From the NCBI RefSeq assembly GCF_029760955.1, contig NZ_CP121682.1:6583501-6647500 (forward strand): DNA of 64,000 nt. The letters are read 5' to 3'. Position numbers and translations under genes: made by a program. Position 1 is the stretch's first letter. Each line of letters starts with the position of its first letter. This DNA comes from Streptomyces cathayae (GTDB taxonomy: Bacteria > Actinomycetota > Actinomycetes > Streptomycetales > Streptomycetaceae). The notes under the pieces were generated by a model. The model had not been told where the DNA came from. It worked only from the letters and a program-made list of their open reading frames with translations, and made no database searches. This document shows positions 1 through 64,000 of the stretch, piece by piece.

Positions 1-2
1 CC

Positions 3-935
3 CGGGCGGAAAAGACGGGTGCCGCGCCGTCCGTGTCGCCCGGCGCGCGGGAGCAGCGGTCGGCCCCGGTGTCCCCCGGGCTCTACCGCCACCCCGATTC
101 CCAGGTCCTGGACTGGGTGCGGGCCCACCCCGGTGATCCGCGCCGCGCGGTCATAGCGTCCCGCATCGGTGACCGGCCGGCGGCGGTGTGGTTCGCCGAC
201 CACTCACCGGACACGATCACCGCGCGAGTGCGCGCGATCACCTCGGCCGGCGCCGCGCGGGGCCGGGTGCCCGTCCTCGTGCCGTACACGATTCCCGACC
301 GCGACTGCGGCGGGCACTCCCGGGGCGGGGCACCCGATCTGGACGCCTACGACGGCTGGATCGACCGGTTCGCCGCCGGACTGGGGTCCGGTGAGGTCAT
401 CGTGATCCTGGAGCCGGACTCCCTGGCCCAGGTCGAGTGCCTCTCCGCGGGGCAGCGCGCCGACCGCTTCGCCTCACTGGCCCGCGCCGGACGGGTGCTG
501 AAGGAGGCCGATCCCCGGGCCCGCGTCTACTACGACGCCGGGCACTCCGGCTGGAACGCGCCCGTGCGGCAGGCCGGTTGGCTGCGGCAGGCCGGGGCCG
601 CGTCGGCGGCCTCCTCCGACGGCGTCTTCAGCAACGTCTCCAACTTCCACGACACGGCCGACGAGATCACCCACAACCGGCGGGTGCTCGACGCGCTCGG
701 CGGCCCGCCCGGCCTGGGCGCGGTGATCGACACCAGCCGCAACGGCAACGGAGCCCCGGCCGACGGCGAATGGTGCGACCCCGCGGGCCGCAAGCTCGGC
801 CGGGCCCCGACGCTCCGCACCGGCGAGGCCGGGATCGACGCCTACCTCTGGGTGAAACTGCCGGGGGAGTCGGACGGCTGCAAGGGCGCGCCGGGCACCT
901 TCACCCCGTCGTACGCCTACGACTTGGCGCGCTGA
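3..935 (+). CDS. Glycoside hydrolase family 6 cellulase/endoglucanase, 5' end cut by the window
   Basis: GH6 enzymes hydrolyse beta-1,4-glucan with inversion and are usually secreted. Both family signatures are visible: VPYTIPDRDCGG (V-x-Y-x2-P-x-R-D-C) and ILEPDSLAQV (E-P-D-S, holding the proton-donor Asp). Conserved downstream blocks such as YYDAGHSGWN, FSNVSNFH and IDTSRNGNG follow, ending in a WVKLPGESDG block. A GTG lies at 33, but the frame stays open to the window edge, so the true start and signal peptide probably lie upstream. No carbohydrate-binding module is seen; it could only be N-terminal. The last 19 bases overlap the convergent permease gene. The GH6 assignment is secure; endo versus exo mode cannot be told. 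Confidence 0.9.
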   Translation, partial: RAEKTGAAPSVSPGAREQRSAPVSPGLYRHPDSQVLDWVRAHPGDPRRAVIASRIGDRPAAVWFADHSPDTITARVRAITSAGAARGRVPVLVPYTIPDRDCGGHSRGGAPDLDAYDGWIDRFAAGLGSGEVIVILEPDSLAQVECLSAGQRADRFASLARAGRVLKEADPRARVYYDAGHSGWNAPVRQAGWLRQAGAASAASSDGVFSNVSNFHDTADEITHNRRVLDALGGPPGLGAVIDTSRNGNGAPADGEWCDPAGRKLGRAPTLRTGEAGIDAYLWVKLPGESDGCKGAPGTFTPSYAYDLAR

Positions 936-2392
936 GCGCCCCCGCCGTCCGCCTCGTCCCCGCCGTTTCCGCTGTTCCCGCCGTCCCCGCTGTTCCCACC
1001 CCGACCGTCCTCGCTCCCGCTGTTCTCGTCGTAGGCGGAGGTGCCCGCGTCGAGCAGCGGCGGCTGGGTCTTGAGGTGGGCCGGCGCGAAGGCGCGCAGC
1101 GCGTGGTACCCGGTGATGACGACGAGGGAGCCGAGCGCGATACCGCTGAGCGAGAAGGTGTCGGTGAACTCCATGGTGACGTTGCCGACGCCGATGATGA
1201 TGCCCGCGGCGGCCGGCACCAGGTTCAGCGGATTGCGCAGGTCCACCTTGGCGTTGATCCAGATCTGGGCGCCGAGCAGGCCGATCATGCCGTACAGGAT
1301 GACGGTGATCCCGCCGAGCACGCCCCCGGGGATCGCGGCCACGACCGCGCCGAACTTCGGGCAGAGGCCGAACAGCAGGGCGAAGCACGCGGCGGCCCAG
1401 TACGCGGCGGTCGAGTAGACCCGGGTCGCCGCCATCACGCCGATGTTCTCGGAGTAGGTGGTGTTGGGCGGGCCGCCGACGGCGGTGGACAGCATGGAGC
1501 CGACGCCGTCGGCGGAGATGGCCGTGCCCAGCTTGTCGTCGAGGTTGTCGCCGGTCATCTCGCCGACGGCCTTGACGTGCCCGGCGTTCTCGGCGATCAG
1601 CGCGATGACGACCGGCAGGGCGACCAGGATCGCCGACCACTCGAAGGACGGGCCGTGCAGGTTCGGCAGACCGATCCAGTCGGCCTGGCCCACACCGGAC
1701 AGGTCCAGGCGCCAGTGGTCGGTGACCTTGCCGCTCGCGTCCGCGGAGTGGATCCGGCCGAAGACCAGGTCGAGGACCCAGGAGAGCGCGTACCCGAAGA
1801 CCAGCCCGAGGAAGATCGCGATACGGGACCAGAAGCCCCGCAGGCACACCACCGCCAGGCCGGTGAACAGCATCACGGACAGGGCGGTCCACTGGTCCTG
1901 CGGCCAGTACGTGGCGGCGGTCACCGGCGCCAGGTTGAAGCCGATCAGCATCACCACCGCGCCGGTGACGATCGGCGGCATCGTGGCGTGGATGATCCGC
2001 GCCCCGAAACGCCGCACCGCGAGCCCCACCAGGAACAGCGCGGCCCCGACCACGAACACCGCGCCGGTCACCGTGGCGCTCGACCCGCCCTGGGCCCGGA
2101 TGACCGCGGCGACGCCGACGAAGGAGAGCGAGCAGCCCAGATAGCTGGGCACCCGGCCGCGCGTGGCCAGCAGGAAGACGATGGTCGCGACGCCCGACAT
2201 CATGATCGCGAGGTTGGGGTCCAGGCCCATCAGCACCGGGGCGACGAACGACGCCCCGAACATCGCCACGACGTGCTGGGCGCCGAGTCCCGCGGTACGG
2301 GGCCAGGAGAGCCGTTCGTCGGGGCGGACCACCGCGCCGGGAGCCGGGGTGCGTCCGTCTCCGTGCAGTGTCCAGCGGACGCCGAGATCCAT
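917..2392 (-). CDS. NCS2-family uracil/xanthine permease
   Basis: Predicted nucleobase:cation symporter 2 of about 491 residues in the cytoplasmic membrane. It shows many hydrophobic segments and the family core AENAGHVKAVGEMTGDN followed by STAVGGPPNTTYSENIGVM. UraA-like proteins carry a substrate-binding Glu and a TYSEN-type motif in this place. The start is set at the ATG giving MDLGVRWTLHGDG, because the family N-terminus begins shortly before the first helix; the frame is open further upstream but gives unconvincing sequence. The C-terminal 35 or so residues are a Gly/Asn/Ser/Asp-rich low-complexity tail, unusual for the family. Substrate (uracil, xanthine or uric acid) cannot be fixed from sequence. 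It converges on and slightly overlaps the GH6 gene. Confidence 0.85.
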   Translation of the reverse strand: MDLGVRWTLHGDGRTPAPGAVVRPDERLSWPRTAGLGAQHVVAMFGASFVAPVLMGLDPNLAIMMSGVATIVFLLATRGRVPSYLGCSLSFVGVAAVIRAQGGSSATVTGAVFVVGAALFLVGLAVRRFGARIIHATMPPIVTGAVVMLIGFNLAPVTAATYWPQDQWTALSVMLFTGLAVVCLRGFWSRIAIFLGLVFGYALSWVLDLVFGRIHSADASGKVTDHWRLDLSGVGQADWIGLPNLHGPSFEWSAILVALPVVIALIAENAGHVKAVGEMTGDNLDDKLGTAISADGVGSMLSTAVGGPPNTTYSENIGVMAATRVYSTAAYWAAACFALLFGLCPKFGAVVAAIPGGVLGGITVILYGMIGLLGAQIWINAKVDLRNPLNLVPAAAGIIIGVGNVTMEFTDTFSLSGIALGSLVVITGYHALRAFAPAHLKTQPPLLDAGTSAYDENSGSEDGRGGNSGDGGNSGNGGDEADGGGAQRAKS

Positions 2393-2567
2393 GGGGTGTC
2401 GCTTTCGTCGTTCGTGCAGCGTGTCCGGACCATTGTCGGGGCTCTCCAGGTGTGCTTCGTACACCTGGACAGGTCTGCTCCGGCTGTCTGAGCGTCTGCT
2501 TAGGATGAGGGCGCGCCGTCGGTTCGTGTAGGCGGCACTCATTCCGTACGCACCAGGAGTTCCGCCC

Positions 2568-3026
2568 GTGACCGCCGAAGCCCCGACCGCCCCCGCCCTG
2601 TCGTACGGCCGGCTGATCCCGGTGACCGTCCACTTCGACGACCTCGACGCGCTGGGGCTGCTGCACAACGCGCGCTATCCGCTGATGGTCGAGCGGGCCT
2701 GGGCCGAACTGTGGGAGGAGCACGGCATCCGCTTCGAGGGCGACTGGACGGCGGCCGGCGACGCCTGCAACGCGGTCAGGGAGCTGCGGATCGGCTACGA
2801 GGCCCCGGTGACCCGGACCGGCGCGTACGCCGTCCACCTGTGGCTGGAGCGGTTGGGGACGACCGGGCTGACCTACGGTTTCCGCTTCTGCTCGCGGGAC
2901 GGGGCGGTGACCTACGCGCGGGGCAGCCGGGTGCTGGTACGGCTGGACGCGAAAACCCTGCGCCCGGCGCCCTGGAGCGAGACGCTCAGGGCCGCGGGCC
3001 GGGAACTGCTGCGTCCGGGCGGATGA
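2568..3026 (+). CDS. Acyl-CoA thioesterase, 4HBT hotdog fold
   Basis: A 152-residue single hotdog protein. The motif VHFDDLDALGLLHNARYPLMVERA carries the Asp-x-x-x-x-x-x-His-x-x-x-Tyr pattern of 4-hydroxybenzoyl-CoA-thioesterase-like enzymes (YbgC/FadM group), where the Asp is catalytic. Length fits the family. The start is GTG in gtgaccgccgaagcc. It is transcribed divergently from the permease and its 3' end overlaps the convergent MFS gene by 41 bases. The acyl substrate is unknown; no fatty-acid operon surrounds it. Confidence 0.82.
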   Translation: MTAEAPTAPALSYGRLIPVTVHFDDLDALGLLHNARYPLMVERAWAELWEEHGIRFEGDWTAAGDACNAVRELRIGYEAPVTRTGAYAVHLWLERLGTTGLTYGFRFCSRDGAVTYARGSRVLVRLDAKTLRPAPWSETLRAAGRELLRPGG

Positions 3027-4191
3027 CCTTCACACGGTCCCCGGAGCGCAGCACGCCCGCGAGGCCGGCCAGACCGCAGGACAACACCGTGACCAGGACG
3101 AACGACACCATCAGACTGGTCGCCTGGGCCAGCAGGCCGATCGCGCTCGGAGCGATCAGGCCCGAGGTGTACGTGATGGTCGCGACGCCCGCGATGGCGA
3201 GGCTGGGATGGGTGCCGCTGCGGCCCGCCGCGGCGAAGCACAGCGGCACCACCACCGCGATGCCGAGGCCCATCAGCGCGAACCCGGCCATCGCCGTCGC
3301 GGGGTGCGGGGCGAGGACGATCAGCAGTCCGCCGGTGACGGCGACGACGCCGCTCGTGCGCACTGTGCGCACCGCGCCGTAGCGGTCCACCACCCGGTCC
3401 CCGGCGAGCCGGGCGATCGCCATGGTGAGCGTGAACCCGGTGGTGCAGGCCGCGGCGAGCCCCGGCGAGGCATCCAGCCGGTCGCGCAGATAGACCGCCG
3501 ACCAGTCGAGGCTCGCACCCTCCGCGAAGACCGCGCAGAAGCCGATGGCGCCGATCAGCAGCGCGGAGCGGGGCGGCAGCGCGAACCTCGGCGGCGGCTC
3601 CTCGTCCTCGGCGGGCTGCAGGTCGAGCACATGGCCCGCGGCGGCGACACCCGCCACGGTCAGGACACCGGCCGCGAGCGCGTGGTGCAGCCGGGCGTCC
3701 GTGCCGAGGTGCGCGGCGAGGGTGCCGGCCGCCGAGCCGACCAGGGCACCGACGCTCCACATGCCGTGCAGCCCGGACATGATCGACCGCTCGAGCCGGT
3801 TCTCCACCTCCACCCCCAGGGCGTTCATCGCGACGTCGGACACGCCGGCCGTGGCGCCGTAGACGAACAGGACCAGGCAGAGCGTCAGCAGGTTCGGGGC
3901 GATCGACGGCAGGACCAGCGCGAGCGTCCACAGGGCGATCAGTCCGCGCAGCGCGGTGCGGGCGCCGAAGCGGTGGCTGACCCGCCCCGCCAGCGGCATC
4001 GCGAGGGACGCACCGATCGCGGGGAAGGCGAGCGCGAGCCCCAACTGCCCCGGGCTCACGCCGGCATGGTCCTGGATCCAGGGCACGCGCGTGGCGAACG
4101 AGCCGGTCACGGCGCCGTGCACGGCGAACACGGCGCCCACGGCGTACCGCGCCCTCCGTACCTTGTGTTGCCCGTACACCTCTGCGGTCAT
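2986..4191 (-). CDS. MFS transporter
   Basis: A 401-residue major facilitator protein with about 12 hydrophobic segments, starting MTAEVYGQHKVRRARYAVGAVFAVHG. The sequence RVPWIQDHAGVSPGQLGLALAFPAIG followed by MPLAGRVSHRFGART resembles the loop 2-3 motif of the FucP/YbjJ-type MFS group. A GGGAGGGG ribosome site precedes the ATG by 7 bases. It is divergent from the ROK regulator gene. A 19-bp dyad sits between a plausible -35 and the -10 TAGTTT of this gene, so repression by the ROK protein is likely (inference). Cargo unknown; a sugar or a small drug-like compound are both possible. Confidence 0.85.
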   Translation of the reverse strand: MTAEVYGQHKVRRARYAVGAVFAVHGAVTGSFATRVPWIQDHAGVSPGQLGLALAFPAIGASLAMPLAGRVSHRFGARTALRGLIALWTLALVLPSIAPNLLTLCLVLFVYGATAGVSDVAMNALGVEVENRLERSIMSGLHGMWSVGALVGSAAGTLAAHLGTDARLHHALAAGVLTVAGVAAAGHVLDLQPAEDEEPPPRFALPPRSALLIGAIGFCAVFAEGASLDWSAVYLRDRLDASPGLAAACTTGFTLTMAIARLAGDRVVDRYGAVRTVRTSGVVAVTGGLLIVLAPHPATAMAGFALMGLGIAVVVPLCFAAAGRSGTHPSLAIAGVATITYTSGLIAPSAIGLLAQATSLMVSFVLVTVLSCGLAGLAGVLRSGDRVKVIRPDAAVPGPRP

Positions 4192-4240
4192 GGTCCCGCC
4201 CCTCCCGGCCGCACGTGGCCCTCACGCGCCGCCGTAAACT

Positions 4241-4259
4241 ATCAGGGAGGCTTCCTGAT
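4241..4259. promoter_or_regulatory. Operator-like inverted repeat between MFS and ROK genes
   Basis: ATCAGGGAGGCTTCCTGAT is a 19-bp dyad: eight Watson-Crick pairs and one G-T mismatch around a central G. It lies about 50 bases upstream of the MFS start and 114 bases upstream of the ROK start. On the minus strand it falls directly before TAGTTT, a plausible -10 for the MFS gene. The likely ligand is the adjacent ROK repressor, by position. Confidence 0.55.
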
Positions 4260-4372
4260 GGATAAGGGGATTTTCGCCAGTCTCCCGGGCCGCGTACCGA
4301 TCCGGTCCCGCCGTCCACCGCCCGCCGATCACGGGCAGCCGATCACGGCAGCCGATCTGGAAGGATCACGCC

Positions 4373-5572
4373 ATGGCCGCATCCCCCAGCACCGCCAGAG
4401 CCATCAACGACCGGAACGCCCTGCGGCTGCTCCAGCAGGAAGGTCCGCTGACGGCAAGGCAGTTGAAGCAGCTGACCGGCCTGTCCCGGCCGACCGTCGC
4501 CGACCTCGTCGAGCGGCTGACCGCGGCCGGGCTGATCACGGTGGTCGGGGAGGCCGGGGAGCAGCGGCGCGGACCGAACGCGAAGGTGTACGGGATCGTC
4601 GCCGACCGGGCGCACCTGGCGGCGCTCGACGTTCGTACCGAGGGTGTCGCCGTGGTCGTCTCCGACCTCGTCGGTGCGGTGCTGGCCGAGGCCTGGGCGC
4701 CGATCGCGGTGGACGCCGGGACCGGCCCGGCCGTGGAGCGGGCGGTGACGCTGGTCGAGCGGACGGTGAAGGAGGCGGGCGCCGACCGGTTGCACACCGT
4801 CGGCATCGGTGCCCCTGGGCTGATCGACCCCGCGAGCGGCGAACTGCGGGTGTCCAAGGGGCTGCCGGAATGGCACCGTCTGCTGGTGGCCACGCTGCAG
4901 GAGCGGCTGCCCGCGGCACGCGTCAGCCTGGAGAACGAGACCAACCTCGCCGCCCTGGCCGAGCAGCGCGAGGGCACCGCCCGGGGCCGCGACACCTTCG
5001 TCCTGCTCTGGCTGGGCCACGGCACCGGCGCGGCCGTGATCCTGAACGGCTCCCTGCGCCGGGGCGCCTCCGGCGGCACGGGCGAGATCGGCTTCCTGCC
5101 GGTCCCGGGCACCGCCGGTCTGCCGTCGGCCGCCGACTGCGGCGGCGGCTTCCACTCCCTCGCGGCCGCGGCGGCGATCGCCGAACTGGCGGGGGAGTAC
5201 GGGGTCGTGGCCGAGCCGGACACGGAACCGGTGGCGGCGGGGGCGGTACGGGCCGCCGCCGCGAGGGCGCGCGAGGAGCCGGCCTCGGCGGACGCGCGCT
5301 TCCTCGACGCCCTCGCCGACCGCGTGGCCGTGGGGGTCGCGGCGGTGGCGGCGCTGCTGGACCCTGGATGCGTGGTGCTCGGCGGGGAGATCGGCCAGGC
5401 CGGAGGCACGGAACTCGCCGCCCGCGTACAGGACCGGACGGCCCGGATGTCACCGCTGTCCACCGAGGTGCGCGCGAGCCTCCTGGGCGGCGGCGCGGTG
5501 CTGCGCGGTGCCCTCCTGACGGCCCGGGACCGCGCCCAGGACGAGCTCTTCGGCCCACCCGCCGCACTTTGA
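4373..5572 (+). CDS. ROK-family transcriptional regulator
   Basis: A 399-residue protein with an N-terminal winged helix (LTARQLKQLTGLSRPTVADLVERLTAAGLI, about residues 25-55) and a C-terminal ROK/ASKHA domain (LGHGTGAAVILNGSLRRGASGGTGEIG, about 217-243). The ROK zinc and catalytic signatures are degenerate: the usual His after GEIG is Phe, and the CxCGxxGCxE cluster is reduced to CGGGFHS. It is therefore a regulator, not a working sugar kinase. The ATG is preceded by GGAAGGA. It probably controls the divergent MFS gene through the dyad at 4241-4259; the effector sugar is unknown. Confidence 0.85.
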   Translation: MAASPSTARAINDRNALRLLQQEGPLTARQLKQLTGLSRPTVADLVERLTAAGLITVVGEAGEQRRGPNAKVYGIVADRAHLAALDVRTEGVAVVVSDLVGAVLAEAWAPIAVDAGTGPAVERAVTLVERTVKEAGADRLHTVGIGAPGLIDPASGELRVSKGLPEWHRLLVATLQERLPAARVSLENETNLAALAEQREGTARGRDTFVLLWLGHGTGAAVILNGSLRRGASGGTGEIGFLPVPGTAGLPSAADCGGGFHSLAAAAAIAELAGEYGVVAEPDTEPVAAGAVRAAAARAREEPASADARFLDALADRVAVGVAAVAALLDPGCVVLGGEIGQAGGTELAARVQDRTARMSPLSTEVRASLLGGGAVLRGALLTARDRAQDELFGPPAAL

Positions 5573-5630
5573 CGCCGGGCGCCCCGCTCCGCCACCGGGC
5601 GCTCGCCCCGGCCCCCTCCGGCTCGCCCGC

Positions 5631-6389
5631 CTACTCGCCGACGCGTCCCCGCCCCGCCCGTGCGGCCAGGAACTCCTCGAAGGTGCCCTTGCCCACCGCG
5701 CGCTCCGGGGCGAGGTGGCTGCCGGCGCGGAAGGCCCGGTAGGCGGCGCCCCGGAGCGGAACCCTGACCACCGCGCGGCGTCGCCCCGTCGCCCGGAGGT
5801 AGGAGCGCGCCAGGGAGTCGAGCGTCCTCACCTCCGGGCCGCCCATGTCCTCGACGCGCCCCGCCGGCCCGCCCCCGGCCAGCTCGGCCAGGCGGTCCGC
5901 GACCTCGGTCACCTCGATCGGCTGGTCCTTCACACGGGACGGCAGCAGCAGCACCGGGAGCCTGCCCAGCCCTTCGAACACCGTGAGCAGCAGGTCGTGG
6001 AACTGGGTCGTGCGCAGGACGGTCCAGCCGATCCCGGACTCCTCGACCAGCCGTTCCACCGCGAACTTGGTCCGGTAGTAACCGAACGGCACCCGGTCGA
6101 CACCGACGATCGAGATGTACACGAGGTGCCCCACCCCGGCCCGCCGTGCCGCCGCGAGAAGGTTCTCCGCCGCCTGCTCGTCTCCGCCGCGCGGTGTGCT
6201 CGCACAGTGGACGACCGTGTCCACCCCGGTGACGGCCTCGTCCAGCGTGCTGCCGCCCCGGCGCAGGTCGACGGCGTACGGACGGGAGTGCCGGCTGAGC
6301 ACCCGCACCTCGTGCCCGTCCGTCCGCAACCGTTCGGTCAGGTGCCGGCCGAGGGCTCCGGTGCCGCCGGTCACCAGGATCGTGCTCAT
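5631..6389 (-). CDS. NAD(P)-binding epimerase/NmrA-like protein
   Basis: A 252-residue atypical short-chain dehydrogenase. It opens with MSTILVTGGTGALGRHLTERL, a Rossmann fold with the TGGTGxxG dinucleotide motif. The inner sequence VGVDRVPFGYYRTKFAVERLVEESG carries a YxxxK pair as in epimerases. The ATG is preceded by GAGGGG at 8-bp spacing, and the longer upstream frame has no family sequence. Such proteins include NmrA-type sensors and quinone or ubiquinone-biosynthesis-like reductases; the substrate cannot be told. It is convergent with the ROK gene. Confidence 0.78.
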   Translation of the reverse strand: MSTILVTGGTGALGRHLTERLRTDGHEVRVLSRHSRPYAVDLRRGGSTLDEAVTGVDTVVHCASTPRGGDEQAAENLLAAARRAGVGHLVYISIVGVDRVPFGYYRTKFAVERLVEESGIGWTVLRTTQFHDLLLTVFEGLGRLPVLLLPSRVKDQPIEVTEVADRLAELAGGGPAGRVEDMGGPEVRTLDSLARSYLRATGRRRAVVRVPLRGAAYRAFRAGSHLAPERAVGKGTFEEFLAARAGRGRVGE

Positions 6390-6580
6390 GCTGTTCAGCC
6401 CCTCGGGAGATGCGGTGCTCCCCGCTGGAGCACCCTCGTCCACAGGGACGGATCGGCGGCCCCGGATGTGACACGGGATCACGGACGACCCCGGCGGACG
6501 GCGTGGTGAGGCCCGGCGGCGGGCAAGGGCCGTCGTCACCGCCGCCGGGCCGGTCTGTGCGGAGGCCGCATCAGACGCTA

Positions 6581-6596
6581 AAAGGACTAGACCACT
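6581..6596. promoter_or_regulatory. DasR-responsive element-like site
   Basis: AAAGGACTAGACCACT matches the published DasR (GntR/HutC) consensus A(G/C)TGGTCTAGACCA(G/C)T at 13 of 16 positions, with the whole right half CTAGACCACT perfect. The overlapping 13-mer GACCACTGTGGTC is a perfect palindrome. It lies about 190 bases upstream of the epimerase-like gene (minus) and about 255 bases upstream of the FMN riboswitch (plus). Target and occupancy are unknown. Confidence 0.35.
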
Positions 6597-6838
6597 GTGG
6601 TCAATGGGTGGGTGCAGGTCGGGAGGGCGCGTTCGACGGCGTTCAAGGGGGCAGGCGGGGCGCGGGTGGGCTGCTGTGCGCCGGTTGTGCGCCGGTTGTG
6701 CGCCGGTGGCGCGTGATGTCCGAGGGCCGGCCGCGGGCGGGCGGCGCGCACGGACGCCTTTTTCTGTGAGGCACCCCACACCCCTCACCTGTATGGGTGG
6801 TGGCCGGGCATGGCACACTGGGCCCAGTACCAGCAGCA

Positions 6839-6965
6839 GCGCACTCCGGGGTCGGTGAAAGTCCGAACCGGCGGTTACAGTCCGCGACCCGGCCGCTTCC
6901 AGTGGCCGGTTGACCAGGTGAAATTCCTGGACCGACGGTTAAAGTCCGGATGGGAGGCAGTGCGC
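6839..6965 (+). ncRNA. FMN riboswitch (RFN element)
   Basis: The conserved RFN blocks are present in order: GTGAAAGTCCGAACCGGCGG, then TTACAGTCCGCGACCC, then a variable stem, then GACCAGGTGAAATTCCTGG, ACCGACGGTTAAAGTCCGG and ATGGGAGGCAG. The closing helix P1 is a perfect 7-bp pairing of GCGCACT (6839-6845) with AGTGCGC (6959-6965). FMN binding represses riboflavin synthesis and uptake. The following leader holds a GTTCACC-CTCG-GGTGAAC hairpin (6999-7016) and a GCGGCG/CGCCGC pairing (6964-6969 with 6986-6991) that would compete with P1. Either could be the expression platform. Confidence 0.95.
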
Positions 6966-7110
6966 GGCGGGCGGGCATTCGTGCGCGCCGCCGTATCGGT
7001 TCACCCTCGGGTGAACTCCGTCCGGCGTCGCCCCCGGTGTACCTGCCCGTACCTCTGTCGTCATCGACAGCCCCGGAGTCCGTGCCCGAAGAGGCAGGAG
7101 GACCCGGGAA

Positions 7111-7725
7111 GTGTTCACCGGAATCGTCGAAGAACTGGGCGAGATCACCGCTGTCGAGACTCTCGACGACGCCTGTCGCTTCCGTCTGCGCGGCCCCGTC
7201 GTCACCGAGGGCGCCAAGCACGGCGACTCGATCGCCGTCAACGGTGTCTGCCTCACGGTCGTGGACCACGAGGGCGACGAGTTCACCGCCGACGTGATGG
7301 CCGAGACCCTGAACCGCTCCAGCCTCGGCGCCCTCGCCGTCGGCTCCCGGGTCAACCTCGAACGCCCCATGGCCCTGGGCGCCCGTCTCGGCGGCCACAT
7401 CGTGCAGGGGCACGTCGACGGGACCGGCCGGATCCTCGAGCGCAAGCCGTCCGAGAACTGGGAGATCGTGAGGATCTCACTCCCGGCCGAACTCTCCCGC
7501 TACGTCGTGGAGAAGGGCTCCGTCACCGTCGACGGCATCAGCCTCACCGTCGTCGACGCCGGCCCCGACTTCTTCACCGTCAGCCTGATCCCCACCACGC
7601 TCGCCCTGACCACCCTCGGCCTCAAGCAGAGCGGCGACCCGGTCAACCTGGAGGTGGACGTCATCGCCAAGTACGTCGAGCGGATGATCGGCGACCGGGC
7701 CATCGGTGAGGGGGCCACGCGGTGA
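7111..7725 (+). CDS. ribE: Riboflavin synthase, alpha chain
   Basis: Converts two molecules of 6,7-dimethyl-8-ribityllumazine to riboflavin plus the pyrimidinedione. The 204-residue protein has the two tandem lumazine-binding half-barrels of the family. The first begins [12 protein letters not shown], with [10 protein letters not shown]; the second follows [13 protein letters not shown], with [12 protein letters not shown]. It starts with GTG behind AGGAGGACCCGGGAA. It is the first gene after the FMN riboswitch and its stop overlaps the pnuX start by 4 bases (GTGA). Regulation by FMN is therefore expected. Confidence 0.96.
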
Positions 7726-8366
7726 ACTGGCTGAACTCCGAGGCGTTCGTCCTCTTCGACCAGCACATCAAGTGGTCGGACATGATCGGCAACGTGATCG
7801 GTCTGATCGCCCTCGCCCTCGGCTGGCAACGCTCCATCTGGACCTGGCCCGCCCAGTTCGTCTCGGGCCTGATCCTCTTCGCGGCCTTCGCCACCGCCCA
7901 TCTCTCCGGCAGCGCGGGCAAGCAGATCGTCGTCATGCTCGTCGCCGTCTGGGGCTTCCGGCAGTGGAACCGCGGCCGGCAACAGGCGCAGGACGGCTCC
8001 ATCGCCGTCCGGTTCGCCACCTGGCGCGAACGCGGGATCCTGGCGGGCGCGGCGGCACTCGGCACCCTCGCGGTGGGCGGACTGTTCACGCTGTACCCGT
8101 CCCTGTCCTGGGACCCCTGGCCGGACGCGTACATCTTCGTCGGCACCGTCGTCGCCATGTACGCCCAGGCCCGCGGCATGGTCGAGTTCTGGTTCGCCTG
8201 GCTGCTGGTCGACCTCGTCGGCGTACCGCTGAACTTCGCCAACGGCTTCGCCTTCTCCGGCTTCGTCTACATCATCTACGGCGCGCTGGTCCTGTGGGGG
8301 CTGCGCGACTGGTGGCTGCGCTCCCGCGAGGACGCACGGCCCGCCCTGGAAGGAGCGCCGGCATGA
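7722..8366 (+). CDS. pnuX: PnuC-family vitamin transporter, probably riboflavin (PnuX)
   Basis: A 214-residue membrane protein starting [24 protein letters not shown], with about seven hydrophobic segments and PnuC-like sequence ([43 protein letters not shown]). PnuC proteins take up nicotinamide riboside. In actinobacteria the variant found inside FMN-riboswitch operons, called PnuX, has been assigned to riboflavin uptake. Location between ribE and ribBA, with 4-base overlaps on both sides, supports riboflavin as cargo. Cargo is inferred from context. Confidence 0.85.
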
Positions 8367-9652
8367 GCACGGCACCGATCCTGTACAGCACCGAGGACGT
8401 CGAGGACCTGACGCTCGACCCGGTCGAACAGGCCGTCGCCGACATCGCGGCCGGCCGCCCGGTCGTGGTCGTCGACGACGAGGACCGCGAGAACGAGGGC
8501 GATCTCGTCATCGCCGCCGAGAAGGTCACCCCCGAGATCGTCGCCTTCATGATGAGCGAATGCCGCGGCCTGATCTGCGCTCCCCTGGAGAGCGACGAAC
8601 TGGACCGGCTCCGGCTCCCGCAGATGGTCGAGGACAACACCGAGTCGATGAAGACCGCGTTCACCGTCTCCGTGGACGCCTCCGCCGCCCACGGCGTGAG
8701 CACCGGCATCTCGGCCGCCGACCGCGCCACCACCCTCCGACTGCTCGCGAACGGCACCGCCCAGCCGGACGACTTCGTCCGCCCCGGTCACATCTTCCCG
8801 CTGCGCGCCCGCTCCGGCGGCGTGCTCGTGCGCGACGGCCACACCGAGGCCGCCGTCGACCTGGCCCGCCTCGCCGGACTGCGCCCGGCCGGTGCCATCG
8901 TCGAGATCGCCGGCGAGGACGGGCAGATGCTGCGTCTGCCCGAGCTGATCCCGTTCGCCCGCAAGCACGGCCTGACGATCATCTCCATCGAGGACCTGAT
9001 CGCCTACCGCCGCAGCTCCGAGCCCACCGTCCGCCGCGAGGCCGAGGTCCGGCTGCCCACCTCGCACGGCACCTTCACCGCCTACGGCTACCGTTCCACC
9101 GTCGACGGCGTCGAGCATGTCGCCCTCGTCCACGGCGAGATCGGCGACGGCGCGGACGTCCTCGTGCGCGTCCACTCCGAATGCCTCACCGGCGACGTCT
9201 TCGGCTCCCAGCGCTGCGACTGCGGCCCCCAGCTGGACGCCTCCCTGGAGCGCATCCAGAAGGAGGGCCGGGGTGTCGTCGTCTATCTGCGCGGACACGA
9301 GGGACGCGGCATCGGCCTGATGTCCAAACTGCGCGCCTACGAACTCCAGGAACGCGGGCGTGACACCCTCGACGCCAACCTCGAGCTGGGCCTGCCCGCC
9401 GACGCCCGTGACTACGGCGCCGGCGCGCAGATCCTCGCCGACCTCGGGGTGCGCGGCGTCCGCCTGCTGACCAACAACCCCGACAAGGCCGACGCGCTCG
9501 TCCGGCACGGCATCGAGGTCATCGGCCGCGAACCGATGCCCGTCACCGCCGGCGAGCACAACATCCGCTACCTGCGCACCAAGCGCGACCGGATGGGCCA
9601 CGACCTGCCCTGGCTGGACACGCCGACCGTGCCGGCCTGCGGCAACCAGTAG
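8363..9652 (+). CDS. ribBA: Bifunctional DHBP synthase / GTP cyclohydrolase II
   Basis: Supplies both riboflavin precursors. The N-terminal part (about 1-215) makes 3,4-dihydroxy-2-butanone 4-phosphate from ribulose 5-phosphate and shows [18 protein letters not shown] and [21 protein letters not shown]. The C-terminal part opens GTP and shows the zinc cysteines in [21 protein letters not shown] and the GHEGRGIGL loop. The start is the ATG at 8363, after GGAAGGAG and overlapping the pnuX stop; the same frame is open upstream but is a shadow of pnuX. The protein has 429 residues. The last codons lie in a 21-bp duplicated segment. Confidence 0.95.
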
Positions 9653-9698
9653 CCGGCCTGCGGCAACCAGTCAGAGAACCCAGAGAACCCAGAGAACC
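9631..9698 (+). repeat. Two adjacent tandem repeats at the ribBA-ribH junction
   Basis: A 20-21-bp unit (gccggcctgcggcaaccagt) occurs twice in a row: 9631-9651 within the last codons and stop of ribBA, and 9652-9671 just after it. It is followed by three exact copies of the 9-mer cagagaacc (9672-9698) directly before the ribH ribosome site. This looks like recent slippage. Confidence 0.9.
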
Positions 9699-9719
9699 AA
9701 GAGAGCACCGAGGAGAGAC

Positions 9720-10205
9720 GTGAGCGGCAAGGGCGCACCGGAACTGTCCGTACGCGACGTGGGAGACCTCCGCGTCGCCGTGGTCGCGGCACAGTGGCAC
9801 GAGAAGGTGATGGACGGACTGGTCGACGGCGCCCTGCGCGCCCTGCACGACCTCGGCATCGACGAACCGACCCTGCTGAGGGTCTCCGGCAGCTGGGAAC
9901 TCCCGGTCGTCGCCAAGGTCCTCGCCGGACGCGGCTACGACGCGGTCGTCGCCCTCGGCGTCGTCATCCGGGGCGGCACGCCCCACTTCGAGTACGTGTG
10001 CCAGGGCGTCACCCAGGGCCTCACCCAGGTCAGCGTCGACACCGGGGTGCCCGTCGGTTTCGGCCTGCTCACCTGCGACACCGAGGAACAGGCCCTGGAC
10101 CGCGCCGGACTGCCCGGCTCCACCGAGGACAAGGGGCACGAGGCGGTCACGGCGGCGGTGGCGACCGCGGCCACGCTGCGTTCAGTATCCGAACCCTGGC
10201 GGTGA
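9720..10205 (+). CDS. ribH: 6,7-dimethyl-8-ribityllumazine synthase
   Basis: Condenses the RibA- and RibB-derived intermediates to lumazine, the substrate of RibE. The 161-residue protein carries the family blocks [36 protein letters not shown] and [21 protein letters not shown], the last holding the catalytic His. It ends with [20 protein letters not shown]. The GTG start is preceded by GAGGAGAG. It forms icosahedral capsids with RibE in some bacteria. It completes the ribE-pnuX-ribBA-ribH unit. Confidence 0.95.
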
Positions 10206-10239
10206 GCAGGCCCCGACACCGCGTAGGGTAAGGACCACC

Positions 10240-10512
10240 ATGTCCAAGAAGACGTTCGAGGAGCTCTTCACCGAGCTCCAGCACAAGGCCGCGCACGGCG
10301 ACCCCGCCACCTCCCGCACCGCCGAACTGGTGGAAAAGGGCGTCCATGCCATCGGCAAGAAGGTCGTCGAAGAGGCCGCCGAGGTCTGGATGGCCGCCGA
10401 ACACGAAGGCAAGGAAGCGGCCGCCGAGGAGATCTCGCAGCTGCTCTACCACGTCCAGGTGATGATGGTCGCCCGCGGCATCTCCCTCGACGACGTCTAC
10501 GCCCACCTGTGA
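10240..10512 (+). CDS. hisE: Phosphoribosyl-ATP pyrophosphohydrolase
   Basis: Second step of histidine synthesis: PR-ATP to PR-AMP plus pyrophosphate. The 90-residue protein is a MazG-like all-alpha fold with the metal-binding ExxE motif in [22 protein letters not shown] and [23 protein letters not shown] precedes the ATG, and TAGGGT lies just upstream as a possible -10. It starts 34 bases after ribH and is followed by hisG after 49 bases, so it may be read both from the riboflavin operon and from its own promoter. Confidence 0.93.
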
Positions 10513-10561
10513 TCGCAGGCACCGCCCCACCACCACCCACACTCCGAAGGAAGCCGACCTC

Positions 10562-11425
10562 ATGCTGCGCATCGCACTCCCCAACAAGGGTTCACTGGCA
10601 GGCCCTGCGGCGGAGATGCTGCATGAGGCCGGCTACCAGCAGCGCCGGGAGTCGAAGGAACTGAGGATCGTCGACCCGGTCAACGAGGTCGAGTTCTTCT
10701 ACCTCCGCCCCCGCGACATCGCGATCTACGTCTCCTCGGGCCGCCTCGACATCGGCATCACCGGCCGGGACCTCCTGGTGGACTCGGGCGCCGAGGCCGA
10801 GGAGATCCTGCCCCTCGGTTTCGCCCGCTCCACCTTCCGCTTCGCCGCCAAGCCCGGTGTCGCGCGGAGCGTCACGGACCTCGGCGGCAGGACGGTCGCC
10901 ACCTCCTACGAGGGGATCGTCGCCCGGCACCTCGCCGAACAGGGCATCGACGCCTCCGTGGTCCACCTCGACGGCGCGGTCGAGACCGCCATCGAGCTGG
11001 GCGTCGCCGAGATCATCGCGGACGTCGTCGAGACCGGCACCTCCCTGCGCAACGCGGGCCTGGAGGTGCTCGGCGAGCCGATCATGACCTCGGAGGCGGT
11101 CGTCATCCGCCGCACCGGCGCCGCGGCCGAGCCCGACGAGACCGTCGAGCCCAAGGTGGGGCAGTTCCTGCGACGTCTCCAGGGCGTCCTCGTCGCCCGC
11201 ACCTACGTGATGATGGACTACGACTGCCGGGTCGAGCAGTTGGAGAAGGCCGTCGCGCTGACCCCGGGCCTGGAGTCCCCGACCGTGTCCCCGTTGCACA
11301 ACGAGGGCTGGGTCGCCGTCCGCGCCATGGTCCCCTCCAAGGAGGCCCAGCGCATCATGGACGACCTCTACGACATCGGTGCCCGCGCCATCCTCACCAC
11401 GGCCATCCACGCCTGCCGCCTCTGA
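10562..11425 (+). CDS. hisG: ATP phosphoribosyltransferase, long form
   Basis: First committed step of histidine synthesis, joining ATP and PRPP. At 287 residues it is the long homohexameric form. The catalytic part opens MLRIALPNKGSLAGPAAEMLHEAGY, and the PRPP-binding block is EIIADVVETGTSLRNAGLEVL. A C-terminal regulatory domain (about 210-287, LTPGLESPTVSPLHNEGWVAV) normally binds histidine for feedback inhibition. AGGAAG precedes the ATG. It is paired with hisE; the remaining his genes are not in this window. Confidence 0.95.
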   Translation: MLRIALPNKGSLAGPAAEMLHEAGYQQRRESKELRIVDPVNEVEFFYLRPRDIAIYVSSGRLDIGITGRDLLVDSGAEAEEILPLGFARSTFRFAAKPGVARSVTDLGGRTVATSYEGIVARHLAEQGIDASVVHLDGAVETAIELGVAEIIADVVETGTSLRNAGLEVLGEPIMTSEAVVIRRTGAAAEPDETVEPKVGQFLRRLQGVLVARTYVMMDYDCRVEQLEKAVALTPGLESPTVSPLHNEGWVAVRAMVPSKEAQRIMDDLYDIGARAILTTAIHACRL

Positions 11426-11450
11426 CCCGGACCGATCCCGGAGCCGCACC

Positions 11451-11939
11451 ATGCCGGACACCCCCTCGGACCAGCCGTCCGACAAGCCCGCCCTGCCCGC
11501 CCTACCCGTCACCTTCCGCCCCGGCCGCACCCGTGCGGTGCTGCTCGGTGCGGCCGCCGCGCTCTTCGGGGCCCTCTCCCTGATCGCCCTGCTGCTGGAG
11601 CAGGTCGACCCGGGCGAGCGGCTCAGTTTCGTGTTCACCGGCGCCCTGCTGGCCGGCGGGCTGGTGCTGCTGGCCCGGCCGAGGGTCGAGGCCGACGAGT
11701 CCGGCATCACCGTCGTCAACATCGTCGGCAGGCGCCGCCTCGAATGGGCTCAGATCCTTCAGGTGAACCTCCGTCCGGGTGACCCCTGGGTCTTCCTCGA
11801 CCTCAGCGACGGCACCAGCATGCCCGTGCTCGGCATCCAGCCGGGCATCGCCAGGGAACGTGCCATCGCCGACGCGCAGGCCCTGCGGGCGCTCGCCGTG
11901 GCGCGTTCCGTGGTCGACCCCGATGCGTCACGGGGCTGA
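11451..11939 (+). CDS. PH-domain membrane protein
   Basis: A 162-residue protein. A Pro-rich N-terminus is followed by two hydrophobic segments (LLGAAAALFGALSLIALLL and FVFTGALLAGGLVLL) and a C-terminal PH-like half: RVEADESGITVVNIVGRRRLEWAQIL, then LSDGTSMPVLGIQPGIARERA. This is the common actinobacterial PH_6/bPH layout. The ATG lies 25 bases after the hisG stop, so it is probably co-transcribed. A similar small membrane protein follows hisG in other actinobacteria. Function is not established. Confidence 0.75.
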   Translation: MPDTPSDQPSDKPALPALPVTFRPGRTRAVLLGAAAALFGALSLIALLLEQVDPGERLSFVFTGALLAGGLVLLARPRVEADESGITVVNIVGRRRLEWAQILQVNLRPGDPWVFLDLSDGTSMPVLGIQPGIARERAIADAQALRALAVARSVVDPDASRG

Positions 11940-11976
11940 CCCGGGGCATCTCGGGGAGACATCGGGGCCGTTCCAC

Positions 11977-12174
11977 CTGACGCGGTCGCCCTTGTCCTGA
12001 TTAGTCTGGTGGGCGACGGCGCGCCGACAGCGCCTTCGCCCCTGCCGCCCCGCCCGGTGGCCCAGGGGCTCCAGCTAACCGAGGAGTGACCCTCTCCGGC
12101 GATGGACGGATCGTCCTGCAGTACCTGCGCCGCCCCCTGTCGACAGAGCGCGAACCCGTTCCACGAGGTTCGCG
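11977..12174 (+). promoter_or_regulatory. Putative promoter and structured leader of the CBS-protein pair
   Basis: CTGACG (11977-11982), a 19-base spacer and TAGTCT (12002-12007) resemble a housekeeping promoter. That would give a leader of about 180 bases before the ATG at 12197. The leader contains an 8-bp perfect hairpin, CGCGAACC (12149-12156) with GGTTCGCG (12167-12174) and a 10-base loop, 22 bases before the start codon. I could not match it to any riboswitch class. Confidence 0.35.
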
Positions 12175-12196
12175 ACCGTGCGCAAGCGGCGGCATC

Positions 12197-13570
12197 ATGA
12201 CCACCCCCCTGCTGCTCCTCGCAGCCGCATTCCTGCTGATTCTCGCCAACGGGTTCTTCGTGGCAGCCGAGTCCGGCCTGGTCACCGTCGAGCGACCGGA
12301 CGCCGAACGGGCCGCCGCCGACGGCGACCGACGCGCCCACCGGGTCGTCGAGTCACTCAAGGAGCTGCCCTTCCAGCTCTCCGGCACCCAGCTCGGCATC
12401 ACCCTCACCTCCCTGGTCGTCGGCATGCTCGCCGAACCAGCGCTCGCCGGGCTGCTGCGCGGCCCCTTCACCGGCACGGGTGTCCCCGAGGGAGCCGTCT
12501 CCACCCTCGCCGTGGTCGTCGGCGTGCTGCTGGCCTCGGCCGTGCAGACGGTGATCGGCGAGCTCGTGCCCAAGAACTGGGCGGTGTCCCGGCCGCTGCA
12601 GGTCGCGCGGTTCGCCGCCGGCCCGCAGCAGGTCTTCGCCCGCCTGTTCCGCCCGGTCATCGCCGGAGTGAACGCCGTGGCCGACCGGGTGGTGCGCACC
12701 CTGGGCGTCGAGCCGACCGCGGAGCCGGCCTCCGCCCGCACGCCCGGCGAACTGGTCTTTCTGGCCCGGCACTCCGCGCGGGCCGGCGCCCTGGAACAGG
12801 ACACGGCGGACCTCTTCGTACGGACCCTGTCCCTGGGGGAGCTGACCGCGCAGCACGTCATGACCCCGCGGGTGAGGGTCAGCGCCCTGCAGTCCTCGGC
12901 GACCGTCGAGGACGTGGTGAACCTGACCCGGGCCACCGGCCTGTCCCGGTTCCCCGTCCACACGGAGCGGATCGACGAAGTCGTGGGCATGGCCCATCTC
13001 AAGGACGCCCTCGCGGTGCCCCCGCGGGAGCGGCTGCGCACCCCCGTCAGCGACATCGCCCGCCCGGCGCTGCTCGTCCCCGAGACCCTGCCCGTCCGGC
13101 CGCTGCTGACGCGGCTGCGCGGCGAGCAGCCCATCGCGGTCGTCGTCGACGAGTACGGCGGCACGGCCGGAGTCGTCACGCTGGAGGACATCGTCGAGGA
13201 GATCGTCGGCGAGATCTGGGACGAGCACGACGGGCACGGCGAACGCGGCGAACGCGGCGAACGCGGCGAACTCTTCGGTAGGGCCACCGAACCCGTCGCC
13301 GCTCCGCCGGAGGACGGCCGCCCCGCCTGGGACGTCGACGGCAGCGTCCGCGTCGACACCCTGCTCCGTATCGGCCTCGACGTGCCCGACGGACCCTACG
13401 AGACCGTCGCCGGCCTGGTCGCCGACCTGCTCGGCCGGATCCCGGCCGTCGGCGACCACGCGGAACTGCCCGGCTGGCGGCTGTCGGTCCGCCGCGTCGG
13501 CCACTACCGTGCCGAGCGCGTCCGCCTGGTCGAGGCGGCCCCGCCGCCACTCGTGGGGGCAGCCCGATGA
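12197..13570 (+). CDS. CNNM/CorC-family CBS-domain membrane protein (first of pair)
   Basis: A 457-residue protein with the DUF21 (CNNM) membrane domain (about 1-190), starting MTTPLLLLAAAFLLILANGFFVAAESGLV. It is followed by two CBS motifs (about 205-345, HVMTPRVRVSALQ and GGTAGVVTLEDIVEEIVGEI) and a C-terminal CorC/HlyC domain (PAWDVDGSVRVDTLLRIGL). Relatives take part in magnesium or cobalt efflux and are sometimes labelled hemolysins. The ATG is chosen because the membrane domain begins there. A Gly-Glu-Arg repeat lies between the CBS pair and the CorC domain. It overlaps its paralogue by 4 bases, so the two are translationally coupled. Confidence 0.88.
   Translation: MTTPLLLLAAAFLLILANGFFVAAESGLVTVERPDAERAAADGDRRAHRVVESLKELPFQLSGTQLGITLTSLVVGMLAEPALAGLLRGPFTGTGVPEGAVSTLAVVVGVLLASAVQTVIGELVPKNWAVSRPLQVARFAAGPQQVFARLFRPVIAGVNAVADRVVRTLGVEPTAEPASARTPGELVFLARHSARAGALEQDTADLFVRTLSLGELTAQHVMTPRVRVSALQSSATVEDVVNLTRATGLSRFPVHTERIDEVVGMAHLKDALAVPPRERLRTPVSDIARPALLVPETLPVRPLLTRLRGEQPIAVVVDEYGGTAGVVTLEDIVEEIVGEIWDEHDGHGERGERGERGELFGRATEPVAAPPEDGRPAWDVDGSVRVDTLLRIGLDVPDGPYETVAGLVADLLGRIPAVGDHAELPGWRLSVRRVGHYRAERVRLVEAAPPPLVGAAR
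13238..13271 (+). repeat. Coding tandem 9-mer (Gly-Glu-Arg repeat)
   Basis: The 9-mer ggcgaacgc is repeated 3.8 times without error inside the CBS gene and encodes (GER)3-GE. It sits in the acidic linker before the CorC domain, a place where length change would be tolerated. Confidence 0.9.
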
Positions 13571-14769
13571 GCGTGCTGCACCTCCTCTTCGCCGCCCTGC
13601 TCGTCCTCGTCAACGGATTCTTCGTGGGTGCCGAGTTCGCGCTGGTCTCCGTGCGCCGCAGCCAGATCGAACCGCTCGGCACCGCCCGTGCCCGTCAGGT
13701 CCTGTACGGGCTCGAGCACCTGCCGCGGATGACGGCGGCAGCCCAGTGCGGCATCACCGTCTGCTCGCTGACCCTCGGAGCGATCGCCGAACCGACGGTC
13801 GCCCGCTTGCTGGAGCCGGTGTTCGCGTGGATCCGCCTGCCGCACGGCATGATCCATCCGCTCGGCTACGTCGTCGCACTCGCCGCCGTGGTCTTCTTCC
13901 ACCTCGTCATCGGCGAGATGGTCCCGAAGAACCTCGCGAGGGCCGCCCCCGAGAAGGCCGCGCTGTGGCTGAGTCCCGGCCTGGTCCGGTTCGCCCGGTG
14001 GTGCCGGCCCGTCACGACCGCGCTCGGCGCCTGCGCCGAGACCGTCCTGCGGGCCTTCCACGTCGAGCCGAAGGGCGAGGCCGAGGCGGCCTTCACCAGC
14101 GAGCAGCTGAACCGGCTGGTGGAGGACGCCGGGAAGGCGGGCCTCCTGGACCCCGAGGAGGCCGAGCGCCTGGAGGACGTCCTGGAGCTGGGCTCCCGCC
14201 CGGTGACGGACGTCCTGCTGCCCCGTGAGTCACTGGTGACGGTCGGCCCCGAGGTCACCCCGGCACGGATCGTGGAACTCACCGCCCGCACCGGGTACTC
14301 CCGTTTCCCGGTCGCCGCGCAGGGCGGCGCCTTCATGGGCTACCTGCACGTCAAGGACGTGCTCGACCTGGAGGAGACCGACCGGGCCGTGCCGCGGCGG
14401 CTCTGGCGGCGCATGCCCACCCTCCGGCCCGAACTCCCGCTGGACGACGCCCTCACCGTGATGCGCCGAGCCGCCACCCACCTGGCCCAGGTGGCCGACG
14501 CATCCGGCCGGACACAGGGGCTGGTGGCCCTGGAGGACGTACTGGAGCTGCTGGTCGGCGAGGTACGGGACCCGGCACACCGGGAGGCCCCGGGAGCGCG
14601 GCCGGAGACCGGGACACACCTCGGTTCCAGGACCCGTGCCGACTCCGGAACACACCCCGATTCCGGGACGCTTCCGGACGCCGGGGCGGGCATCGGGGCC
14701 GGCATCGATGCGGATGCCGGACCGGCCGAGGCCAGGAGCGGCGCCCCGGCGGGAGCGCTCACCCGCTGA
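13567..14769 (+). CDS. CNNM/CorC-family CBS-domain membrane protein (second of pair)
   Basis: A 400-residue paralogue of the upstream protein. It has a DUF21 domain (MSVLHLLFAALLVLVNGFFVGAEFALVSVRR, residues about 1-180) with VIGEMVPKNLA, and CBS motifs (DVLLPRESLVTVGPEVTPARI and ASGRTQGLVALEDVLELLVGEV). The CorC/HlyC domain is missing; instead there is a low-complexity tail rich in Gly, Asp, Ala and Thr (about 340-400). The pairing of one long and one short CNNM protein suggests a hetero-oligomer. It starts inside the stop of the first gene (ATGA). Confidence 0.87.
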   Translation: MSVLHLLFAALLVLVNGFFVGAEFALVSVRRSQIEPLGTARARQVLYGLEHLPRMTAAAQCGITVCSLTLGAIAEPTVARLLEPVFAWIRLPHGMIHPLGYVVALAAVVFFHLVIGEMVPKNLARAAPEKAALWLSPGLVRFARWCRPVTTALGACAETVLRAFHVEPKGEAEAAFTSEQLNRLVEDAGKAGLLDPEEAERLEDVLELGSRPVTDVLLPRESLVTVGPEVTPARIVELTARTGYSRFPVAAQGGAFMGYLHVKDVLDLEETDRAVPRRLWRRMPTLRPELPLDDALTVMRRAATHLAQVADASGRTQGLVALEDVLELLVGEVRDPAHREAPGARPETGTHLGSRTRADSGTHPDSGTLPDAGAGIGAGIDADAGPAEARSGAPAGALTR

Positions 14770-14796
14770 CCGCCCGCGTCGCGGGATCCGCCGCTG

Positions 14797-16668
14797 TCAG
14801 GGCGCCGGCGGATCCTGTGGGCCCCGCCCGGACAGCACCTCCCCGTACGCCTGCATCAGATCCGGCAGCCGCAGCGTCGCCAGGTCCTCCCGGGTCAGCG
14901 TGCCCGGGTACGCCGGGTACGCCGACAGCCGCAGATCCCGGTACGCGCAGCTCTTCTCGTACAGCGTCCGCAGGAACCGCCCGTTGCCCAGCTCGTCGAT
15001 CCACCCCTGGTCCACCACGTGACCGGCGATGGACCGCAGCTCCTCCAGCGCCTCCTCGTCCCACACGTCGCCGTTCTCCGCGGCCAGCACCTCACCGATC
15101 GCGGTGAGTTCGGGTGGCCGGTAGGACGGGAAGTCGACGCGCGTCGTGAAGCGGGAGGACAGCCCCGGGTTGGCGCCGAGCAGACGGTCCATGCCCTCCG
15201 GGTAGCCGGCCAGTATGACCACCAGGTGGTCGCGGTTGTCCTCGGCCCGCTTCAGCAGCACCTGGAGCGCCTCGTCACCGTACGCGTCGCCCTTGCCGTA
15301 CCCGGAGTTGGAGAGAGCGTAGGCCTCGTCGACGAAGAGGACCCCGCCGAGCGCGGAGTCGATCAGCTCATTGGCCTTCACCGCCGTCTGCCCCAGGTAC
15401 TCGCCGACCAGATCGGCCCGCTGCGCCTCCACGAGATGGTCCCCGCCGAGCAGCCCGAGGGCGTAGAAGACCCGGCCCAGGATGCGGGCCACCGTGGTCT
15501 TGCCGGTACCGGACGGGCCGGAGAAGACGAAGTGCCGTTTCGGCGGTTGTACCGGCAGCCCCTGCCCGGCCCGCAGCCGCGCCATGTTCAACTGCGCCGA
15601 CAGCGCCTTGACCTGGCGTTTCACCGGCTCCAGCCCCACCATGCGCTCCAGCTCGGCGAGCGCTTCCTCCAGTAAAGCGGGGTCGGTGGGACCCGTGGGC
15701 AGTGACGGCACCGGGTCGCCGGCCCGCTCGCGCACCGAAGGCCCCGTGGTCGGCCGCGGGGCCGCGGGCTGCGGGTCCGGCTCGGACAGCATCAGATCGC
15801 GGCCCTCGGTGCCGAACAGCGGATCGAGTGTGTCCGGACCGTCCAGCAGGTCCGGGCCCGTCCCGCCGAGTGTGAGCGAGCCGAGATCGGTGGGGTCGTC
15901 GTAGCCGTCCCCCTCGGCGATGGCGGCGAGCCGGGCCGAGGTGTCCATGAAGGCAGGGTCGACACGGTGCACGGCCCGGTACAGGGGGACCGCGGCGGCA
16001 CTGCGGCCGGTGCCCTCGTGGGCGCGTGCCAGCCAGTACCGCAGCTCCTTGCGCTGCGGCTGCTCGCTGCGGCAGCGCATCAGGGCCGCCGACAGCAGGG
16101 GTTCGGCCTGCCCGTACATCTCCAGGCGCACCCGGGCCATACCGCCGAACAGGCCCGTCTCGATGCCGAGCAGCGGATCGCCGTGCAGCGGGTCGGTGTG
16201 CCGGACCAGCTGCTCCCAGTCCTTGACCAGATAGGCGCGGCAGGCGTGCAGGAAGCGGACCTGCGGGTCGGTGTCCACGGGAGGCAGTCCGGCGAGCGCG
16301 CGGTCCAGTTCGGGGACGTGGCGGCCGTCCAGCCAGTGGGAGGCGTGCGCGAGCAGCAGATCGCGGGGACTCTCCAGCACCGGCTGAACCCACCAGCCCA
16401 GCCAGTACCAGGAGTTGAGGGTACGGCGGTGCCGGGTGCGTTGTTCGCCGAAGCGGTCCCGGTGCCGGAACATGCGCAGCAGCGAGGCCGTCGTGTCGAC
16501 GCGCAGCGCGTGCAGCCCGAGCCAGCCGTCCGCCATCCCCGGGTCGATCCGCACCGCGGCCCGGAACTCCTCCTCGGCCTGCGGATAGGCGCCCATGGTG
16601 TAGGCGTCCACGCCCCGCAGCCAGGCGAGATCGGCCGGGGCCTGCGGGCCCTGCGTGCCGAAGTTCAT
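14797..16668 (-). CDS. EccA/CbxX-type AAA ATPase with N-terminal TPR region
   Basis: A 623-residue protein. Residues about 1-285 are TPR-like helices (GVDAYTMGAYPQAEEEFRAAVRIDPGMADGW and similar), and 290-360 is a Pro/Asp-rich linker. The rest is a CbxX/CfqX AAA domain: Walker A GPSGTGKTT (about 384-392), Walker B GGVLFVDEAYAL, then LSSRFTTRVDFPSYRPPEL. This is the layout of EccA of type VII secretion, but no ESX gene is nearby. The start is the ATG after GGGGGG; frames further upstream carry no family sequence. Codon 332 is TTA (15673-15675), which is rare in Streptomyces and makes translation depend on the bldA tRNA. EccA-like or Rubisco-activase-like remodelling is inferred. Confidence 0.83.
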   Translation of the reverse strand: MNFGTQGPQAPADLAWLRGVDAYTMGAYPQAEEEFRAAVRIDPGMADGWLGLHALRVDTTASLLRMFRHRDRFGEQRTRHRRTLNSWYWLGWWVQPVLESPRDLLLAHASHWLDGRHVPELDRALAGLPPVDTDPQVRFLHACRAYLVKDWEQLVRHTDPLHGDPLLGIETGLFGGMARVRLEMYGQAEPLLSAALMRCRSEQPQRKELRYWLARAHEGTGRSAAAVPLYRAVHRVDPAFMDTSARLAAIAEGDGYDDPTDLGSLTLGGTGPDLLDGPDTLDPLFGTEGRDLMLSEPDPQPAAPRPTTGPSVRERAGDPVPSLPTGPTDPALLEEALAELERMVGLEPVKRQVKALSAQLNMARLRAGQGLPVQPPKRHFVFSGPSGTGKTTVARILGRVFYALGLLGGDHLVEAQRADLVGEYLGQTAVKANELIDSALGGVLFVDEAYALSNSGYGKGDAYGDEALQVLLKRAEDNRDHLVVILAGYPEGMDRLLGANPGLSSRFTTRVDFPSYRPPELTAIGEVLAAENGDVWDEEALEELRSIAGHVVDQGWIDELGNGRFLRTLYEKSCAYRDLRLSAYPAYPGTLTREDLATLRLPDLMQAYGEVLSGRGPQDPPAP

Positions 16669-16944
16669 CACGTCCCCCCACAAACCGTGCCTCGTCGGTA
16701 TGCCCCACCGGCCCTCGCCCGCCGGCTGCCGTGAGGCGAACCGCTGTGCTGCGGGCCGGAGTTGCACGGTGCGCGAAGCGGCGTCCGTAGGTCGCACCGA
16801 AGGCATCGTACCTGCGGCGGCGCCGCCTCCGTAGGGGTGCCGCACCCGCGGGGGGAGCGAGGCGGGCGGGAGGGTTTCGACGGCAGGCCGTGACCGAGGG
16901 TGATCGGCATATGCCGCTCGGCAGTCGAAAGGGGCGAAGAAGGC

Positions 16945-17015
16945 AGAACGAAGCCCCCGATCACGGGGGAACAACCGGGGGCTTCGCGTCTGCGGGCGGC
17001 TCCGAACGGCCGCAC
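16945..17015 (-). ncRNA. Candidate small RNA
   Basis: On the minus strand TTGACC (17051-17046), an 18-base spacer and TACGTT (17027-17022) form a good housekeeping-type promoter. The terminator at 16986-16949 follows 30 bases after the expected start near 17015. The transcript of about 70 bases would hold a small GCGGC/GCCGC stem-loop and the long terminator hairpin. No start codon with a ribosome site lies inside. The palindrome CTTGTCCGACAAG (17075-17087) lies 24 bases upstream of the -35 and could be an operator. Confidence 0.4.
16949..16986 (-). terminator. Hairpin terminator between kinase and EccA-like genes
   Basis: CGAAGCCCCCG (16949-16959) pairs perfectly with CGGGGGCTTCG (16976-16986). 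On the minus strand it is followed by TTCTGCCTTCTTCG. It would end transcripts from the kinase gene and from the candidate small RNA. Confidence 0.75.
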
Positions 17016-17100
17016 ATTGAGAACGTAAGACCTGTACGGGCCCCTGGTCAAGCGAAGTTGAAGCGCTCCGGCGACTTGTCCGACAAGGCCCTTCGCCTGT

Positions 17101-17787
17101 TCAGCGCGGTGCGGACGGCCCGTCACCGTCCGTGAGCGGAGAGAGGGGTTCGGCCGTCCCGGCAGGCCCGGCGAGTACCTCGTACCCCTCCTCGCGCTCC
17201 CGCACCAGAAGGTCGGCGAAGGGGCGTGACGGGTCCTCGGCGAAGTGCCGGCGTTCCGCCTCGACCCACCCTTCCCAGAACTCCCGCTGCTCCGCCCCGT
17301 CCCGTGCCCGACCCCGCGACCAGGCAGCCTCCGCGGGCAGTTCCATCCACAGCAGCAGCGCCAGATGGGGCCGCAGCGCCCGGCGTCCCGCTCCGACGCC
17401 CTCGACGACGACCACCGGGGCGGGCGGCAGCGGGTGTGGCTGTCCGAAGGCGCGGGCCCGCCAGTCGTAGGGGGTGTAGTACGCCTGCTCACCGCGGCCG
17501 AGCGGACCGATCACCTGGCTCAGCAGCCGTTTGGTCCAGCCGAACAGCTCCTGGTGGCTGGCGATGTCGTCGAGTCGCAGCACCGGGACGCCGCCCAGTG
17601 CTCCGGCCAGCCGGCCGGCGAACGTGGACTTCCCGGAACCGGCGTGCCCGTCGACACCGACGAGCCGGACGGGTCCGCAGGAGGGGGAGAGACCGCGGAT
17701 GCGGGAGACGAGATCGTGAATGGCTGATTCCTGGGGGAGGGGCGGCATGGGGCGGGGCGGCATACGGAGAGACGGTGACGCGAGCAC
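17101..17787 (-). CDS. Uridine-kinase-like P-loop NTPase
   Basis: A 228-residue protein with Walker A VGVDGHAGSGKSTFAGRLAGAL (about 45-65), VLRLDDIASHQELFGWTKRLL and VVVVEGVGAGRRALRPHL. This is the uridine/phosphoribulokinase-like layout, where the RLDD Asp takes the base role. The usual start could be the GTG at 17787 (CAGG seven bases before) or in-frame ATGs at 17763 and 17748; the conserved region begins after all three. Substrate is unknown. It is divergent from the C39-like gene and separated from the next minus gene by a terminator. Confidence 0.75.
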   Translation of the reverse strand: MLASPSLRMPPRPMPPLPQESAIHDLVSRIRGLSPSCGPVRLVGVDGHAGSGKSTFAGRLAGALGGVPVLRLDDIASHQELFGWTKRLLSQVIGPLGRGEQAYYTPYDWRARAFGQPHPLPPAPVVVVEGVGAGRRALRPHLALLLWMELPAEAAWSRGRARDGAEQREFWEGWVEAERRHFAEDPSRPFADLLVREREEGYEVLAGPAGTAEPLSPLTDGDGPSAPR

Positions 17788-18059
17788 TCTAGAACCTGAC
17801 CGGGACCCGGTGGCCGGCGCCCGTGCCCGTGCCCCGGAACGATCCGCCGGTCCTCGGATCCGCAGGCCCCCGATCCGCCGGCATGTGTGTCATTGGTCGA
17901 GTCCCATATTGGTCGGCGCGGCACGGTCTTGGGTGCTGGCGGGGCCTGCCCCGGTGTGCTCATAGTGGGCGGACATCCGCTCCACCCGGTGGACGTACGC
18001 CGTACGACCCGCCGTGTTCCGGACCTGCACCGACTCCGACACCTGGGGGTCCTCCACCC

Positions 18060-19448
18060 ATGAGCAGAGCCGAACAGCCGTCTCGCAGAACTCTTCTGGC
18101 CGCAACGGTCGTCGCCGCCGTGGCGAGCACCGGCCCGGCGTTCGCCGGTACCCCGACCGGCCGGTCCGCCGCAGGCCCGACAGGCGGCTCCACAGACCCC
18201 GAACGGACCGCAGGGGCCCGACCCGTGGACAACAGGGCCTGGACCTCCTACAGCGACTGGCGCGGCGGCACCGCCGAGGGCACCCGGGCCGTCGCGGGCG
18301 TCCGCCCCGGCCTGGTGATCGCGAAGGCCGCGGGCACCACCGACCACACCGACCCGCGCACCGGCGACACCGCCGCCTGGGAGTACGCGGCCTGGACCTC
18401 ACCCGTCCACCGGCTCACCGTGCCGGCGACGGAGGCGATCGCCTCCTGGAACGCGCACACCCCCGACGGCACCTGGATCCAGGTCGAGTTGCAGGGCACC
18501 TACACGGACGGCACCGACACACCCTGGTACGTGATGGGCCGCTGGGCGGCCGGCGACCAGGACATCCGGCGCACCTCGGTGGACGGCCAGAGCGACGGCC
18601 GGAGCACGGTGTGGACCGACACCCTCGCCGTCGACGACCCCGCTTCGGGGCTGCGCCTGGTCTCGTACCGGCTGCGGCTGACCCTGCACCGCCGTCCCGG
18701 GACGGCACTCACCCCGACCGTCTGGCGGCTTGGCGCGATGGGCTCCGACGTCCCCGACCGCTTCACCGTCCCGGCCTCCACGCCGGGTCCGGCCCGGGAA
18801 CTGATCGTCCCGCGCTACTCGCAGGAGATCCACAAGGGCCGGTACCCGGAGTACGACAACGGCGGCGAGGCCTGGTGCAGCCCGACCTCCTCACAGATGA
18901 TCATCGAGTACTGGGGCGGACGGCTCACCGAGGAGCAGTTGGCCTGGGTCGACCCGTCCTACACCGACCCGCAGGTGTGCCACGCGGCCCGCCACACCTA
19001 CGACCACCAGTACGCCGGCTGCGGCAACTGGCCGTTCAACGCGGCCTACGCGGCCACCTTCGAGGACCTCCAGGGCGTCGTCACCCGGCTCGGCTCGCTG
19101 AGCGACCTGGAGACCCTGATCGGGGCGGGCGTCCCGGCCATCACGTCCCAGTCCTTCCGTGAGGAGGAACTGACCGGAGCGGGGTACGGGACGTCCGGGC
19201 ACCTGATGACCGTGATCGGGTTCACTGAGGACGGCGACGTGATCGCCAACGATCCGGCCTCCCCGGACAACGAGGCCGTCCGGCGCGTCTACCGGCGGCG
19301 CGAGTGGGAGAACATCTGGCTCAGGACCAAGCGGTACAACGCCTCGGGCAAGGTCGTCTCCGGCACCGGCGGCGTCTGCTACCTGTACTTTCCGGCGCGT
19401 CCCACCTCGCGCATGCGCAAGGCGCTCGCGGCCGTCGGAGTGCGCTGA
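18060..19448 (+). CDS. Secreted C39-family peptidase-like protein
   Basis: A 462-residue exported protein with a Tat-like signal peptide (SRRTLLAATVVAAVASTGPAFA, cleaved near residue 29). Residues about 50-235 form a beta-rich domain. The C-terminal half is a papain-like C39_2 domain with the likely nucleophile in GGEAWCSPTSSQM (Cys about 273), catalytic His in SGHLMTVIGF (about 381) and NDPAS following. Start is the ATG with CTGGGGGTCC upstream. It resembles conserved Streptomyces exported C39 proteins; whether it cuts peptides is untested. Confidence 0.82.
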   Translation: MSRAEQPSRRTLLAATVVAAVASTGPAFAGTPTGRSAAGPTGGSTDPERTAGARPVDNRAWTSYSDWRGGTAEGTRAVAGVRPGLVIAKAAGTTDHTDPRTGDTAAWEYAAWTSPVHRLTVPATEAIASWNAHTPDGTWIQVELQGTYTDGTDTPWYVMGRWAAGDQDIRRTSVDGQSDGRSTVWTDTLAVDDPASGLRLVSYRLRLTLHRRPGTALTPTVWRLGAMGSDVPDRFTVPASTPGPARELIVPRYSQEIHKGRYPEYDNGGEAWCSPTSSQMIIEYWGGRLTEEQLAWVDPSYTDPQVCHAARHTYDHQYAGCGNWPFNAAYAATFEDLQGVVTRLGSLSDLETLIGAGVPAITSQSFREEELTGAGYGTSGHLMTVIGFTEDGDVIANDPASPDNEAVRRVYRRREWENIWLRTKRYNASGKVVSGTGGVCYLYFPARPTSRMRKALAAVGVR

Positions 19449-19454
19449 ACCGGT

Positions 19455-19483
19455 CCGTGCGGCGGGCCGCCCCCGCCGCACGG
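19455..19483 (+). terminator. Hairpin terminator after the C39-like gene
   Basis: CCGTGCGGCGGG and CCCGCCGCACGG form 12 perfect pairs around a 5-base loop, starting 7 bases after the stop codon. Confidence 0.75.
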
Positions 19484-19597
19484 GGCCCCGGCCTGTGACC
19501 AAGCTCTCGGCCGCAAAAGCCGCCGACGGTGGCAAGGTGGACAACGGCGCGTAAAGGCCCGGCGCGCACCACCGAGATCCGAGATCGGCGAGAAGTC

Positions 19598-19756
19598 ATG
19601 ACCGCGAACGCAGCCACCGTCACCGCTCCCGTCACCGCCCCCGGTGTGCGCACCGGCGGCCCCCGGGAGGACGGCCCGGACATCCTCGAGCACGTCATGG
19701 GATGGGTTCTCGTGGTGGTCGTGGCGATGCTCGTGACCCGGCTCGGAATGCTCTGA
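19598..19756 (+). CDS. Small single-pass membrane protein
   Basis: A 52-residue protein, MTANAATVTAPVTAPG at the N-terminus and one hydrophobic segment at the C-terminus (HVMGWVLVVVVAMLVTRLGML). GGCGAGAAG precedes the ATG. The frame opens upstream, but the ribosome site and composition favour this start. I do not recognise a named family. It lies between a terminator and the TetR gene. Confidence 0.6.
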   Translation: MTANAATVTAPVTAPGVRTGGPREDGPDILEHVMGWVLVVVVAMLVTRLGML

Positions 19757-19820
19757 CCTGACCCGGAAGGCGACCTGACATACTGCGGAGATCAGCCCCC
19801 GCAGGAAACCTGGGTCAAGA

Positions 19821-20477
19821 TTGAACATCAGTCAGCAGCCTGCCGTGCGCCCCGGCGCGCGCAGCACCGAGCGTTCGCTGGCACGCCGTGCCGAACTCAT
19901 CGCCATCGGGCGGAAACTGTTCGCCGACACGTCGTACGACGCGCTCTCCATGGACGACATCGCACGTCAGGCGCATGTCGCCAAGGGGCTGATCTACTAC
20001 TACTTCCACTCCAAGCGGGGCTACTACCTGTCCATCATCCAGGACTCGGTGGCCGGCCTGGTCGCCTTCGCGGCGGGCGGCGTCGGACTGCCGCCCGCGG
20101 AGCGGGTGCACCGCACCGTCGACAGCTATCTGCGCTACGCCGAGCACAACCAGGCCGCGTACCGCACGATCGTCAGCGGCGGTGTCGGCTTCGACACCGA
20201 GGTCCATGCCATCCGGGACGGGGTGCGCGAGGCGATCGTCGAGACCATCGCCGAAGGCGCCTACGGGACCAGTGACATCACGCCGCTGGCGCGGATGGGT
20301 CTGCTGTCCTGGGTGTGCAGCGTCGAGGGTGCCACCCTCGAATGGATCGACCGTCCCGAACTGCCCCGCGAGACCATGCGCGAACTGCTGGTGAAGATGC
20401 TCGGCGGGGCCATGCGCGCCATCGAGGAGCTGGATCCCGCGCACCCGGCCCCGGAGCCCGCCCGCCGCGACGGCTGA
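19821..20477 (+). CDS. TetR-family transcriptional regulator
   Basis: A 218-residue regulator. Its N-terminal helix-turn-helix is visible in RRAELIAIGRKLFADTSYDALSMDDIARQAHVAKGLIYYYFHSKRGYY (about 22-70), and an all-helical ligand domain follows. The frame starts with TTG at 19821; an in-frame GTG at 19842 (MRPGARSTERS) is an alternative, and neither has a strong ribosome site. A hairpin terminator follows at once. The next gene, an acyl-CoA dehydrogenase, has a dyad over its -35 region and is a plausible target, since this TetR group often controls acyl-CoA catabolism. The target is inferred from position. Confidence 0.85.
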   Translation: MNISQQPAVRPGARSTERSLARRAELIAIGRKLFADTSYDALSMDDIARQAHVAKGLIYYYFHSKRGYYLSIIQDSVAGLVAFAAGGVGLPPAERVHRTVDSYLRYAEHNQAAYRTIVSGGVGFDTEVHAIRDGVREAIVETIAEGAYGTSDITPLARMGLLSWVCSVEGATLEWIDRPELPRETMRELLVKMLGGAMRAIEELDPAHPAPEPARRDG

Positions 20478-20478
20478 C

Positions 20479-20504
20479 GCGTCGGCGTCCGCGGACGCCG
20501 ACGC
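20479..20504 (+). terminator. Palindromic terminator after the TetR gene
   Basis: A perfect 26-base palindrome beginning GCGTCGGCGTCC starts 2 bases after the TetR stop codon. As RNA it folds into an 11-bp stem with a 4-base loop. Confidence 0.7.
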
Positions 20505-20877
20505 CCGGAGCACCGGCGTCCGCGATCGCGGTGCGGCGCGGTGGGAGTCGCGTCCCGTGCGCCTCTTCGTGGAGGAAGCACGGAAGGCCATTGTCATGGA
20601 CACGGCGATTTCTCGAGGTGGAGCGGCAGGAGGGCCGGATCGGCGAGGTCAGTGGTGCGGACCGATTTCGACGTCCGGAAAATTCTTGTAGTAAGCGGTC
20701 GTTAACAAGTGACGCGCTCGGGCTGATCGGGCATACTCACAGCTCACAGCGGCTGGTCAGCAGCTCCCGAGACCCGGGGGCGACAGTATCGGCCAGGCAC
20801 CGGAACCACCCGGCGGAGCCGCCCCTACCCAAGGCGCGCATCCGCCGATGTGCCCGAACAGGGAGGAGAGCGTCGCC
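20505..20877. other. Intergenic region before the acyl-CoA dehydrogenase
   Basis: This 370-base gap carries the promoter/operator above and a leader of about 135 bases. The part 20505-20680 has no convincing frame or structure. Confidence 0.5.
20685..20737 (+). promoter_or_regulatory. Putative promoter and operator of the acyl-CoA dehydrogenase
   Basis: GTGACG (20709-20714), a 17-base spacer and CATACT (20732-20737) match a housekeeping promoter at 5 of 6 bases in each hexamer. Overlapping the -35 is an imperfect dyad, CTTGTAGTAA ... TTAACAAG (20685-20709), in locally AT-richer sequence. The TetR protein encoded just upstream is the likely ligand. Confidence 0.4.
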
Positions 20878-22053
20878 ATGTCCGACCACGCCCCGCAGCC
20901 GGTGGACCGGCAACTGCCCACGGACGAGGCACGGGACCTGATCTCGCTCGTCCGCGACATCGCGCAGCGCGAGATCGCCCCGAAGGCGGCCGAGGAGGAG
21001 GACGCCGGCCGTTTCCCGCGCGAGGTCTTCACCCTGCTTTCCGAGGCCGGACTGCTCGGACTGCCCTACGACTCGGCGTACGGCGGCGGAGACCAGCCCT
21101 ACGAGGTCTACCTCCAGGTCCTCGAAGAGCTCTCCACGGCCCGCCTGACCGTCGGCCTCGGCGTCAGCGTGCACACCCTCGCCTCCTACGCGCTCGCCAC
21201 CCACGGCACCAAGGAGCAGCAGGCCGAGCACCTGCCGGCGATGCTCGGCGGCGGCCTGCTCGGCGCCTACTGCCTCTCCGAGCCGTCCTCCGGGTCGGAC
21301 GCGGCCTCGCTGCGCACCAAGGCGGTGCGCGAGGCCGGGGGAGGCTGGGCGATCACCGGCACCAAGGCATGGATCACGCACGGCGGCATCGCCGACTTCT
21401 ACACCGCCATGACCCGCACCGGTGCGGACGGCCCGCGCGGGATCACCGCGTTCCTGGTGCCCGGCGACGCCGAGGGGCTGAGCGCCGCCGCTCCCGAGAA
21501 GAAGATGGGCATGAAGGGCTCGCCCACCGCGCAGGTCCACTTCGACGGCGTACGGGTCGGGGACGACCGGCGGATCGGTGAGGAGGGCCAGGGCTTCGCG
21601 ATAGCCCTGTCCGCGCTGGACGGCGGACGCCTCGGCATCGCGGCCTGCGCGATCGGTCTGGCCCAGGCGGCGCTCGACGAGGCGCTGGGGTACGCGGCCG
21701 GGCGGCGGCAGTTCGGGCGGCCCATCGCCGACTTCCAGGGACTGCGGTTCATGCTCGCCGACATGGCCACGCAGATCGAGGCGGGACGCGCGCTGTACCT
21801 CGCGGCGGCCCGACTGCGGGATGCCGGGCGGCCGTTCGCCAAGCAGGCGGCCATGGCCAAACTGCACTGCACCGACACGGCGATGCGGGTCACCACCGAC
21901 GCCGTCCAGATCCTCGGCGGCTACGGCTACACCGCGGACTTCCCGGCCGAGCGCTACATGCGCGAGGCCAAGGTGCTGCAGATCGTCGAGGGGACGAACC
22001 AGATCCAGCGCATGGTCATCGCCCGCCATCTCGCGGGGCCGCCGACGAGCTGA
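20878..22053 (+). CDS. Acyl-CoA dehydrogenase
   Basis: A 391-residue flavoprotein oxidising acyl-CoA to enoyl-CoA. Visible family motifs are LSEPSSGSDAASLRTKA (FAD binding), GTKAWITHGG, YAAGRRQFGRPIADFQGLRF and VQILGGYGYTADFPAERYMREAKV. The catalytic base is the Glu in IVEGTNQIQR (about residue 371), the short/branched-chain arrangement. The start is the ATG after GGGAGGAG; a nearby upstream ATG in frame lacks a ribosome site. Chain-length preference is unknown. It stands alone without an ETF or enoyl-CoA hydratase gene beside it. Confidence 0.92.
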   Translation: MSDHAPQPVDRQLPTDEARDLISLVRDIAQREIAPKAAEEEDAGRFPREVFTLLSEAGLLGLPYDSAYGGGDQPYEVYLQVLEELSTARLTVGLGVSVHTLASYALATHGTKEQQAEHLPAMLGGGLLGAYCLSEPSSGSDAASLRTKAVREAGGGWAITGTKAWITHGGIADFYTAMTRTGADGPRGITAFLVPGDAEGLSAAAPEKKMGMKGSPTAQVHFDGVRVGDDRRIGEEGQGFAIALSALDGGRLGIAACAIGLAQAALDEALGYAAGRRQFGRPIADFQGLRFMLADMATQIEAGRALYLAAARLRDAGRPFAKQAAMAKLHCTDTAMRVTTDAVQILGGYGYTADFPAERYMREAKVLQIVEGTNQIQRMVIARHLAGPPTS

Positions 22054-22432
22054 TCCGGCTTCCTCGCCGGGGTGCCGCGAGCCGGACCCGCTCCGGGGCG
22101 TGCCGGCCCGGCAGGGCGCGGCCCTTGTCGGCCCGGCTCCGCATCGGATCGCGGCAGATCGGCGGATCCGGGAGTTGCGGCGGCGGGGAGGCGTGTGCCC
22201 GGCGGGCTGCGGTACGGGCGGTGGAGCGAGGGCGCGGCGGTGACGCCCGGTCCTCGAGAGCGTGGGGCCGTCACGCCCGGGCGACGCGGGAGCGACCGGG
22301 CAGGTCACCGACCGCCCGAACAGGGCGTACGTTCGCGGACGTCCGGTCCGGCCCGTCCGCGCCGGGTGACGCACCGCGCGCGGAGGTCCCGTCGCGGTGC
22401 GCTTGACAGGCCCCGGGCCGGGGCGGGACGGC
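22054..22432. other. Convergent intergenic region, no gene seen
   Basis: A very GC-rich 379-base stretch between the acyl-CoA dehydrogenase stop and the stop of the minus-strand unknown gene. Apart from the hairpin near its right end I see nothing supportable. Confidence 0.5.
22371..22400. terminator. Possible bidirectional terminator
   Basis: GCACCGCG (22371-22378) and CGCGGTGC (22393-22400) form an 8-bp stem with a 14-base loop between two convergent genes. No T run is seen on either side. Confidence 0.4.
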
Positions 22433-22867
22433 TCAGGCGGCGTGGCGCCGTATGACGGGCACCCTGATCGGACGCGAAGCCGGACCGCCGACGTGCGAGA
22501 AGGGCTGGGTGCGCCAGTCGAGCCCCTGAGGGAGCGTCAACAGCAGGGCGGTGTCCTGTTCCTGGAGCGTGGCGGACTCGTCCGCCGGCCGGGCCTCACC
22601 GGCACCGCGGCCGGTGCCGGTGCAGACGGTGAGCCCGAACGGGTTCCACGGCGAGGCGCACAGCGCGTGCTCCGGCAGGACCTCCTCGTCCGCGAGCAGC
22701 GCGATCGGCTGCGCGCAGTCCGGGCAGACGACCCGGTACATCTCGAAGGTGTCGTACGCGTCGAGTTCGTCGTCGAGAGCGTCGGGGTCGACGTACTCGG
22801 GGACGAGTTCGACGACGGACTGCTGCCGCTTGGGCGTGGTACGACCAGGGCGCTTAAGACTCTGCAT
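22433..22867 (-). CDS. Conserved-looking protein of unknown function with CxxC motif
   Basis: A 144-residue soluble protein, MQSLKRPGRTTPKRQQSVVELVPEYVDPDALDDELDAYDTFEMY at the start, with an acidic patch and a CPDC pair (about residue 47). A further Cys follows at HALCASPWNPFGLTVC. This could be a small zinc ribbon. A strong GAGGGGGAG site precedes the ATG. I do not recognise the family. It faces the Lrp gene divergently. Confidence 0.65.
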   Translation of the reverse strand: MQSLKRPGRTTPKRQQSVVELVPEYVDPDALDDELDAYDTFEMYRVVCPDCAQPIALLADEEVLPEHALCASPWNPFGLTVCTGTGRGAGEARPADESATLQEQDTALLLTLPQGLDWRTQPFSHVGGPASRPIRVPVIRRHAA

Positions 22868-23134
22868 GGGTTCTCCCCCTCGGGCTGGGCCGTGAAGGCG
22901 CTGCGGCCTCGACCACAGCAAGCACTTCCCGTCCCCCATCGGGGGTAATCACGAGAACATCACGGAGACTGTTCGAAGGGTGTGGTATTCGTCACATGCC
23001 GTTCGGGGGCGCCGCCCGCAACCGGTTTCGTCCCCCGCCCGGCTCGGGCCGGATGCCCGGTACATCACGAACCGGGCATGACCTGGACAGCTCAGGTATC
23101 CGAGGAGATCGGCGGCACTGTAGGTTCTTGCGCC

Positions 23135-23575
23135 ATGGAGGAGCTGGACCGACAGATCGTGCAGCTGCTCGTCAAGGACGGGCGGATGAGCTACACAGAC
23201 CTGGGCAAGGCCACGGGCCTGTCCACGTCGGCCGTGCACCAGCGGGTGCGCAGGCTGGAACAGCGTGGCGTCATCCGCGGCTATGCCGCGGTCGTCGACC
23301 CGGATGCCGTCGGTCTGCCCATGACCGCCTTCATCTCGGTCAAGCCGTTCGACCCCAGCGCCCCCGACGACATCGCGGACCGCCTCGCGGGCGTGCCCGA
23401 GATCGAGGCCTGCCACAGTGTCGCGGGCGACGAGAACTACATCCTCAAGGTGCGGGTGGCCACTCCGCGCCAACTGGAGGAACTGCTCGCCCGCGTGCGC
23501 TCGCTGGCGGGCGTCTCCACCCGGACGACGGTGGTCCTGTCCACTCCGTACGAGGCCCGTCCGCCGCGCGTCTGA
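23135..23575 (+). CDS. Lrp/AsnC-family regulator
   Basis: A 146-residue protein with an AsnC-type helix-turn-helix (MEELDRQIVQLLVKDGRMSYTDLGKATGLSTSAVHQRVRRLEQRGVI, 1-47) and a RAM/ligand domain (ACHSVAGDENYILKVRVATPRQLEELL). TAGGTT lies 8 bases before the ATG and no ribosome site is present, so a leaderless transcript is likely. Lrp proteins often control nearby genes, but the effector amino acid and targets are unknown. A small hairpin separates it from the amidohydrolase. Confidence 0.9.
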   Translation: MEELDRQIVQLLVKDGRMSYTDLGKATGLSTSAVHQRVRRLEQRGVIRGYAAVVDPDAVGLPMTAFISVKPFDPSAPDDIADRLAGVPEIEACHSVAGDENYILKVRVATPRQLEELLARVRSLAGVSTRTTVVLSTPYEARPPRV

Positions 23576-23577
23576 CC

Positions 23578-23597
23578 CGCACCCGCGCGGGGGTGCG
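23578..23597 (+). terminator. Short hairpin after the Lrp gene
   Basis: CGCACCC and GGGTGCG form 7 pairs with a 6-base loop, 2 bases after the stop codon. Confidence 0.4.
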
Positions 23598-23701
23598 CCG
23601 CCGCGACCGGATGTGCGGCGCGCAGGCGCAGCGGTGCGCAGGTGAGGTGAGGAGCGGCCCTGGGTGCGGGCCCGGCCCCGCGAGGGGCGACACTGTGGGT
23701 C

Positions 23702-25330
23702 ATGAGTGAACGCACCGTCCCGCCGCACACCGTCCTGCTCCGCCGCGGCGAGGTCCACAGCCCCGCCGACCCCTTCGCCACCGCGATGGTCGTCGAAGGC
23801 GGCCAGATCGCCTGGGTCGGCTCCGAGGGCGCCGCCGACTCCTTCGCGGACGGTGTGGACGAGGTGATCGACCTCGACGGGGCGCTGGTCACCCCGGCGT
23901 TCACCGACGCGCACGTGCACACCACGGCCACCGGACTGGCCCTCACCGGCCTCGACCTGTCCGACGCCCCCTCCCTGCAGGCCGCGCTGGCCCGGGTGCG
24001 GGAGTTCGCCGCGGCCCGCCCGGCCGACCGGGTCCTGCTCGGCCACGGCTGGGACGCGTCCCGCTGGCCGGACGGCCGCCCCCCGACCCGCGCCGAACTC
24101 GACGCGGCCACCGGCGGACGCCCTCTCTACCTCAGCCGGATCGACGTCCACTCCGCGGTCGTCACCACCGCGCTGCTCGACCTCGTCAGCGGTGAGAACA
24201 CCCGCGAGATCGCCCGCGAGGCACCCGGCGGGGCCCGGCCGCTCACCGGTGACGCCCACCACGCCGTACGCGCCGCCGCCCTGGGCGCCGTCACGCCCGC
24301 CCAGCGCACCGAGGCGCAGCGTGCCGCCCTGGCCCACGCCGTCTCCCTGGGCATCGGCACCGTCCACGAGTGCGGTGGCCCGGAGATCTCCTCCGAGGAC
24401 GACTTCACCGGCCTGCTGCGGCTCGCCGCCGAGGGCGGCGGCCCGCGCGCCGTCGGCTACTGGGCCGAGCGGGACGTCGCCAAGGCCCGCGCACTGGGCG
24501 CGACCGGCGCCGCGGGCGACCTGTTCGCCGACGGGGCCCTCGGCTCGCACACCGCCTGCCTGCACGAGCCGTACGCCGACGCCGGCCACACGGGCACCGC
24601 CCACCTGGACGCCGCCGCCGTCGCCGCCCACGTGGTCGACTGCACCGGGGCGGGCCTGCAGGCGGGCTTCCACGCCATCGGCGACGCCGCCCTCGGCGCG
24701 GTGGTCGACGGGATGCGCGCCGCCGCCGAGAAGGTCGGCCTCGCGCGTGTGCGGGCCGCCCGGCACCGGGTCGAGCACGCCGAGATGCTCACTGCCGAGA
24801 CCGTCGCAGCGTTCGCCGAACTCGGCCTGACCGCCTCCGTCCAGCCCGCCTTCGACGCCCTGTGGGGCGGCGAGGACGGCATGTACGCCCGGCGTCTGGG
24901 CGTGGCGCGGGCCCGCTCCCTGAACCCCTTCGCGGCCCTGCTGCGCGCCGGTGTCCCGCTCGCCTTCGGATCGGACAGCCCGGTCACGCCCCTCGATCCG
25001 TGGGGCACCGTCCGGGCCGCCGCCTTCCACCGCACGCCCGAGCACCGGGTCTCCGTGCGGGCCGCGTTCACCGCGCACACGCGGGGCGGCTGGCGGGCGA
25101 TCGGACGTGACGACGCGGGCATCCTGGTGCCGGGAGCCCCTGCCGACTACGCCGTGTGGCACACCGGCGACCTTGTCGTACAGGCACCCGACGACCGGGT
25201 GGCGCGCTGGTCCACCGACCCCCGCTCCGGCACCCCCGGGCTGCCGGACCTGACCCCGGGCGGCGACCTGCCCGTCTGTCGGCGCACGGTGGTCGGCGGA
25301 CGCACGGTCTTCGTACGGCCGGGAGAGTGA
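23702..25330 (+). CDS. YtcJ-like metal-dependent amidohydrolase
   Basis: A 542-residue protein of the amidohydrolase_3 group. The metal-binding HxH is in TPAFTDAHVHTTATG (about residue 75). Later family blocks are GHGWDASRWPDGRPPTR, HAIGDAALGAVVDGM, RHRVEHAEML and LAFGSDSPVTPLDPWGTV, the last holding the metal-binding Asp. Relatives act on exocyclic amides and lactams, but the substrate is unknown. No signal peptide, so it is cytoplasmic. It starts at an ATG 126 bases after the Lrp gene, which may regulate it. Confidence 0.85.
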   Translation: MSERTVPPHTVLLRRGEVHSPADPFATAMVVEGGQIAWVGSEGAADSFADGVDEVIDLDGALVTPAFTDAHVHTTATGLALTGLDLSDAPSLQAALARVREFAAARPADRVLLGHGWDASRWPDGRPPTRAELDAATGGRPLYLSRIDVHSAVVTTALLDLVSGENTREIAREAPGGARPLTGDAHHAVRAAALGAVTPAQRTEAQRAALAHAVSLGIGTVHECGGPEISSEDDFTGLLRLAAEGGGPRAVGYWAERDVAKARALGATGAAGDLFADGALGSHTACLHEPYADAGHTGTAHLDAAAVAAHVVDCTGAGLQAGFHAIGDAALGAVVDGMRAAAEKVGLARVRAARHRVEHAEMLTAETVAAFAELGLTASVQPAFDALWGGEDGMYARRLGVARARSLNPFAALLRAGVPLAFGSDSPVTPLDPWGTVRAAAFHRTPEHRVSVRAAFTAHTRGGWRAIGRDDAGILVPGAPADYAVWHTGDLVVQAPDDRVARWSTDPRSGTPGLPDLTPGGDLPVCRRTVVGGRTVFVRPGE

Positions 25331-25880
25331 TCTCCACGGACCGCCCGGCGACGAGCACGTGCCGAGCCCCCGTCTCGCGACCTGCGCATCCTCCCCGCCG
25401 GCCGGACACCTGAACCGCATTGCGCAGGTCAAACGTCTGTTGGCGGGAAGCAGCGGGGGGAAAGCTAGGTTCGGCGGGGTCCACCATCGGACGCCCGACC
25501 GGGGAAGTTCCGCCCACTCGAGGCAGCGCCGCTGGGTCAGGGACGGTGTGCCGCGCCGGGCACCGTCACCGGGAGCCAGGCTCAGCATCGGCGCGGCGCG
25601 AGGGAACGTTCCGGTGGGTCGGGAAGGTGTGGCCCCGGGTGGGGCCGGGCGCTCAGTAGACAACGGCTTCAGGTCGACTCGCAGCCGGCGGGTCCCAGGT
25701 CGGACCGAAGGGCGCCGGGCCCCCATCCGCCGTACACCGCCGCCCGGGGCCTTCTCCACGGGGGAAGGCCCGTTCCCACTCGATCTTCGGAAATTAACAC
25801 CATCATATGAACGTCATGCCATGTCGGTGCAGGCTGTGACCACTATGGTGGGACCCTGAACATGACATGAAGGGGCAGTT
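25331..25880. other. Long intergenic region upstream of ppm1
   Basis: This 550-base gap holds TATGGT (25844-25849), a possible -10 for ppm1, in AT-richer sequence. A hairpin GGGCCTTC (25747-25754) with GAAGGCCC (25764-25771) and a TAGGTT box near 25468 lie further left. No frame in it shows convincing codon bias together with a ribosome site. A short untranslated transcript ending at the hairpin is possible. Confidence 0.45.
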
Positions 25881-26720
25881 GTGGACGACGGCGAGGGGAC
25901 CCGCGCGGCGGAAGCCCAGGGGAGGACTTTCGGCCCGCTCGGCACGGCCTTGGTGATCATCCCGACCTACAACGAGGCGGAGAACATCAAGGCGATCGTC
26001 GGCCGGGTGCGCAAGGCCGTTCCCGAGGCTCACGTTCTCGTGGCCGACGACAACAGCCCCGACGGCACCGGCAGGCTCGCCGACGAGCTGGCCGCCACGG
26101 ACGACCACGTCCAGGTACTGCACCGCAAGGGCAAGGAGGGCCTGGGCGCCGCGTACCTCGCGGGCTTCCGCTGGGGCGCGGAGCGCGACTACGGCGTACT
26201 CGTCGAGATGGACGCGGACGGCTCTCACCAGCCCGAGGAACTGCCCCGTCTGCTGACCGCACTCAAGGGTGCCGACCTGGTGCTCGGTTCGCGCTGGGTG
26301 CCCGGCGGCCGGGTGGTCAACTGGCCCAAGTCCCGTGAGTACATCTCGCGCGGGGGCAGCCTCTACTCGCGGGTGGCGCTCGATCTGCCGCTGCGCGACA
26401 TCACCGGCGGCTTCCGCGCGTTCCGCCGCGAGACCCTGGAGGGCCTGGGTCTGGACGACGTCGCCTCCCAGGGCTACTGCTTCCAGGTCGACCTCGCCCG
26501 TCGTGCGGTCAAGGCCGGCTACCACGTCGTCGAGGTGCCCATCACCTTCGTCGAGCGGGAACTCGGCGACTCGAAGATGAGCCGCGACATCGTCGTCGAG
26601 GCGTTGTGGCGGGTCACCGCGTGGGGCGTGGGGGACAGGGTCGGCAAGGTCCTGGGACGTGAGGACGCCGGACGGACCGGGCGGTCGCAGCGGGCCGAGG
26701 AGACGAAGCAGGGCGGATAG
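25881..26720 (+). CDS. ppm1: Polyprenol monophosphomannose synthase
   Basis: Transfers mannose from GDP-mannose to polyprenyl phosphate, giving the donor for periplasmic mannosylation of glycoproteins and lipoglycans. The 279-residue GT2 protein shows ALVIIPTYNEAENI, VADDNSPDGTG, VEMDADGSHQPEELPRLL (DxD-like) and the VLGSRWVPGG, DITGGFRAFRRETLEGL and TFVERELGDSKMSRDIVVEALWRV blocks of DPM1. There is no fused apolipoprotein N-acyltransferase domain as in mycobacterial Ppm1. The GTG start follows AGGGGCAGTT. In S. coelicolor Ppm1 is needed for glycosylation of the phiC31 receptor. Confidence 0.93.
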   Translation: MDDGEGTRAAEAQGRTFGPLGTALVIIPTYNEAENIKAIVGRVRKAVPEAHVLVADDNSPDGTGRLADELAATDDHVQVLHRKGKEGLGAAYLAGFRWGAERDYGVLVEMDADGSHQPEELPRLLTALKGADLVLGSRWVPGGRVVNWPKSREYISRGGSLYSRVALDLPLRDITGGFRAFRRETLEGLGLDDVASQGYCFQVDLARRAVKAGYHVVEVPITFVERELGDSKMSRDIVVEALWRVTAWGVGDRVGKVLGREDAGRTGRSQRAEETKQGG

Positions 26721-26829
26721 GCGGCAGGGCCCGCCGGGCGGACGGGCGGGCCGCGGGTGCGTTCACCGCCCCGAGGGCCCGCCGGGCCCGCTTATCCCGT
26801 GCTGAGCAGGGGCCAGGCACACTGGGAGC

Positions 26830-27411
26830 ATGACGACTGGCGCTCAGACCCCGAACCCCGTCCGGCCCCGGCGCTCCCGGCTGCGCACCGTTCTGCCGCT
26901 CGGCGTCGCCGCGTGGCTGGTGCTGGAGATCTGGCTGCTCACGGTCCTCGCCGGAGCGTCGAACGGGCTGGTGGTCTTCCTGGTGCTGCTGGCCGGCCTG
27001 GTGCTCGGCTCGGTGGTGATCAAGCGAGCCGGCCGACGCGCCTTCAAGAACCTCACCGAGACGCTGCAGCAGCAACAGGGCGGCGTGCTGCCCGAGCCCC
27101 GGCCGAACAGCGAGGGCAACGGCCTGATGATGCTGGGCGGGCTGCTGCTGATCATCCCGGGCCTGGTCTCCGACGCGGCCGGTCTGCTGCTGCTGGTGCC
27201 CCCGGTCCAGAAGGCCGTGAGCCGCCACGCCGAGCGCACCTTCGAGCGCAAGCTGCGCGAGGCCGCCCAGGGCTCCCTGGGCGGTGCCTTCCAGCAGGTG
27301 CGTATCCACCGGCCCGACGGCAAGGTGGTCCAGGGCGAGGTGATCAGGGACGAGCGCGGTACCCCGCCGGGCGACTTCCCGCAGGAGCCCCGGCCGCCGC
27401 TCCCACGCTGA
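26830..27411 (+). CDS. fxsA: FxsA-family membrane protein
   Basis: A 193-residue protein with an FxsA core: VAAWLVLEIWLLTVLAGASNGLVVFLVLLAGLVLGSVVIKRAG, then LMMLGGLLLIIPGLVSDAAGLLLLVPPVQKAV. The N-terminal and C-terminal tails are hydrophilic. E. coli FxsA (YjeF-adjacent, 'suppressor of F exclusion of phage T7') gives the name; the cellular role is unknown. It follows ppm1 after about 110 bases and ends at a very strong hairpin shared with convergent rbpA. Confidence 0.85.
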   Translation: MTTGAQTPNPVRPRRSRLRTVLPLGVAAWLVLEIWLLTVLAGASNGLVVFLVLLAGLVLGSVVIKRAGRRAFKNLTETLQQQQGGVLPEPRPNSEGNGLMMLGGLLLIIPGLVSDAAGLLLLVPPVQKAVSRHAERTFERKLREAAQGSLGGAFQQVRIHRPDGKVVQGEVIRDERGTPPGDFPQEPRPPLPR

Positions 27412-27425
27412 GGACCGAGCCGGAC

Positions 27426-27479
27426 GCACATGGACCGCGGGCGCCGTACCAACTGGTACGGCGCCCGCGGTCCATGTGC
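27426..27479. terminator. Strong bidirectional hairpin between fxsA and rbpA
   Basis: Two 25-base arms (27426-27450 and 27455-27479) are exact reverse complements around the loop AACT. It lies between convergent stop codons and would end both transcripts. Confidence 0.9.
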
Positions 27480-27517
27480 TGCTGTGCGCTGTGCTCCCGC
27501 ACGATCATCCGTCGGGA

Positions 27518-27892
27518 TCAAGCCGACTTTCGGCTGTCCCGGGGGTGAACCGCGATGTTCATCGCACCGGAGCGCAGAACGGCGAGACGCTCCTCGAGGA
27601 CCTCTTCGAGTTCCTCACGGGTGCGTCGCTCCATCAGCATGTCCCAATGCGTACGTGCGGGCTTGGCCTTCTTCTCCTCGGGGCCGTCGCCGTCCACCAG
27701 GAGTGCCTGGGCACCGCAGACCTTGCACTCCCACTCCGGCGGGATCTCCGCCTCGACCGAGAAGGGCATCTCGAAGCGGTGCCCCTTCTCGCATGCGTAC
27801 TCCACGGCCTGGCGTGGTGCCAGGTCGATGCCGCGGTCCGTCTCGTAGCTGGTCACCACGAGGCGCGTGCCGCGAAGAGCTCGCTCACTCAT
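27518..27892 (-). CDS. rbpA: RNA polymerase-binding protein RbpA
   Basis: Actinobacterial activator that binds group 1 and some group 2 sigma factors and stabilises the open complex. The 124-residue sequence begins MSERALRGTRLVVTSYETDRG. It has the zinc ligands of the S. coelicolor protein at the same numbers: Cys34, His38 (ACEKGHRF), Cys56 and Cys59 (WECKVCG). The sigma-interaction helix region HWDMLMERRTREELEEVLEERL follows. A sigma-R promoter lies 62 bases upstream, as known for rbpA in S. coelicolor. Confidence 0.96.
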   Translation of the reverse strand: MSERALRGTRLVVTSYETDRGIDLAPRQAVEYACEKGHRFEMPFSVEAEIPPEWECKVCGAQALLVDGDGPEEKKAKPARTHWDMLMERRTREELEEVLEERLAVLRSGAMNIAVHPRDSRKSA

Positions 27893-27953
27893 GAATCGTG
27901 CCTCCCGGGCTTGTCGCCCACAGGACAGGTGTCGCTGTCGTCGTCATCCGGTC

Positions 27954-27979
27954 AACGTCCGGTCGGCGGTAAAGATTCC
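27954..27979 (-). promoter_or_regulatory. Sigma-R-type promoter of rbpA
   Basis: Read on the minus strand, GGAAT (27979-27975), exactly 18 bases and GTT (27956-27954) match the sigma-R consensus GGAAT-N18-GTT. rbpA is an established member of the disulphide-stress regulon. Confidence 0.85.
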
Positions 27980-28158
27980 CGTTCCGGGCCATGTGTCGCC
28001 GTCGTAGCCGCAGCCTTGTCAACCAGTGCAGTACCCACCGGCGCCTGGTTTGTCACATCTAATGACAGATGCAACACGGCGTTTCGGCATCTTTGACGCG
28101 CAGTAACGGTACACCTGGCAGGCCAAACGCGTACACTACAGCCCTTTCGCGCCGAGTG

Positions 28159-29511
28159 CTAAATCTTCTCCGGAACGGGGTTCCCCGCGGCGGCGACCGC
28201 CCGGCGTACCGGAACCCGCGCGAGCAGCGCGAAACCGAGGACGAAGAAGACCACCAGCGAGATGATCGCGTCCCGGTAGCTGCCCGTCAGCTGGTAGGTG
28301 AGTCCGAACAGCAGCGGACCGAGCCAGCTCATCCCGCGATCGCTCAGCTCGTACGCCGAGAAGTACTCGGCCTCCTTGCCGGGCGGTACGAGGTGGGAGA
28401 ACAGCGACCGGGACAGGGCCTGGCTGCCGCCGAGGACCAGGCCGATCCCGGCGGCCAGGACGAAGAACCACACCGGCTCCCCGGCGGGCAGGAAGTACCC
28501 GGCGGCCAGCGTCAGCGTCCAGGCGACCAGTGAGCCGAGGATCGTGTGCTTCGCCCCGTGCATCCGGGCCAGCCGGCCCAGCGCCAGCGCGCCGACCACC
28601 GCCAGTACCTGGACCAGCAGCACGGCGACGATGAGTGTGGACTGCCCGAGCCCCAACTCCTTCGAGCCGTAGACCGAGGCCTGCGAGATCACCGTCTGGA
28701 TGCCGTCGTTGTAGACCAGGTACGCCAGCAGGAAGGCGAGCGTGAGCGGGTGGCGCCGCATGTCGCGGACGGTCGCCGCGAGCTGCCGGAAACCGGACAG
28801 GGCGGACGACGCCTCCCGAGCGGGGGCACGGCGGTCGCGCAGCCGCCGCAGCGGCACCAGGGTGAAGGCACCCCACCACAGACCCGCCGACGCCAGGCAG
28901 ATACGGACCGCCATGCCCTCGGAGAGTCCGAAAGCGTCATGGGCGGAGTAGAGGATCAGGTTGGCGACGAGGACCAGGGCGCCCGCCGCGTAGCCGAAGG
29001 CCCAGCCCCGCGAGGAGACCGCGTCGCGTTCCTGGGGAGTGGCGATCTGCGGCAGGTAGGAGTTGTAGAGCATCATCGCCACGGACTGCGCCGCGTTCGC
29101 CACGACCAGCAGGGCGCCGCCCAGCAGATAGCGCTCGCCGTCGAGGAGGAACATGCACGCCGTGGCGGCGGCTCCCGTGTAGGCGGCGGCCGCGAGGAGC
29201 GGCTTCTTGCGGCCGGTGCGGTCGGCGGCGGCCCCCACCAGCGGCATCACGAGCACCGCCAGGATCACCGACAGGGACACCGAGTACGCGAAGAACGACC
29301 CGGCGCGCACCGGAACGCCGAACGGATGCACGAACCCGTCCGCGTCCGCCGCGGCCTCGGCGACCGACGTCAGATAGGGGCCGAGGAACACCGTGAGCAC
29401 GCTCGTGGAGTACACGGAGCACGCCCAGTCGTAGAAGTACCAGCCGCGCTGCTCGTACCGTCGGCCGGCCGCCTCGTCCGCTGCCGGTGATCGCACGGTG
29501 CCGTCGCCCAC
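28159..29511 (-). CDS. UMF1/Atg22-like MFS transporter
   Basis: A 450-residue membrane protein with about 12 segments. The N-terminal block YEQRGWYFYDWACSVYSTSVLTVFLGPYL and the later NSYLPQIATPQERDAVSSRGWAFGYAAG are typical of the UMF1 (vacuole effluxer-like) branch of MFS, as is YNDGIQTVISQASVYG. The start is the GTG with GAGGG upstream; longer frames run into the neighbouring gene. Cargo is unknown. It lies 47 bases after the glycerophosphodiesterase gene on the same strand and probably shares its transcript. Confidence 0.85.
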   Translation of the reverse strand: MGDGTVRSPAADEAAGRRYEQRGWYFYDWACSVYSTSVLTVFLGPYLTSVAEAAADADGFVHPFGVPVRAGSFFAYSVSLSVILAVLVMPLVGAAADRTGRKKPLLAAAAYTGAAATACMFLLDGERYLLGGALLVVANAAQSVAMMLYNSYLPQIATPQERDAVSSRGWAFGYAAGALVLVANLILYSAHDAFGLSEGMAVRICLASAGLWWGAFTLVPLRRLRDRRAPAREASSALSGFRQLAATVRDMRRHPLTLAFLLAYLVYNDGIQTVISQASVYGSKELGLGQSTLIVAVLLVQVLAVVGALALGRLARMHGAKHTILGSLVAWTLTLAAGYFLPAGEPVWFFVLAAGIGLVLGGSQALSRSLFSHLVPPGKEAEYFSAYELSDRGMSWLGPLLFGLTYQLTGSYRDAIISLVVFFVLGFALLARVPVRRAVAAAGNPVPEKI

Positions 29512-29558
29512 CCGTGCCCTCGCTTCCCCGTGAACGCGCTCGGTGTTCGGGCGGGGCC

Positions 29559-30326
29559 TCAGACCCACAGGCCGCGGTCCTCCATGACCGTGCGCAGTAT
29601 GTCGATGTGATCGGTCATGATGCCATCCACCCCCAGGTCCAGGAGCCGGTGCATCCGCTCGGGTTCGTTGACCGTCCACACGTGCACCTGGAGCCCGTGC
29701 GCGTGGGCGGTGCGCACGAAGCGGTGATCCACCACCGGGACGCCGGACTGGGCCTCCGGGACCTGGGCGGCGACGGCCGACCGGCGCACCGCGGCCGGCA
29801 GCCCCCACGAGCGCAGCCGCAGACTCAGCACCCCCCGCGTGCCGTACGACGTCGCGAGGCGGGGCCCGGCCAGCCGCTGGGCGCGCACCACGCGGGCCTC
29901 GGAGAAGGAGCCGAGGCAGACCCGGTCCCAGGCGTCCGTCCGCTCGATCAGGTCCAGGAAGGGCAGGAGAGCCGGCTCGGCCTTGACGTCGACGTTCCAC
30001 CGCACCTCGGGGAAGGCGGCCAGCAGTTCCTCGAAGAGGGGCACCGGCTCCCGGCCCGCCACGCGCGCCTGCCGCACGTCCCGCCACGGCAGGTCGGCGA
30101 TCCGGCCCGCCCCGTCCGTCACCCGGTCCAGGGTCGCGTCGTGGAACGCGACGAGCCGGCCGTCCCGCGTGACATGGACGTCCGTCTCGATGTAGCGGTA
30201 ACCCGCCTCGACGGCGCACCGGAACTGGCGTGCGGTGTTCTCCAGTCCGTCCGCCGCCCCGCCGCGGTGGGCGAACGCGATCGGGCCGGGATGGTCGAGG
30301 TAGGGGTGGCGTATCCGTGAGGTCAC
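29559..30326 (-). CDS. Glycerophosphodiester phosphodiesterase
   Basis: Hydrolyses glycerophosphodiesters to glycerol 3-phosphate and alcohols. The 255-residue GDPD barrel has AFAHRGGAADGLENT (catalytic His-Arg and metal Glu), YIETDVHVTRDGRLVAFHDATLDR (metal and second catalytic His), WNVDVKAEPALLPF and HVWTVNEPERM near the end. No signal peptide, so it acts in the cytoplasm, unlike secreted PhoP-controlled GlpQ enzymes. The GTG start lies in a 4-base GTGA overlap with the YczE-like gene. Confidence 0.9.
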   Translation of the reverse strand: MTSRIRHPYLDHPGPIAFAHRGGAADGLENTARQFRCAVEAGYRYIETDVHVTRDGRLVAFHDATLDRVTDGAGRIADLPWRDVRQARVAGREPVPLFEELLAAFPEVRWNVDVKAEPALLPFLDLIERTDAWDRVCLGSFSEARVVRAQRLAGPRLATSYGTRGVLSLRLRSWGLPAAVRRSAVAAQVPEAQSGVPVVDHRFVRTAHAHGLQVHVWTVNEPERMHRLLDLGVDGIMTDHIDILRTVMEDRGLWV

Positions 30327-31057
30327 GGACGCAGTATCACCCCGTGCGGTTGACCGGTGGCAACGGCCGTGGGGCCGGTGGATGCCGAGGGGACGGCGAA
30401 CACCCGCAGGAAGAGCTGGGCGAGCGGACCGATCGTCACCGCGTACAGGAGGGTCGCCACGCCCACGGTGCCGCCGAGGGCGAAGCCCGTGGCGACCACC
30501 GCGACCTCGATGGCCGTACGCACCAGCCGGACCGACACCCCCGTGCGCTGGTTCAGGCCCGTCATCAGCCCGTCGCGCGGGCCCGGCCCGAAGCGCGCCG
30601 CGATGTACAGCCCGGTCGCCGCGCCGTTCAGCACGATCCCGGCCACCGTCATCGGTGCGCGCAGGGCCATGCCGTGTGCCTCGGGCACCACGGCCAGGGT
30701 CGCGTCCATGGCGGCGCCGATCACCAGGACGTTGGAGACCGTGCCGAGTCCCGGGCGCTGGCGCAGGGGGATCCACAGCAGCAGCACCGCCGCGCCCAGG
30801 GCGGTCACCACCAGGCCCATCGACAGGCCCGTCCGCTCGGACAGGCCCTGGTGCAGCACGTTCCACGGCTCCAGGCCGAGCCCGGACCTGACCAGCAGCG
30901 CCGAGCTCGCGCCGTACAGCGCCAGCCCGGTGTAGAGCTGGAACAGGCGCCGTGCGAGATACCTGTGCCGGGGCGATCGGCTGGACAGGGCATGCCCCCC
31001 GTAGTGGAAGTGGACTGACCCGTGACACCCTGTGGCGGGAAGGGGGATGCCATCCAT
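30323..31057 (-). CDS. YczE/YyaS-family membrane protein
   Basis: A protein of up to 244 residues with about five hydrophobic segments. The family pattern is LARRLFQLYTGLALYGASSALLVRSGLGLEPWNVLHQGLSERTGLS, then FGPGPRDGLMTGLNQRTG. The start is uncertain: the ATG at 31057 has no ribosome site, and the family usually begins just before RRLFQLY. A CTG preceded by GGGGGG near the HALSSRSP sequence is possible. YczE proteins are recurrently encoded divergently from MocR regulators, as here, so the MocR protein probably controls it. Transport function is suspected but unproven. Confidence 0.75.
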   Translation of the reverse strand: MDGIPLPATGCHGSVHFHYGGHALSSRSPRHRYLARRLFQLYTGLALYGASSALLVRSGLGLEPWNVLHQGLSERTGLSMGLVVTALGAAVLLLWIPLRQRPGLGTVSNVLVIGAAMDATLAVVPEAHGMALRAPMTVAGIVLNGAATGLYIAARFGPGPRDGLMTGLNQRTGVSVRLVRTAIEVAVVATGFALGGTVGVATLLYAVTIGPLAQLFLRVFAVPSASTGPTAVATGQPHGVILRP

Positions 31058-31087
31058 GGCCAATTCGAGGAAGGTGGACTGATTCAG

Positions 31088-32587
31088 ATGGTGCAGTGGA
31101 CCTCGGCGGTGGGTACGGCGCAGCTCGCCCGGCTGCTCCACTCCCAGCAGGACCGGCCGGCCGGCCCCGGCACCCGCCGCCCGCCCGCCTACCGGGCCCT
31201 GGCCGACGGGATCCGGCTGCTGGTGCTCGAGGGGCGCGTCCCGGTGGCCGCCCGGCTGCCCGCCGAGCGGGAACTGGCCCTGGCCCTGTCCGTCAGCCGC
31301 ACCACCGTCGCCGCCGCCTACGAGGCGCTGCGCGGCGAGGGCTTCCTGGGGTCACGGCGCGGCGCCGGCAGCTGGACCGCCGTGCCGGCCGGAAACCCGG
31401 TGCCCGCGCGGGGACTGGAACCGCTGCCCCCCGAGGCCCTCGGCTCGATGATCGACCTCGGCTGCGCCGCCCTGCCCGCACCCGAACCCTGGCTCACCCG
31501 CGCCGTACAGGGCGCCCTCGAGGAACTGCCGCCCTACGCGCACACCCACGGCGACTATCCGGCCGGACTGCCGGCGCTGCGCTCGACGATCGCCGACCGG
31601 TACACCGCGCGGGGCATCCCGACCATGCCCGAGCAGATCATGGTGACGACCGGGGCGATGGGCGCCATCGACGCCATCTGCCACCGCTTCGGAGGCCGCG
31701 GCGAGCGCATCGCCGTCGAGTCGCCGTCCTACGCCAACATCCTCCAGCTGATGCGGGAGGCCGGGGCCCGGCTGGTCCCCGTCGCCATGGCGGAGGGGCT
31801 GGCCGGCTGGGACCTGGACCGCTGGCGGCAGGTGCTGCGGGACGCGGCACCGCGCGTCGCGTACGTCGTCGCGGACTTCCACAACCCGACCGGCGCGCTC
31901 GCCGACGAGGACCAGCGCCGCCGGCTGGTGGACGCGGCGCGCTCGGCGGGAACGGTACTGGTCGCCGACGAGACCATGAGCGAACTCTGGCTCGATCCGG
32001 ATGTGGAGATGCCGCGCCCCGTCTGCGCCTTCGACCCGGCCGGGTCGACGGTGGTCACGGTCGGCTCGGCGAGCAAGGCGTTCTGGGCCGGGCTGCGGAT
32101 CGGCTGGGTGCGCGCGGCCCCCGACGTGATCCGCGGTCTCGTCGCCGCGCGCGCGTACGCCGACCTGGGCACGCCCGTACTGGAACAGCTCGCGGTGAAC
32201 TGGCTGTTCGGCACGGACGGCTGGGAGCGGGCCGTGGAGATCCGGCGCGCGCAGGCCCGGGAGAACCGGGACGCGCTGGTCGGCGCGGTGCGCCGGGAGC
32301 TGCCCGACTGGGAGTTCGAGGTCCCGCGCGGCGGGCTCACCCTGTGGGTGCGTACCGGTGGGCTCTCGGGATCGCGGATCGCCGAGGCGGGGGAGCGGGT
32401 CGGGGTACGGGCGCCGTCGGGGCCGCGCTTCGGGGTCGACGGGGCGTTCGAGGGATATGTGCGACTGCCGTTCACCGTGGGCGGCGCGGTGGCCGAGGAG
32501 GCGGCGGTACGGCTGGCCGCGGCGGCACGGATCGTCGAGACCGGAGGGACGTCGGGGACGGAGGTGCCGCGTTCCTTCGTGGCGTAG
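31088..32587 (+). CDS. MocR/GntR-type regulator with aminotransferase domain
   Basis: A 499-residue fusion. The N-terminal GntR winged helix spans about 40-110 (YRALADGIRLLVLEGRVPVAARLPAERELALALSVSRTTVAAAYEAL). The C-terminal fold-type I aminotransferase domain has the PLP lysine in VGSASKAFWAGLRIGW (about Lys330) and the substrate block DFHNPTGALADEDQRRR. MocR proteins sense PLP or amine ligands. Start is the ATG at 31088; GGAAGG lies rather far upstream (about 15 bases). It faces the YczE-like gene, matching the known yczR-yczE type of divergent pair. Confidence 0.88.
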   Translation: MVQWTSAVGTAQLARLLHSQQDRPAGPGTRRPPAYRALADGIRLLVLEGRVPVAARLPAERELALALSVSRTTVAAAYEALRGEGFLGSRRGAGSWTAVPAGNPVPARGLEPLPPEALGSMIDLGCAALPAPEPWLTRAVQGALEELPPYAHTHGDYPAGLPALRSTIADRYTARGIPTMPEQIMVTTGAMGAIDAICHRFGGRGERIAVESPSYANILQLMREAGARLVPVAMAEGLAGWDLDRWRQVLRDAAPRVAYVVADFHNPTGALADEDQRRRLVDAARSAGTVLVADETMSELWLDPDVEMPRPVCAFDPAGSTVVTVGSASKAFWAGLRIGWVRAAPDVIRGLVAARAYADLGTPVLEQLAVNWLFGTDGWERAVEIRRAQARENRDALVGAVRRELPDWEFEVPRGGLTLWVRTGGLSGSRIAEAGERVGVRAPSGPRFGVDGAFEGYVRLPFTVGGAVAEEAAVRLAAAARIVETGGTSGTEVPRSFVA

Positions 32588-32652
32588 CCACGGCGGACGG
32601 GCGGCACCTGCGCGCGGTGCCCCGGGGGAGGCCGGCGGTGTGCGGTGGGCGG

Positions 32653-34332
32653 TCAGGAGGATTCGGCGACGGCCGCCTCCGCGGGCACGGCGGCCTCGGG
32701 GTGCCGGTCGGCCGTCGCCGGGGCCGTGTCCGCGGAGGGCTCGTCGGCAGGGGCCTTGGACAGGAGGCCGGGTGCCGGCCGGGTGCGCCCGGGCGCCCGG
32801 GCCTTTGGTGCCGCGTCCGCCGTGGTCGTCCTGGCCGGGAGCAGGTCCAGTACCGCCTGCCGGTGGGCATCGCCGGTCGCGTCGTCGTACGGGTTCGGCG
32901 TGGCCGGCACCTGGAGCCGGTGGACCGGGCCCGTGCCCAGACGGGCGTAGCCACGGCCCGGGGGGACGTGTTCGACGGGTGTGGTGTGCGGGGGAGCGCC
33001 CAGGACGGCCGCCACCTGATCCGGTGTCGCGGGCCCGAGGACGACCCGCGCGCGGGTGTGCTGCCGCACCGCGTCGGTGAGGGCCTCCATGCTGTCGAGC
33101 TGATCGGCGACGACCACCGTGACGTTCACCGGGCGGCCGTGCCGTAGCGGGACCTGGAGCAGCGACTGGGGGTCCTCACGGCCGTCCGCGGCGGCCAGGT
33201 GCGTGAACGCGCTCGGGCGGTCCAGCAGAATCCAGAGCGGCCGCCTGGTGTCCGCGGGCGGCGGATCGCCCGCCTGGTGGGCCCGGTTGGTGGCGATCAG
33301 GCGGCGCTCCGTCTCGTGCGCGGCCCACTGAAGACTCGCCAGAGCTCCCGCCAGGCCGCACTCGACGGAGCGCACACCGTCCCGGCCGGTGAGGCACGCG
33401 TACTCACCGGTGCCGCCGCCGTCGATGATCACCACATCGCCGTGGACCAGCGCCTGCAGGGCGACGGAGCGCAGCAGCGTGGAGACACCGCTGCCGGGGT
33501 GCCCGGCCGCCAGCAGGTGGGGCTCGGTGGAGCGGACACCGGTGCGCCAGACGACGGGGGGAACGTCGCGCTGCTCCTCGCCGTGGGTGAGCGGCAGGGT
33601 CCGCCGCACCCAGGTGGGATCGGTGAAACCGAGGACCGTCTCGCCGGGGGACGTGACGAAGCGCTGGGCGGCGATGTCGGCGGGCAGCGGGGCGAGGACG
33701 CGGACCGTGAGCTGGTTGCCCTCCTCGTCCCAGGCGAAGTGGTATTCCCGGCCGCGCCCCGACTTGGCGGCGAGCAGATGCTCGATCCGGGCACGGGACT
33801 CCGGTTCGCCGTCGGTGTAGTACGCGGGATAGCTGATCAGTAGGTGGGTGATGCGACCGGTGCCGTCGAACTCGTACGCGGGGAAGGCGTTCTCCCACGC
33901 GCCGCCGTGGGTGTAGAGGGGATCGGGGTCCCCGGCGGACGAGAAGTACGGCACCAGGGCGTGGTACAGCGACCTCAGGCGTTTGACCTGCGACTCGTCG
34001 GGCCCGCCGGACCCGGCCGGGACGCGGTCCCGGCCCTGCCAGGCCGCCGCCGTCATCAGGGTGATGACGGCGAGCAGCGGACCGTACGGGAGGAGCGCCA
34101 CGACCAGGACCACCGACGCCACCAGGAAGAGCAGCGCCCCGCGCCGCTCCTTGGGGGTGTCGAGCCACCTGCGCCGTCCGGCCGAGGCGAGCCGGCGCAG
34201 TCCGCGCATGATCGTGATGAGCGGATGCAGGACGTCCGTGGCGCTGTCGGCCGCCGTCCGGGCCAGCTCCCGGCTCCGGGCGAGCTGCGCGCCGCCGTTC
34301 CTCAGGATGCGGGGGAGGGGGCGCCGGGCCAC
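32653..34332 (-). CDS. FtsK/EccC-like membrane protein with degenerate Walker A
   Basis: A 559-residue protein. Residues about 40-80 are basic, two hydrophobic stretches follow (LLFLVASVVLVVALLPYGPLLAVITLMTAAAW, about 65-95), then a beta-rich region. The P-loop-like region reads LLAAGHPGSGVSTLLRSVALQAL (about 250-275), with Walker-B-like DVVIIDGGG. The invariant lysine of GxxGxGK(S/T) is Val, so normal ATP binding is doubtful. A Pro/Ala/Thr-rich tail ends the protein. GGAGG precedes the GTG. The layout resembles TraB/SpoIIIE or degenerate EccC ATPase domains. It forms an operon with the 64-residue membrane protein upstream. Confidence 0.7.
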   Translation of the reverse strand: MARRPLPRILRNGGAQLARSRELARTAADSATDVLHPLITIMRGLRRLASAGRRRWLDTPKERRGALLFLVASVVLVVALLPYGPLLAVITLMTAAAWQGRDRVPAGSGGPDESQVKRLRSLYHALVPYFSSAGDPDPLYTHGGAWENAFPAYEFDGTGRITHLLISYPAYYTDGEPESRARIEHLLAAKSGRGREYHFAWDEEGNQLTVRVLAPLPADIAAQRFVTSPGETVLGFTDPTWVRRTLPLTHGEEQRDVPPVVWRTGVRSTEPHLLAAGHPGSGVSTLLRSVALQALVHGDVVIIDGGGTGEYACLTGRDGVRSVECGLAGALASLQWAAHETERRLIATNRAHQAGDPPPADTRRPLWILLDRPSAFTHLAAADGREDPQSLLQVPLRHGRPVNVTVVVADQLDSMEALTDAVRQHTRARVVLGPATPDQVAAVLGAPPHTTPVEHVPPGRGYARLGTGPVHRLQVPATPNPYDDATGDAHRQAVLDLLPARTTTADAAPKARAPGRTRPAPGLLSKAPADEPSADTAPATADRHPEAAVPAEAAVAESS

Positions 34333-34381
34333 TGCTGCCTCCAGTGTGTGCGGGTGGGTGAGGACGTGGGTGAGCGGTGGG

Positions 34382-34576
34382 TCAGAACCTGATTCCGCCG
34401 AGGAGGCCGGCCAGGCTTTCGCCACCCGCCTTGATGCTCGGCGCGATGGCCGTACTCGCCAGATAGAAGCCGAACAGCATGGCCACCACGGCGTGCAACG
34501 GCCTCAGGCCGTCCTTGCGGCAGAAGATGAAGAGGACGATGCCGAGCAGGACCACGCCTGAGATCGAGAGGATCAT
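34382..34576 (-). CDS. Small two-segment membrane protein
   Basis: A 64-residue protein, MILSISGVVLLGIVLFIFCRKDGLRPLHAVVAMLFGFYLASTAIAPS, with two hydrophobic segments and a basic loop. AGGAGAACTCAC precedes the ATG. It sits 49 bases before the FtsK/EccC-like gene on the same strand. Similar tiny membrane proteins accompany TraB-like genes in Streptomyces plasmids, which suggests a partner role, but no conjugation genes are present here. Confidence 0.7.
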   Translation of the reverse strand: MILSISGVVLLGIVLFIFCRKDGLRPLHAVVAMLFGFYLASTAIAPSIKAGGESLAGLLGGIRF

Positions 34577-34874
34577 GTGAGTTCTCCTGGTTCGCGGGGA
34601 CAGTCACCATGAGTACTTCCAGGATCACAGAATGTATCTATACGACAAAAGGTGCAACTGGGTTAATCGGCGTATGTTTCGCCCGGTCGGCGGACCGTTG
34701 CGGACCGTTTCCGACCCGGCGGACACGGGCTGGCGCATCCGGCTGGGTGCCCCGTGATCTTTACCTCCGACACGTCGGCTCATGTGCCGCGCGAGCCAGT
34801 ACCCTGGCGATTCACCCGTACGGCTCTGCACCGCTCGCAGACGTACACCCTGTCCCCGATGTGCGGAGTGATCC
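34577..34874. other. Divergent intergenic region, AT-rich for this genome
   Basis: A 298-base gap between the small membrane protein (minus) and the ankyrin protein (plus). The stretch 34625-34680 (acagaatgtatctatacgac and following) is unusually AT-rich and probably holds the promoters. No clear operator dyad was found. Confidence 0.4.
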
Positions 34875-35291
34875 GTGGTGAGAGGCGGCCCGGCCGACAT
34901 GACTGAAGCCCCTGACCCCGAGGTCGTGGAGCTGGCGACCAGGATCTTCGATCTGGCCCGGCGCGGCCGGACCGAGGAGCTCGTGGCCTACGTCGACGCG
35001 GGTGTGCCTGCCGACCTCACCAATGACCGGGGCGACTCGCTCGTGATGCTCGCCGCCTACCACGGTCATGCCGCGACGGTCCGCGCGCTGCTGGAGCGCG
35101 GCGCCGACGCCGACCGGATCAACGACCGGGGGCAGACCCCGCTCGCCGGAGCCGCCTTCAAGGGTGAGACCGAGGTGGTCAAGGCCCTGCTGCACGGTGG
35201 TGCCGACCCTGCCGCAGGCGCTCCCTCGGCCGTCGACACGGCCCGGATGTTCGACCGCGCGGAACTGCTCGAACTGTTCGGTGAACACTGA
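34875..35291 (+). CDS. Ankyrin-repeat protein
   Basis: A 138-residue protein with about three ankyrin repeats: GDSLVMLAAYHGHAATVRALLERGADADRINDRGQTPLAGAAFKGETEVVKALLHGGADP. It has no signal or membrane segment. The GTG at 34875 follows GGAG by 6 bases; the ATG at 34899 would shorten it by 8 residues. Ankyrin repeats bind proteins; no partner is obvious from the neighbours. Confidence 0.85.
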   Translation: MVRGGPADMTEAPDPEVVELATRIFDLARRGRTEELVAYVDAGVPADLTNDRGDSLVMLAAYHGHAATVRALLERGADADRINDRGQTPLAGAAFKGETEVVKALLHGGADPAAGAPSAVDTARMFDRAELLELFGEH

Positions 35292-35326
35292 ACCGCGCAG
35301 AGGGCCGGAGCCGGACCGGGCGCTGA

Positions 35327-35370
35327 ACCGGACGGTGCGCTGAGCGCTACCGGACGGTGTGCTGAGCGCT
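35327..35370 (+). repeat. Tandem 22-bp direct repeat
   Basis: Positions 35327-35348 and 35349-35370 are copies of a 22-mer (beginning accggacggtg and ending gctgagcgct) that differ at one base. They lie just after the ankyrin gene. Confidence 0.9.
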
Positions 35371-35388
35371 CCGGCCGGCGAGGACACG

Positions 35389-35457
35389 GGAACCGCGTAA
35401 CCGCAGAACCGCGGGCCCGCAGAAACCGCAGAAACCGCGGAAACCACGGGAAACGGA
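35389..35457 (+). repeat. Degenerate short repeat tract
   Basis: Seven or so imperfect copies of an 8-10-base unit near gaaaccgcag run through non-coding sequence. The copies vary between aaccgcgt, aaccgcag and aaaccgcgg, which suggests slippage followed by drift. Confidence 0.8.
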
Positions 35458-35614
35458 GTAGGCGGTGCGAGGCCGCCGGAATTCGGTCGCGGCAGATGTG
35501 ACCGCCGGGTCATCATGACGACGTGATTCACGGACGTGATGGCTGGGCAGGTGTTGCCGCACCGCGCGGGCCGTGACGCGGCCCGCTCGGGCCACCGACG
35601 AGAGGCAGAGGAAG

Positions 35615-35674
35615 ATGGTCTACAGCAAGCAGGAAACGGCGGGCGCCCCGACGTGTTGGCACGCGGCCAGGTAA
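35615..35674 (+). CDS. Candidate 19-residue peptide
   Basis: MVYSKQETAGAPTCWHAAR is encoded by ATG..TAA, with AGAGGCAGAGGAAG directly before the ATG. It lies 45 bases upstream of the HEAT-like gene start on the same strand. It could be a leader peptide acting on that gene or a free micropeptide. The single Cys-Trp-His cluster is notable. Only the ribosome site and the position support it. Confidence 0.35.
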   Translation: MVYSKQETAGAPTCWHAAR

Positions 35675-35719
35675 TGCACGTCCCCGGTTGCGTCGACGCT
35701 TGATGTGAGGCTGTTTCCC

Positions 35720-37138
35720 ATGTTCGATCCGGTCATAGCGCCCAGCGGTACGCTGCTCGGCCTGCTTCAGCGTGGCCGCGGCGACGGCACGCTGCACGCG
35801 CTCACCGCCCCGCGCTCCGAAACGCTCGCGGCACTGAACCACTGCGTGCTGCACGATCCGCGCCACGACTGGCAGGTGGAGAACCGCTCCCTCTACTACG
35901 CCCGCCTCTATCTCGATCTGCACGGCGAACTGGACGCGATCGAGGCGCACCTCTTCGAGGCCGAGGACCTCCTCGACACCGAGGAGTCACGCACCGGGCT
36001 CGCCCTCGCGGTCCTCGGGCACCTCGCCTCCTACGGCAGGCGGGACGCGCTCGTCCTGCTGCGCAGGTACGCCGCCCAGGGCTCCAACTGGGCCTGGGCC
36101 CTGGACGAACTCGCCCTCCGGGACGACGACGAGGGCCTGCGCGCCCTCGCCGTCCCGGTGCTCGCGCGGTTCAGCACCGACGCCGAGGGCGAGGCCGAAC
36201 TGGCCGCCACCGTCCGTGACGCCTTCGAGCCGCGGCCCTGGCGCCTGTGGGCCGACGATCCACGCGAGTCCGTCGCCACACGCGTGCGCGGCGCCCAGGA
36301 GGCCGGCTGCTTCGACCGCTGGCAGCGGCAGATGCGCCCCACCGGCCCCCGTCCCGGGTGGAGCGTGCGGGCCGTCTTCGAGTGGGCCCAGCAGGGAGTC
36401 GAACGGGGCGCCGCCCTGCATGTCCCGGCCGCCCGATGCCTGAGCGCCGTGGCGGGTCCGGAGGACCGGCCCGAGATCGTCCGGGCCGCCGAGGACGGCA
36501 CCGAGGGGGCCCGCTGCACGGCCCTGCGCTATCTCGCCGACGGCAACGACCCGGACGCCCTCACCCTGATCGAGGGCGCCGTGGCCACCGGGCCGGCGCC
36601 CGTCGTGGAGACCGCCGTCGACGCGTTCGAACGCATGCGCAGTCTCGCCGCCGTCGACCGCGCGCGCCGCTGGGCCCACCGGCCCGATGCCCTGGGCGCC
36701 GCCGCCGGCCGTGTCCTCGCCCTCCGGGGCGGCGCACAGGACCGGGACCTGGTCCTCGCCGCGCTGCGCGAGGCGGTACGGGGCGAGGGCCCCGACGCGA
36801 CGGCCCTGTGGACCCTCGTCGACGGCGCCGGACGCCTGGGCATCGCCTGTGCCGCTCCCGTGCTCCGCCACATCTACCGGGAGACCGCCTCCTCCCATTT
36901 GCGCGGCCGGGCCGCCCGCGCACTCGCGGCCACCGATCCCTCCTTCGGCAGCGGCTTCGCCGTCGAGTGCCTCTGGGACTGCGAGGAGTCCACTCGCGAG
37001 ATCGCCGCGCGGCACGCCGAGACCGGCGACGCCCGGGTCTTCGAGCGCCTGCGACGGCTCGCCGTCGACCCGGCCGAGGAGGCGGAGGTGCAGACCGCCG
37101 TACGCAGCCGGATCGGGCCCGGGGAGACCGTCGTGTGA
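35720..37138 (+). CDS. HEAT-like repeat protein
   Basis: A 472-residue soluble helical protein. Repeating helix pairs such as DDDEGLRALAVPVLARFSTDAEGEAEL, TEGARCTALRYLADGNDPDALTLIEGAVAT and SHLRGRAARALAATDPSFGSGFAVECL are HEAT-like. The ATG at 35720 follows GTGAGG by 9 bases; an in-frame GTG at 35705 is an alternative. Such proteins are scaffolds, and no enzyme motif is seen. It is a stand-alone gene. Confidence 0.7.
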   Translation: MFDPVIAPSGTLLGLLQRGRGDGTLHALTAPRSETLAALNHCVLHDPRHDWQVENRSLYYARLYLDLHGELDAIEAHLFEAEDLLDTEESRTGLALAVLGHLASYGRRDALVLLRRYAAQGSNWAWALDELALRDDDEGLRALAVPVLARFSTDAEGEAELAATVRDAFEPRPWRLWADDPRESVATRVRGAQEAGCFDRWQRQMRPTGPRPGWSVRAVFEWAQQGVERGAALHVPAARCLSAVAGPEDRPEIVRAAEDGTEGARCTALRYLADGNDPDALTLIEGAVATGPAPVVETAVDAFERMRSLAAVDRARRWAHRPDALGAAAGRVLALRGGAQDRDLVLAALREAVRGEGPDATALWTLVDGAGRLGIACAAPVLRHIYRETASSHLRGRAARALAATDPSFGSGFAVECLWDCEESTREIAARHAETGDARVFERLRRLAVDPAEEAEVQTAVRSRIGPGETVV

Positions 37139-37266
37139 CCCGCCCGGGGCGCGCGGTGTGAACGCCGGACGACCCGCGGGACAGGAGCGCATGGCCGGCG
37201 TTCGACCCCTGTGGGTGTGCGACGCAACGCTCATGGGACGTTCCCCGGCCGGAAAGATCCACGTTG

Positions 37267-37278
37267 ACGTGGCCACGT
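37267..37278. promoter_or_regulatory. Palindrome upstream of the GT4 operon
   Basis: ACGTGGCCACGT is a perfect 12-base palindrome 23 bases before the first GT4 start. TTGACG overlaps its left edge. It may be an operator; no -10 could be placed. Confidence 0.3.
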
Positions 37279-37300
37279 TCGGCGCGGCGAGAACACCCGT

Positions 37301-38434
37301 ATGCGAGTCGTCATCGTGACCGAATCCTTTCCCCCTGACGTGAACGGCGTGGCTCACTGCGCGCTCCAGACCGCACGGCACCTCGTGGACCGCGGTCACA
37401 GCCCTGTTGTCGTCGCCCCCGCCGTCCCCACTGCCGCGGGCGACGAACCCGACGACCGGGCCCCGTGCCCCGTCGTCCGGATCCCCTCCCTCCCGCTCCC
37501 GGGCTACCCCCAGGTGCGCGTCGCACTCCCCAGCCGGCGTGTCACCACGGCGATCACCGAGCACCGGGCCGATCTCGTCCATCTGGCCAGCCCCTTCGTG
37601 CTCGGTGCGCGCGGCATGGCGGCGGCCTCGCGTCTCGGCCTGCCGGCCGTGGCCGTCTACCAGACCGACCTCGCCGGGTACGCCCGCACGTACATGGGCG
37701 CGGGCGAGGCCGCGGCCTGGCGCCGGATCCGGTCCGTGCACTCGGCCGCCGACCTCACCCTCGCCCCGTCCGGCGCCGCGCGGAGCGACCTTCAGGAGCA
37801 CGGGATCCCCAGGGTCGAACTGTGGCCGCGCGGCGTGGACACCGTCCGTTTCCGGCCCGAACTGCGCAACGAGGCACTGCGCCGGGAACTCGCCCCGAAC
37901 GGCGAGCTGATCGTCGGCTACGTCGGCCGGCTCGCCCCCGAGAAGCAGGTCGAGCTGCTGGCCGGGACGAGCACCCTGCCGGGAGTGCGGGTCGTCGTCG
38001 TGGGCGACGGCCCCAGCCGGGCGGGTCTGGAGCAGGCCATGCCCGGCGCGGTCTTCCTGGGACGGCGCACCGGTGACGAGCTCGCGAGGATCTTCGCCTC
38101 GCTGGACGTCTTCGCCCACACGGGACCGTTCGAGACCTTCTGCCAGACCGTGCAGGAGGCCATGGCGAGCGGCGTGCCCGTGGTCGCGCCCGCCGTGGGC
38201 GGCCCGCTGGACCTGGTCGCGCACGGGCGCACCGGGTTCCTGGTGCCGCCGTGCGACGCGGCCGCGGTACGGGACGCGGTGTGGTCCCTGGCCGCCGACC
38301 CCCGGCTGCGGGCCGCCTACGGGGCAGCGGGGCGCGCGACGGTCGAGGGCCGTACCTGGGCTGCCGTCGGGGACCGGCTGATCGGCTACTACACGGATGT
38401 GCTCGCCGGACGCAGAACGGCGGTGGCGGCGTGA
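37301..38434 (+). CDS. GT4 glycosyltransferase, MgtA/PimB-like
   Basis: A 377-residue GT-B enzyme. The N-terminal domain begins MRVVIVTESFPPDVNGVAHCALQTARHLVDRGH. The C-terminal donor domain has VGYVGRLAPEKQVELLAG, VVVVGDGPSRAGLE and the E-x7-E motif in GPFETFCQTVQEAMASGVPVVAPAVGGPLDLV. This is closest by eye to GDP-mannose-dependent alpha-mannosyltransferases acting on lipid acceptors (MgtA, PimB). It overlaps the next GT gene by 4 bases, so both probably act on one glycolipid or phospholipid glycan. The exact sugar is inferred. Confidence 0.88.
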   Translation: MRVVIVTESFPPDVNGVAHCALQTARHLVDRGHSPVVVAPAVPTAAGDEPDDRAPCPVVRIPSLPLPGYPQVRVALPSRRVTTAITEHRADLVHLASPFVLGARGMAAASRLGLPAVAVYQTDLAGYARTYMGAGEAAAWRRIRSVHSAADLTLAPSGAARSDLQEHGIPRVELWPRGVDTVRFRPELRNEALRRELAPNGELIVGYVGRLAPEKQVELLAGTSTLPGVRVVVVGDGPSRAGLEQAMPGAVFLGRRTGDELARIFASLDVFAHTGPFETFCQTVQEAMASGVPVVAPAVGGPLDLVAHGRTGFLVPPCDAAAVRDAVWSLAADPRLRAAYGAAGRATVEGRTWAAVGDRLIGYYTDVLAGRRTAVAA

Positions 38435-39717
38435 ACGGGCCGATGACGACGGGAAACCCGTCGGCCGGCGTGCCGGGTGCCGACGGCACGCAGGGCGTCG
38501 GGTGCCCGCAGGACGTCGACGGCCCGCTGCGGATCGTGCGGCTCGCGAACTTCGTCGCACCGGCCTCCGGCGGGCTGCGCACCGCGTTGCGGGAACTCGG
38601 CAGGGGCTACCGGGCGGCGGGGCACGAGCCCGTGCTCATCGTTCCCGGGGAGCGGGAGAGCGACCGGGAGACCGGGCAGGGGCGGGTGATCACCCTGCCG
38701 GGCCCGCTCCTGCCCGGCACCGGCGGCTACCGCGTCCTCACCGACAAGCGGCGGATCGCCGCCCTGCTGGAGGAACTCGCTCCCGACCGGCTCGAGGTGT
38801 CCGACCGTACGACCCTGCGCTGGACCGGCAGATGGGCGCGGCGGGCCCGGGTCCCCGCGGTCATGGTCTCCCACGAGACCGCCGACGGCGTGCTGCGCAC
38901 CTGGGGGCTGCCGGAGGGGGCCGCGCGGCGTACCGCCGACGCCCTCAACGCCCGCACCGCCCACACCTACGCGCGGGTCGTGTGCACCACAGAGTTCGCC
39001 GAGCGGGAGTTCGCCAGGATCGGTGCCCGCAACGTCGTACGGGCACCGCTCGGCGTCGACCTGACGCAGAGGCATCCCTCGCTGCACGACCCCGCGCTGC
39101 GGGCCCGTCACGCGCGCGGGACGGAAACACTGCTGGTGACGTGTACCCGGCTGTCCGTGGAGAAGCGGCCCGGGACGGCGCTGGACGCGCTGGAGGCGCT
39201 GCTGCGGCGCGGGCGGCGGGCGGTACTGGTGGTGGCGGGGGACGGACCGCTGCGGCCGCGGCTCGAACAGCGCGCCCGGGAACGCGGACTGCCGGTCGTC
39301 TTCCTGGGCCACGTCCTCGACCGGATGCTCCTCGGGGTGCTCCAGGCATCCGCGGACGTGTGCCTGGCGCCGGGACCCGCGGAGACCTTCGGGCTCGCCG
39401 CGCTGGAGGCGATGGCGTGCGGCACCCCCGTGGTGGCGAGCACCTCGTCCGCGCTGCCGGAGGTGATCGGCTCCGCCGGGGCGGTCGCGGGGGACCGGGG
39501 GGAGTCGTTCGCGGACGCCGTCGAACTCCTGCTGGGACGGCCGGAGACGGAACGGCGCGCGGCCGCACGCGCGCGTGCGGAGTGCTTCGGGTGGGAAGCG
39601 GCCGTGACGGCGTTCCTCGACGCCCACGAGGCCCCGCGGACGGCCGCGCGGGAGGGCGAGCGGGAGGACACGGTGCCGGTCCGGCCCGTGCCCGCGGTAC
39701 CGGGGGGCCCGAGATGA
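38431..39717 (+). CDS. GT4 glycosyltransferase (second)
   Basis: A 428-residue GT-B protein. Its N-terminal Gly/Asp-rich extension (about 1-30) is followed by LRIVRLANFVAPASGGLRTALRELGRGYRAAGHEPVLIVPG. The donor domain shows TCTRLSVEKRPGTALDALEAL, VVAGDGPLRPRLEQRA and E-x7-E in GPAETFGLAALEAMACGTPVVAS. The GTG start lies inside the stop of the first GT gene. The C-terminal 30 residues are low complexity. It belongs to the same operon; donor and acceptor are unknown. Confidence 0.87.
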   Translation: MNGPMTTGNPSAGVPGADGTQGVGCPQDVDGPLRIVRLANFVAPASGGLRTALRELGRGYRAAGHEPVLIVPGERESDRETGQGRVITLPGPLLPGTGGYRVLTDKRRIAALLEELAPDRLEVSDRTTLRWTGRWARRARVPAVMVSHETADGVLRTWGLPEGAARRTADALNARTAHTYARVVCTTEFAEREFARIGARNVVRAPLGVDLTQRHPSLHDPALRARHARGTETLLVTCTRLSVEKRPGTALDALEALLRRGRRAVLVVAGDGPLRPRLEQRARERGLPVVFLGHVLDRMLLGVLQASADVCLAPGPAETFGLAALEAMACGTPVVASTSSALPEVIGSAGAVAGDRGESFADAVELLLGRPETERRAAARARAECFGWEAAVTAFLDAHEAPRTAAREGEREDTVPVRPVPAVPGGPR

Positions 39718-40577
39718 GACCCGTGCGGTTCGTGGCCCTCGGCGACTCGCTGACCGAGGGCATCGGGGACCGCACCGGTGACGGATGGCGGGGCTGGGCC
39801 GCGCTGCTCGCCGGGTCGCTGGGCGAGCAGCCCGTACGGTTCACCAACCTGGCGAGGAGCGGGGCGCAGACGCACGACGTGCTCGAAGACCAACTCCCCG
39901 GGGCACTGGCCCTGCGGCCCGACCTCGTGTCGGTCGTCGTCGGGGTCAACGACACCCTGCGCCAGGGCTTCGACATCCACGCCGTGGCCGGACGGCTGGA
40001 CCAGGTGTACGCGGCCTGCGCGGCCCGGGGCGCCGTGCTGCTCACCGCGTGCCTGCCCGACCCCGGCGGCACCATGGGCCTGCCCGGAGCGCTGGCCAGG
40101 CCGCTCGCCCGCCGGCAGCGCGCGGTCAACACCGTCGTCCACGCGCTGTCCGACCGGTACGGCGCGGTGCACCTGCACGCGAGCGACGGTGACTGGGTCG
40201 CCGACCGTACGATGTGGAGCGCGGACCGGATGCACCCGGGCGAGCGGGGACACCGCCAACTGGCCGTGAGGTTCCACGCGCTGCTGGCGGAACGCGGTCT
40301 CGCCCCCGGACCCGCGCCCTCGCCCGAGCCGGAGTCCGCGGCACCCACCCTGACGGCGAGCCTGTGGTGGCTGGCCACCGCCGGCACCGGATGGGTGGCG
40401 CGCCGGTGCACCGACCTGCTGCCCCAGCTCCTCGCGCTCGCCGCCGACGACCTGCGGCACCGCGCGCGGGGGACGAGCGTCCGGCTCGACCTGCGGACCT
40501 CCGCCGCGGTGTCGGCGGCACTGGCCGCGCTGACGGCGGGGGAGTCCCCGCGGCTCCGGGGCGGCACACGGCAGTGA
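39714..40577 (+). CDS. SGNH/GDSL hydrolase
   Basis: A 287-residue esterase-like protein. Block I has the nucleophile in VRFVALGDSLTEGIGDR. The Gly block is in FTNLARSGAQTHDVL, block III is VVVGVNDTLRQGFD, and block V has Asp-x-x-His in SADRMHPGERGHRQLA. The C-terminal 80 residues hold a weakly hydrophobic stretch. No signal peptide is seen. It overlaps the second GT gene by 4 bases. A cytoplasmic deacylase acting on the glycolipid made by the two GTs is a fair guess. Confidence 0.87.
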   Translation: MRPVRFVALGDSLTEGIGDRTGDGWRGWAALLAGSLGEQPVRFTNLARSGAQTHDVLEDQLPGALALRPDLVSVVVGVNDTLRQGFDIHAVAGRLDQVYAACAARGAVLLTACLPDPGGTMGLPGALARPLARRQRAVNTVVHALSDRYGAVHLHASDGDWVADRTMWSADRMHPGERGHRQLAVRFHALLAERGLAPGPAPSPEPESAAPTLTASLWWLATAGTGWVARRCTDLLPQLLALAADDLRHRARGTSVRLDLRTSAAVSAALAALTAGESPRLRGGTRQ

Positions 40578-40597
40578 GGGGCGCCGTACGGCGCCCC
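40578..40597 (+). terminator. Palindromic terminator of the GT4 operon
   Basis: GGGGCGCCGTACGGCGCCCC is a perfect 20-base palindrome beginning right after the SGNH stop codon. Confidence 0.75.
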
Positions 40598-40777
40598 GGA
40601 GCCCCTCCGGTGCGGTTCCGGCCGTGGCGCGGCCCGATGCGTACCGCGTCCGGAGCGAACCGGTGGTCAGCGGGCCCCGGCGGTCCCCGTGGGTCCGAAC
40701 CGGTGTGACAACCGTGACACCGGGGCACATCTGCGTCGTTTGGGTTGTTGTCAGACCGAGGACCTAGTCTGTGCACC

Positions 40778-42304
40778 GTGACTTCACCTGCATCGACGGA
40801 CAGTGCTCCGCCCCAGCTCAGCGCGGGCCCGCGGCCCGCGCCGGGCCCGGCGGCCGACGAGGGGCTGGCCCGGCGGCTGCGCGCCCTCGCCTGCACCGCG
40901 CCGCTGCACGACCTGGACGCCCGCAAGGTCAATCTGGCCGGAGAGTACTCGGTGTACGGCATGGCGGAGATCGCCCTGGCGGCCATCGACCTGGTCACGC
41001 TGAACATGGACTTCGACACCGGTGCCGACCATGACCATATAGTCGCCCGGCTCGTCCCGCGCATCGCCGCCCAGGCACCCCGCCGGCCGGTCGCCGAGCA
41101 CGAGCGGGTGGCCCGCTGGGTCCTGGAGAACCTGATCAACGTCGGCAGCGTCGATCGCGGCTTCCGCGCGGTGTACGGAGTGTTCGGCGCGGACGGCAGC
41201 TATGTCCGCCGCGACTACGACTTCAAACTGATCGAGGAGGTCCCCGGCCCCGGCGGCACCGTCTACCTGCGGACCACGGACGAGGCGGTCAACGTCCTGG
41301 TCGGCGCCCTGGACACCGATGTCACCAGCGCCCAGATCGCCGCCGAGGTCAAACTCGAGGTGCTGATCAGCCGGGGCAGGCTCGCCGACGCCCAGCTCGC
41401 CGCCGAGCAGGCCCGCTACCGGACCGTGCAGTACTCCGAATCGCTGCGCCGCGCCCTGGACGCCACCCGGCGCAACGTACGCGCGGTGGACTGGCTGAGC
41501 GCTGTTCCCGACATGATCGCCGAGGCCCTGGACCACGTCGCGGACCGGTACCGCCACGAGAACGCGATCCTCACCAACATCCGCAAGGCCCGTGACGAAT
41601 CGGAGGACCCCGAGCACAAACGCAGGGCCGCCGAGCTGGTGGACATCGTCAAGGACTGCATCCGTCGGCACACCCAGCTGCAGTCCCGGCTGCTGGAGGC
41701 CGGCCCGCTGTTCCGGGCCGAACAGGACCGGCAGGCCTTCGCCACGCCGGCCTCGGCCTCGGGCACCGACCTCTACGGACACCTCCTCTCCCCCCTGCTC
41801 CCGCTGCCCCTGGAGCAGGCGGTCCGGGTCACCGACGCCTTCTTCACCCGCGGCACCGGGCTGCGTACACCGGTGTCCGTCCGGGTCGCCGATCTCGTCG
41901 ACATCCTGCTGACCCCGGCGGTGGAGCGGGAGCACCTGGGCGCCGAGATGCCGGAACCCGACCTGATCGCCACACCCGACGACAGCCGCTTCACCGAGAA
42001 GCAGCTGGCGGCCGCGACCACCCTGCTGGAACTGCCGGCCGACGCGCCCCGACGGCTGTCCGGACTGCTCGCCGAGGCTCGCGGCCAGGACCCCGAACTT
42101 CCGTACCTGGTGGCCCTGCTGGCGGTCCACGCGGCCAGCCCGCCGGTCGGCACCGCCTACCGTCAGGGCGAGCGGCGCCTGCTCTTCGCGGTGGACGACG
42201 GTGTGGAACTGGACGACCCCGAGTTCGGCGGCGCCGATCTCATCGTCGGTACGGCCCTGCTGGACGCGGCGGGAATGGCGGCGGACCGGACGGAGGCGGC
42301 CTGA
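40778..42304 (+). CDS. Kleisin-like (JetA/MksF/MukF-type) subunit of an SMC-like complex
   Basis: A 508-residue soluble protein without membrane segments. The N-terminal part (about 60-170) looks like winged helix and helices (ARWVLENLINVGSVDRGFRAVYGVFGADGSYVRRDYDFKLIEE). The block LRTTDEAVNVLVGALDTDVTSAQIAAEVKLEVLISRGRLADAQLAAEQARYRTVQYSESL resembles JetA proteins of Wadjet systems in layout. Long helices and a charged C-terminal domain follow. The identification rests on this and on its place before a KITE-like and an SMC-like gene. TAGTCT lies 7 bases before the GTG with no ribosome site, suggesting a leaderless transcript. It would bridge the SMC heads. Confidence 0.7.
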   Translation: MTSPASTDSAPPQLSAGPRPAPGPAADEGLARRLRALACTAPLHDLDARKVNLAGEYSVYGMAEIALAAIDLVTLNMDFDTGADHDHIVARLVPRIAAQAPRRPVAEHERVARWVLENLINVGSVDRGFRAVYGVFGADGSYVRRDYDFKLIEEVPGPGGTVYLRTTDEAVNVLVGALDTDVTSAQIAAEVKLEVLISRGRLADAQLAAEQARYRTVQYSESLRRALDATRRNVRAVDWLSAVPDMIAEALDHVADRYRHENAILTNIRKARDESEDPEHKRRAAELVDIVKDCIRRHTQLQSRLLEAGPLFRAEQDRQAFATPASASGTDLYGHLLSPLLPLPLEQAVRVTDAFFTRGTGLRTPVSVRVADLVDILLTPAVEREHLGAEMPEPDLIATPDDSRFTEKQLAAATTLLELPADAPRRLSGLLAEARGQDPELPYLVALLAVHAASPPVGTAYRQGERRLLFAVDDGVELDDPEFGGADLIVGTALLDAAGMAADRTEAA

Positions 42305-42423
42305 TGAGCGCTCCGCCGGACCGCGGGGAGCCGGCGGTGGCCGCAGGCCCCGGGCCGGCCGCCGGTACCGTCGCCGCCCCCGTCACCGTCGTTCGCCAGC
42401 GCGAGGAGGAACCGTGTCCGTGA
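42304..42423 (+). CDS. Possible 39-residue bridging ORF
   Basis: An ATG overlapping the kleisin-like stop (TGATG) opens a 39-codon frame that ends inside the next gene, 10 bases past its GTG start. The peptide is Ala/Pro/Gly-rich and ends in a charged segment, VVRQREEEPCP. It fills an otherwise 109-base gap. It could couple translation of the two subunits, or be chance. Confidence 0.3.
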   Translation: MSAPPDRGEPAVAAGPGPAAGTVAAPVTVVRQREEEPCP

Positions 42424-43301
42424 ACGAGCATGCCGAGTGGAGCGAGGCGGAGCCCTCCACCGCACCGGCCGTTGCCACCGTCACACCCGCCGACGCCGCC
42501 GACGCGGCGCGGCTCGTCGCCTTCGGCCTCCAGCCCAAGCTGCAGCCGGCCCGCGACCAGGAGTACGCGGACCTGCTGCGCCGCTACCGTGAGGACCCGC
42601 CGTTCGCGCGCCTCGCCGACGCCGTGGCCACCGGCCTCGGCCTGATCGTGCTCGAGGTGTCCCCGCGCGCGGGGATGGCCGTGACCGCCGCCGAGGACTC
42701 GGTGTTCGCCGTCCGCATGGGCGACTACGCGCGGCGGACCTCCGCCGACGGTGGCGACCGGTTCCTGCACGGGCTCGCCCACCTCGCCGTCGCCGTCATG
42801 GCCTTCCCGCGTCCCGAGGACCTCGCCGACGACGCCTACATCGGGCGGGTGACCGTCAACGGCGTCGACGCCTTCGTACGCCAGGCCTGCCACCGTCTGG
42901 AGGAGAGGGCCGCGGAACAGGGCGAGAACACCGACCCGGCCAGCGACGCCCCGGGGCTGGAGACGGCCTGGCGGATCTGGGCGAGACGCAGCGCGACCGG
43001 CGCGACCAAGGACGCACGCCGGCTCGCGGGTTCGACCACCGGCATCGTCGCCAAGGCCGTCACCTTCCTCACCGACTCCGGATTCCTGCAGCGCACCGGC
43101 GACGACCACGGCGGCACCTACCGCACGACGGCCCGCTACCAGCTCCAGGTGCGAGAGCTGGCGGGCGGTGCGGCCATGGCCGAACTGCTGGAACTGGGCA
43201 TCGTCCCGGTCACCGACGGCACCCCGACCCTGCTGCCCGCGGACAGCGGTGAGGACCTGGAACTGGTGGCCGGCGCCGGTCTGCCGTTCCATTCCGCCTG
43301 A
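42414..43301 (+). CDS. KITE-like (JetB/MksE/MukE-type) subunit
   Basis: A 295-residue soluble protein. The N-terminal half is helical (ADAARLVAFGLQPKLQPARDQEYADLLRRYREDPPFARLADAVA). The C-terminal winged-helix part reads STTGIVAKAVTFLTDSGFLQRTGDDHGGTYRTTARYQLQVRELAGGAAMAELLELG. The 'YRxTxRYQLQVRELA' pattern is what JetB/MksE subunits show at the same place. GAGGAGGA precedes the GTG. KITE proteins bind the kleisin and DNA. It is the second gene of the complex, 134 bases before the SMC-like gene. Confidence 0.68.
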   Translation: MSVNEHAEWSEAEPSTAPAVATVTPADAADAARLVAFGLQPKLQPARDQEYADLLRRYREDPPFARLADAVATGLGLIVLEVSPRAGMAVTAAEDSVFAVRMGDYARRTSADGGDRFLHGLAHLAVAVMAFPRPEDLADDAYIGRVTVNGVDAFVRQACHRLEERAAEQGENTDPASDAPGLETAWRIWARRSATGATKDARRLAGSTTGIVAKAVTFLTDSGFLQRTGDDHGGTYRTTARYQLQVRELAGGAAMAELLELGIVPVTDGTPTLLPADSGEDLELVAGAGLPFHSA

Positions 43302-43435
43302 ACCGGCCCCCGCCGCACGTCCTCGCCTCCGTCCCCGCCCCCGCCCCCGCTCCCCTTCCCGTCCCCGCCTCCGTTCACATTCCCCATTCCTGTCTCCGAA
43401 CCACCCCGACCTGCCGAAGACTTCGAGAGTCCGCC

Positions 43436-46400
43436 ATGTACGAGCTGTCCCGGGTCCGCCTCTACTCCATCGGGCCCGCCGGCGCGCGTTACGCCGACAC
43501 CGTGCTCGACCTGCGCGGTGTCGGCGCGACCGTGCCCGAACCCGCGCCGACGCAGGCGGAGTTCTTCGCGGAGGAGCCGGTGGGCCCGCCCCGCCGGCCC
43601 GCGCCCGCCGGGGTGCTCTTCCTGGAGAACGGCGGCGGCAAGTCCGTCCTGCTGAAGCTGATCTTCTCCGTGATGCTCCCGGGCCACCGCAACACCCTCG
43701 GCGGCGCGAGTTCCGGCGTGCTGCGCAAGTTCCTGCTGGCCGACGACTGCGGACACGTGGCGCTGGAGTGGCAGCACGTGCTGACCGGCGAGTGCGTCGT
43801 CGTCGGCAAGGCCAGTGAATGGCGTGGCCGCCAGGTCTCCAACGACCCGAGGAAGTTCGCCGAGGCCTGGTACTCGCTGCGGCCCGGCCCGGGACTCGGC
43901 CTGGACAACCTCCCCGTCGCCGAGGCCACCGCCGTACGGCCGCCCGCCGACGGCCAGTCCGGCGCGAGGGGCCGCCGCCGCACCATGAAGGGCTTCCGGG
44001 ACGCCCTCACCGAGGCAGGCCGGACGTATCCGCACCTGGAGGTGCACTGGGAGGAGACCCACGAGCGCTGGACCGAGCACCTCGGCGACCTGGGACTCGA
44101 CCCCGAACTCTTCCGCTACCAGCGGGAGATGAACGCCGACGAGGGCGAGGCAGCCGGCCTCTTCGCGGTCAAGAAGGACTCGGACTTCACCGATCTGCTG
44201 CTGCGTGCCGTCACGGACACCCGGGACACCGACGGACTCGCCGACCTGGTCGGTGGCTTCGGCAACAAGCTGGGCCGACGCGCCGAGCTGATCGCCGAAC
44301 GGGACTTCACCGCCGGGTCGGTCGAACTGCTCGGCAGGATCGTCGAAGCCGCCGGCGCCCGTACCCGGTCGCGGGAGATCCACACCGCGGCCGAGCGCCG
44401 CACCCGCACCCTGGCCCGCAGGCTCTCCGCGCGCGGCAACCAGGAACGCGTCCGCGCCGCCGACCTCGCGCAGCGCGTCACCGCCGCCGCCCACGCCGTC
44501 ACCCAGGCCGGAACGGCACGCGAACACAGCGCACTGATCTCGGCGGAGATCGCCTACCGGCACGCCTCCCTGGCGCTCACCGCGGCCGAGAAGTCCGCCG
44601 CCGCCCAGAAACGGGAACTCGCCGACGCGCGCACCCTGTACTCGGCGTGGCAGGCCGCCGAGGCGGCGCTGCGCCACCGCGCCGCCGCCGACCGGGCGGC
44701 CAGGGTCTCGGCCGCGATCCAGGAGGCCGAGCGGGACGCGGCACCCGCGCTGGCCGCCCGCGCCAAGGCCGCCGTCGACCTCGTACGCGCCCTGCACACC
44801 GCCGCGCAGAACGCCGAGAACCTCGCCAACGAGCAGGAGGAGCGGTCCGCCGCCCTCCAGGAGGTCAGCGACGCCGCCCATCGCGACGCCACCGCCGCCG
44901 CCACCGGGGCACAGCGGGCCCGCAGCGAGATCGGTCACCTCAGACAGCGCCTCACCGAGGTCGAGCAGGAGACCGCCGAGGCCGTCCGGGCCGGCTGGCT
45001 CGACGACAGTGCCCCCGACGCCGACCCGGCCCGCGCCGCCCTCGCGGCCGGCGACGCGGAGAAGACCGCGGTCGCCGCCTGGGACTCGGCCCGCGAGGCG
45101 GCCCGCCGGGCGACCGAGCACGCGCGCGAGGCCGCCGCCACCCAGGCGCGCGCGGAACTCACCGCCGCCCGCGCGGCGGACGCGGCCACGGCGGCCGACC
45201 GCGCCCACGAGAGCGAACTGCGCACCGCACAGGCCCTGGCCGCCGAGGAACGGCCGGCCGAGCTGCTGGGCCTGACCGCCACCGACGCCCGCTCCTCGGT
45301 CCCGTGGCCCCGCCCCGACACGGACGCCGAACCAGGCGGCCGCCCCGCCGAAGGCGCCCTCACCGCCACCGAACTGGACCGCTTCGCCGACGACCTGTGC
45401 GAACTGCTCGACGACGCGGTCTCCTCCGCCGAACGCCAGTTGTTCGAGCTGCGCACCGCCGCCGCCGACGACGCCCGCATCCTCGGCGCCCTCGGAGACG
45501 GCGGACTGCTGCCGCCCGGCCCGGACGTGCTGGCCACGGTCGAGTACCTCGGTGAGCACGGCATCCCCGCCCTGCCCGGCTGGCGCTATCTCGCCCAGGC
45601 CGTGGACCCCGCCGACCACGCACGCGTGCTGGCCGCCCGTCCCGAACTGGTCGACGGTGTCGTCATCACCGACCCGGACTCCCACACCCGCGCCCGCGCG
45701 GCCCTGAGCGACGCGGCCCTGCTGCCCCGGTCCACCGTCGCCGTCGGCACGGCCGCCGCCCTGCTCGCGCCGGCCCCGGCGCAGGACGCGGACACCGGGG
45801 ACGTCTTCCTCGTACCGCCGAACCCGGCCATGCACGACGAACACGCCGCCGACGAGGAGCGGCAGGCGCTGCGCGTCCGGGCGGCCGCGCGGGACGAAGA
45901 GATCCGTGCGCTGGCGGCGCGGCTCGCCAAGGACCGGGAGCTGGCCGCGCGGCTCACCTCCTGGCGTACCGGCTGCCCGCCCGGCCGGCTCGACGAACTG
46001 GCCCGCGCGGCGCACGATGCCCGCGCCTTCGCGGCGGAGTGCGAGGCGGAACTCGCCGAGGCACGCGCTCTGCGGGCGGAGGCCGAGGAGGCCGCAGCCG
46101 AGGCCGCCCGGGTGCGTGACGAGCGACAGGAGACCGCGCAGAAGGCCCGGCGCGCCGCAGACGCCCTCGCGGGACTCGCCTTCCGGCTGCGCGAGCGGGG
46201 CGGCTGGCAGACCACACTGCGGGAGCTGGCCGACGACGCCGCCGAGGCGGAGGCCGGCGCCCAGGCCTGCCTGGAGCGCGCGCGGGCCGCCGACGAGGAC
46301 CGGCGCGGCGCGCAGCGGGCCGCCGACGACGCCCGGCGCACCGCGCGGGCGCTGCGCGCCGAGCGCGCCGAGATCGCCGGCGCCCCCGACGACGTGCCGG

Positions 46401-48070
46401 AGGACGGCACCGAGGCGCCGCAGATCTCCCTGCCCGCCCTGCGCGAGGCGTACCGGGCCGCCTCCCAGCTCTACGAGAAGGTCGGCGTCGGCGCCGACCT
46501 GCGCGCCGAGCAGGCCCGCGCCGAGAGCGACGAGAGCGCGGCACGCGCGGAGCTGGACCGGCTGAGCAACAAGGTCCGCACCCGTGCGGAGCAGTTGCTC
46601 CAGTCGCCCGAGGGTTCGGACGGTCCCAGTCGCCAGGCCGCCGCGGCCCGCGCCGAGGAGCTGGTGCAGCTCCTGGAGACCCGCATGTCGAGTGCGAGCG
46701 AGCAACTCGGACGGCTGCGCGGCGAGGCGGAGCGGCTCGCGCCCGAGGACGGCGAGGAACACACCGGGCTCCCCGAGGAGTCGGTGCCCCGTGACGCCGA
46801 GCACGCACAGGCGCTGCTGCGGACCGCCACGGCCGAACTGGCCTCCCGGACGGAGGAACTGGGCCGGACCGGGCAGGCCCACGGAGAACTCCTCGACGCG
46901 CACCGCGCCGCGGAGGACGCCGCCGGGGGGTTCGACGAGATCGCCGCCATGCTCCGCGACCTGCTGCGTGATCAGGCGTCCGAGGAGGAACCGGAGGGGC
47001 CCGAGCCCTACCCGGGCAGCTTGGCGGAGGCCCGCAGCTCCGCCGCGGAAGCCCGCCGGTCACTGCGGGGCTGCGCCGCCGATCTGTCCGCCACCGAGTC
47101 CGCGGTGCGCGAGGCGAGCGACATCCTCGTCCGGCACGCCAACTCCACCCGCTACGAGCAGGTCCGCACCCCCGCACGGCAGCAGATCCGCGAACTGCCC
47201 GCTTCCGCACTGCCCGAGCACGCCCACAAGTGGGCGGACGCCTTCGCGCCCCGGCTCAGGGTCCTCACCGACGAGCTCGAACAACTGGAACGCAACCGGG
47301 ACTCGATCGTGGACCGGCTCAGAGGACTCGTCGAGTCGGCGCTCGCCACCCTGCGCTCCGCGCAGCGGCTGTCCCGGCTGCCCGAAGGGCTCGGCGAGTG
47401 GTCCGGACAGGAGTTCCTGCGCATCCGCTTCGAGGAACCCGACCAGGCGACCCTCACCGAACGGCTCGGTGAGGTCATCGACGAGGCGACCCGCGCGGCC
47501 GTGCGCAAGAACTCCGATCTGCGGCGCGACGGCATGTCCCTGCTGCTGCGCGGAGTCGCAGCCGCCCTCCGGCCCAAGGGCGTCGCCGTCGAGATCCTCA
47601 AGCCGGACGCCGTGCTGCGCGCCGAGCGGGTCCCCGTCGGGCAGATGGGCGATGTGTTCTCCGGAGGGCAGCTGCTCACCGCGGCCATCGCCCTGTACTG
47701 CACGATGGCCGCGCTGCGCTCCAACGACCGGGGCCGGGAGCGGCACCGGCACGCCGGCACGCTGTTCCTCGACAACCCCATCGGCCGCGCCAACGCCACC
47801 TACCTGCTGGAGCTCCAGCGGGCCGTCGCCGACGCGCTCGGTGTGCAGCTCCTCTACACCACCGGCCTGTTCGACACCACGGCACTGGCGGAGTTCCCGC
47901 TGGTCATCCGCCTGCGCAACGACGCCGACCTGAGGGCGGGCCTGAAGTACATCAGTGTCGAGGAGCACTTGCGGCCGGGCCTGCCCCAGGAAGCCACGGA
48001 CGGGGAAGCCGTGCACAGCGAGATCACGGCCACCCGGATGTTCAAACGGCCCACCCCGGCGAACGGCTGA
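43436..48070 (+). CDS. SMC-like ATPase (JetC/MksB/MukB-type)
   Basis: A 1,544-residue SMC-type protein. The N-terminal head has a P-loop at about 64-70 (LENGGGKSVLLKLIF). Two long coiled-coil arms rich in Ala, Glu and Arg follow (about 290-690 and 790-1330), flanking a non-coiled hinge-like centre (about 640-780, LEHGIPALPGWRYL type sequence). The C-terminal head has the ABC signature FSGGQLLTAAIAL (about 1408-1420) and Walker B TLFLDNPIGRANATYLLELQ. The residue after the Walker B Asp (1446) is Asn, where ABC/SMC ATPases have catalytic Glu. With the two preceding genes this is a MukBEF/JetABC-like loop extruder candidate. No JetD nuclease gene is adjacent. Confidence 0.85.
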   Translation: MYELSRVRLYSIGPAGARYADTVLDLRGVGATVPEPAPTQAEFFAEEPVGPPRRPAPAGVLFLENGGGKSVLLKLIFSVMLPGHRNTLGGASSGVLRKFLLADDCGHVALEWQHVLTGECVVVGKASEWRGRQVSNDPRKFAEAWYSLRPGPGLGLDNLPVAEATAVRPPADGQSGARGRRRTMKGFRDALTEAGRTYPHLEVHWEETHERWTEHLGDLGLDPELFRYQREMNADEGEAAGLFAVKKDSDFTDLLLRAVTDTRDTDGLADLVGGFGNKLGRRAELIAERDFTAGSVELLGRIVEAAGARTRSREIHTAAERRTRTLARRLSARGNQERVRAADLAQRVTAAAHAVTQAGTAREHSALISAEIAYRHASLALTAAEKSAAAQKRELADARTLYSAWQAAEAALRHRAAADRAARVSAAIQEAERDAAPALAARAKAAVDLVRALHTAAQNAENLANEQEERSAALQEVSDAAHRDATAAATGAQRARSEIGHLRQRLTEVEQETAEAVRAGWLDDSAPDADPARAALAAGDAEKTAVAAWDSAREAARRATEHAREAAATQARAELTAARAADAATAADRAHESELRTAQALAAEERPAELLGLTATDARSSVPWPRPDTDAEPGGRPAEGALTATELDRFADDLCELLDDAVSSAERQLFELRTAAADDARILGALGDGGLLPPGPDVLATVEYLGEHGIPALPGWRYLAQAVDPADHARVLAARPELVDGVVITDPDSHTRARAALSDAALLPRSTVAVGTAAALLAPAPAQDADTGDVFLVPPNPAMHDEHAADEERQALRVRAAARDEEIRALAARLAKDRELAARLTSWRTGCPPGRLDELARAAHDARAFAAECEAELAEARALRAEAEEAAAEAARVRDERQETAQKARRAADALAGLAFRLRERGGWQTTLRELADDAAEAEAGAQACLERARAADEDRRGAQRAADDARRTARALRAERAEIAGAPDDVPEDGTEAPQISLPALREAYRAASQLYEKVGVGADLRAEQARAESDESAARAELDRLSNKVRTRAEQLLQSPEGSDGPSRQAAAARAEELVQLLETRMSSASEQLGRLRGEAERLAPEDGEEHTGLPEESVPRDAEHAQALLRTATAELASRTEELGRTGQAHGELLDAHRAAEDAAGGFDEIAAMLRDLLRDQASEEEPEGPEPYPGSLAEARSSAAEARRSLRGCAADLSATESAVREASDILVRHANSTRYEQVRTPARQQIRELPASALPEHAHKWADAFAPRLRVLTDELEQLERNRDSIVDRLRGLVESALATLRSAQRLSRLPEGLGEWSGQEFLRIRFEEPDQATLTERLGEVIDEATRAAVRKNSDLRRDGMSLLLRGVAAALRPKGVAVEILKPDAVLRAERVPVGQMGDVFSGGQLLTAAIALYCTMAALRSNDRGRERHRHAGTLFLDNPIGRANATYLLELQRAVADALGVQLLYTTGLFDTTALAEFPLVIRLRNDADLRAGLKYISVEEHLRPGLPQEATDGEAVHSEITATRMFKRPTPANG

Positions 48071-48115
48071 CCAGGCCGTCTGAGCGAAGCGTCCGGGCCG
48101 TCCGGGCCATCCGGG

Positions 48116-48706
48116 TCAGGAGTGGGACAGCCGACCGGTCCCGCCCCGGCGGCGTATTCGTGCCTGCGCACGCTGGGCGGACCTCTCCCTGCGACGGGCC
48201 CGGCGCCGCTCGCGGCGCCGGGCCCGCGCGGTGCTGCTGGGTGAGGACACCACGCCGTTGCGCTGGTTCCAGACCTGGCGCGTCACCCACACGTCGAGGA
48301 CCCCCCAGGTCGCCAGGATCGTGCTGACGACGCTGCTGATGACCATGGGGAAGGCCAGCCAGGACCCGGCCAGCGTGCACAGAAGGGCCACCATGGCCTG
48401 AATCAGTGTCAGCGCGACGATGAGCACGGCCCGTACGGCCGCCGTGCGCACCGGATCCGGCAGGCGGCGCCGCCGCGCGGGTTCCTCGACCCACAGCGGC
48501 CGGTAGTACGGCCGTGGGCGCGCGTCTGCCTCCGAGCGGACGTCCGCACCGGGTGCGCGGGCCGGTTCCCCGGGGCCGGCGCCGACCACCGCGGTCCCGG
48601 GCTCCGCCGCGGGGGCGCCGCGGTTCGGCACCTCGGTGTCCGGCCGCTTCGTCATCTGCGCCACCGCGGCGCCCTCGGGCGCCTCGTACCGCTCCGCCGT
48701 GCCCAT
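48116..48706 (-). CDS. Membrane protein with arginine-rich tail
   Basis: A 196-residue protein. A hydrophilic Pro/Ala-rich N-terminus is followed by YYRPLWVEEPARRRRLPDPVRTAAVRAV. Two hydrophobic segments come next (LIVALTLIQAMVALLCTLAG and WLAFPMVISSVVSTILATWGV). The C-terminal 40 residues contain long runs of Arg (RARRRERRRARRRERS). The ATG follows GGGGAG. I do not recognise the family. It is convergent with the SMC-like gene and divergent from the conservon. The basic tail might bind nucleic acid or acidic lipid. Confidence 0.65.
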   Translation of the reverse strand: MGTAERYEAPEGAAVAQMTKRPDTEVPNRGAPAAEPGTAVVGAGPGEPARAPGADVRSEADARPRPYYRPLWVEEPARRRRLPDPVRTAAVRAVLIVALTLIQAMVALLCTLAGSWLAFPMVISSVVSTILATWGVLDVWVTRQVWNQRNGVVSSPSSTARARRRERRRARRRERSAQRAQARIRRRGGTGRLSHS

Positions 48707-49123
48707 CAACGTGTCAACTCCCCACCGCCGGCAGTCCGCCCGCTCGCGTCCGAAGACCCGGCTCCCCAACGACTGCCCGGCTTGCACTGATTTACGCCGC
48801 CCGGATGCGAGGCGCGGCTCCTGCGGCCGATTCCGCCCCCATCTCCCACAGAGAAGGACGAACGGCACGTCGCAAAGATTCCCGGACAAGGAAAGAAATC
48901 GGCCAACTGTACCCATCAGGGTCCGCAGGCCGGCACCCGGCCTCCCCTCGATCCGGGATGGAATCTCCCGTAATGCAGGGACAACTCGCCATGTCCCGCC
49001 GTCGGTACGGAAGTTCGGATTCCGGAGAACTCTTCGAGTCGGCCGCGGCTCGGTAGTAGGCTCGCGCCGTTTGTTGACACACATGTGTGCCCTCGGTCAC
49101 CCGAGGGCGAGCTGGGGGAGGCC
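48707..49123. other. Divergent control region upstream of the conservon
   Basis: This 417-base gap holds the start region of the arginine-tailed protein and the conservon promoter. Features near the right end are TTCGAG-N18-TAGGCT (49033-49062), a 12-base palindrome and an 8-bp hairpin. The middle part, 48780-49000, is less GC-rich than its surroundings and has no convincing frame. Confidence 0.5.
49033..49108 (+). promoter_or_regulatory. Putative cvnA promoter with palindrome and hairpin
   Basis: TTCGAG (49033-49038), 18 bases and TAGGCT (49057-49062) form a possible promoter. Downstream are the perfect palindrome CACACATGTGTG (49078-49089) and the hairpin GCCCTCGG-TCAC-CCGAGGGC (49089-49108), which ends 15 bases before the cvnA ATG. 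The last two could be an operator and a translational control element. Confidence 0.35.
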
Positions 49124-51826
49124 ATGCGCTTTCGCGGGAAGTCCGTCCGCCGGAAGATCGTGGCGCTGCTTCTCGTGCCGCTGGTGTCCCTGACCGCGAT
49201 CTGGGGCTTCGCCACGGTATTCACGGGACGGTCGGTCACTCAGCTGTTCCGGGTCTCCGCCGCGGTCGAGGACATCGGCCACCCGATCGAGAAAACCGTC
49301 CGCGTCCTCCAGCAGGAACGCCGCCAGACCCTCGTCCACCTCGCCGATCCGCGGGCCTCGGACACGCTCTCCGCGCTCCGCGCCACCCGCACGGCCACCG
49401 ACGGCGCCATCGCCGAGGTCCGCAAGAACGCGGGCACCCCCGACGTCCGCGACGGGCTGAGTACGGGCGGCGAGGACCGGATCACCGCTGTCCTGGACGC
49501 GTTCGACGGCATCGACTCCCTGCGCGGCAGCGTCGAGCAGGGCACGATGAACCGCGCCGAGGCCCTCCACCAGTACAACCTTCTCGTGGACTCCTGCTAC
49601 GCCCTCCTGACCTCCCTCGACGGCATCGACAACGTGGAGGTGGACGAGCAGGGCCGCGCCCTGCTCAACCTCAGCCGCGCCCGTGAACTCCTCGCCCGCG
49701 AGGACGCCCTGCTCGGCTCGGCCCTCGTCGTCGGCACACTGTCCCGCACAGAGGTACGCGACGTCTCCGACCTCGTGGCCCAGCGCACGCTGCTGTACGA
49801 CATCGCTCTGCCGCAGTTGCCGGCCGCGGACCGGGGCCGCTACGAGAGCTTCTGGAGGAACGCGGCGTCCGCTCCGCTGCGCGTCGCCGAGGAGGCGGCC
49901 GTCTCCTCCGGCACCGGACCGCCTCGCGGAGTCACCGCGAAGAGCTGGGACACCGCCGCCGGCCATGTGCTCGAAGAACTCGGTACCCTCGACGACCAGG
50001 CCACCGACCGCTATCAGGACCGCGTCCAGCCGGTCGCCATGAGCGTCATCACCTGGGCCGTCCTCGTCGGCGTCCTCGGACTGGTCGCCGTCCTCGTCTC
50101 CCTCGTCCTGTCCGTGCGCATCGGCCGCGGCCTCATCCGTGATCTGCGGCAGTTACGTCTCGAGGCGCATGAGGCCTCCGGCGTGCGACTGCCCAGTGTG
50201 ATGCGCCGTCTCTCGGCGGGCGAACAGGTCGACATCGAGACCGAGATCCCCCGCCTGGAGTACGACAGGAACGAGATGGGCGAGGTCGGCCAGGCCCTCA
50301 ACACCCTGCAGCGCGCGGCCGTGGAGGCGGCCGTCAAACAGGCCGAACTGCGCTCCGGGGTCTCGGAGGTGTTCGTCAACCTCGCCCGCCGAAGCCAGGT
50401 TCTGCTGCACAAACAGCTCACCCTGCTGGACAGCATGGAGCGCCGGACCGAGGACACCGAGGAACTCGCCGACCTGTTCCGTCTGGACCATCTGACCACC
50501 CGCATGCGCCGGCACGCCGAGGGGCTGGTCATCCTCTCCGGGGCCGCGCCCTCCCGGCAGTGGCGCAAACCGGTCCAGCTCATGGACGTCGTGCGCGCCG
50601 CCGTCGCCGAGGTCGAGGACTACGAGCGCATCGAGGTCCGCAGACTGCCGCGGGTCGCCGTCACCGGCCCCGCCGTCGCCGACCTCACCCACCTGGTGGC
50701 CGAACTCCTGGAGAACGCCACGGTGTTCTCCCCACCGCACACCGCCGTCCAGGTCCTGGGCGAGCGTGTGGCCAACGGCTTCACCCTGGAGATCCACGAC
50801 CGCGGTCTCGGCATGGCGGCCGAAGCGCTGCTGGATGCCAACCTGCGGCTCGCCGAGACCCCGGAGTTCGAACTCTCCGACACCGACCGGCTCGGACTGT
50901 TCGTGGTCAGCCGTCTCGCGCAGCGGCAGAACGTCCGGGTCTCCCTGCAGCCCTCCCCCTACGGCGGCACCACCGCGGTCGTCTTCATCCCGGACGCACT
51001 CCTGACGGACGACGTCCCGGACACCAACGGAGCCGGCTTCCGCCTCGACCGGCCCCGGCGCGCCAAGGAGAGGGAACCAGGGGAGAACCGTCGTCCCGCG
51101 CTGTCCCAGGTGCCCGTACAACGGCCCGGAGTGTCCGCCTCGCTGCTGGACGGACCGATCGAACTCGAGGGCCCCGTCGACCTGGACGCCCTCGACGACT
51201 ACCCGGGGGCCCCGGCGGACGAGGACGGCGAACACAGCGGCCTGTTCCGCCCCCGGCGCTCCTCGGGCCGCACCGAGGACGAGCGGCCGGGCCCTCGGCG
51301 TGAGCTGCATCAGCGGGCTCCCGAGAACCGCGACGGACCGGACAGGGGCAGGGACAGGGACGGGCAGGCGAACGGCCCCGCTCCGCTGCCCCGCAGGGGA
51401 GTCCCCAAGCTGGTCAGTTCCCACGGCCGCCCGGTCGACGACGAGCACGTCCGCCGGGAGCGGACGGACCACGACACCGGCACCCCCTCTGCCCACCCGG
51501 GGCAGGAGCCCGCACCGCCGCCCCTGCCCGCCCGCCGACGGAGCACGGAGTCCCGCCCCGGCAGCACCCCACAGGAGGCAGGCGACCGGCCCGACCTTGG
51601 ATCGCTGCCCCGACGGGTACGGCAGGCCAGCCTCGTCCCACAGCTCAGACGAAGCACGCGACCACGGAACGAGGAAAGATCCCAGCCCGTCGAACGGGAC
51701 GCGGAGGAAGTGCGCAGCCGCATGGCCTCGCTCCAGCGCGGCTGGCAGCGCGGCCGCGACGAGAACGCCGAGGCCGACGACGGCCCCGGCGGGACAGCAC
51801 CACGAGGAACGACCAAGAACGACTGA
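49124..51826 (+). CDS. cvnA: Conservon histidine-kinase-like receptor
   Basis: A 900-residue membrane sensor. TM1 (about 11-32, KIVALLLVPLVSLTAIWGFATVF) precedes an extracytoplasmic nitrate/nitrite-sensing-like helical domain (about 33-305). TM2 (about 307-333) and a HAMP-like segment follow. The ATPase domain shows VAELLENATVFSPPHTAVQV (about 518-537), IHDRGLGM and GLFVVSRLAQRQ. The C-terminal 230 residues are disordered, rich in Arg, Pro and Asp. GGGGGAGG precedes the ATG. CvnA proteins signal through CvnB/C/D, not a response regulator. Codon 344 is TTA (50153-50155), implying bldA-dependent translation. First gene of the conservon. Confidence 0.92.
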   Translation: MRFRGKSVRRKIVALLLVPLVSLTAIWGFATVFTGRSVTQLFRVSAAVEDIGHPIEKTVRVLQQERRQTLVHLADPRASDTLSALRATRTATDGAIAEVRKNAGTPDVRDGLSTGGEDRITAVLDAFDGIDSLRGSVEQGTMNRAEALHQYNLLVDSCYALLTSLDGIDNVEVDEQGRALLNLSRARELLAREDALLGSALVVGTLSRTEVRDVSDLVAQRTLLYDIALPQLPAADRGRYESFWRNAASAPLRVAEEAAVSSGTGPPRGVTAKSWDTAAGHVLEELGTLDDQATDRYQDRVQPVAMSVITWAVLVGVLGLVAVLVSLVLSVRIGRGLIRDLRQLRLEAHEASGVRLPSVMRRLSAGEQVDIETEIPRLEYDRNEMGEVGQALNTLQRAAVEAAVKQAELRSGVSEVFVNLARRSQVLLHKQLTLLDSMERRTEDTEELADLFRLDHLTTRMRRHAEGLVILSGAAPSRQWRKPVQLMDVVRAAVAEVEDYERIEVRRLPRVAVTGPAVADLTHLVAELLENATVFSPPHTAVQVLGERVANGFTLEIHDRGLGMAAEALLDANLRLAETPEFELSDTDRLGLFVVSRLAQRQNVRVSLQPSPYGGTTAVVFIPDALLTDDVPDTNGAGFRLDRPRRAKEREPGENRRPALSQVPVQRPGVSASLLDGPIELEGPVDLDALDDYPGAPADEDGEHSGLFRPRRSSGRTEDERPGPRRELHQRAPENRDGPDRGRDRDGQANGPAPLPRRGVPKLVSSHGRPVDDEHVRRERTDHDTGTPSAHPGQEPAPPPLPARRRSTESRPGSTPQEAGDRPDLGSLPRRVRQASLVPQLRRSTRPRNEERSQPVERDAEEVRSRMASLQRGWQRGRDENAEADDGPGGTAPRGTTKND

Positions 51827-51838
51827 GGGGGACGGTCG

Positions 51839-52273
51839 ATGACCGCACCGAACACGACCGGCCACGCCGAAGGCGGCAAGGGGGAGCTGAACTGGCTCCT
51901 CGACGACCTGGTGGACCGCGTCGCGAGCATACGGAAGGCCGTCGTGCTCTCCGGCGACGGCCTCGCCACGGGGGCGTCCGGGGGACTGACCCGCGAGGAC
52001 AGCGAGCACCTCGCCGCCGTGGCCTCCGGGTTCCACAGCCTCGCCAAGGGGGTGGGCCGCCACTTCGAGGCAGGCGGTGTCCGACAGACCGTCGTCGAAC
52101 TCGACGAGGCCTTCCTGTTCGTCACGGCCGCCGGAGACGGCAGCTGTCTCGCCGTCCTCGCCGACGCCGACTCGGACGTCGGACAGGTCGCCTACGAGAT
52201 GACCCTTCTGGTGAAGCGGGTCGGCCCGCATCTGGACGCCGAACCACGCACCGATCTGCCTCCGGGTGGGTAG
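51839..52273 (+). CDS. cvnB: Conservon roadblock/LC7 protein
   Basis: A 144-residue roadblock-fold protein: LNWLLDDLVDRVASIRKAVVLSGDGLATGAS, then TVVELDEAFLFVTAAGDGSCLAVLADADSDVGQVAYEM. In conservons CvnB binds the sensor and the GTPase, in a role like that of a GTPase-activating or adaptor protein. GAGGGGGACGGTCG precedes the ATG, 12 bases after the cvnA stop. Confidence 0.93.
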   Translation: MTAPNTTGHAEGGKGELNWLLDDLVDRVASIRKAVVLSGDGLATGASGGLTREDSEHLAAVASGFHSLAKGVGRHFEAGGVRQTVVELDEAFLFVTAAGDGSCLAVLADADSDVGQVAYEMTLLVKRVGPHLDAEPRTDLPPGG

Positions 52274-52282
52274 TGGGATGGC

Positions 52283-52678
52283 ATGAGTGCTGACGGCGAG
52301 GGAAGAAGCCACTGGTTCGACGAGGAGGCCGGACCGGTCGTCCGTCCGTATGCCATGACGCGGGGCCGCACCTCGAGTGCGGCCCAGCACCGCCTCGACC
52401 TGATCGCGGTGGTCGTCGCCGAACCCGAAGCGGACGATCCCGAAGCGGACCCCACCCTCTCCCCGGAACACGTGGACATCGTCGGGCTGTGCCGTGACAC
52501 GCCGCAGACCGTCGCCGAACTCGCCGCGGAACTCGACCTGCCCGTCGGAGTGGTACGCGTCCTCGTCGGAGATCTCGTCGACCTCGAATCCGTCCACGTG
52601 AACCGGCCGGTTCCCCCCGCCGAACTGCCGGACGAGAGTATTCTGCGCGATGTGATCAACGGCCTCCGAGCGCTGTGA
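52283..52678 (+). CDS. cvnC: Conservon DUF742 protein
   Basis: A 131-residue DUF742 protein with the winged-helix core CRDTPQTVAELAAELDLPVGVVRVLVGDLVDLESVHV. The N-terminal WFDEEAGPVVRPYAMTRGRT is the family signature. It starts 9 bases after cvnB. An acidic insert (EPEADDPEADP) sits in the middle. Its role in conservon signalling is as a soluble adaptor. Confidence 0.93.
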   Translation: MSADGEGRSHWFDEEAGPVVRPYAMTRGRTSSAAQHRLDLIAVVVAEPEADDPEADPTLSPEHVDIVGLCRDTPQTVAELAAELDLPVGVVRVLVGDLVDLESVHVNRPVPPAELPDESILRDVINGLRAL

Positions 52679-52702
52679 GCGGCGCGGAAGCGGGGTACTG
52701 AC

Positions 52703-55700
52703 ATGGCAGGCTGGCAGTTCTGGGTGGACCGAGGCGGCACCTTCACCGACATCGTCGCGCGCCGCCCGGACGGGTCACTGCTCACCCGCAAACTCCTCTC
52801 GGACAACCCGGCCCTCGCGCCCTCCCGGCGTCGCCCCGGCGGGGCGGCCACCGCCACCGACGCGGCGGTCGCGGGCATCCGCGAACTGCTGGCCGGCTCC
52901 GGCGAACCCGTCGAATCCGTACGCATGGGTACCACGGTCGCCACCAACGCCCTCCTCGAGCGCACGGGCGAACGCACCCTCCTGGTCGTCACCCGCGGCT
53001 TCCGGGACGCCCTGCGCATCGCCTACCAGAACCGCCCCGCCCTCTTCGCCCGTCGCATCGAACTGCCCGAGCTGCTGTACGAACGGGTCCTCGAGGTGGA
53101 CGAACGCATCGCCGCCGACGGCACCGTCCTGCGGGCCCCGGACCTGGACTCCCTGAGCGGGCCGCTGCGCCGGGCCCACGCCGACGGCATCCGGGCCGTC
53201 GCCGTGGTCTGCCTGCACAGCCATCGCCACCCCGCCCACGAGCAGGCGATCGGGGAACTCGCCGCCCGTATCGGCTTCCCGCAGATCTCGCTGTCCAGCG
53301 AGGTCAGCCCTCTGATGCGACTCGTCCCGCGCGGGGACACGGCCGTCGTCGACGCCTACCTCTCGCCCGTGCTGCGCCGCTACGTGCAGCACGTGGCCGA
53401 CGAACTCGACGGGGTACGGCTGATGTTCATGCAGTCCAACGGAGGCCTCGCCGAAGCGGCGCAGTTCCGCGGCAAGGACGCCATCCTGTCCGGTCCGGCC
53501 GGCGGCATCGTCGGGATGGCCCGCATGTCGCAGCTCGCCGGCCACGACCGGGTCATCGGCTTCGACATGGGCGGAACCTCCACCGACGTCTCGCACTTCG
53601 CGGGGGAGTACGAACGCGTCTTCACCACCCGGATCTCCGGCGTACGGCTGCGCGCGCCCATGCTGGACATCCACACGGTCGCCGCCGGCGGCGGCTCGGT
53701 CCTCCACTTCGACGGCTCCCGCTACCGTGTGGGGCCCGACTCGGCGGGCGCCGACCCCGGCCCCGCCTGCTACCGGGCCGGCGGCCCGCTCGCCGTCACC
53801 GACGCCAACGTCATGCTCGGCCGCATCCAGCCCGACCACTTCCCGGCGGTCTTCGGCCCGAACGGCGACCAGCCCCTCGACACCGAACTCGTCCGGAACC
53901 GCTTCACCACCCTCGCGCGTGAGATCCGCGAACGGACCGGCGACGACCGCACCCCGGAACAGGTCGCCGAGGGCTATCTGCGGATCGCCGTCGCCAACAT
54001 CGCCGCCGCGGTGAAGCGGATCTCCGTCCAGAAGGGCCACGACATCACCCGCTACGCCCTCACCACCTTCGGCGGTGCGGGCGGACAGCACGCGTGCATG
54101 GTCGCCGACTCCCTCGGTATCCGCACCGTCCTCGTGCCACCCGCGGCCGGTGTCCTCTCCGCACTCGGCATCGGCCTCGCCGACACCACGGCCATGCGCG
54201 AACGCTCCACCGAAGCACCCCTGGAGCCCGCCGCGATGCCCGGCGTCCACCGGACCGCGGACGACCTCGAAGCGGCGGCCCGCGCCGAACTCCTCGCCGA
54301 GGACGTCCCCGAGGACCGGATCGAGGTCACCCGTCGCGCCCAACTCCGCTACGACGGCACCGACACCGCCCTCACCGTCGAACTGACCGACGCCGACACC
54401 ATGCGCAGCGCCTTCGAAGAACGTCATCGCGCCACGTACTCCTTCACGCTCGACCGCCCGATCGTCGTGGAGTCCCTCTCCGTCGAAGCCACCGGCATCA
54501 CCGACCCCCCCGATCTCTCCACCCTCGCCCCCTACCGGGGCCGCCCCGCCACCGCGCGACCCGTCCGCCTCCACACCGGCGGCACCTGGCGCGACGTCCC
54601 CCTCCACCGCCGGGAGGACCTTCCTCCCGGCGAGACCGTCTCCGGCCCGGCGATCGTCACCGAGGCCGGCTCCACGACCGTCGTCGACGAAGGCTGGCGG
54701 GCCTCGCCGACCGAGCACGGGCATCTGGTCATGGAACGCGTCGCGGTGACGCAGAGTTCCGACCTGGACACGGAAGTGGACCCGGTTCTGCTCGAGGTCT
54801 TCAACAACCTCTTCATGTCCATCGCCGAACAGATGGGCGCCCGCCTCGAGTCCACCGCCCAGTCCGTCAACATCAAGGAGCGCCTGGACTTCTCCTGCGC
54901 CCTCTTCGACCCGGACGGGAACCTGGTGGCCAACGCCCCCCACATCCCCGTCCACCTGGGATCGATGGGCACCGGCGTCAAGGAGGTCATCCGGCGGCGC
55001 GGTGCCACCATGCGCCCGGGCGACACCTACGCCGTGAACGACCCGTACCACGGCGGCACTCATCTCCCCGACGTCACCGTGATCACCCCGGTCTTCGACA
55101 CCGCGCCCCCCGCCACCGTGGACGGTGACCCCACGGAGGGCGACCGGAGGGTCCTCTTCCACGTCGCCTCGCGAGGCCATCACGCAGAGATCGGTGGCAT
55201 CGCCCCGGGTTCCATGCCCGCCGACAGCCGCACCATCGACGAGGAGGGCGTCCTCTTCGACAACTGGCTCCTCGCCGAGAACGGCCGGTTCCGCGAGCGG
55301 GAGACACTCGGCCTCCTGACCGGAGCGCGGTATCCCTCCCGCAACCCGCAGACCAACCTCGCCGACCTGCGCGCCCAGATCGCCGCCAACCGGAAGGGCG
55401 TCGACGAGGTCGGCCGCATGATCGAGAACTTCGGCCTCGACGTGGTCCAGGCGTACATGCGGCACGTCCAGGACAACGCCGAGGACGCGGTACGGCGCGT
55501 CATCGACGCCCTCGACGACGGCGAGTACACCTACGAAACCGACTCGGGCGCCGCCATCCGCGTGAGCGTGCGCGTCGACCGAGAGAACCGCTCCGCGACC
55601 ATCGACTTCACCGGCACCACGGCACAGCTCCCCACCAACTTCAACGCACCCTTCTCCGTCGTCAACGCGGCCGTCCTCTACGTCTTCCGGACCCTGGTCG

Positions 55701-56389
55701 CCGACGACATCCCGCTCAACGACGGCTGCCTGCGCCCGCTGCGCATCATCGTGCCGCCCGGCTCCATGCTGGCGCCCCGGCCCCCGGCAGCCGTCGTCGC
55801 GGGCAACGTGGAGACCTCCCAGAGCATCACCGGTGCCCTCTACGCGGCGCTCGGCATCCAGGCCGAGGGCTCCGGCACCATGAACAACGTCACCTTCGGC
55901 AATGCCCGCCACCAGTACTACGAGACCGTCGCCTCCGGCTCGGGCGCCGGAGAGGGCTTCCCCGGAGCGTCCGTCGTGCAGACCCACATGACCAACTCGC
56001 GGCTCACCGACCCCGAGGTCCTGGAGTGGCGGCTGCCCGTCCGCCTCGAGGAGTTCGCCGTGCGCGCGGGCAGCGGCGGCGAGGGACGGTGGCGCGGCGG
56101 GGACGGAGCGGTCCGCCGCATCCGGTTCCTGGAACCCATGACCGTCTCCACGCTGTCCCAGCACCGCAGGGTCCCTCCGTACGGCATGGCGGGCGGTGCG
56201 CCCGGTGCGCCCGGTGCCAACCGGGTCGACCACGCGGACGGCAGCGTCACCGAACTCGGCGGAAGCGACTCGGCGGACGTCCGCGCCGGCGACGTACTCG
56301 TCATCGAAACCCCCGGCGGCGGAGGATACGGTCCACCGCCCGACCCCCACCGAGCAGGAGAGAAGAACGATGATCTTCGGGCGTTCTGA
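52703..56389 (+). CDS. 5-oxoprolinase, fused HyuA-HyuB type
   Basis: A 1,228-residue protein combining the two hydantoinase/oxoprolinase halves, as in eukaryotic OPLAH. HyuA covers about 1-680, with [15 protein letters not shown] at the start and [11 protein letters not shown] (about 286) as ATP-binding loops. HyuB runs from about 692 ([24 protein letters not shown]), with [19 protein letters not shown] and PGGGGYG at the end. The reaction is ATP-driven opening of 5-oxoproline to glutamate, or a related lactam. It starts 24 bases after cvnC and overlaps cvnD by 20 bases, so it is a true member of the conservon transcript. The exact substrate is inferred. Confidence 0.9.
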
Positions 56390-56975
56390 GCGCGGCAAAC
56401 CCCCGGTCGAGCCCGTCACGCTCAAGATCCTGGTGGCCGGTGGCTTCGGCGTGGGCAAGACCACGCTCGTCGGAGCGGTCAGCGAGATCAGGCCGCTGCG
56501 CACCGAGGAACTGCTCACCGAGGCGGGACGCCCGGTCGACGACCTCAGTGGTGTGGAGGCGAAGAACACCACCACCGTGGCCATGGACTTCGGCCGCATC
56601 ACGCTCCGCGAGGATCTGGTGCTGTACCTCTTCGGGACTCCCGGCCAGGAGCGGTTCTGGTTCATGTGGGACGAGCTGGCCGAGGGTGCCCTCGGGGCTG
56701 TGGTGCTCGCCGACACCCGGCGGCTGGAGGACTGCTTCGCGGCCGTCGACTACTTCGAGCGGCGCTCCATACCGTTCCTCGTCGGCGTCAACTGCTTCGA
56801 GGGAGCCCCGCGTCACCCGGTCGAGGACGTCCGACGGGCCCTCGACCTCGACGCGCACGTACCGCTCGTGATGGGCGACGCCCGGGACCGCGAGTCGGTC
56901 AAGGAAGTGCTCATCGGTGTCGTCCAGCACGCCATGGCACAGGCGGCCCAGCGCCGCCGGACCGTCACCGTCTGA
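56370..56975 (+). CDS. cvnD: Conservon small GTPase
   Basis: A 201-residue Ras-like GTPase. P-loop [20 protein letters not shown] lies near residue 21-40, switch II-like [19 protein letters not shown] follows, then [13 protein letters not shown]. The base-recognition NKxD is replaced by VGVNCFEG, as usual in this family. GGAGAG precedes the ATG, which lies inside the 3' end of the oxoprolinase gene, so translation is probably coupled. It is the output component of the conservon and follows oxoprolinase, not cvnC directly. Confidence 0.93.
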
Positions 56976-57091
56976 AGCGCACCCGGACGTGTCCCGTACC
57001 TCCCGCACACAGGGGGGGGGACAACGGGCCGACGGGCTGCTCCTCGAGACACTCCGAAGACACCCCCGCCGTGATCGGCTACAGTCCGCCC

Positions 57092-57634
57092 GTGCCCAGA
57101 AACCGAACCCCCGGCCCGGACCTCGCCCCCGTGCCGGACTCCCACTGTTCGAGCTGCGGCACGTCCTTCGGCGCGGGCGTCTCCGGCTGGCCCCGGCGCT
57201 GCCCGGCATGCGGTGCCGTCGCCTATCGCAACCCGCTGCCGGTCGCGGTCGCCCTCCAGCCCGTGTACGACGCGAAGGGCACCGCCCTGGTCGTCATCAC
57301 CCGCTCCATCGCCCCCGCGCGCGGAGGCACGGCCCTGCCCGGCGGGTACATCGACGACCGGGAGGACTGGCGCCAGGCCGTCGTACGCGAACTCCGTGAG
57401 GAGACCGGCATCGACGCGACGAGCCGGGAGGTGCGGCTCGCGGACGCCATGAGTGCGCCCGACGGACACCTCCTGCTGTTCGGTCTTCTCCCGGAACGTC
57501 CCGCGGAAGGCCTGCCGGCCTTCGCCGCCACGGACGAGACGGAAGGCCGGCACCTGCTGCGCCGCGCGGAGGAGCTCGCCTTCCCGCTGCACACGCGGGC
57601 CGCGCGGGCCTGGTTCGAGGGCCGGTACATCTGA
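57092..57634 (+). CDS. Zinc-ribbon Nudix hydrolase
   Basis: A 180-residue protein. The N-terminal zinc ribbon has CSSC and CPAC (about 17-38), as in NADH pyrophosphatases. The Nudix box is GGYIDDREDWRQAVVREL followed by REETGI, fitting G-x5-E-x7-REUxEExGU. TACAGT lies 6 bases before the GTG at 57092, with no ribosome site, which suggests a leaderless start; a GTG at 57071 is less likely. Substrate could be NADH, ADP-ribose or another nucleoside diphosphate. Confidence 0.85.
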   Translation: MPRNRTPGPDLAPVPDSHCSSCGTSFGAGVSGWPRRCPACGAVAYRNPLPVAVALQPVYDAKGTALVVITRSIAPARGGTALPGGYIDDREDWRQAVVRELREETGIDATSREVRLADAMSAPDGHLLLFGLLPERPAEGLPAFAATDETEGRHLLRRAEELAFPLHTRAARAWFEGRYI

Positions 57635-57656
57635 CGTCGGCCCGCCCCGGCACGGC

Positions 57657-60017
57657 TCAGCGCGGCCCGAGCCCGCGCACCCGCACCGGGTAGGGCGACT
57701 CGCGGGCGCCGCCCTTCCCCTCCCGCTCGACGACGATCCGGGCTCCCGCCCAGCGGACGCCGTACCGCTCGATCTCCGGCTCCTCCCAGCCGTCGCCGAC
57801 ATCCGCGACGACCGTCCCGCCCCCGGTCCGCCCCCGCACGGGCGCCCACACCTCCAGCTCCAGCCCCCCGTCCTGCCCGCGCACGGGAATCACGGCGCCC
57901 GCACGGGCGAACACCGGAATGCGGTCCAGGGGCGCGTCGACCAGCACCTGGGCGGGCCCGTCGTACGCCCGTCCCGTAGCCGACTCGTACCAACGCCCGC
58001 CGGGCAGCCGCACCGTACGCCGTTCCACCCCCGGCACCAGCACCGGTGCCACCAGCAGACAGTCACCGAGCAGGAAGGTGTCCCCGCAGTCGCGCAACGC
58101 GCGCTCCTCCGGCGCCGACCACCACAGCGGCCGCACACAGGGAGCCCCGGTGTGCCGGGCCAGATGGGCCAGCGTCACGAAGTACGGTTGCAGCCGGCGA
58201 CGCCCGACGAGGGCCGCGCGCGCGTGCCGCACCACCTCGGCACCGAACTCCCACGGCTCCCTGTTCCCCGCCCCCGCGTGCGTGCGGAACAGCGGCAGAT
58301 GGGCACCCAGCTGGAGCCACCGCAGATACAGCTCTGCGGACGCGTCCCCGTCGACCCCGCCGACGTCCGGCCCCGCATACGGGACACCGCACAACCCGAG
58401 CCCCATCACCAGGGCGAGGGAGGCCCGCAGCCCGGGCCAGCCTGTGGCCACCTCCCCCGACCACGTCCCTCCGTAGCGCTGCATCCCGGCCCACCCCGAA
58501 CGCGAGAACACGAACGGCCGCTCCTGCGGCACCAGCGTCCGCAGCCCCTCGTAGGCCGCCCTGGCCATGCACAGCGCGTACACGTTGTGCGCCTCACGAT
58601 GATCGCCGCCCCGCCCGTCCAGGGCGTGCCGTGCCGAACGGGGAAGCGTCGGCTCCCCGAACGCGGTGAACGACGTCGGCTCGTTCAGGTCGTGCCAGAA
58701 ACCCGCGAAACCCTGCTCCAGCCGCTCCGTGTACAGACCGCCCCACCACCGGCGCACGCGCGCGTGGGTGAAGTCCGGGAACACCACGTCTCCGGACCAG
58801 GAGACGCCCTGAACGACCTCTCCCGAGGCGCCCCGCACGAACGCCTCCTGCGCCGCACCCGAGTCGTGCACGGCGTCGCCGCCCTCGGCGGCGACCGCCG
58901 GGCCGATGGCCGACACCAGCCGGATCCCGTCCCGCCGCAGCTCGTCGGCGAGCGCCGGCAGCCTCGGGAACCGCTCCCGGTCGACGGTGAACACCCGGTG
59001 CGCGTCGTGGTGGTCGACGCCCAGATGGACGGCGTCGAGCGGCAACCCGTGCTCCCGGTAGCGGGCGACGGTCCGCCGCACCTCCTGCTCGCCGCCCCGG
59101 CCCCACCGCGCGTGATGGTGGCCGAGCGCCCACGCGGGCGGCAGCGCGGGCGCACCGGTCAGCGAACCCCAGGCGAGCAGCACCCGTGCGGGGGTGCCCA
59201 CCATCACCCAGCAGCGCAGCGGGCCCCCGTCCATCCGCAGCGTGCTCGTCCCGGTCCGGTCGTGCCCGGAGCCGGCGCCCTCCGCGCCCTCCCGCAGGGT
59301 CACCGTGCCGTCCCACGAACTGTCGTGGAACGCGAGATGCGTGCCCGCGTCGGCCACCACCAGCTGCACCGGCATCGTGATGGGGCGCGGATCGTCACCG
59401 GGCCCGACAGCGCGACCGGGGCCCGTGTTCCACAACCGGTAGGTGCCGTCCCGCAGCCCCGGCCCGAAAGCGCGCCCCCCGAGCCCGAAGAACCGGGCGT
59501 CCGCCCGCACCTCCGACCGCTGCATCCAGCGCGCGGTGCCCCCTCCTGTCGGCTCCCACCAGCGCGGCGGCAGATCACGCCGCAGCACCACGCCTCCCGG
59601 GGTGAGCACCTCCACCGAGCCGAGCCGTGAGACGGCGACCGTCACCCGCTCGGCGACCACACGCCAGCCGCCGTCCGTGTCAGGCTCCAGCACCGCCCGC
59701 GGATCCGGATCGGGACAGCGGCCGGCCAGCGCGTACGACGGCTCGGGAGCTGCCCCGTCCCAGCCGCAGAAGACGGCGCCGTTCACGGCGACGAGGATCC
59801 GCAGCTCGGAGCGGCTGAACCGGACGACACCGCCCCCGGGCCCGGGCTCCACCTCCCGCACCTGTCCGGGCGTCCGTGCGCGCTCCGTCCCCCGGGGCGG
59901 CAGCCCGGCGGCGTCGGCCCGTCGCCTGCGCCACGCCGCCCGTACGGTACGCAACCCCCGTGCCGCGCCCACCGAACCGACCGATCTCACCGAACGCACC
60001 AGGCCACGACCGTCCAT
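57657..60017 (-). CDS. Glycoside hydrolase family 31 (alpha-glucosidase-like)
   Basis: A 786-residue enzyme. An N-terminal GH31 beta domain (FFGLGGRAFGPGLRDGTYRLWN) is followed by the catalytic barrel with the nucleophile Asp in FAGFWHDLNEPTSF (about residue 440) and RPFVFSRSGWAGMQRYGGTWSGE. The C-terminal beta domains carry GDCLLVAPVL. The ATG at 60017 follows AGGGTGAG; an in-frame GTG at 60026 is an alternative. No signal peptide, so it is probably cytoplasmic. The first 60 residues are basic and unusual. A PHO-box-like element lies 40 bases upstream. Confidence 0.9.
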   Translation of the reverse strand: MDGRGLVRSVRSVGSVGAARGLRTVRAAWRRRRADAAGLPPRGTERARTPGQVREVEPGPGGGVVRFSRSELRILVAVNGAVFCGWDGAAPEPSYALAGRCPDPDPRAVLEPDTDGGWRVVAERVTVAVSRLGSVEVLTPGGVVLRRDLPPRWWEPTGGGTARWMQRSEVRADARFFGLGGRAFGPGLRDGTYRLWNTGPGRAVGPGDDPRPITMPVQLVVADAGTHLAFHDSSWDGTVTLREGAEGAGSGHDRTGTSTLRMDGGPLRCWVMVGTPARVLLAWGSLTGAPALPPAWALGHHHARWGRGGEQEVRRTVARYREHGLPLDAVHLGVDHHDAHRVFTVDRERFPRLPALADELRRDGIRLVSAIGPAVAAEGGDAVHDSGAAQEAFVRGASGEVVQGVSWSGDVVFPDFTHARVRRWWGGLYTERLEQGFAGFWHDLNEPTSFTAFGEPTLPRSARHALDGRGGDHREAHNVYALCMARAAYEGLRTLVPQERPFVFSRSGWAGMQRYGGTWSGEVATGWPGLRASLALVMGLGLCGVPYAGPDVGGVDGDASAELYLRWLQLGAHLPLFRTHAGAGNREPWEFGAEVVRHARAALVGRRRLQPYFVTLAHLARHTGAPCVRPLWWSAPEERALRDCGDTFLLGDCLLVAPVLVPGVERRTVRLPGGRWYESATGRAYDGPAQVLVDAPLDRIPVFARAGAVIPVRGQDGGLELEVWAPVRGRTGGGTVVADVGDGWEEPEIERYGVRWAGARIVVEREGKGGARESPYPVRVRGLGPR

Positions 60018-60057
60018 GGTGCTCACCCTGCCATTGCGTGCACGTCACACGGGTGTC

Positions 60058-60079
60058 GTTCAACTGCCGTTCACCCATG
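60058..60079. promoter_or_regulatory. PHO-box-like pair of 11-bp direct repeats
   Basis: GTTCAACTGCC (60058-60068) and GTTCACCCATG (60069-60079) are adjacent 11-mers. They match the Streptomyces PhoP direct-repeat-unit consensus G(G/T)TCAYYYR(G/C)G at 9 and 10 of 11 positions. They lie 41 bases upstream of the GH31 start (minus) and 150 bases upstream of the acetoacetyl-CoA synthetase start (plus). Confidence 0.45.
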
Positions 60080-60228
60080 ATCGGGTCACATCTTCACGAC
60101 ACGGGTCGCGGGGGCGCACCCTGGTTCCGAAGACGATCACATGGCATCGTTCCTGTCAGCCGCGTCACGCGCACACCCCAGCCCGTGCGCGCAGGACGCA
60201 CACGACGCGCACAGTCCGGGAGCCGACC

Positions 60229-62205
60229 ATGTCGACCGAGAACCCCCAGCCGCTCTGGCAGCCTGATCCACAGCGCATCGCCCGGGCCAGGATCACCACG
60301 TTCCAGGCATGGGCCGCCGAGCGGCACGGTGCCCCCGCCGAGGGCGGTTACGCGGCACTGCACCGCTGGTCCGTGGACGAGCCGGAAACCTTCTGGAAGG
60401 CCGTCACGGAGTGGTTCGACGTCCGCTTCTCGACCCCCTACGCACGCGTGCTGGGCGACCGCTCGATGCCCGGCGCCCAGTGGTTCCCCGGTGCCACCCT
60501 CAACTACGCCGAACACGCCCTCCGCGCGGCGGCCGCCCGCGCGGACGAGCCGGCGCTCCTGCACGTCGACGAGACCCATGACCCCAGGCCCGTCACCTGG
60601 GCCGAGCTGCGCCGCCGGGTCGGCTCCCTCGCCGCCGAGCTGCGCGCCCTGGGCGTACGTCCCGGAGACCGCGTCAGCGGCTACCTCCCCAACATCCCGC
60701 AGGCCGTCGTCGCCTTCCTGGCCACCGCGGCGGTGGGCGGCGTGTGGACCTCCTGCGCACCCGATTTCGGCGCCCGCAGCGTGCTCGACCGTTTCCAGCA
60801 GGTCGAACCGGTCGTCCTGTTCACCGTCGACGGATACCGCTACGGCGGAAAGGAGCACGACCGCCGCGACGTCGTCGCCGAACTCCGCCGTGAACTGCCC
60901 ACCCTGCGTGCGGTCGTGCACATCCCCCTGCTCGGGACCGACGCCCCCGACGGAGCGCTGGACTGGTCGGCCCTGACCTCCGCGGACACCGAACCGGTCT
61001 TCGAGCAGGTGCCTTTCGAGCATCCGTTGTGGGTGCTCTACTCGTCCGGTACCACCGGACTGCCGAAGGCGATCGTCCAGTCCCAGGGCGGCATCCTGGT
61101 CGAACACCTCAAGCAGCTCGGACTGCACTGCGACCTGGGTCCGGAGGACCGTTTCTTCTGGTACACGTCGACCGGCTGGATGATGTGGAACTTCCTCGTC
61201 TCCGGCCTCCTCACCGGAACGACGATCGTCCTGTACGACGGCAGTCCCGGCTACCCGGACACGGGCGCCCAGTGGCGGATCGCCGAACGCACCGGCGCCA
61301 CCTTCTACGGCACCTCCGCCGCGTACGTCATGGCCTGCCGCAAGGCCGACGTGCACCCCGCCCGCGACTTCGACCTCTCCGCGGTGCAGTGCGTCGCCAC
61401 CACCGGCTCCCCCCTGCCGCCCGACGGCTTCCGCTGGCTGCACGACGAGTTCGCCGAGAGCGGGGCCGACCTGTGGATCGCCTCCGTCAGCGGCGGTACG
61501 GACGTCTGCTCCTGCTTCGCGGGAGCCGTACCCACCCTCCCCGTGTACATCGGCGAGCTGCAGGCACCCGGTCTGGGCACCGACCTGCAGTCCTGGGACC
61601 CGAGCGGCACACCCCTGACCGACGAGGTCGGCGAACTCGTGGTCACCCACCCGATGCCGTCCATGCCGATCCACTTCTGGAACGACCCCGACGGCAGCCG
61701 CTACCACGACAGTTACTTCGACACCTACCCCGGCGTGTGGCGGCACGGCGACTGGATCACCCTCACCTCGCGCGGTTCCGTCGTCATCCACGGCCGCTCC
61801 GACTCCACGCTCAACCGCCAGGGCGTCCGCATGGGATCGGCGGACATCTACGAGGCCGTCGAACGTCTTCCTCAGATCAAGGAATCCCTCGTCATCGGCG
61901 TCGAACAGCCCGACGGCGGCTACTGGATGCCCCTGTTCGTGCACCTGACACCGGGCACCGTGCTCGACGAGGACCTGAAGGGACTCATCCGGCGGACCAT
62001 CCGTGAGCAACTGTCGCCACGCCACGTCCCGGACGAGATCATCGAGGTCCCCGGGGTGCCGCACACCCTGACCGGCAAGCGCATCGAGGTCCCGGTCAAA
62101 CGCCTCCTCCAGGGCACGCCGCTGGAGAAGGCGGTCAACCCGGGGTCCGTCGACGACCTGGCCCTGCTCACGTTCTACGAGGACCTGGCCCGCCGACGCA
62201 CCTGA
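60229..62205 (+). CDS. aacS: Acetoacetyl-CoA synthetase
   Basis: Activates acetoacetate to acetoacetyl-CoA through an AMP intermediate. The 658-residue protein has the usual N-terminal extension (MSTENPQPLWQPDPQRIARARITTF), the A3 loop LYSSGTTGLPKAIVQ (about 268), FWYTSTGWMMWNFLVSGLL, and the C-terminal subdomain with RQGVRMGSADIYEAVERLPQIKESLVIG. The catalytic lysine in TLTGKRIEVPVKRL is residue 617, the position reported as acetylated in S. lividans AacS. GGGAG precedes the ATG. It is divergent from the GH31 gene. Confidence 0.93.
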   Translation: MSTENPQPLWQPDPQRIARARITTFQAWAAERHGAPAEGGYAALHRWSVDEPETFWKAVTEWFDVRFSTPYARVLGDRSMPGAQWFPGATLNYAEHALRAAAARADEPALLHVDETHDPRPVTWAELRRRVGSLAAELRALGVRPGDRVSGYLPNIPQAVVAFLATAAVGGVWTSCAPDFGARSVLDRFQQVEPVVLFTVDGYRYGGKEHDRRDVVAELRRELPTLRAVVHIPLLGTDAPDGALDWSALTSADTEPVFEQVPFEHPLWVLYSSGTTGLPKAIVQSQGGILVEHLKQLGLHCDLGPEDRFFWYTSTGWMMWNFLVSGLLTGTTIVLYDGSPGYPDTGAQWRIAERTGATFYGTSAAYVMACRKADVHPARDFDLSAVQCVATTGSPLPPDGFRWLHDEFAESGADLWIASVSGGTDVCSCFAGAVPTLPVYIGELQAPGLGTDLQSWDPSGTPLTDEVGELVVTHPMPSMPIHFWNDPDGSRYHDSYFDTYPGVWRHGDWITLTSRGSVVIHGRSDSTLNRQGVRMGSADIYEAVERLPQIKESLVIGVEQPDGGYWMPLFVHLTPGTVLDEDLKGLIRRTIREQLSPRHVPDEIIEVPGVPHTLTGKRIEVPVKRLLQGTPLEKAVNPGSVDDLALLTFYEDLARRRT

Positions 62206-62222
62206 CCCTCCCCGGACGAGGA

Positions 62223-62242
62223 CCGGCCGGTCACCCGGCCGG
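62223..62242 (+). terminator. Hairpin after aacS
   Basis: CCGGCCGG, loop TCAC and CCGGCCGG form an 8-bp stem 18 bases after the stop codon. Confidence 0.55.
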
Positions 62243-62331
62243 CCCGTCGCCACCCACCGTCACCGCCGTACGCCGCTGTCAGTGCTCCCGGTTACTGTGA
62301 GTGAGTACTGATCGACTGTGCAGGGGGAGAC

Positions 62332-63222
62332 ATGACGTACACCGACCACCGAACCGTCCGACGTGTCCTGCGCCGGGAAATCGCGGGCACCATCGGGGTG
62401 CTGACGGACGAGCACGACTTCCGTGCCATGCGGCACTACCGAAGCTTCGTCTTCGACGACCACGCCGTGTACCTCGAACAGATGGAGGCCGTCCTCAGGA
62501 CACGTGCCCTGCAGGGCGACCACACGACACTGGCCCTCTTCGACCCCGAGGAGTACGCGGCATTCTGCGCGCGCTCGGGCCTCGACCCCGACCGCCGCAC
62601 CAGCCGCACCCGCTTCACCGCCGAACTCGCGGCCACCGGACCCACCGTCCCCTACGAGGGACAGCCGTTGGCCGACCTCCTGCCCGCCCTCGTCGACGAG
62701 GCGGTCCGCCGGGCGACCTGGGAGTACGCGACCACCCTCCTCGCCCGCCTCGGCGCCTGCGCCTCGTGTGGTGAGGACCTGGGCCGCGAGGCCTTCGCCC
62801 GCGCCTCCCAGCTGATCGTCCGCATCCTCGACACCGCGGGACCCGGCAACCGGCACCTCGTCTGCAGTGTCTCCGGACCGCCCCAGACCTTGGTCGCCGT
62901 CCTGCACGCCGACGACAACGACGGACATATGGAGCTGGACGACGCCGAGCTCCTCGAATTCACCACGGTGCTGGCAGTCGGCCTCGCCACCGGCAGCCCG
63001 GGCGGACTCGTCATGCGGACCACCGCACCAGGCACCGCCGACCGCATCCACGGCTGGCGGCTGCGCGCCCACGGCCTCGAACCCCTCACCGCGGGAGAGG
63101 TCTTCGACGCCTACTGCACCGACGTGGAATCCGGAGACCTCATCTCACCCGAGTCCAACGTCGACTACTGCGAGCCGCCCGACCTCGCGGACGGGAGCCC
63201 GGGCCCGACCCACCGCCACTGA
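62332..63222 (+). CDS. Soluble protein of unknown function
   Basis: A 296-residue protein beginning MTYTDHRTVRRVLRREIAGTIGVLTDEHDFRAMRHYRSFVFDDH. It is acidic, lacks signal or membrane segments and contains a CASC pair (about 144-147) that might bind metal. AGGGGGAG precedes the ATG. I do not recognise the family. It is the last gene before a terminator shared with ptsI. Confidence 0.7.
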   Translation: MTYTDHRTVRRVLRREIAGTIGVLTDEHDFRAMRHYRSFVFDDHAVYLEQMEAVLRTRALQGDHTTLALFDPEEYAAFCARSGLDPDRRTSRTRFTAELAATGPTVPYEGQPLADLLPALVDEAVRRATWEYATTLLARLGACASCGEDLGREAFARASQLIVRILDTAGPGNRHLVCSVSGPPQTLVAVLHADDNDGHMELDDAELLEFTTVLAVGLATGSPGGLVMRTTAPGTADRIHGWRLRAHGLEPLTAGEVFDAYCTDVESGDLISPESNVDYCEPPDLADGSPGPTHRH

Positions 63223-63271
63223 ACACGAACGGAAAACGCAAAAGGGGATCGGAGGATCGGAGGGAAGGAAA

Positions 63272-63300
63272 AGGGGCGCCCCAGCACCTGGAGCGCCCCT
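63272..63300. terminator. Bidirectional hairpin before ptsI
   Basis: AGGGGCGC (63272-63279) pairs with GCGCCCCT (63293-63300), and CCAG pairs with CTGG inside, with one mismatch. It lies between convergent stop codons after a purine-rich run (63231-63275). Confidence 0.8.
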
Positions 63301-63342
63301 CACGAAGAGCGGGCCGGCCGATCTACCTGCCTGCCCGGCCGG

Positions 63343-64000
63343 CTACTCGCCCGACAGCACTGCCTGAGCGGCCCTGCGGGCCTCTTCGGCGCTGTCGGTC
63401 GCGCGAGCCGCCGCCGCGGCCCGCTCGCACTGAGCCAGCGTGAACTTCGCCAGCGCCGCCCGTACATAAGGGATGGACGCCGCGCCCATGGAGAGGGAGG
63501 TGACACCCAGACCGGTCAGCACCGAAGCGAGCAGCGGGTCGGAAGCGGCCTCACCGCAGACACCGCAGCTCTTGCCCTCGGCCTTCGCCGCCTCGGCGGA
63601 CAGCGCCACCAGGTCGAGCAGCGCGGGCTGCCACGGATCCTGCAGCCGGGACACCGCGCCCACCTGACGGTCCGCGGCGAACGTGTACTGCGCGAGGTCA
63701 TTCGTCCCCAGGGAAAGGAACTCGACCTCCTGCAGGATCGAGCGCGCACGCAACGCGGCCGACGGAATCTCGACCATCGCACCGAACTTCGCACGCAGGC
63801 CCGCCTCACGGCACGCGTCGGCGAAAGCCTTGGCGTCGGTACGGTCCGCCACCATCGGGGCCATCACCTCGAGCTGGACGGACAACCCCTCCGCGGCCTT
63901 GGCCAGCGCCGACAGCTGGGTACGCAGTACCTCCGGGTGGTCGAGCAGCGACCGCAGACCACGCACACCCAGCGCCGGGTTCGGCTCATCGGCCGGGGTG
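63343..64000 (-). CDS. ptsI: PTS enzyme I, C-terminal part, cut by the window
   Basis: Enzyme I passes phosphate from PEP to HPr in sugar uptake. The C-terminal 219 residues are visible. ADEPNPALGVRGLRSLLDHPEVLRTQLSAL precedes VMAPMVADRTDAKAF, the PEP-binding MVEIPSAALRA, SLGTNDLAQYTFAADR and the active-site-loop Cys in SCGVCGEAASDP. The phospho-His domain and the start lie outside. In S. coelicolor ptsI is SCO1391 and is controlled by DasR. The hairpin at 63272-63300 ends it. Confidence 0.93.
   Translation of the reverse strand, partial: TPADEPNPALGVRGLRSLLDHPEVLRTQLSALAKAAEGLSVQLEVMAPMVADRTDAKAFADACREAGLRAKFGAMVEIPSAALRARSILQEVEFLSLGTNDLAQYTFAADRQVGAVSRLQDPWQPALLDLVALSAEAAKAEGKSCGVCGEAASDPLLASVLTGLGVTSLSMGAASIPYVRAALAKFTLAQCERAAAAARATDSAEEARRAAQAVLSGE

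Follow-up and report, generated by a model that had tools for sequence, protein, structure and literature searches.

The jetABC genes of Streptomyces cathayae, located in the 64,000-nucleotide stretch of DNA analysed here (the window), appear to encode the motor of a type III Wadjet system minus its JetD nuclease, which the Streptomycetaceae would have retained as a core SMC complex inducible by DNA damage. We put the probability of this combined reading at about one half. That a nuclease-free, Wadjet-derived complex is fixed in the family is nearly certain, and damage inducibility, predicted from the promoter sequence, is probable. If jetABC is indeed damage inducible, a role in genome maintenance is moderately favoured.

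Table 1. Features of the jetABC locus (positions in the window)
Feature	Position	Strand	Description	Basis
RecA-NDp/PafBC-type promoter	40749..40770	+	TGTCAG-N10-TAGTCT	exact TGTCRG-N10-TANNNT match
jetA	40778..42304	+	kleisin (MukF-like), 508 aa, GTG start	PADLOC JetA3, AlphaFold/Foldseek
jetB	42414..43301	+	KITE/MukE-like double winged helix, 295 aa, GTG start	
jetC	43436..48070	+	SMC-like ATPase, 1,544 aa	PADLOC JetC3, motifs

The first-pass annotation had described a MukBEF/JetABC-like operon of kleisin, KITE and SMC subunits without an adjacent JetD, and this description was confirmed by PADLOC type III matches and predicted folds. JetA matched PADLOC JetA3 (PDLC00567) with an E value of 4.1e-186, and JetC matched JetC3 (PDLC00588, E value of 0; PDLC00589, E value of 1.4e-238). 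The PADLOC matches of the locus were type III throughout, and JetB fell outside PADLOC's models. JetC carries the Walker A motif ENGGGKS, the signature FSGGQ and a Walker B-like LFLDNP, and a GAGGAGG stretch lies upstream of the jetB start codon. Fold comparison had been chosen beforehand as a point on which the assignment could fail. MukF gave the top Foldseek matches, by chain length, of the JetA AlphaFold model, and the predicted fold of JetB resembled JetB/MukE, so both the kleisin and the KITE fold were matched, JetB more clearly than JetA. By profiles and predicted folds, the locus therefore holds the JetA, JetB and JetC components of Wadjet type III, and its kleisin, KITE protein and SMC ATPase without a nuclease correspond to the subunits of an MksBEF-type complex. 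The JetABC proteins, though near-universal in the family, are annotated as hypothetical proteins.

Sequence searches, including the genome-wide search proposed in the first-pass annotation, found no JetD-like protein beside jetABC or elsewhere in the S. cathayae genome. Because the JetD Toprim nuclease of Wadjet type III was detected neither at the locus nor in the genome, jetABC was not filed as a Wadjet system. Among 160 scanned loci, JetD was present in 11, all of which were plasmid, accessory or Frankiaceae copies. No JetD was found in the remaining 149, of which 138 hold both jetA and jetC, with at least 1.5 kb past jetC in 119 of the 138. The JetD profile matched in 13 of 150 Streptomycetaceae genomes, one of the matches (G127) being weak. 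An extra JetA match was detected in 10 of these 13 genomes versus 2 of the 137 without JetD (Fisher P = 1.6e-11). A JetD gene adjoining the operon in relatives had been named as evidence against a nuclease-free complex; it does occur in diverged accessory and plasmid copies and was absent from every core locus read. Because of this absence, the accessory JetD copies refine the nuclease-free claim and do not refute it.

JetA was found in 149 of the 150 genomes and in 16 of 16 genera, with 74 to 94% identity for the best copies of other genomes. The proposed core status in Streptomyces was thereby upheld and widened to 16 Streptomycetaceae genera. The core copy forms one clade (support 100/97). 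The Walker A sequence NGGGKS was kept in all 27 readable rows (ENGGGKS in 26 and QNGGGKS in the JetD-bearing copy L124), and the FSGGQ signature in 28 of 28. Core JetABC is under purifying selection, with dN/dS values in eight pairs of 0.08 to 0.15 for JetA, 0.10 to 0.20 for JetB and 0.14 to 0.27 for JetC. The values for control neighbours were 0.34 to 0.35 for a kinase, 0.45 to 0.47 in three of four pairs for a membrane protein and 0.15 to 0.21 for two others. The set is near-universal, though not strictly kept across the family.

New in this analysis is the RecA-NDp/PafBC-type promoter at jetA, conserved across the Streptomycetaceae. The motif ends 7 nt before the start codon, at promoter distance, and a leaderless transcript is predicted. 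Two matches to TGTCRG-N10-TANNNT occur in the window versus 0.16 expected. The jetA promoter fits 10 of 12 positions of the longer form TTGTCRGTG-N8-TANNNT, departing from TTGTCRGTG in its last two bases; at least 10 of 12 positions matched in 28 of 6480 background windows of 300 bp. The exact motif with an in-frame start was present in 43 of 51 family loci, the motif being missing in 8, and in 63 of 70 loci in a second count. The most conserved upstream block holds this promoter, with a CGTTT stretch just 5' of it. The genome of S. cathayae has 19 leaderless sites of the motif, jetA's included, and the reversed control gave 0. Ten of the 18 others precede repair or replication genes, namely xth, recA, recQ, radA, dnaX, ogt, uvrB, uvrC and the genes for a UvrD/AddA-like helicase and a RarA-like ATPase.

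TGTCAG-N10-TA-N3-T is a published form of the Mycobacterium tuberculosis PafBC motif (PMC8151990), and a Streptomyces coelicolor gene with a RecA-NDp promoter is reported as UV inducible (PMC5087735). An initial search with the Mycobacterium smegmatis PafBC motif is described as having found no conservation in Streptomyces venezuelae (PMC9380542). Two of the 11 JetD-bearing copies (L002 and L127) have the same promoter and start, and a third (L125) matches the long motif at 12 of 12 positions without the leaderless spacing. Because these copies carry the motif, damage control does not set the nuclease-free form apart and fits a defence function too. A second JetD-less JetABC group occurs in the Frankiaceae, and most of these JetD-less copies are without the promoter (present in 1 of 14 and 1 of 8).

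The position of the operon behind a damage-type promoter favours action during DNA damage over that of a housekeeping condensin. Single-stranded DNA at damage would activate PafBC, which presumably uses the RecA-NDp-type promoter to produce a leaderless jetABC mRNA. The JetA-JetB-JetC complex would then load onto the cell's own DNA, damaged chromosomes being its likely targets, and hold or extrude loops surrounding breaks or stalled forks. Lacking an attached JetD, the complex would compact or tether the DNA and not cut it. Since JetD is absent and the operon is apparently under a DNA-repair switch, the weapon may have turned into a repair tool. We tentatively suggest, at somewhat less than even odds, that in the Streptomycetaceae a plasmid-cutting Wadjet III became a damage-inducible SMC complex for repair, an analogue of Smc5/6 in function but of immune origin.

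Defence without a cutter of its own is a less likely explanation, in which JetABC retains its recognition of small circular or incoming DNA and silences such DNA by compaction or passes it to another nuclease of the cell, and damage control readies the complex when phage or foreign DNA raises the level of single-stranded DNA. Among the relatives read, the nearest with a complete set carry JetABCD, the promoter is common to two JetD-bearing copies, and an effector may act in trans, as a nuclease without similarity to JetD would escape the JetD searches. However, the core set is near-universal, slow evolving and of one clade, accessory JetD occurs in only 13 of the same 150 genomes, and the window neighbours that were scanned with Pfam showed no nuclease domain. 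A second housekeeping condensin of the MksBEF kind, acting in segregation or spore compaction with the promoter motif as a minor input, is more doubtful still. The core distribution would suit such a chromosome-organising role, to which Pseudomonas aeruginosa MksBEF is reported to contribute (PMC10586767), but the location of the damage-type promoter within the most conserved upstream block argues against it.

It is improbable that JetD is there but too diverged for detection, or is provided by accessory copies. The searches were by sequence only, and the first look scored limited candidates per genome. Nevertheless, the profile detected JetD next to 11 JetABC copies, 6 of them outside the profile-building set, and at no core copy read; JetD-flanked copies were recognised even at 26 to 37% JetA identity to the core, and a core JetA without any JetD match was recorded for 136 of the 150 genomes. 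The least credible explanation is a functionless Wadjet remnant decaying after JetD loss. A few genomes have a damaged or incomplete set: G133 is without jetA and the end of jetC, jetA is truncated in G012 with B and C located elsewhere, and a stop lies within the jetA match of G028. The set is possibly also interrupted in G098 and G109, with one TGA within the jetA match of each, and G141 is possibly affected. Presence in 149 of 150 genomes, intact ATPase motifs and dN/dS of 0.08 to 0.27 speak against decay, which purifying selection across genera already contradicts.

Streptomyces serves as a model for how the chromosome folds in linear genomes. A second near-universal SMC complex would change the reading of smc knockouts and Hi-C; the passages considered from the Streptomyces SMC literature name none (PMC13121528, PMC12511625, PMC8410768). 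The set also adds to the examples of hosts that keep a defence motor without the nuclease, and JetD-bearing paralogues within some of the same genomes make direct comparison possible. Damage control renders the role testable where a LexA-independent, PafBC-type response was described in 2022 as remaining to be shown in Streptomyces (PMC9380542).

Compared with known systems, the Streptomyces set resembles Wadjet type III in its JetA and JetC model matches, its folds and the A-B-C order of the JetABCD sets read, but it is core and not accessory, has no JetD, and its JetB lies outside PADLOC's models. The jetA promoter has the sequence and leaderless spacing found at recA, uvrB, uvrC and radA of the same genome, whereas a JetABC-type SMC complex is not named among RecA-NDp/PafBC regulon members in the excerpts of the regulon literature considered. 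Corynebacterium MksBEFG and mycobacterial EptABCD are likewise actinobacterial MukBEF-like complexes but have their own MksG/JetD nuclease and are reported to act against plasmids (PMC10123090, PMC10586767). P. aeruginosa MksBEF shares the kleisin, KITE protein and SMC ATPase and the absence of MksG/JetD; the Streptomyces set differs from it in being type III by PADLOC models, in phylum, in its damage-type promoter and probably in coexisting with SMC, as passages in papers on Streptomyces SMC indicate. MksBEF is reported to have likely arisen from JetABCD through JetD loss (PMC10586767). JetD loss is thus already known, and the Streptomycetaceae set would be a further instance of it.

The first-pass annotation had claimed that no JetD, the Toprim nuclease of Wadjet (JetABCD), adjoins jetABC, and this was borne out; the next gene has no Pfam match. 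A JetD-like protein elsewhere in the genome of S. cathayae was likewise not found, either with JetD_C (PF09983) above its cut-off or with profile A1, which was built from five JetD proteins and gave zero matches. Relatives with the nuclease do exist. On a Rhodococcus pseudokoreensis plasmid, JetA, JetB, JetC and an annotated JetD are consecutive, and JetA and JetB are each 52% identical to those of the window; the four genes are arranged in this order on a Streptomyces plasmid as well. The downstream gene of these two plasmid sets was identified by PADLOC as JetD3 (E values of 5e-94 and 5e-61, respectively).

The JetD profile matched in 13 of 150 Streptomycetaceae genomes, weakly in one of them (G127). 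An extra JetA match was detected in 10 of these 13 genomes versus 2 of the 137 without JetD (Fisher p 1.6e-11), one of the 2 (G141) being possibly a single split gene. JetD was located downstream of the extra jetC in the four JetD genomes whose places were inspected (G100, G110, G157 and G208). In a scan of 160 loci, with some assemblies counted twice, JetD followed jetC in 11, all of them plasmid, accessory or Frankiaceae copies, 5 of which had served in building the profile. JetD was absent from the other 149, which include truncated or broken loci; 119 of the 138 with both jetA and jetC extend at least 1.5 kb beyond jetC. A JetD gene next to the operon in relatives, the finding that would have spoken against the first-pass annotation, is thus real for the 11 separate copies and does not hold for the remaining 149 loci. 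Among the loci scanned, JetD thus goes with such copies, and the core Streptomycetaceae locus is nuclease-free.

Conservation throughout Streptomyces, put forward earlier as a check, was evident. JetA was present in all 37 Streptomyces genomes, S. cathayae included, of a set of 61, and in 149 of the 150 Streptomycetaceae genomes (completeness of at least 95%), covering 16 of 16 genera. The best copies in other genomes of the family are 74 to 94% identical, a few being partial. The 15 genomes in the set of 61 that come from the order's other families gave two distant JetA matches (33% and 45%), with flanks cut off or ambiguous. In a class-wide draw of 295 genomes, JetA was found in 47 (33 Streptomyces and 14 Frankiaceae) and JetD in 8, two of them weak. 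Within Frankiaceae, 18 of 29 genomes have a JetA gene, and the copies inspected lack JetD save L152 and the distant L158. JetA trees recovered two clades, one of Streptomycetaceae (support 100/97) and one of JetD-less Frankiaceae copies (100/100); they are compatible with JetD having been lost either once or twice (AU p 0.33 and 0.176).

Exceptions within the family are few. Genome G133 (670 contigs) lacks jetA and the end of jetC, G028 has a stop within its jetA match, and G098 and G109 have a single TGA each there. In the Streptomyces genome G012 (loci L045 and L107), jetA is truncated towards its end, and jetB and jetC each lie at a further, distant place, reflecting either rearrangement or misassembly.

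The Walker A motif NGGGKS of JetC was conserved in 27 of 27 readable rows, a count outside which the truncated L163 falls; 26 read ENGGGKS, and the JetD-bearing L124 has Q in place of E. The signature FSGGQ was found in 28 of 28 rows, and a Walker B-like LFLDNP in the two sequences inspected, those of the window and Rhodococcus. When the window was compared with eight relatives, dN/dS (Nei-Gojobori) was 0.08 to 0.15 for JetA, 0.10 to 0.20 for JetB and 0.14 to 0.27 for JetC. Control values were 0.34 to 0.35 for the neighbouring histidine kinase, 0.19 to 0.21 for the LC7 gene and 0.15 to 0.20 for the gene at 35705-37138; the membrane protein had 0.45 to 0.47 in three of four pairs and 1.37 in the remaining one. 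This comparison places JetA with the most constrained of these genes, and JetC is not unusual. The sequences indicate that jetABC is alive rather than decaying.

Coordinates of features in the window
Feature	Position	Strand	Remark
Gene pair	32653-34576	-	590-aa and 64-aa proteins
Control gene	35705-37138		
Promoter motif	40749-40770	+	before jetA
jetA	40778-42304	+	kleisin
jetB	42414-43301	+	KITE
jetC	43436-48070	+	SMC ATPase
tRNA-Arg (cct)	46343-46437	-	ARAGORN; very likely false
Gene downstream of jetC	48116-49084	-	no Pfam match
Conservon-like set	48116-52678		
Second TGTCRG-N10-TANNNT site	62277-62298	+	exact; 33 nt upstream of ORF
ORF	62332-63222		no Pfam match

The tRNA call lies inside the jetC coding region and is very likely false. 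The set adjoining jetABC comprises an unnamed protein, a NIT-domain histidine kinase, Roadblock/LC7 and DUF742 proteins, and resembles a conservon (cvnABC), followed by an oxoprolinase in place of the GTPase cvnD. Of the 35 Streptomyces core loci inspected, 24 have a kinase match close to jetABC; some others end early. About 6 kb from jetABC, a gene pair without Pfam match encodes a protein with a P-loop-like GHPGSGVSTL and a small hydrophobic protein, a combination reminiscent of the sporulation pair sffA/smeA.

Alignment of the DNA upstream of jetA for 52 Streptomycetaceae loci revealed a single conserved block that runs up to the start codon and in which the RecA-NDp consensus TTGTCRGTG-N8-TAnnnT is recognisable. 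The window reads TGTCAG-ACCGAGGACC-TAGTCT, with the GTG of jetA 7 nt downstream; it matches the TGTCAG-N10-TA-N3-T form exactly and the longer form at 10 of 12 positions. For M. tuberculosis PafBC, the motif forms given are TGTCGG or TGTCAG (or TGTCAC)-N10-TA-N3-T (PMC8151990, seen in part). The long form matched at 9 or more of 12 positions in 49 of 51 family loci, at 10 or more in 37 and at all 12 in 13; 10 or more matches occurred in about 0.4% of Markov sequences and 28 of 6480 other 300-bp windows of the same loci. An in-frame start 5 to 9 nt downstream of the exact short form was seen in 43 of 51 family loci, with at least one such locus in 9 of 11 genus codes, and in 63 of 70 named loci; owing to relatedness, these loci are non-independent. 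The frequency was zero to four decimals in Markov sequences, 1/14 and 1/8 in Frankiaceae, and 2/11 in JetD-bearing copies.

In the S. cathayae genome, the long form has 19 exact sites, and the short form, when required to stand exactly 7 nt before RTG, likewise has 19, one of them being that of jetA; both reversed forms have 0. Genes behind the leaderless sites (NCBIfam names) are xth, recA, radA, ogt and uvrB, and further a UvrD/AddA-like helicase, dnaX, uvrC, a RarA-like ATPase and recQ, several of the latter resting on matches of a truncated N-terminal portion that score below the model's curated threshold. Downstream of the remaining eight sites are TnpB, a CrtD-like protein, a weak phosphatase match, two unnamed proteins, a 59-aa ORF and two tiny ORFs. 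By these names, jetA belongs to a site list rich in repair genes. The ORF behind the second site in the window is possibly a further damage-regulated gene. For S. cathayae, these counts are at odds with the available part of PMC9380542, according to which the mycobacterial PafBC motif did not prove to be conserved in S. venezuelae in an initial search. According to partial texts, PafB and PafC of S. coelicolor are listed in PMC6789036, an S. coelicolor macrodomain gene with a RecA-NDp-type promoter is UV-inducible (PMC5087735), and mycobacterial PafBC is activated by single-stranded DNA (PMC11804915).

A JetABC motor without JetD would hold, compact or extrude DNA, leaving it uncut. Given the probable damage control, the likeliest target would be a broken or stalled chromosome of the cell itself. 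That jetABC is instead a defence system seems less likely to us, and it stays under consideration because the same promoter precedes two JetD-bearing Wadjet III operons, on the Rhodococcus plasmid (L002, 5300-5420), where the spacing implies a start codon upstream of the annotated one, and in a Streptomycetaceae genome (L127). Some intact Wadjet systems may therefore be damage-inducible.

According to the available part of a defence survey, 42% of Actinobacteria have Wadjet, and in Streptomyces it is located mainly in the direction of the chromosome ends (PMC10482375). The core JetB had zero matches to the PADLOC JetB3 models, which together with the absent JetD may explain why surveys omit this near-universal set. 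The first-pass annotation knew of no description of such a core Streptomyces complex, and none was found in the titles and abstract starts listed from the open literature (preprints aside) on Wadjet, JetABC, MksB or condensin with Streptomyces, JetD, DNA damage or PafBC; a second SMC complex is not mentioned in the available parts of three papers on SMC in Streptomyces. Wadjet work has mostly concerned type I, in which JetABC senses shape and size and JetD cuts (PMC10586767, available part). The same review portrays MksBEF of P. aeruginosa as probably derived from JetABCD through JetD loss, so the principle of JetD loss was known beforehand.
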